Shown in pieces: positions 1 to 14,935 of a stretch of DNA of 14,935 nucleotides. A model generated the notes under the pieces. It made no database searches. It saw only the letters and a list, made by a program, of their open reading frames with translations, and was not told the origin of the DNA. Positions within the stretch are counted from its first letter, which is position 1, and every line of letters starts with the position of its first letter. Origin of the DNA: Actinomycetes bacterium (GTDB lineage: Bacteria > Actinomycetota > Acidimicrobiia > Acidimicrobiales > Palsa-688); contig JAKBBA010000081.1 of assembly GCA_021808665.1 (NCBI GenBank), positions 1-14,935 of the forward strand, read 5' to 3'. The translations under genes were made by a program, and so were the position numbers.

Positions 1-218
1 ACATCCTCGCCGCCCGAAACGCCGCCCTACGCCACCTCGTCCTCGACTGCCCGCCGCCGGTGGTCGCCGACACGCTCGGCTACAGCTACCAAACCATCGA
101 CCGTCACGCGATACGAGCAGGCTCACCTTGGAGCTCCTACGCCGCGATCAGAGCCCACCCCCGGCCCGACCCAACCCCAGCACCGGCGAAGCGCGCCACA
201 CAAACCGCTCGTCAATGA
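1..218 (+). CDS. C-terminal end of an actinobacterial integrase-like protein (5' end outside window)
   Basis: An open frame enters from the left edge (codons in phase with base 3) and stops at TGA 216-218, giving about 71 residues. The readable core, RNAALRHLVLDCPPPVVADT followed by LGYSYQTIDRHAIRAGSPWS, has the shape of the tail of actinobacterial tyrosine-recombinase-like proteins: a hydrophobic helix, an 'L-G-Y/H' turn, then a helix with threonines. The usual catalytic Tyr is not evident: the residue at the expected place is Asp/Arg in TIDRH, although a Tyr occurs later in SSYAAI. The family is recognised by pattern only. The gene is probably the left part of the recombination debris filling 1-4044; whether it is intact upstream cannot be judged here. 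Confidence 0.55.
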   Translation, partial: ILAARNAALRHLVLDCPPPVVADTLGYSYQTIDRHAIRAGSPWSSYAAIRAHPRPDPTPAPAKRATQTARQ

Positions 219-219
219 T

Positions 220-249
220 TGTTGACGTGTCAGGATCGATCAACATAGA
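220..249 (+). promoter_or_regulatory. Possible promoter/operator before the small HTH gene
   Basis: The 37-nt gap before the HTH gene contains an inverted repeat, TGTTGA (220-225) and TCAACA (240-245), separated by 14 nt. The left arm overlaps a -35-like TTGACG (222-227); a poor -10 (CATAGA, 244-249) follows at 16 nt. Such an arrangement would suit repression by the downstream HTH protein, but this is inference. The -10 match is weak and the gene may simply be read through from the upstream integrase. Confidence 0.25.
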
Positions 250-255
250 GGAACT

Positions 256-501
256 GTGAGCACGACAGTGGCGCTGAAGAACCTCGCGGCGGCAACCGAG
301 CGTCTGGCCGATGACAAAGCGCGGAGGGACGCGGCGGTCGCGGTGGCGATGGAAGCGGGCTGCACGTGGGCGGAGATAGCAACAGCGCTCGGCGTGAGTT
401 CGCAGGCCGCTCACCGGCGGTTCCGTTGGCTGCGTCACAGCGCTCTCACCGGCGAAACCTGGCACGAGCCGCCCCTGCCAATCCGAGAACGCAGCCGTTA
501 G
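256..501 (+). CDS. Small helix-turn-helix DNA-binding protein (81 aa)
   Basis: GTG start at 256 with AGAGGAA (247-253) just upstream, a close but usable ribosome-binding site. The protein opens with a charged helix (about residues 5-30, LAAATERLADDKARRDAAV). A compact helix-turn-helix follows at about 31-58: GCTWAEIATALGVSSQAAHR, where W-A-E-I and L-G-V-S-x-Q-A-A form the two helices. This layout is common in actinobacterial proteins of 70-100 residues that bind DNA, often near integrases and plasmid genes. The C-terminal 20 residues look disordered. It lies 37 nt after the upstream integrase fragment and may be co-transcribed. Its target is unknown; autoregulation through the inverted repeat at 220-245 is possible. 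A role as an excisionase-like factor cannot be excluded. Confidence 0.7.
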   Translation: MSTTVALKNLAAATERLADDKARRDAAVAVAMEAGCTWAEIATALGVSSQAAHRRFRWLRHSALTGETWHEPPLPIRERSR

Positions 502-759
502 GCATCACGGATTCACCGAGCGAGGTCGGCGGTCCGCTCGACGACACACTCCCACACTACAACCGGGGGGCGCACCCGACGGCCACGAAGCCCGAACGCT
601 GCCCCTGGCGAAGACGAACCATCAAGCCCCGCTCGGGCAGATAACCGGCAGCTGGCCGACACCCAGTCAGTGACTCACCACTCAGCTGAACTGAAAGCCC
701 TCAAACACTTCACGAATCCGAATTCGAAGCATCGAATACGGGCTCATACCAGTAATGAA
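502..759. other. Non-coding gap between convergent HTH and recombinase genes
   Basis: No convincing gene is seen; the plus-strand frame running through to 644 is a continuation shadow without ribosome-binding site or recognisable content. The stretch contains short palindromes only: GTGACTCAC (671-679), TCAGCTGA (682-689) and GAATTC (720-725). No T-rich terminator hairpin is visible apart from the inverted repeat starting at 761. Confidence 0.5.
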
Positions 760-1827
760 CTATGCCGATGTTCCCGTTTTGGGCTGTGGGGCCCGGGGAA
801 GGCGTGCGGGATTGTCGGCATAGTCACAGGGATGTGAGCCAGGCGAGGATGTCGGGCTGGGTCGGTAGATTCCAGGCTCCACGTCTGGTGGTCGGGTGCG
901 ATCGAGAGCGGCCTGCTTGATGGCCATGTCGGCGTGGAGGTACGCGTCGGTGCTGTGGGTGACCGCCGGGCTGGAGTGTCCGAGCCAGAGGGCGATGACG
1001 GCCAGATCAGTGCCCGACTCCAGGAGGTGGACGGCGGTCGAGTGCCGGATCGTGTGCGGCGAGACGCGTTGGCCTCGCAGAGATGGACATGATCGCTGCG
1101 CGGTGGTCACGGCACGGTCGAGCCGTTCTCGCACCCCGGAGCGCGTCATCGCGTTTCCGTTGCGGTTGGGGAAGACCGGGGATTCCGGTGAGTGGGGGAT
1201 CTGAGCGAGCCAGGTGCGCAACTGTCTGGTGGTGCTAGCCCACAACGGGATGACGCGCTGCTTGCGTCCTTTGCCGTGAAGCTGGAGGGCGCTGCGGCTC
1301 TCGAGCAGCACGTCGCGCACCTGCAGAACGGTCAGTTCCGATACCCGGGCGCCGGTGTTGTAGGCGACTGCGAACAGGACGGCGTCTCGGCGCCCGCTCC
1401 AGGTGGCCTGATCGGGGGCGGCCAGGATGGCGGCGATCTGCTCTTTGGTGAGGTAGCCGAGCACTGGGCGGTCGAAACGTTTGGCGGGGATGGCCAGTAC
1501 CCGGGTCGTGATCGGCAACGACGCTGGGTCGCGCACGGCTACGTATCGCATGAAGGAGTGGATGGCCGCCAGGCGAGCGTTGCGGGTGCGGGCGCTGTTG
1601 CCCCGGACGGTTTCGAGGTGCTCGAGGAAGTCCAGGATCACTGGGGCGTCGAGATCGGCGGTGCTCAGTGCGCTCGGCGGCTTGGCGTATCGGGTCTCGA
1701 TGTAGCCGAAGAGCAGCTCGAAGGCGTCCCGATAGCTCTCCACCGGGGACACCCCCGCCGACCTCGGCCCGGACAACGCGTTGGACGAGGAGACCATCCA
1801 GTACTTCATAGCCAACGAAGGCTCCAT
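760..1827 (-). CDS. XerC/D-like tyrosine recombinase with replaced N-terminus
   Basis: The 355-aa frame holds a SAM-like core-binding domain (about 31-110, YRDAFELLFGYIETRYAKPP then RTRNARLAAIHSFMRY) and a full catalytic domain. Catalytic residues visible: Arg161 in NTGARVSEL, Lys186 in HGKGRKQR, His258 and Arg261 in SPHTIRHST, His284 in LWLGHSS and the nucleophile Tyr296 in DAYLHADM. The His-to-Tyr distance is 12, three more than the usual 9. Relatives known from mobile elements have about 30 N-terminal residues ending in a 'SPxTIxAYRD' segment. Here homology begins only at YRD (residue 32), and residues 1-25 are antisense to the plus-strand ORF starting near 1736. The gene has therefore probably been cut at about 1745 and re-started by chance; GTG at 1752 or 1743 could also serve. 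The catalytic half is intact, but DNA binding by the N-domain may be impaired. The last codons contain one arm of an inverted repeat. Confidence 0.8.
   Translation of the reverse strand: MEPSLAMKYWMVSSSNALSGPRSAGVSPVESYRDAFELLFGYIETRYAKPPSALSTADLDAPVILDFLEHLETVRGNSARTRNARLAAIHSFMRYVAVRDPASLPITTRVLAIPAKRFDRPVLGYLTKEQIAAILAAPDQATWSGRRDAVLFAVAYNTGARVSELTVLQVRDVLLESRSALQLHGKGRKQRVIPLWASTTRQLRTWLAQIPHSPESPVFPNRNGNAMTRSGVRERLDRAVTTAQRSCPSLRGQRVSPHTIRHSTAVHLLESGTDLAVIALWLGHSSPAVTHSTDAYLHADMAIKQAALDRTRPPDVEPGIYRPSPTSSPGSHPCDYADNPARLPRAPQPKTGTSA
761..822. repeat. Imperfect 16-bp inverted repeat at the 3' end of the recombinase gene
   Basis: TATGCCGATGTTCCCG (761-776) pairs with CGGGATTGTCGGCATA (807-822): 13 of 16 positions match, with eight consecutive matches at the outer ends and five at the inner ends. 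The 30-nt centre is GC-rich and can itself form a short GGGC/GCCC stem. The right arm and centre encode the protein's C-terminal tail and the left arm covers its stop codon. It could be a terminator, or a recombinase recognition or element-end sequence; the 3-bp mismatch block inside otherwise conserved arms favours a protein-binding site over a pure hairpin. Function is not established. Confidence 0.55.
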
Positions 1828-2539
1828 CCGCCGCTCGTCGCACCGCTCGAGAACCGCTATGGCGTCGGCGATCCGGGCGTTCCGTTTCGGTTACCCGGCC
1901 CTGTTCCCGACGCGACGCTTGACGGGTCCGGCGGAAGATCTCGAGCTCGCCCCGGTCGAGGACTGGCAGTTCGAGATAGCCAGGGCCGAGACAGCAGCGT
2001 TCCGTAACGCCGAAACCCACCTGGATCTGCGGGCGCTGCTCGTGCTGGGCCGCGGGGCGGGCCTCGGCGGCCTCGAGCTGCGCTACACGACAGGCTCCCA
2101 CATCGGACACGTTCCCGCAGCGGGCACCTGGGTGGAAGTGACCGCGCCCGACGAGCAGCGCCGGGTGCCGATCCTCGCCCGGCTCGCCGACCTAGCCGAA
2201 GATCTCGCCGTCGTCAGATCCGAGCGGTGCATGATCGCAAACGGCCCCGCGCCGTGCGACCCGAGCCAGGCGGGGCATCTCGCCGGGGTGCTGTCGCGCA
2301 GCCTGCGCCGCCACGGTCACGGTTTCCGGATAAACACCGAAGGGCTGCGCAAGGCGTGGCTGGTCGAGCAGGTCGCGTCGAACACCCCGATCCCCACCTT
2401 TCAGGCGGCGGACGGGCTCAAATCGCTGCGCAGCCTGGAACGGCTGGTCCCTTACGCCCCCCGCCCGCCGGCATCGCCGGTACATCTCGCCTACGAGCTC
2501 GGCGGTATCGAGGCTCACGAGGACAGCCGCCGCAGTTGA
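1736..2539 (+). pseudogene. 5'-truncated integrase-like ORF
   Basis: The frame opens after an in-frame TAG at 1733-1735 and ends with TGA 2537-2539. There is no ATG, GTG or ribosome-binding site near the front; TTG at 1781 is the first possible start. Coding character is good: DEETIQYFIANEG, an Arg-rich helix, FGYPALFPTRRL, then RALLVLGRGAGLGGLELRYT and a C-terminal segment GLRKAWLVEQVASNTPIPTF. This order (core-binding-like helix, L-x-L-G-x-G-A-G-L strand-helix, then an Arg-rich helix before a short tail) resembles degenerate tyrosine-recombinase-like proteins of actinobacteria that carry an additional N-terminal 100 residues or so, missing here. I infer loss of the 5' part at the same breakpoint (about 1735-1760) that removed the front of the opposed recombinase. 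The 3' end overlaps the transposase start (TTGA), so translation of the two may be coupled. Family placement is tentative. Confidence 0.5.
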
Positions 2540-4044
2540 ACCGTCGGATCCTGCCGGTCGTCGAGAGATATCTCGCGTCGCTAGACCAGGTCTTCGCCGA
2601 CCTGGACGTGGCGACCCGCGGCCGACGTGGCCCCAAAGGCGCCCCGCTCAAAGCCTGCATTGGGGCTGTCATCTACAACCTGCTTGCCCACAAGCCGCCT
2701 ACGGTCCTTGGAGCCGCCCGCACCCTGCGCGACGAGACGTCACCGGCAGAGCTTGCCGTGTTCGGGCTGTCCGCACCTCCGTCGTGCTACAGCGTTTACC
2801 GGACGTTCGGCCGTCTCAACAGGGTATTGGCCAGCCGGAACTTCAGCGTCGACCCCGAAAACCCGCCGGCGAGCCTCGACGCTCTCCTCGCGGCTAACGA
2901 CGACCCGGCCCTCAGGGCGGTGCTCCACGAGATGCTCCGATCGGCCAGCACCCCCACCTCCGGCGAGGCGCAAGACGGCCTGTGGAGCCTCGACACCACC
3001 TACCTCGACTCGAACTGTCGGCCGATCAGCCACGAAGCCTACGACGCCGGGGACCGCGCCTCGGATCCCGACGCATCCGGCCGGATCATCGCCCGACCCG
3101 GCGTCGACCCGAAGAAGTACTTCGGTTACCGCCTGACCAGCGCATCTCGCTCACAAGGTGAACACGAGTACATCGACGCCTTCCGCATCGGCACCGCCTC
3201 GTCGCATGACCGCCCCGCCGCCCTAGAGATCGCCGCCGATCTCGTTGCTCGCGGCGAGCCCATCCGCTACCTGGCCATCGACCGGGGGTTCAACTCGGCC
3301 GCCGTGTTCGCCGACCTGCGGGCGCTTGGGGTGGAACCCGTCTTCGATTTCAACAAGGGTACAGACCGCCTCGAGGGCGTCTTTCGGGGCCTGCTGATCG
3401 TCGGCGGATGGCTGCACTCGCCGGCGCTACCTGAACGGCTTCGGTCCCTGCCGCCCAAGCCGGTCGGCCCTCCCGCGGCGGAGGTCGACGAGTGGTGCCG
3501 GTTGCACGACGAACGCCAACGCTACGCCTGGCGGATCCGCTGCGTTCGGGGGCCTGGCGATGTCCAGCTGATGCCGCCCGTAGGTGTGGGCTGCAAACAT
3601 GTGAGTATGCGACCGTCGATGCGCGACCGCGACCTGGCGTTGAAGACCTGCCCCGGCGAGCACGGGCCCGACGAGGGCTGCTGCTTGAACACGGTGCTGT
3701 GGAAGGCCGAGAACGCCCCGATGACCTGGCAGGCGTATCCGTGGGGGTCCAAGAAGTGGCGGCGCCTGTACAAGCTGCGCTCTTCGGTGGAACGTAACTA
3801 CTCCCTGCTGAAGAACTCTGACATTGTCGACGTGTCTCACGCCCGTATCCGGCTGCGCACGATCGGGAAGGTCTCGTTGATGTTGGCGATGGCAGTGGCC
3901 GCCACTAATCTGCATCTGGCCAACTGCGAGATCTTCAGCGACCGGAGAGTCACGCCACTCGCCCGACTGAATTCGACGCTCCCCCACCACAACGACTGGC
4001 CGCCTGAGTCTTTCGGGAGCCGGCACAACACAGGTAGGAGATGA
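2536..4044 (+). CDS. DDE-type transposase (about 502 aa)
   Basis: I place the start at TTG 2536, whose TTGA overlaps the preceding stop; the frame is open upstream to 2227, but that part lacks protein-like content. The N-terminal 110 residues (RRILPVVERYLASLDQVFAD, then CIGAVIYNLLAHKPPTVLGA) are a helical DNA-binding region. The catalytic triad is visible: Asp153 in SLDTTYLDSN, Asp249 in LAIDRGFNSA and Glu419 in RSSVERNYSLLKN, the last in the YREK-like context of IS4-type transposases. Segments PKKYFGYRLTSAS and FDFNKG fit the RNase-H-like fold. The insert between Asp249 and Glu419 is long (170 residues) and holds several Cys and His residues (CKH, CPGEH, CC) that might bind zinc. The ORF appears full length. 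I found no matching terminal inverted repeats near 1740-2530 or 4045-4110, so the limits of the insertion sequence are unknown and IS family assignment is left open. Confidence 0.85.
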   Translation: MNRRILPVVERYLASLDQVFADLDVATRGRRGPKGAPLKACIGAVIYNLLAHKPPTVLGAARTLRDETSPAELAVFGLSAPPSCYSVYRTFGRLNRVLASRNFSVDPENPPASLDALLAANDDPALRAVLHEMLRSASTPTSGEAQDGLWSLDTTYLDSNCRPISHEAYDAGDRASDPDASGRIIARPGVDPKKYFGYRLTSASRSQGEHEYIDAFRIGTASSHDRPAALEIAADLVARGEPIRYLAIDRGFNSAAVFADLRALGVEPVFDFNKGTDRLEGVFRGLLIVGGWLHSPALPERLRSLPPKPVGPPAAEVDEWCRLHDERQRYAWRIRCVRGPGDVQLMPPVGVGCKHVSMRPSMRDRDLALKTCPGEHGPDEGCCLNTVLWKAENAPMTWQAYPWGSKKWRRLYKLRSSVERNYSLLKNSDIVDVSHARIRLRTIGKVSLMLAMAVAATNLHLANCEIFSDRRVTPLARLNSTLPHHNDWPPESFGSRHNTGRR

Positions 4045-4045
4045 T

Positions 4046-4064
4046 CGGCCGGCACTGCCGGCCG
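4046..4064 (+). terminator. GC-only hairpin directly after the transposase stop
   Basis: CGGCCGGC (4046-4053) and GCCGGCCG (4057-4064) form an 8-bp perfect stem with a 3-nt loop, starting one base after the stop codon. There is no T-run behind it, so termination is uncertain; it could instead be a structure near the end of the insertion sequence. Confidence 0.4.
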
Positions 4065-4119
4065 TGACGTCGCGCTCCTAGCCGGCTACGAAACCATCCA
4101 AAACCCCTAAAAGTGTGAA

Positions 4120-4143
4120 GGGCCACCGGTTTCCCGGTGGCCC
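4120..4143 (-). terminator. Strong hairpin terminator, best read on the minus strand
   Basis: GGGCCACCGG (4120-4129) and CCGGTGGCCC (4134-4143) give a perfect 10-bp stem with a 4-nt loop. On the minus strand it is followed by TTCACACTTTTAGGGG, moderately T-rich; on the plus strand no T-run follows. It would stop transcripts coming leftward, either from the DUF262-HNH gene about 400 nt away or, if 4248-14786 is an inserted element, originally from nrdJ. It may also slow rightward transcription from the transposase. Confidence 0.65.
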
Positions 4144-4238
4144 GGTCAGTTCTGCGGTATCCGCTTCAGCTATCTATCCACTTGCCGTGGAAACTCGCCA
4201 TGCGGAACCGCGAAACACGCAACTGCCTCTTTTTATGA

Positions 4239-4247
4239 GGACCTGAC
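4239..4247. other. Candidate left attachment core (GGACCTGAC)
   Basis: The 9-mer GGACCTGAC occurs here and in the same orientation at 14787-14795, 42 nt from the nrdJ stop. Between the two copies lie the recombination operon, the methyltransferase/nuclease pair and most of the AGGGG(G)AC motifs. That is what duplicated att cores around a tyrosine-recombinase element would look like. A shared 9-mer between two 200-nt regions has roughly a one in seven chance of arising randomly, so this alone is weak. Confidence 0.25.
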
Positions 4248-4253
4248 CAGAAC

Positions 4254-4362
4254 GGGGGTTTCCCCCTGAGTTATCAGTCCCCCTCTTGATGGCCAGACTC
4301 CCCCTACGTGTTCTCGTCCCCCCTTGCCAGTCTGGTCGCTCCGGACCCGGCATGTGTCCCCC
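4254..4362 (-). repeat. Cluster of spaced AGGGGG(A/G) motifs
   Basis: On the plus strand C5 or C6 runs start at 4262, 4279, 4300, 4318 and 4358, nearly all preceded by (A/G/C)(G/C)T and followed by T. On the minus strand they read AGGGGGACA, AGGGGGGACG, AGGGGGAGT, AGGGGGACTG and AGGGGGAAAC. Spacings are 17, 21, 18 and 40 nt. A 7-bp inverted repeat CCAGACT (4293-4299) and AGTCTGG (4329-4335) encloses two of them. The first run also forms a GGGGG-TTT-CCCCC hairpin (4254-4266). No gene is readable here. An array of protein-binding sites such as recombinase arm sites is one explanation; simple C-rich composition is another. Confidence 0.4.
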
Positions 4363-4537
4363 TGCGGAGATGCGGGAAAGGCGGAGGAACGCTCTGGGTC
4401 ACAGCGATGACACCCGGTGGCGGATTAGAAGCCTGTCAGGATGGCCGAACGGACGCACATCCCCAGCCCCTCACAGCCCCCTTGAGGCTGAGGCCAGAGA
4501 ATGGATTGCCGAAGGGTGGTACTCAGTCAGCCTTGGG
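4363..4537. other. Non-coding trailer behind the DUF262-HNH gene
   Basis: No gene is supported; the plus-strand frame running into 4798 is antisense to the nuclease gene. A small hairpin CAGCC (4474-4478)/GGCTG (4486-4490), extendable by CCT/AGG across a bulge, lies about 50 nt behind the nuclease stop. It could be a weak terminator but has no T-run. A further C5 run starts at 4477. Confidence 0.4.
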
Positions 4538-5653
4538 CTACAGACGCCCCGAGCGGTTGTCTCGGATGCAAAGCATCTGACAGTTCTGAGGGATCGTCTT
4601 TCCTCCCTCTGTCCACGGAAGAATGTGGTCGCCGTCCATCTCGCTGTACTCGAAATGTTCACCGCACTGAGGGCAGATACCATTCTGCCGCTCATACGCC
4701 TCGCGCTTCGTGTTGTCGTCGAAAGTACGGATCCCGAGTTGACGCTCATCCCGAGTGAGGACGTACTCATAAATGCCGGACTTCTTCGTGACCTCTGAGT
4801 CCTCCATGAGCGCCTTCACCTCAGCCTCAAGAGCACTAGCGTCGAGTGTTTGTTCCTTGAACTTCTCGTAGAGCACGTTCCACGGGACGGACCGCATCGG
4901 CGCCCGAACGTTCGGGAAGGTCACCTTGGCCCAGTCCACGACACTCTTGAAGTACAGCCAGAGGGCGGTGGCGTTGGGATCCAGCCGATGCTCGTTCATG
5001 TAGGCCTTGATGGTGTCGTCGCCCTTGCCAGCAATCCAGCTGATTGCCTTCTCCAACAGTGCCTGACGGTCGACCTCACCCGAGCTTACGTACTCCCGCG
5101 ACAGCAGGTGGGCTGCTTGGTTCTCACGAGAAAAGTAGCGTTTGGCGTCTGTCAACCAAGGCCCCGAGTAAACAGCGTTGCGCAGCTCCTGCTTCTTTAG
5201 CGTCTCGCCAGCGATGTTGATGATTTCGAACCACCGCAGCTTCTCGTCTTCCGTACCTGTGCAGTGATAGATCATCAACTCGTCCTCGAGAATCTTGTCC
5301 TGCTCAGCCGTCGACAAGTTGTCGAAGTTCTTGGGATAGCCGCCAATCTCAACGGAGAACTCGCCCTCAACGAACTCGCAGATCGACATGGTGCGCTGCT
5401 GTCCGTCAAGAAGCTCGTATGAAGTCTCACCATCCTCGTCCGTCTGAACCGACCAGTACATGATGTTGAGGGGGAAGCCGTCAAGGATGGTCCGGATCAC
5501 GGCACGCCGCTGGGGCAGATCGTAGATGAACTCACGTTGAAATTTCGGGCGAATATCCAAGAGTCCGCCATAGCCTGTGACGCCGTCGTAACCCAAGTTC
5601 TCGTACTCGTTAACCAGATCACGAACGGGGACCGCGTGGAGGGCGATGTTCAC
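4538..5653 (-). CDS. DUF262-HNH nuclease (371 aa), putative restriction/defence effector
   Basis: The N-terminal half is a DUF262 (GmrS/ParB-like) domain: FQREFIYDLPQRR with Gln39-Arg40, the signature LLDGQQRTMSI (81-91) and INIAGETLKKQELRNAVYSG (145-164). Members bind or hydrolyse nucleotides, and the DGQQR loop is the hallmark. The C-terminal 50 residues are an HNH endonuclease module with a zinc pair Cys327/Cys330 (CPQC), the catalytic segment DGDHILPW (Asp342-His343), then NCQMLC and Asn366. The domain combination is like GmrSD-type modification-dependent restriction proteins, with a small HNH in place of DUF1524. The chosen GTG start (5653) shares GTGA with the methyltransferase stop (TGA 5650-5652), so expression is translationally coupled, and no separate ribosome-binding site is visible. 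The protein stops five residues after the HNH core, so the end is short but the motif is complete. Substrate (unmodified, methylated or hypermodified DNA) cannot be read from the sequence. Confidence 0.85.
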   Translation of the reverse strand: MNIALHAVPVRDLVNEYENLGYDGVTGYGGLLDIRPKFQREFIYDLPQRRAVIRTILDGFPLNIMYWSVQTDEDGETSYELLDGQQRTMSICEFVEGEFSVEIGGYPKNFDNLSTAEQDKILEDELMIYHCTGTEDEKLRWFEIINIAGETLKKQELRNAVYSGPWLTDAKRYFSRENQAAHLLSREYVSSGEVDRQALLEKAISWIAGKGDDTIKAYMNEHRLDPNATALWLYFKSVVDWAKVTFPNVRAPMRSVPWNVLYEKFKEQTLDASALEAEVKALMEDSEVTKKSGIYEYVLTRDERQLGIRTFDDNTKREAYERQNGICPQCGEHFEYSEMDGDHILPWTEGGKTIPQNCQMLCIRDNRSGRL

Positions 5654-6877
5654 GACGCAGGTCCGATCCGCCGTACCAACACGCGCACGTACGTCTGTAC
5701 GAAATACTCCCCATCGACCATGTAGTAGGTCTTCCCCGTGCGTGCGTGTGGGACTTTGATTGCCGGGACGTCGTTCAGCTTCGTGACCGTTGACTTAATG
5801 CCACTGGGACTCACTTGGGTCTGAGGCCCGTACGTCTTGGTCGCGCCTCCGTACCATGTTTTCGCCGCTCCGACGATCTCGAACTGCTCAGGGTTGAACT
5901 TGTCCAGGAAGGTGATCGGCACCCCCATGACTCCCTCCCAGTCCTCTGGGATGTCGACAGTTCTGGACACCTCGATGGCATCGAAATTGTCGTAGTGGGG
6001 GTACTTCTCAGGGCTGTACCTCTCTACTAGGACCATGCGGTCGTGACGCTTGGCGTGGTCGAGGTTGGTGAACCAGCACACTCCGCCCATCCGCCGCCAC
6101 TTCTGTCCGTGGGGGTCCTGCCGGTAGTCCGTGTCCTTAGGGGTGTAGTGATCTGGAACCCGGAACCAGAAGTGCCCAGAGTTGACCCCAAGCCAGAATT
6201 TTCCGCCTTGAACGTACGGGAACAGGTCAGCGTAGAGCGCCTGGTTCAGATGACCGATTACGAGGAACGACTTGTCACGTTCGAGCAGCGTCGTCAGATA
6301 TTTCGACCATCAGGCTGAAGGGCGGATTCGTCACAACGATGTCCGCTTCCTCGAGCGACGACATGCACTCGTCGGATCGGAAGTCGCCATCGCCCTCTAG
6401 TGGGGTCAAAACGTTGGCGTCGTGCTTCAATAGGTATTCGACGTCCGCGAGCCCGATGGAGCCATCCTCATTGGTGTCAGGGATGTCCGTGATTTCGATC
6501 TTGTACGGTCGGCGCTCGTCTGCCTCTTCTTCGCTGAGGCCCTTCAAGTCCGAGAAGAGGAGTTGCTGACCTGCGACAGGGGACCCTGAGTAGCAAGAGG
6601 CTATGAGCTTCTTGATCTTAAGCCGGCGGAAGTTGATGACGAAGTATGTAAAGAAGGCGGACTCGTAGGGGTCGTCACAGTTACACAGCACCACCTTGTT
6701 CCTGAAGTGCTTCCTGAAGTGCTTCAGCTCGTTCTCAATGTCGGCCAGCTGAGTGTAGAACTCGTCCTGCTTGTTGGCCTTAGCGGCGGTCAGCCACGAG
6801 TTGGTTCTCGCTGTCACCTGTCCCGGGCCGAGTCCGTTCGTGTCGCTGTCCGCTGCGTCCAACACCGACCTCACCAT
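5650..6877 (-). pseudogene. EcoRI-type adenine-N6 DNA methyltransferase, interrupted by a +1 frameshift
   Basis: Two minus-strand frames (6877-6275 and one ending at 5650) together give a colinear protein of about 408 aa of the EcoRI methylase family. ATG 6877 has AAAGGA about 10 nt upstream. Visible landmarks are KANKQDEFYTQLADIE (34-49), the NCDDP segment (66-70), LEGDGDFRSDE resembling the SAM-binding FxGxG motif (160-170) and the catalytic VTNPPFSL (182-189). The frame breaks right after Val190-Glu191, where the minus strand reads GTCGAAATATCTGACG; dropping one A of the AAA (6301-6303) restores YLTTLLERDKSFLVIG. The new frame then continues without a stop through FWLGVNSGHFWF and MGGVCWFTNLDHAKRH to TGA 5650-5652. 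Untreated, the product would be a 200-aa fragment lacking the C-terminal half. The cause may be a real mutation, phase variation or a sequencing error. It is coupled to the DUF262-HNH gene, which it would be expected to protect or complement. Base composition looks less GC-rich than in the recombination operon. Confidence 0.85.
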
Positions 6878-6915
6878 ACTGATGGTCCTTTGGCGTGATG
6901 GTCGGTGCCAGGCAT

Positions 6916-6940
6916 CTGTGACAACACAGCTCCCATAATA
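6916..6940 (-). promoter_or_regulatory. Possible promoter and operator of the methyltransferase-nuclease pair
   Basis: Upstream of the methyltransferase start the minus strand has a -10-like TATTAT (6935-6940). A 5-bp inverted repeat, CTGTG (6916-6920) and CACAG (6925-6929), would fall over the predicted start of transcription. No good -35 hexamer is seen at 16-18 nt. The repeat may be an operator, but no controller gene is present nearby. Confidence 0.3.
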
Positions 6941-7047
6941 GTTACATCCGTGTCATCTCACGTACCCCTGAGGGGCCTCCCCTGCGCTAGCTCCCGCCAT
7001 CGCCAAGCTCACTCCTCCACCGCCCTGAGTGCAGCGTAGAACTCCCT

Positions 7048-7065
7048 CCGCACAGCACTGTGCGG
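7048..7065. repeat. 18-bp palindrome CCGCACAG-CA-CTGTGCGG
   Basis: The 8-bp arms are perfect with a 2-nt centre. The tight centre is unlike a terminator loop and suits a dimeric DNA-binding protein. Its CACAG/CTGTG half-sites also occur, in the opposite order, in the inverted repeat at 6916-6929 near the methyltransferase promoter. No dedicated regulator gene is seen between the two operons. Confidence 0.45.
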
Positions 7066-7066
7066 T

Positions 7067-7095
7067 CTGTCACTCATCGTCGCTAACGCTATGAT
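7067..7095 (+). promoter_or_regulatory. Rightward promoter-like sequence with no gene in front
   Basis: CTGTCA (7067-7072), 17 nt, then TATGAT (7090-7095) on the plus strand. The -10 is good and the -35 moderate. Nothing codes rightward from here, so a transcript would be non-coding and would run antisense to the 3' end of the DUF3987 gene unless stopped by the hairpin at 7181-7197. Confidence 0.25.
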
Positions 7096-7180
7096 AATTG
7101 CTCGAACAGCGAGTGTTGCGGTGCGGGTAGCCGGCCACATCCTCTAGCGACCGTCGTTACCTGTAGAGGTCGAAGAACGC

Positions 7181-7197
7181 CAGGTGCACGCCACCTG
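7181..7197 (-). terminator. Hairpin just after the recombination operon
   Basis: CAGGTG (7181-7186) and CACCTG (7192-7197) form a 6-bp stem with a 5-nt loop, 14 nt beyond the DUF3987 stop. Reading leftward there is no pure T-run (GCGTTCTTCG follows). Placement supports a transcription end for the five-gene operon; strength looks moderate. Confidence 0.35.
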
Positions 7198-7210
7198 TTG
7201 ACCTATTGGG

Positions 7211-8647
7211 CTACCAAATGGTCGACGGGCTGTCGCTTTCTGATCCCCCGCTGTAGCTGATCACCGTCGCCGGTCTTCCCCCGTTGGGATTCTGGACGGC
7301 TCGCCGGGCTATGACGCCGTCCCGGCTGAGCCTCTCTAGCATCCGACTCCGCTTCTGGGCCGACATGTGCTTGGAGAACATCTCGTCGATGTCCGTGAGT
7401 GTGAGGTCGGCGAAGTCGATCTCACGCCACATCTGAAGTAATTGATCGGCGTGCTGGTTGCCGGTCATCCCGGCGAAGAAAGCGGTGGCTGACCGGTGGC
7501 AGTAAGCCCACGCTGCCCGGGCTGCGGCGATGTGGTCGACGCCGATGACCGCCATGCCCTCGATCGCTGCGTACACGACGGCAAGCTTGTAGATCTGGGC
7601 GGCCCAGCGAGCGGACTGTTTGCCTATGGCACCATCGAGCCGGTGGTCCGTCATGGCTGCATGGGTCTCGCCGAACAACTCCGTCGCAGCGGGACTGAGG
7701 TCCACCGGGCCGTGGATCTGGGACTTCGCGCGCTCAAGGTTCGCCAGGATCACAGCACGCGCTTCGGCTGCCCCTCGAATCTGGTGGGGTGCGGGCGGAC
7801 GTACGACAACGGCTGTCTTCTTGATCAGCACGTAGAGCCAGCGATTCGAGAATCCATTGTCGATGAGTCGCTTGTCAAGCCGTTGGAGCAGCTCGTCCGG
7901 GGTGACATGACCGATGATCGACACATGAGGCCGGGTGCAGCGCATGGACTCTTTCTTGGTGGTCGTCTCCAGTACCCCGGAGTCCCAGGCCTTCGTGATC
8001 ATCTTCTCGACCGACTCTTGGGTGAGCATCTTGTTGAACAGAGCGCCGAGTTCTTCCTCGACGTAGAGGACTCGCTTGTCCTCGGACCCCGGGATGGCCA
8101 GCACCCGGCCCCCCTTGGGGGATTGCGAATAGACCGGATCGGTGATCTTCGACAGGAGACCTTCGCCGGACCCGACGGCGGTGATGAGGCGATCGACCCG
8201 GTAGCTCTCGTCGATGCCGGCGAGCAACCAGTCAACGAATGCGAAAGAGGACCCCTTGCCAGAGGCCGTGTTGCCGACCACGGCAAGGAACAGGTTGGCG
8301 CGTCGTTGGTTGGCGCCGTCCTCAACGAACGGGTCATAGCCGATATAGTTACCGAGCGCGACCAGTGCCTGCATGTGGAAGGCGACCGGGTCCCATGGCA
8401 CGAAGGGGGCGATCGCCCGCGTCAGCCCGCCGAGTGGCCCGACGAACATCGCCGGCTGCGGCGGGCCGGGAGCCCCAACGGCGTCCGGGAACACGTCGGA
8501 CCAGCCGGCGTCGTCCGGAATGGGCCGGTCGTAGCGGACGCCGAGCACGTCCGCTATCGCGGGCTGTGCTGCTCGTGGCGAAGCCGGGGAGTCTTCTCGT
8601 CGCTGAGAGTTCGAGCGTTCCTCGACAAGTCGCAGTAGCTCAGGCAT
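7211..8647 (-). CDS. DUF3987 P-loop ATPase/helicase-like protein (478 aa)
   Basis: The protein belongs to the DUF3987 group found on plasmids, phages and integrative elements, where members act like helicase or primase-helicase ATPases. Seen in order: a variable N-terminal 60 residues; Walker A VVGNTASGKGSS (123-134, Lys131); a Walker-B-like strand RVLYVEEELGALF (192-204) with three Glu; HVSIIGHVTPDEL (241-253); and NGFSNRW (264-270), whose Arg269 may be an arginine finger. A C-terminal winged-helix-like segment is at about 415-455 (LTDIDEMFSKHMSAQKRSR, then LSRDGVIARR). No primase active site is visible, so the N-terminus is not a standard prim-pol. ATG 8647 overlaps the upstream stop by 8 nt (ATGCCTGA), making it the last gene of the recombinase operon. 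Context suggests a role in replication or processing of the excised element; this is inference. Confidence 0.85.
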   Translation of the reverse strand: MPELLRLVEERSNSQRREDSPASPRAAQPAIADVLGVRYDRPIPDDAGWSDVFPDAVGAPGPPQPAMFVGPLGGLTRAIAPFVPWDPVAFHMQALVALGNYIGYDPFVEDGANQRRANLFLAVVGNTASGKGSSFAFVDWLLAGIDESYRVDRLITAVGSGEGLLSKITDPVYSQSPKGGRVLAIPGSEDKRVLYVEEELGALFNKMLTQESVEKMITKAWDSGVLETTTKKESMRCTRPHVSIIGHVTPDELLQRLDKRLIDNGFSNRWLYVLIKKTAVVVRPPAPHQIRGAAEARAVILANLERAKSQIHGPVDLSPAATELFGETHAAMTDHRLDGAIGKQSARWAAQIYKLAVVYAAIEGMAVIGVDHIAAARAAWAYCHRSATAFFAGMTGNQHADQLLQMWREIDFADLTLTDIDEMFSKHMSAQKRSRMLERLSRDGVIARRAVQNPNGGRPATVISYSGGSESDSPSTIW

Positions 8648-9167
8648 CGTCGAGCCCCGGTTCCTCGGTCATTGTCGGAAGTGAACGCAGCGGGCGCACT
8701 TTGTCGGCCCTCTCCTTGAGGTTGGCGTCGTAGTCGGCCTTCAGCCGCCAGTGGAGTTCCGCTGCGTACGATGCGAACTGCTTGAGCACTTGCTCCGCCT
8801 CCTCCCGACGTCGGCGCTCACGGTCGATGGTGCGGTGCGCCTCCTGGAGCTGTTTCGCCATCTCGGTCACCGACGGCCCGGCCTTGACGCTTTCGAGCTG
8901 GGTACGGACGAAATGCGGCATCAAGCGCGTGACCTGATCGAGCAGCTCGGCGTGGTCGCGGTAGGTCGCCGACCGGGCTGCAGGGGCGATAGACGTGACC
9001 GACTTCTTTGTGAGCGGGCGATCGGCGGCGGCCAGCACGGCGGCGGCGACGACAAGTCGCAGGGCCACCGGGACACCTTCGGCACCGAGGAGGTCGCCGC
9101 TGAAGGATTCGCCGTCGGCCATACGGGTAGCCGCTCGCATAAGAGCTACGACACCCTCGTCGTTCAT
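8640..9167 (-). CDS. Small HTH/coiled-coil protein (175 aa), TnpC-like accessory factor
   Basis: A helical N-domain contains a helix-turn-helix-like segment at about 50-82: RPLTKKSVTSIAPAARSATY followed by RDHAELLDQV, recalling the 'T-x-x-x-V/I-A-x-x-A-x-x-S-x-x-T-x-Y-R-H' pattern of TetR-type and TnpC-type proteins. A long charged coiled coil follows at about 99-145 (EMAKQLQEAHRTIDRERRRR then EEAEQVLKQF). In Tn554-like and related elements a small protein with HTH plus coiled coil follows the recombinase genes and affects frequency and orientation of transposition. Position here, right behind the third recombinase, matches. The ATG at 9167 overlaps the stop before it as ATGA, with GAGGGG upstream. 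The N-terminal 45 residues are Ala/Val-rich but not a membrane segment. The assignment rests on size, order and motif shape rather than a direct match. Confidence 0.6.
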   Translation of the reverse strand: MNDEGVVALMRAATRMADGESFSGDLLGAEGVPVALRLVVAAAVLAAADRPLTKKSVTSIAPAARSATYRDHAELLDQVTRLMPHFVRTQLESVKAGPSVTEMAKQLQEAHRTIDRERRRREEAEQVLKQFASYAAELHWRLKADYDANLKERADKVRPLRSLPTMTEEPGLDDA

Positions 9168-11389
9168 GGCCGCCCCTCAAGCGCAGCCCGGACGTAGTCG
9201 TCGACGTGGTCGGCGATGATCCGCTGCAGATCTTGGTCGCTGTGGCTCTCGAACTCCTTCCGGATCTCCGGGTTGGCCTCGTCCATCTTGGCGGCGGCGC
9301 GGCGGAGTACCGGGGCATCGAGGACGAGGTGCTGGCGCCGCATCAGTTCGTAGCGGGCACGGTCGGCAGGCGACATGACGGAGTTCCCGCACTGGCCGGG
9401 CAGGCACAGCCGAAAGTCAGCCTTGCCTTTGCCCCCGCAACGGGCGCCCTCTTGCTGGTAGATGCAGAGCGTGAGAGGTCCCTGCTCAAGGTTGGGATTT
9501 GCTTTGCCCAAGGTGGCGAGCCGGGCCAGCGTGAGCGGCGCCGGGTTGCTCAGCCGGTCGGCGTGAGCTTCGATCGTCTCCTCAAGCCTGGCAAGGCCCC
9601 TGCCAGTCAGGTTCTCTCGCTCCCGCGCCGCCCGCACCAACCGCCGCCCCCTGTCCTGGCGCGCGATATCGAGCGCGTCCTCCGGCTCGAGCGGCGTGAT
9701 CAGCTTGTAGACATCGCCGACGTAACCGGTGGCAACCGCCGCTGTGTCCCACTGCCCGAAGGCTGCGGCGAGGGCCTGGCCGTGCTCGCGCACCGCGTAC
9801 GCCTGTGCACAGGTGATCCGGACCTGGCGCATGTTAAGCTCCGCGTCGGCGAGATCACGCCCGATCACACCCCGCTCGTAAAGCTCGGCCGCTCCGCCGC
9901 GCATCACGCTGACGAAGCTGAGGTCGAGGTAAAGCTCGTCGCGATTGCCATCGCGTGGCAGCTTTCCAAGTGGAGTGGCGATGCGCTGATCGAACAGCAG
10001 CGGCAGGCCGGTCTGGGAATGACGCGCCGTTTCGTACCCGAGGGCGCGCTGCAACCGCTGAAGAACGGCGATGACCTGCTCAACGCGTGCGTTCACCGTC
10101 ACGGTAGTGGGGACCGGGGCGTGCCGGTTCTTCGTCTTGAAGGCCTTCAGGGTGCGCTGCTCGTAGCTCGTGCCGTCCGAGAGCGTTCGGACCTCGACGA
10201 CAAGCGGGTCGAGCGGCAGCATGGCGAGCTGGCTATCGCGCAGCATCACGGTGGCGGCCAGGTAGTACATAGCCGCATACACGAGCCTGCGCTGCCACAG
10301 ATCCAGTTCCAGGTTCGTGGGCATCAACCCACGCGTCCACGGGAGGGCTGGGCCGTTCCGGGCGGGAAGCACGGTGATCGGCACAGGGCATGGGCTGTAG
10401 TCCTCGGAAAGGGTCACGCTGTCACCGAGCTGCGACATGACCCACCGGCCTGCCAGGTACGCCTCGTCGGAGTCGTATGCGCCCAGGAGCCGACCGAGCA
10501 CCCCGTGGGCAAGAGTGAGGCCCCCGTTGAGGTTGCGGGAACCCGGGAGGCGTCCTCCTGACTTGTGAGCGAGCTCACCGGCGAGGTCCAGCATCGCCTC
10601 GCGCAGTTCCTCCCGCGATAGGGGAGCCTCGTCTGCGCAGTTCGCCGCCCACCACTCGACGTGCTCCACGATGTCCTCGGCGATGTTGTCGAAGATCCAG
10701 GCGGCGTAGCCGAGCATGTGTCCGACGCTCTCATGGGGGCGGACAGAGTTCAGACGTAGCCGGTGTCCGAAGACGCTGTTCAGCTCCTTACCGTCGAACG
10801 GTGCGCCTTCGCCGAGCAATCCGGTCCGGCTTGTAATGATCGTGCACTGCCAAAGGGCGACGAGTTGCTGTGCTCGGCCCCGCCCGGTCGCGGCAGAGAG
10901 CACAGCACCTTCCCGTTTGTCGCTCACATCGACAGGCTGCACGAGGAGAACGCTTAGGCGCTGCCACTCGTCGCTGTCGAAGCGGACGATTCCGTTCCTG
11001 TCAACAATCCCGAGAGCGTGGGAGAGCATCTTCAGGTTTCCTTGTGCCGTGACGGGAGCGACCGGCTCTTGAATCTCGGGCCAGTTCTCTGCCATCGGGT
11101 TGCCGGCGGCCCTGATCTTCGCCAGTGACGGGTTGAGCTGGATGAGGGCGAGCTCTTTGGCAGCACCCTGCCAGCGCGGAGCGAACCTCTGGAAGTCGAG
11201 CCGGGTGGCGGTACCTGCCTTGTCACGCCAGCTCGGATGTCCCGCCAGATCCCAGCAATCGAGCCCGAACGTGACGTCCCTCGACAGGTGTTCCCCGCCG
11301 GGGATGAGGTCTGCTATCCGCTCTGTCGGCAAGAACATCGGTCCAACAGCCGGCGAAGTGGGACTGCGAAGCGGGATCGGGTCAGCCAT
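9164..11389 (-). CDS. Large divergent tyrosine recombinase (741 aa) with C-terminal Cys cluster
   Basis: This is the third recombinase-like gene of the operon. About 350 N-terminal residues are unlike standard phage integrases. The catalytic core begins near 365: YYLAATVMLRDSQLAMLPLD supplies the first Arg (Arg384), FKTKNRHAPVP a Lys (418 or 420), and MRQVRITCAQA the second Arg (Arg524), with Arg in place of the usual His. GQWDTAAVATGYVGD has Gln546 instead of His and the likely nucleophile Tyr556. The tail has four Cys, 642, 651, 662 and 667 (LCIYQQEGARC and LCLPGQCGNS), followed by a helical region, suggesting zinc binding. Such Cys tails occur in TnpA/TnpB-like recombinases of transposons. 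ATG 11389 has GGAG 7 nt upstream and overlaps the preceding stop by 8 nt (ATGGCTGA). With two catalytic substitutions it may work only together with the other recombinases. Confidence 0.75.
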   Translation of the reverse strand: MADPIPLRSPTSPAVGPMFLPTERIADLIPGGEHLSRDVTFGLDCWDLAGHPSWRDKAGTATRLDFQRFAPRWQGAAKELALIQLNPSLAKIRAAGNPMAENWPEIQEPVAPVTAQGNLKMLSHALGIVDRNGIVRFDSDEWQRLSVLLVQPVDVSDKREGAVLSAATGRGRAQQLVALWQCTIITSRTGLLGEGAPFDGKELNSVFGHRLRLNSVRPHESVGHMLGYAAWIFDNIAEDIVEHVEWWAANCADEAPLSREELREAMLDLAGELAHKSGGRLPGSRNLNGGLTLAHGVLGRLLGAYDSDEAYLAGRWVMSQLGDSVTLSEDYSPCPVPITVLPARNGPALPWTRGLMPTNLELDLWQRRLVYAAMYYLAATVMLRDSQLAMLPLDPLVVEVRTLSDGTSYEQRTLKAFKTKNRHAPVPTTVTVNARVEQVIAVLQRLQRALGYETARHSQTGLPLLFDQRIATPLGKLPRDGNRDELYLDLSFVSVMRGGAAELYERGVIGRDLADAELNMRQVRITCAQAYAVREHGQALAAAFGQWDTAAVATGYVGDVYKLITPLEPEDALDIARQDRGRRLVRAARERENLTGRGLARLEETIEAHADRLSNPAPLTLARLATLGKANPNLEQGPLTLCIYQQEGARCGGKGKADFRLCLPGQCGNSVMSPADRARYELMRRQHLVLDAPVLRRAAAKMDEANPEIRKEFESHSDQDLQRIIADHVDDYVRAALEGRP

Positions 11390-13238
11390 GTCGCATCTCC
11401 ATGTACATGCCGGTCACGGTGAGGATGTGAGGACGCAAGTTGGTGTTACGGCGCACGTTCTCGACGACCAGGCGAGGGAATTGGTTCAGGCACTCCCGGG
11501 CGTAGAAGCGGAGAGGAGCCGCCTGTCCCTGCTCCCACTCGGTCGGGTCGTTGCGTTCGATGATGTTGCCGAGCTCCACGGCGGCGAGTAACCCCGGAAC
11601 GTGATCGACCGTCCGGTAGCCGTTCGGGCAGGTGAAACAGGCGACGATTCCCAGCGAGCAGCGTCGGTCTGGCTGGTCGGGGTCACTGCCGCCGGAGGTG
11701 CACAGGCCGACCTCGACGTCCATCACCTCGGCCGGGTCGATGGCCGCGAGCTCGCCAGCGAGTCCGTCAGTGGCGTCGGCAACCACCTGGAACTTGGCGA
11801 CGGCGTCGTCATGGAAGGAATCCTGGGCGGCGACGGCATGCTTGTTGAACACGTGGTCAGGCAGGACGTGGGCGGTGTAGTGGACCTTTGTCCGCTCTGA
11901 GTGGCCGTGGACGTCTGCGTGGATACCCTCGTTCAAGGCTCGGGCCAACGCCACAAGCCTGAGAGCTGACATCCGCAGCGGCACTTCGGACCGTTCCCCC
12001 GCCGAGGAGTCCCAGTCTGCGTCGAACTCCCGGTTAGAACGCCAGGCCGAGATCATGCGTTGCGAGTCGAGGACCCGCGCATCGCTCGGATCCGCTGTGT
12101 GCTCGACGTAGAGACGGCTGACAATGACTGACGGAGTGCCGTTCGGGTCGACGAGGTGCCCCCGGTGGAAGCGGGAGAAGCGCGTCAGACCGCACAGGCC
12201 CTCCACGATCCCGCCGGCCGAGTACAGCGGCGAGCGCCGCGTGACGCGCGTGTCCTGGGTCTTGTTGCGTGCTTTTACGTTGTGCTCGAGAGCCTCGTCG
12301 GACCCGAGGAACACGAGGCTGTCAGCGGACTTCTCAAGCAGCACCGAGAGGTTGTAGCCACTGTTGTCGCCCAGGCAGTGCAGGATGGCCGCAGCGGTCA
12401 GCGTCACATTGTCGGGGTATAGCGCGATCCCGATCTGCTGCAGACGTGCGCCGGTCGCCAGGGGTCCCCGTGCGAACCTCCGGTAGCCGAACATCGCCGG
12501 GTGGGTGAGGGCCCAGGCCATCTGCTGGTCATAAGTAGCGCCGAACAGGGGCTGGGGTGCGTTGGGCTCGCAGTAGCTCGGGTGGCTGGTACGTGCCCAC
12601 GAGATCAGTTGCTCGGCCGGGATTCTCAGCCAGTCGCGGCCATCGACGTCATGGCCGAGCCGCTGCAGCAGCTCGCGCTGTGCCTCATACCGTTTGCGGT
12701 AGACGGCTCGGGCTGCCTTCTCTATGGCGGCCGAGACAGGCTCGTCGTAGCGGAACGGACTTGACTCATCCACAGCGAAGCGGGTGTTCTTGAGTGCGGC
12801 CGCCAGAGCCGTCCCATTCGGGTGGTTGTCCCTGATGACACGTGCCAGTAGCCAGCAGGCGGACCGTCGCATGTTCGACGTCAGCGGTTGATAGAGAGCC
12901 CGCAGCGATCCGACATCTAACCGCTCGTCCGCGAAGGTATCGAAACCATGATTCTCCAGCTCCCTCAGGATGACCTTGCAGTAAGACAAGGCGTTGCGAA
13001 CGGTTTGCGACGACTCCCAACCCGATGCCGCGTCGCCGTTGTTCCCGACCTTGATCGAGTCCGCCATCGCCTGGAGCAGCTGGCGCGCCACCGTCGTCGG
13101 TTCCACAGAGAGGCGGGCCACTGCGGGCTGGAAGGCGCCTGTGTGCCGGTAGGTGATCGTCAGTTCGTCGAAGTCGACCGCGACTATCTCCTGGATCTCG
13201 TAGGTTCCGGATCGGCGACCGCGACGGGGGTGCGCCAT
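11382..13238 (-). CDS. Divergent tyrosine-recombinase-like protein (618 aa), catalytic residues partly lost
   Basis: Second gene of the operon. The N-terminal half (about 60-180) is a helical core-binding-like domain (TVRNALSYCKVILRELENHG, then SNMRRSACWLLARVI). In the catalytic half, AAILHCLGDNSGYNLSVLLE aligns with the strand-helix that normally carries the first Arg, but here it reads GYN. MSALRLVALARAL matches HxxR with Ser424 instead of His and Arg427 kept. VHGHSERTKVHYTAHVL keeps His446 and a Tyr at 454, eight residues apart. A Cys cluster follows: 513, 527, 534 and 537 (LCTSGG, then RRCSLGIVACFTC), probably a zinc site. ATG 13238 overlaps the first recombinase's stop by one base (TGATG), with GGGGAG upstream. 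The missing Arg and His suggest a structural or regulatory partner in a recombinase complex; alternatively it uses unrecognised residues. The recombinase-fold assignment is by pattern and gene context. Confidence 0.65.
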   Translation of the reverse strand: MAHPRRGRRSGTYEIQEIVAVDFDELTITYRHTGAFQPAVARLSVEPTTVARQLLQAMADSIKVGNNGDAASGWESSQTVRNALSYCKVILRELENHGFDTFADERLDVGSLRALYQPLTSNMRRSACWLLARVIRDNHPNGTALAAALKNTRFAVDESSPFRYDEPVSAAIEKAARAVYRKRYEAQRELLQRLGHDVDGRDWLRIPAEQLISWARTSHPSYCEPNAPQPLFGATYDQQMAWALTHPAMFGYRRFARGPLATGARLQQIGIALYPDNVTLTAAAILHCLGDNSGYNLSVLLEKSADSLVFLGSDEALEHNVKARNKTQDTRVTRRSPLYSAGGIVEGLCGLTRFSRFHRGHLVDPNGTPSVIVSRLYVEHTADPSDARVLDSQRMISAWRSNREFDADWDSSAGERSEVPLRMSALRLVALARALNEGIHADVHGHSERTKVHYTAHVLPDHVFNKHAVAAQDSFHDDAVAKFQVVADATDGLAGELAAIDPAEVMDVEVGLCTSGGSDPDQPDRRCSLGIVACFTCPNGYRTVDHVPGLLAAVELGNIIERNDPTEWEQGQAAPLRFYARECLNQFPRLVVENVRRNTNLRPHILTVTGMYMEMRHG

Positions 13239-14620
13239 CAGAACTCCCCGAGGAACTGCTCGACCGGGATGTGTAGAAAGCGGTGTGCTGCCAGGATATA
13301 GAGGCGGGTCGAGGATTCGCTCGCGTGGCCGAGGGAGAACTTCACGAGCTCAACGGCCGCCGCGACGTGGTCCACCTGCCAGTCCTCACGCCGGCTCTCC
13401 GGCAACGAGTTGGCGATGACGTTGCGATAGATGGCCACGGTGAGGTGGACGGCGTATGTGTGGCGGAGGTCGTGGAGTCGGACACCGTCGGGGAAGTCGG
13501 CGTTCAGGTGGGCGCGAACGAAGCTGCTTGCGTCGGCCACTGTGTGCTGCAAGCTGCTGTAGGCGAGCGGGGCGCCCGTGTGCTCGTTGAGGAACACGAT
13601 CGGGCTGGAAGCGTCCGCTTCAACGAGTCGCCGGCGGAAAGTCTCGTCGCATTGCGTCCAGCGCTGACTCATCACCCGCTCTGACGACCCGGGGTCCCGG
13701 TAGCGGACCGTCACCGAATTCGCCTCGATGATCTCGAGCGGAGACGGAGGACGGTACGCCGTCCTCCGCACCAGCTCGGCACGGGCGCCGTCGACGTAGT
13801 TCCAGACGGCCGCGAGGTGATGGGAGAAGACCATGGTGTCGCCGCCGGCGTCTCCCTTGGTGATGTGGTCCGCCACGCGCATTGTGGTGAATGGCAGGGA
13901 GCAGGGCCGTGGCAGCTCGTAGACGGTCGTATTGGCGAGGTTGTTACGGCGCAGCCCGGAGGCGAGACCGAGGGAGATGAGCGCGTAGTCCCGGTCGGCA
14001 CCGAGGTACGCCTTCTGGTGGCCCTTGAGATCGACCCGCAGGGCTCCCATCAGCAGGAGGTGCGCGAACTCCGGGGTGAGCGGCGTGCCCGCCGACCCAG
14101 TGCTGCGCCGGCGTGGCGCATAAGAGGCGATCGTCGTCCCGCTCCACCCTCCCGGATGGGAGAACGTCACGATCTGGAATGGTGGGATGTGCTGGTAGTT
14201 GCGCTGGAGGTACTCGTAGAAGCGCTTGATGGAAGACGAGCTGTGGCGCCAACCGTCAGAGGTCAGAACGGCCTCCTCAGTTCCGTACTGGCGGAGACGG
14301 TAGTAGGCAGCGAAGTCATCTTCGGTGGCGACCAGAACTGGGTCACGGCTGTCCTCGTAGGGAGCAAGGTTGCGCTGGTTGACCAGGAAACCAACCCAGC
14401 CGGCAAGGTCTGACGCGATCCGGGTCGCAGTTGCCAGGTCCGGCCGTGCGGCACAGTAGTGCCGGAGGAAGTTACTGGTCAGGCCGTGGATTCGACCATC
14501 GACGGTGATGAACGGTCCTGGGGAGTCCTCTAGTGACGGCCGAGTCAGTGGCGGCTGGCCGATAACCGACGCGATGGCGTCGTCCTCGTAGTCAACTGGC
14601 TTCCACACCCGAACCTGCAC
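13238..14620 (-). CDS. Tyrosine recombinase/integrase with complete active site (460 aa)
   Basis: First gene of the five-gene operon and the one nearest the presumed element end. The N-terminal part (about 45-160) is a SAM-like core-binding domain (LTSNFLRHYCAARPDLATAT, then SSSIKRFYEYLQRNYQHIPP). Catalytic residues are all visible: Arg224 in LASGLRRNNLAN, a candidate Lys in DHITKGD, His383 and Arg386 in LHDLRHTYAVHL, His432 in SLGHASES and Tyr441 in STRLYILAAH, with the standard nine-residue His-Tyr spacing. Function expected: breakage and rejoining of DNA through a 3'-phosphotyrosine link. Start GTG 14620 is chosen because GGAGGT (14626-14631) sits 5 nt upstream. It is probably the catalytic leader of the trio, with the two larger downstream proteins as partners. 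No excisionase is evident unless the 175-aa protein plays that part. Confidence 0.9.
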   Translation of the reverse strand: MQVRVWKPVDYEDDAIASVIGQPPLTRPSLEDSPGPFITVDGRIHGLTSNFLRHYCAARPDLATATRIASDLAGWVGFLVNQRNLAPYEDSRDPVLVATEDDFAAYYRLRQYGTEEAVLTSDGWRHSSSSIKRFYEYLQRNYQHIPPFQIVTFSHPGGWSGTTIASYAPRRRSTGSAGTPLTPEFAHLLLMGALRVDLKGHQKAYLGADRDYALISLGLASGLRRNNLANTTVYELPRPCSLPFTTMRVADHITKGDAGGDTMVFSHHLAAVWNYVDGARAELVRRTAYRPPSPLEIIEANSVTVRYRDPGSSERVMSQRWTQCDETFRRRLVEADASSPIVFLNEHTGAPLAYSSLQHTVADASSFVRAHLNADFPDGVRLHDLRHTYAVHLTVAIYRNVIANSLPESRREDWQVDHVAAAVELVKFSLGHASESSTRLYILAAHRFLHIPVEQFLGEF

Positions 14621-14692
14621 GCCCTACCTCCGTGATGTCCGCCTCGCGCGACTGGCACGAACAAGTGTACGTAGGGTGTGTGACAGTCTCGT
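14621..14692 (-). promoter_or_regulatory. Leader of the recombinase operon: ribosome-binding site and weak promoter
   Basis: Upstream of GTG 14620 the minus strand has GGAGGT at 14626-14631, a strong ribosome-binding site. Further up a TACACT -10-like hexamer lies at 14664-14669, with no convincing -35 (ACGAGA at 17 nt). The TGACAGTC arm of the large inverted repeat (14681-14688) overlaps the expected promoter, so protein binding there could control the operon. Confidence 0.4.
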
Positions 14693-14800
14693 CCCGGTCA
14701 GGTCACCGGCGAGTTGGAGGTCCCCTCCTCCGGGTTACGTTCGACCGGAGGAGGGGACACTTAGATGACGGTCAGATCCGTTGTCCGGACCTGACTGTCA
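14681..14800. repeat. Nested inverted repeats between integrase operon and nrdJ
   Basis: Several pairs are nested round one centre near 14740. TGACAGTC (14681-14688) pairs with GACTGTCA (14793-14800), GTCAGGTC (14697-14704) with GACCTGAC (14788-14795), and the 14-bp hairpin 14720-14758 sits inside. A local pair GACGGTCAG (14767-14775)/CTGACTGTC (14791-14799) matches 8 of 9, and CCGGT (14694-14698)/ACCGG (14705-14709) is also present. Such symmetric layering next to an integrase gene suits a recombination site or element end, with GGACCTGAC (14787-14795) as the candidate right attachment core. Function is inferred from placement. Confidence 0.45.
14720..14758. terminator. Perfect 14-bp inverted repeat with 11-nt loop
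   Basis: GTCCCCTCCTCCGG (14720-14733) and CCGGAGGAGGGGAC (14745-14758) match perfectly around an 11-nt loop. Coming from nrdJ on the minus strand this would be a stable terminator shielding the integrase operon, though no T-run follows on either side. The arms contain the same GGGGAC word as the motifs at 4254-4362, so a recombinase-binding role is an alternative. Confidence 0.6.
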
Positions 14801-14836
14801 GAGGCCACGAAGGGGACATCCCGAGCATGGTCGGAC

Positions 14837-14935
14837 TTATGAGCAGCCGCTGGTACTCCCACAAGACGGGCAGGCATGGCAACTCCCGGCGCGCTGCATC
14901 TGCACCCCGCAGTCGAAGCAGTACGGGGCATCGGA
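14837..14935 (-). CDS. nrdJ: 3' end of class II (B12-dependent) ribonucleotide reductase (5' part outside window)
   Basis: The last 32 codons read SDAPYCFDCGVQMQRAGSCH followed by ACPSCGSTSGCS and TAA (14837-14839). This cysteine-rich end, with two CxxC pairs and a closing G-S-T-S-G-C-S, is the typical tail of adenosylcobalamin-dependent ribonucleotide reductases of actinobacteria; these C-terminal cysteines are thought to shuttle reducing power to the active site during conversion of ribonucleotides to deoxyribonucleotides. Only the tail is present, so intactness upstream is not known. No standard terminator follows within 40 nt of the stop; the next strong hairpin is at 14720-14758. The gene marks the chromosomal side of the presumed insertion. 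Confidence 0.8.
   Translation of the reverse strand, partial: SDAPYCFDCGVQMQRAGSCHACPSCGSTSGCS

What the first reader, a model, noticed from the sequence alone, without database searches (positions are those of the whole stretch)
7211..14620. Five-gene overlapping operon: three tyrosine-recombinase-like proteins, a TnpC-like protein and a DUF3987 ATPase
Every junction overlaps (TGATG, ATGGCTGA, ATGA, ATGCCTGA), so the five products are likely made in fixed proportion as one machine. One recombinase has the complete R-K-H-R-H-Y set; the two larger ones have substitutions at key positions plus C-terminal Cys clusters. Recombinase trios and Tn554-type tnpA-tnpB-tnpC sets are known, but a translationally coupled DUF3987 P-loop ATPase as the last member is not part of those standard descriptions as I know them. 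It suggests an element that couples site-specific recombination to replication or unwinding of its DNA.
Basis: partly seen in the sequence, partly recalled or inferred. Interest (0 to 1): 0.75.

Follow-up and report, generated by a model that had tools for sequence, protein, structure and literature searches.

The report
Mobile island parked at nrdJ's end
The five genes belong to a 10.6-kb mobile DNA element sitting at the end of a DNA-building-block enzyme gene (nrdJ) in what is probably an actinobacterium; four of them look like its recombination machine, of a type known from other bacteria, while the ATPase gene is an optional passenger missing from most relatives.

Summary
The five overlapping ORFs are real. 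They lie in a complete-looking integrative element (about 4,239-14,836), inserted at the last two codons (Ser-stop, TCATAA) of nrdJ, with end motifs and TCATAA on both sides. Ten relatives have equivalent ends; empty sites in sister genomes back three of them (best L001; also L003, L007), none the window itself. The core is four genes (460, 618, 741, 175 aa), found in 11 of 11 bounded elements; overlaps were the same in the five loci measured. DUF3987 is in 2 of 11; elsewhere other cargo takes its place, and in the second DUF3987 element the gene lies 89 nt downstream of C. A five-part machine is therefore not supported: DUF3987, a split EcoRI-type methylase and a restriction enzyme are cargo. 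The 618- and 741-aa proteins do model as tyrosine recombinases. Order, sizes, profile matches (some weak) and ends resemble SE/GInt four-gene elements (intA-tfp-intB-srap; ginABCD), which the papers I read describe outside Actinobacteria. In 3 of 11 elements the two end hexamers differ, yet each is a Ser codon plus stop, hinting at an SE-like footprint of an earlier host's nrdJ. Circle formation and DUF3987's role are untested.

The parts
14837..14935 (-). 3' end of nrdJ (class II ribonucleotide reductase), ...CPSCGSTSGCS-stop; the insertion target
   Evidence: translation; an ORF with the same CGSTSGCS-stop end lies upstream in 10 of the 11 loci (L008 has none on its contig). The names nrdJ, and NrdR for the ORF before it, are recalled from general knowledge of these sequences
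14837..14842 (-). attL hexamer TCATAA (last two codons of nrdJ, Ser-stop)
   Evidence: position set by comparison with ten other elements
14811..14836 (-). left-end motif GTCCGACCATGCTCGGGATGTCCCCT
   Evidence: matrix built from six other elements scores 22.1 here; only an inner site at 14752-14777 scores higher (25.4), the next site 11.5
13238..14620 (-). Y1, 460-aa tyrosine recombinase with full catalytic set (IntA/GinA position)
11382..13238 (-). Y2, 618-aa tyrosine-recombinase-fold protein lacking the first catalytic Arg, with C-terminal Cys cluster (Tfp position)
9164..11389 (-). Y3, 741-aa large tyrosine recombinase with C-terminal Cys cluster (IntB position)
8640..9167 (-). C, 175-aa small protein (Srap/GinD/TnpC position)
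7211..8647 (-). D, DUF3987 P-loop protein: cargo
6275..6877 (-). cargo: N-terminal piece of a split EcoRI-type adenine methylase (profile 2-153)
   Evidence: the two pieces are in different frames
5650..6090 (-). cargo: C-terminal piece of the same methylase (profile 226-344)
4538..5653 (-). cargo: GmrSD_N + HNH restriction endonuclease (PADLOC REase_II 1.5e-128)
4239..4270 (-). right-end motif GGGGGAAACCCCC...TGGTCAGGTCC
   Evidence: matrix built without the window scores 24.6 here, next best 14.4, over both strands of the whole window; exact 11-mer TGGTCAGGTCC shared with the L001 right end, which an empty site anchors
4233..4238 (-). attR hexamer TCATAA, direct repeat of attL

Best explanation
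A 10.6-kb SE/GInt-type integrative element, probably in an actinobacterium, integrated at the Ser-stop codons of nrdJ without altering the protein. Y1 (full catalytic set) and Y3 (large recombinase with Cys-rich tail) most likely do the strand cleavages; Y2, without the first catalytic Arg, acts as a DNA-binding or structural recombinase-fold partner; C is the accessory factor that stimulates or orients the reaction. Together they pair the two end motifs, cut around a 6-bp spacer and join the ends into a circle that re-inserts at another nrdJ. DUF3987 and the restriction-modification genes between C and the right end are cargo. Shown: gene set, end motifs, target, empty sites for some relatives, differing cargo. 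Inferred: role of each protein, circle, 6-bp spacer, copy-out style, and the host phylum of the window.
Confidence: 0.85

Rival explanations
1. DUF3987 is a stable optional component of one sub-lineage: a helicase-like ATPase that replicates or unwinds the excised or copied-out DNA, co-inherited with the core and lost or replaced in other branches.
For: Overlaps C in the window and is the next gene after C in both elements that have it. For four DUF3987-bearing sets (window, L001 and two metagenome contigs whose core and DUF3987 proteins have the same listed contig lengths 15469 and 15254) DUF3987 identity roughly follows core identity: 77.4/65.4/65.8/69.4/68.5/83.0% against Y2 69.6/60.0/60.0/61.3/63.3/79.1%. 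Phages and viral contigs encode distant DUF3987 relatives.
Against: Absent from 9 of 11 bounded elements, including L002, which falls inside the window+L001 group of the core tree (support 0.82). No overlap in L001. Linkage on the two contigs is inferred from equal lengths only. In a 396-genome actinobacterial sample 12 genomes have DUF3987 relatives at E 1e-20 or better, while only one, G001, has the core in what appears to be the same sample.
Confidence: 0.12
2. A five-part recombination-replication machine.
For: Overlap of all five genes in the window.
Against: Nine of 11 bounded elements lack DUF3987.
Confidence: 0.02
3. An ordinary Tn554-type tnpA-tnpB-tnpC transposon or a RIT trio with unrelated neighbours.
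For: Two recombinases with catalytic residues plus a small last protein resemble Tn554 as described in PMC10214605 (passages and Background).
Against: Tn554 lacks a Tfp counterpart, here Y2 is present in 11 of 11; RIT recombinases are 315-410 aa, all with catalytic Tyr, with no fourth protein listed. No Tn554 or RIT sequence was compared here.
Confidence: 0.05

Closest known systems
SE (strand-biased circularizing integrative elements, SE-6945 / SE-6283; PMC10214605, PMC9345347)
   Same: Four genes in the order ordinary recombinase, recombinase-fold protein without full catalytic set, large recombinase, small accessory (SE-6945 on pSEA1: 408, 581, 720, 135 aa); inverted end motifs; a 6-bp unit at the junction; one target; similar size (7.2 and 13.8 kb; here 7.3-12.7 kb); no conjugation gene recognised in the window element.
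   Different: Actinobacterial relatives instead of Gammaproteobacteria; target nrdJ; protein similarity mostly at weak profile level; Y2 keeps Arg-II, His and Tyr; strand bias and lack of empty site untested.
GInt (ginABCD genomic islands; PMC5385486)
   Same: Three recombinases plus small fourth protein, cargo beginning at the stop of gene 4, one recombinase lacking the first Arg, restriction-modification cargo, insertion at gene 3' ends; two near-identical GInts reported at the end of ribonucleoside-diphosphate reductase alpha genes in P. aeruginosa.
   Different: In GInts the Arg-lacking protein is the third (GinC), here the second; flanking repeats 10-17 nt there, 6-7 bp here; reported phyla do not include Actinobacteria; named GInt proteins were not available for comparison.
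Tn554 tnpA-tnpB-tnpC
   Same: Two catalytic recombinases plus small TnpC, 6-bp footprint (as described).
   Different: No Tfp-like gene in Tn554; sequences not compared here.

Membership tests
SE | Four-gene order intA-tfp-intB-srap with matching sizes | tested here: met
   best profile match at the same position in 4 of 4 rows, weak for three of them
SE | Direct sequence homology of all four proteins to SE proteins | tested here: inconclusive
   Y1-IntA 89.8%, others 6-19%; stronger for Y1 and Y3 through L125
SE | Second protein with recombinase fold but no RHRY set | tested here: inconclusive
SE | Imperfect inverted repeats at the two ends (relatives) | tested here: met
   left-right similarity reached by at most 2 of 1000 random positions in 6 of 11 elements and by 9-30 of 1000 in 4
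SE | Imperfect inverted repeats at the two ends (the window itself) | tested here: inconclusive
   72 of 1000 random positions score as well; both ends match the matrices of other elements
SE | 6-bp footprint next to the right end differing from the host | tested here: inconclusive
   hexamers differ in 3 of 11 elements (L001, L007, L009), equal in 8 including the window; host-versus-foreign direction clear only for L001
SE | Strand-biased circle, no empty site after recombination | not testable with these tools
   needs PCR on live cells
GInt | ginABCD-like four-gene operon at one end, cargo starting at the stop of gene 4 | tested here: met
   window: next ORF overlaps gene 4 by 8 nt; L001 and L002: next ORF 89 and 219 nt on; core at the nrdJ end in 11 of 11
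GInt | GinC (third) is the recombinase lacking the first Arg | tested here: not met
   here it is the second protein, N296; the third keeps R384
GInt | 10-17 nt imperfect direct repeats | tested here: inconclusive
   6-bp exact repeat TCATAA (7 with the preceding C) in the window; 6 bp or less elsewhere as read
GInt | Homology to named GinA-D proteins | not tested
   no named GInt sequence was reached; a Paraburkholderia four-gene set (L117) matched Y1 5% and Y3 13-20% at the same position, Y2 and C under 0.5%
RIT trio | Three 315-410 aa recombinases all with catalytic Tyr, no fourth protein | tested here: not met
   460/618/741 aa plus conserved 175-aa protein
Five-part machine with DUF3987 | DUF3987 conserved with the core | tested here: not met
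   2 of 11

The most novel reading that the evidence does not exclude
The element moves by the SE-style non-reciprocal route, so the hexamer at its right end is a record of the last two codons of the previous host's nrdJ (L001 carries TCG-TGA beside a host AGC-TGA), and in one sub-lineage the co-inherited DUF3987 ATPase has become a helper that unwinds or replicates the copied-out strand.
Probability: 0.12. Interest if true: 0.68.

Novelty: new variant of a known kind. Interest (0 to 1): 0.45.

Why it matters
It extends the SE/GInt type of four-gene element (in GInts all four genes are reported essential) to Actinobacteria, with a defined target (the nrdJ terminal codons), mapped ends and some empty sites, so excision and the 6-bp footprint can be tested in ordinary soil strains. 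The Ser-stop hexamer may be a readable tag of the previous host. It also shows that a gene overlapping an operon perfectly need not belong to its machine.

Tried and rejected
Five-part machine: rejected. The 618-aa protein was not found in viral contigs, plasmids or phages. Direct search for a long repeat of the nrdJ end inside the element failed; the right end was found through empty sites and inverted motifs. The 75% repeat 4747-4770 / 14817-14840 lies in the restriction-enzyme ORF and was dropped as chance. Right ends were not found for L008 (no nrdJ on its contig), L010 and L011 (only a C-terminal piece of Y2 before the contig ends, no Y1), nor in L121-L123 (remnants); these six are not among the 11 bounded elements. 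Sequence search of solved structures: nothing for Y1, only matches at E 0.9-1.5 for DUF3987. Unrelated chains stand among the Foldseek rows of Y2 and, in larger number, of Y3, and type IB topoisomerases, which share the fold, among the VIA rows. Paper searches: no listing shown joined nrdJ, DUF3987 or Actinobacteria with such elements; only open-licence papers are held, only top rows are shown, and (10 of 547 listed) was filled by taxon words, so absence from print is not shown.
Full report
What is in the window. The five minus-strand ORFs are as described, with junction offsets -1, -8, -4 and -8 nt. Downstream of DUF3987 lie an EcoRI-type methylase in two pieces in different frames and a GmrSD_N+HNH restriction enzyme. 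The host is not known; the named relatives are actinobacterial.

Relatives. A search with the 618-aa protein lists 91 proteins, itself included. A scan of species genomes gave 11 loci. Ten hold the four genes Y1-Y2-Y3-C in the same order; L011 holds only a C-terminal piece of Y2. BLAST finds DUF3987 in one of these ten, L001. An nrdJ end lies upstream in 10 of 11. The family is rare: 1 of 396 genomes in a phylum-wide sample, the centre genome itself; 9 of 354 in the family of G412, of which 5 strong, 1 degraded and 3 weak; 1 strong and 13 weak of 394 in the family of G413.

Ends. nrdJ of L001 was compared with 15 other Geodermatophilus genomes, of which 14 gave loci. L001 sequence beyond its element reappears immediately after nrdJ in two (L016, L026) and 34-107 bp after it in two more (L024, L027); the other ten show no such match. 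So L001 holds an insertion of about 12.7 kb starting at the nrdJ stop. Twelve of the 14 ends were printed; 11 of these read AGCTGA. The left end reads (T)CACCATC..GTGTCCCC, the right end the inverse, GGGGGGACACCCC...ATGGTCAGGTCC. That pattern gave right ends in L002-L006 and the window, a related form in L007 and L009, and in two further elements, L119 and L120. For L003 and L007 sister Actinoplanes genomes also show the flank close after nrdJ. A matrix from six other elements picks window 4,239-4,270 as the best site on either strand (24.6, next 14.4), followed by TCATAA, the hexamer that ends nrdJ. Left and right ends tend to change together between subtypes (TGTCCCC, TATCCCC and TGTCTCC forms), but the window's right end reads TTTCCCC. 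Within single elements the repeat is not always significant: 72 of 1000 random positions do as well in the window, 9-30 in four elements, 0-2 in six.

Core versus cargo. Among 11 elements with both ends (window, L001-L007, L009, L119, L120) profile searches in all six frames find Y1, Y2, Y3 and C in 11 of 11 and DUF3987 in 2 of 11. Besides the window, Y2/Y3 is -8 and Y3/C is -4 in five of five loci measured (L001, L002, L003, L006, L009), while DUF3987 starts 89 nt after C in L001. Ten cargo ORFs of seven elements were scanned: one Abi_C protein (L001), methyltransferases (L002, L003), an SDR dehydrogenase (L003), a sigma factor (L005) and a P-type ATPase (L009) were found; one (L007) had only a sub-threshold hit and three had none. 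DUF3987 is thus read as cargo. One result leans the other way: in four DUF3987-bearing sets, two of them linked only by equal contig lengths, DUF3987 identity roughly follows core identity, so DUF3987 may have travelled with a sub-lineage for long.

Closest systems. GInts (PMC5385486; outline and parts 1-3 of 6 read) have an essential ginABCD operon, cargo starting at the ginD stop, and targets at gene ends including a ribonucleotide reductase gene. SEs (PMC10214605; passages, Background part 1 and section 6 read; PMC9345347, passages) have intA-tfp-intB-srap, inverted repeats and a 6-bp footprint. SE-6945 was fetched from pSEA1, nine further plasmid loci and one Paraburkholderia set by similarity to its IntB or Tfp. 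The 'SE' profiles pool SE-6945 with eight of those nine loci (L110 left out), several only 23-28% identical, whose class (SE or GInt) I did not establish. Against them each window family scores best at its own position (89.8, 6.2, 11.8, 19.3%; off-position at most 1.4%). Against the Paraburkholderia set only Y1 and Y3 point to their position. A four-gene set in genome G816 (L125) bridges the two: 99, 96, 98 and 0.95% to Y1, Y2, Y3, C and 98, 18, 99, 95% to IntA, Tfp, IntB, Srap; the Tfp value is nearly tied with its third protein (16%). I therefore place the element in the SE/GInt superfamily as a separate actinobacterial lineage, nearer SE in gene order.

Footprint. Left and right hexamers are equal in 8 of 11 elements and differ in L001 (AGCTGA/TCGTGA), L007 (AGCTAA/AGCTAG) and L009 (AGCTAA/AGCTGA). 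Every one is a Ser codon plus stop. For L001 the left hexamer is the genus norm and the right one foreign, as the SE model predicts; for L007 neither is the genus norm (27 of 29 congeners AGCTGA), so it does not help; for L009 the genus norm is unknown. This is suggestive only.

Change on checking. Confidence in the best explanation was lowered from 0.88 to 0.85 for that reason.

Noticed in passing
window 14752-14777 (-): A second left-end-like motif 59 bp inside the left end, scoring higher (25.4) than the boundary copy (22.1); possibly an arm-type site or remnant of another end.
   Followed up: partly
window 5650-6877 (-): EcoRI-type methylase split into two ORFs in different frames beside an intact-looking restriction enzyme ORF, a combination that should endanger the host if both states were real; could be a sequence error.
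   Followed up: partly
window 760-1827 (-) and 2227-4044 (+): Outside the element: a Xer-like recombinase (Phage_integrase 3.4e-30) and a DDE transposase (DDE_Tnp_1 9.1e-08).
   Followed up: no
L121, L122, L123: Left ends after nrdJ without a full core: no core gene found in L121 and L122, pieces of Y3 and C in L123: likely decaying copies.
   Followed up: partly
L004, L006, L009: Core genes broken in single elements: Y3 in two frames (L004), Y2 in two ORFs (L006), an in-frame stop in Y3 (L009).
   Followed up: no
L125 9182-14940 (-): A distant four-gene set (508, 604, 676, 134 aa) in another actinobacterial genome; 13 of 394 genomes in that family sample have weak Y3 matches, most on the Cys-rich tail, hinting at more such families.
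   Followed up: partly
Viral contigs L030-L075: 46 viral contigs encode relatives of the window's DUF3987 protein at 21-35% identity.
   Followed up: no
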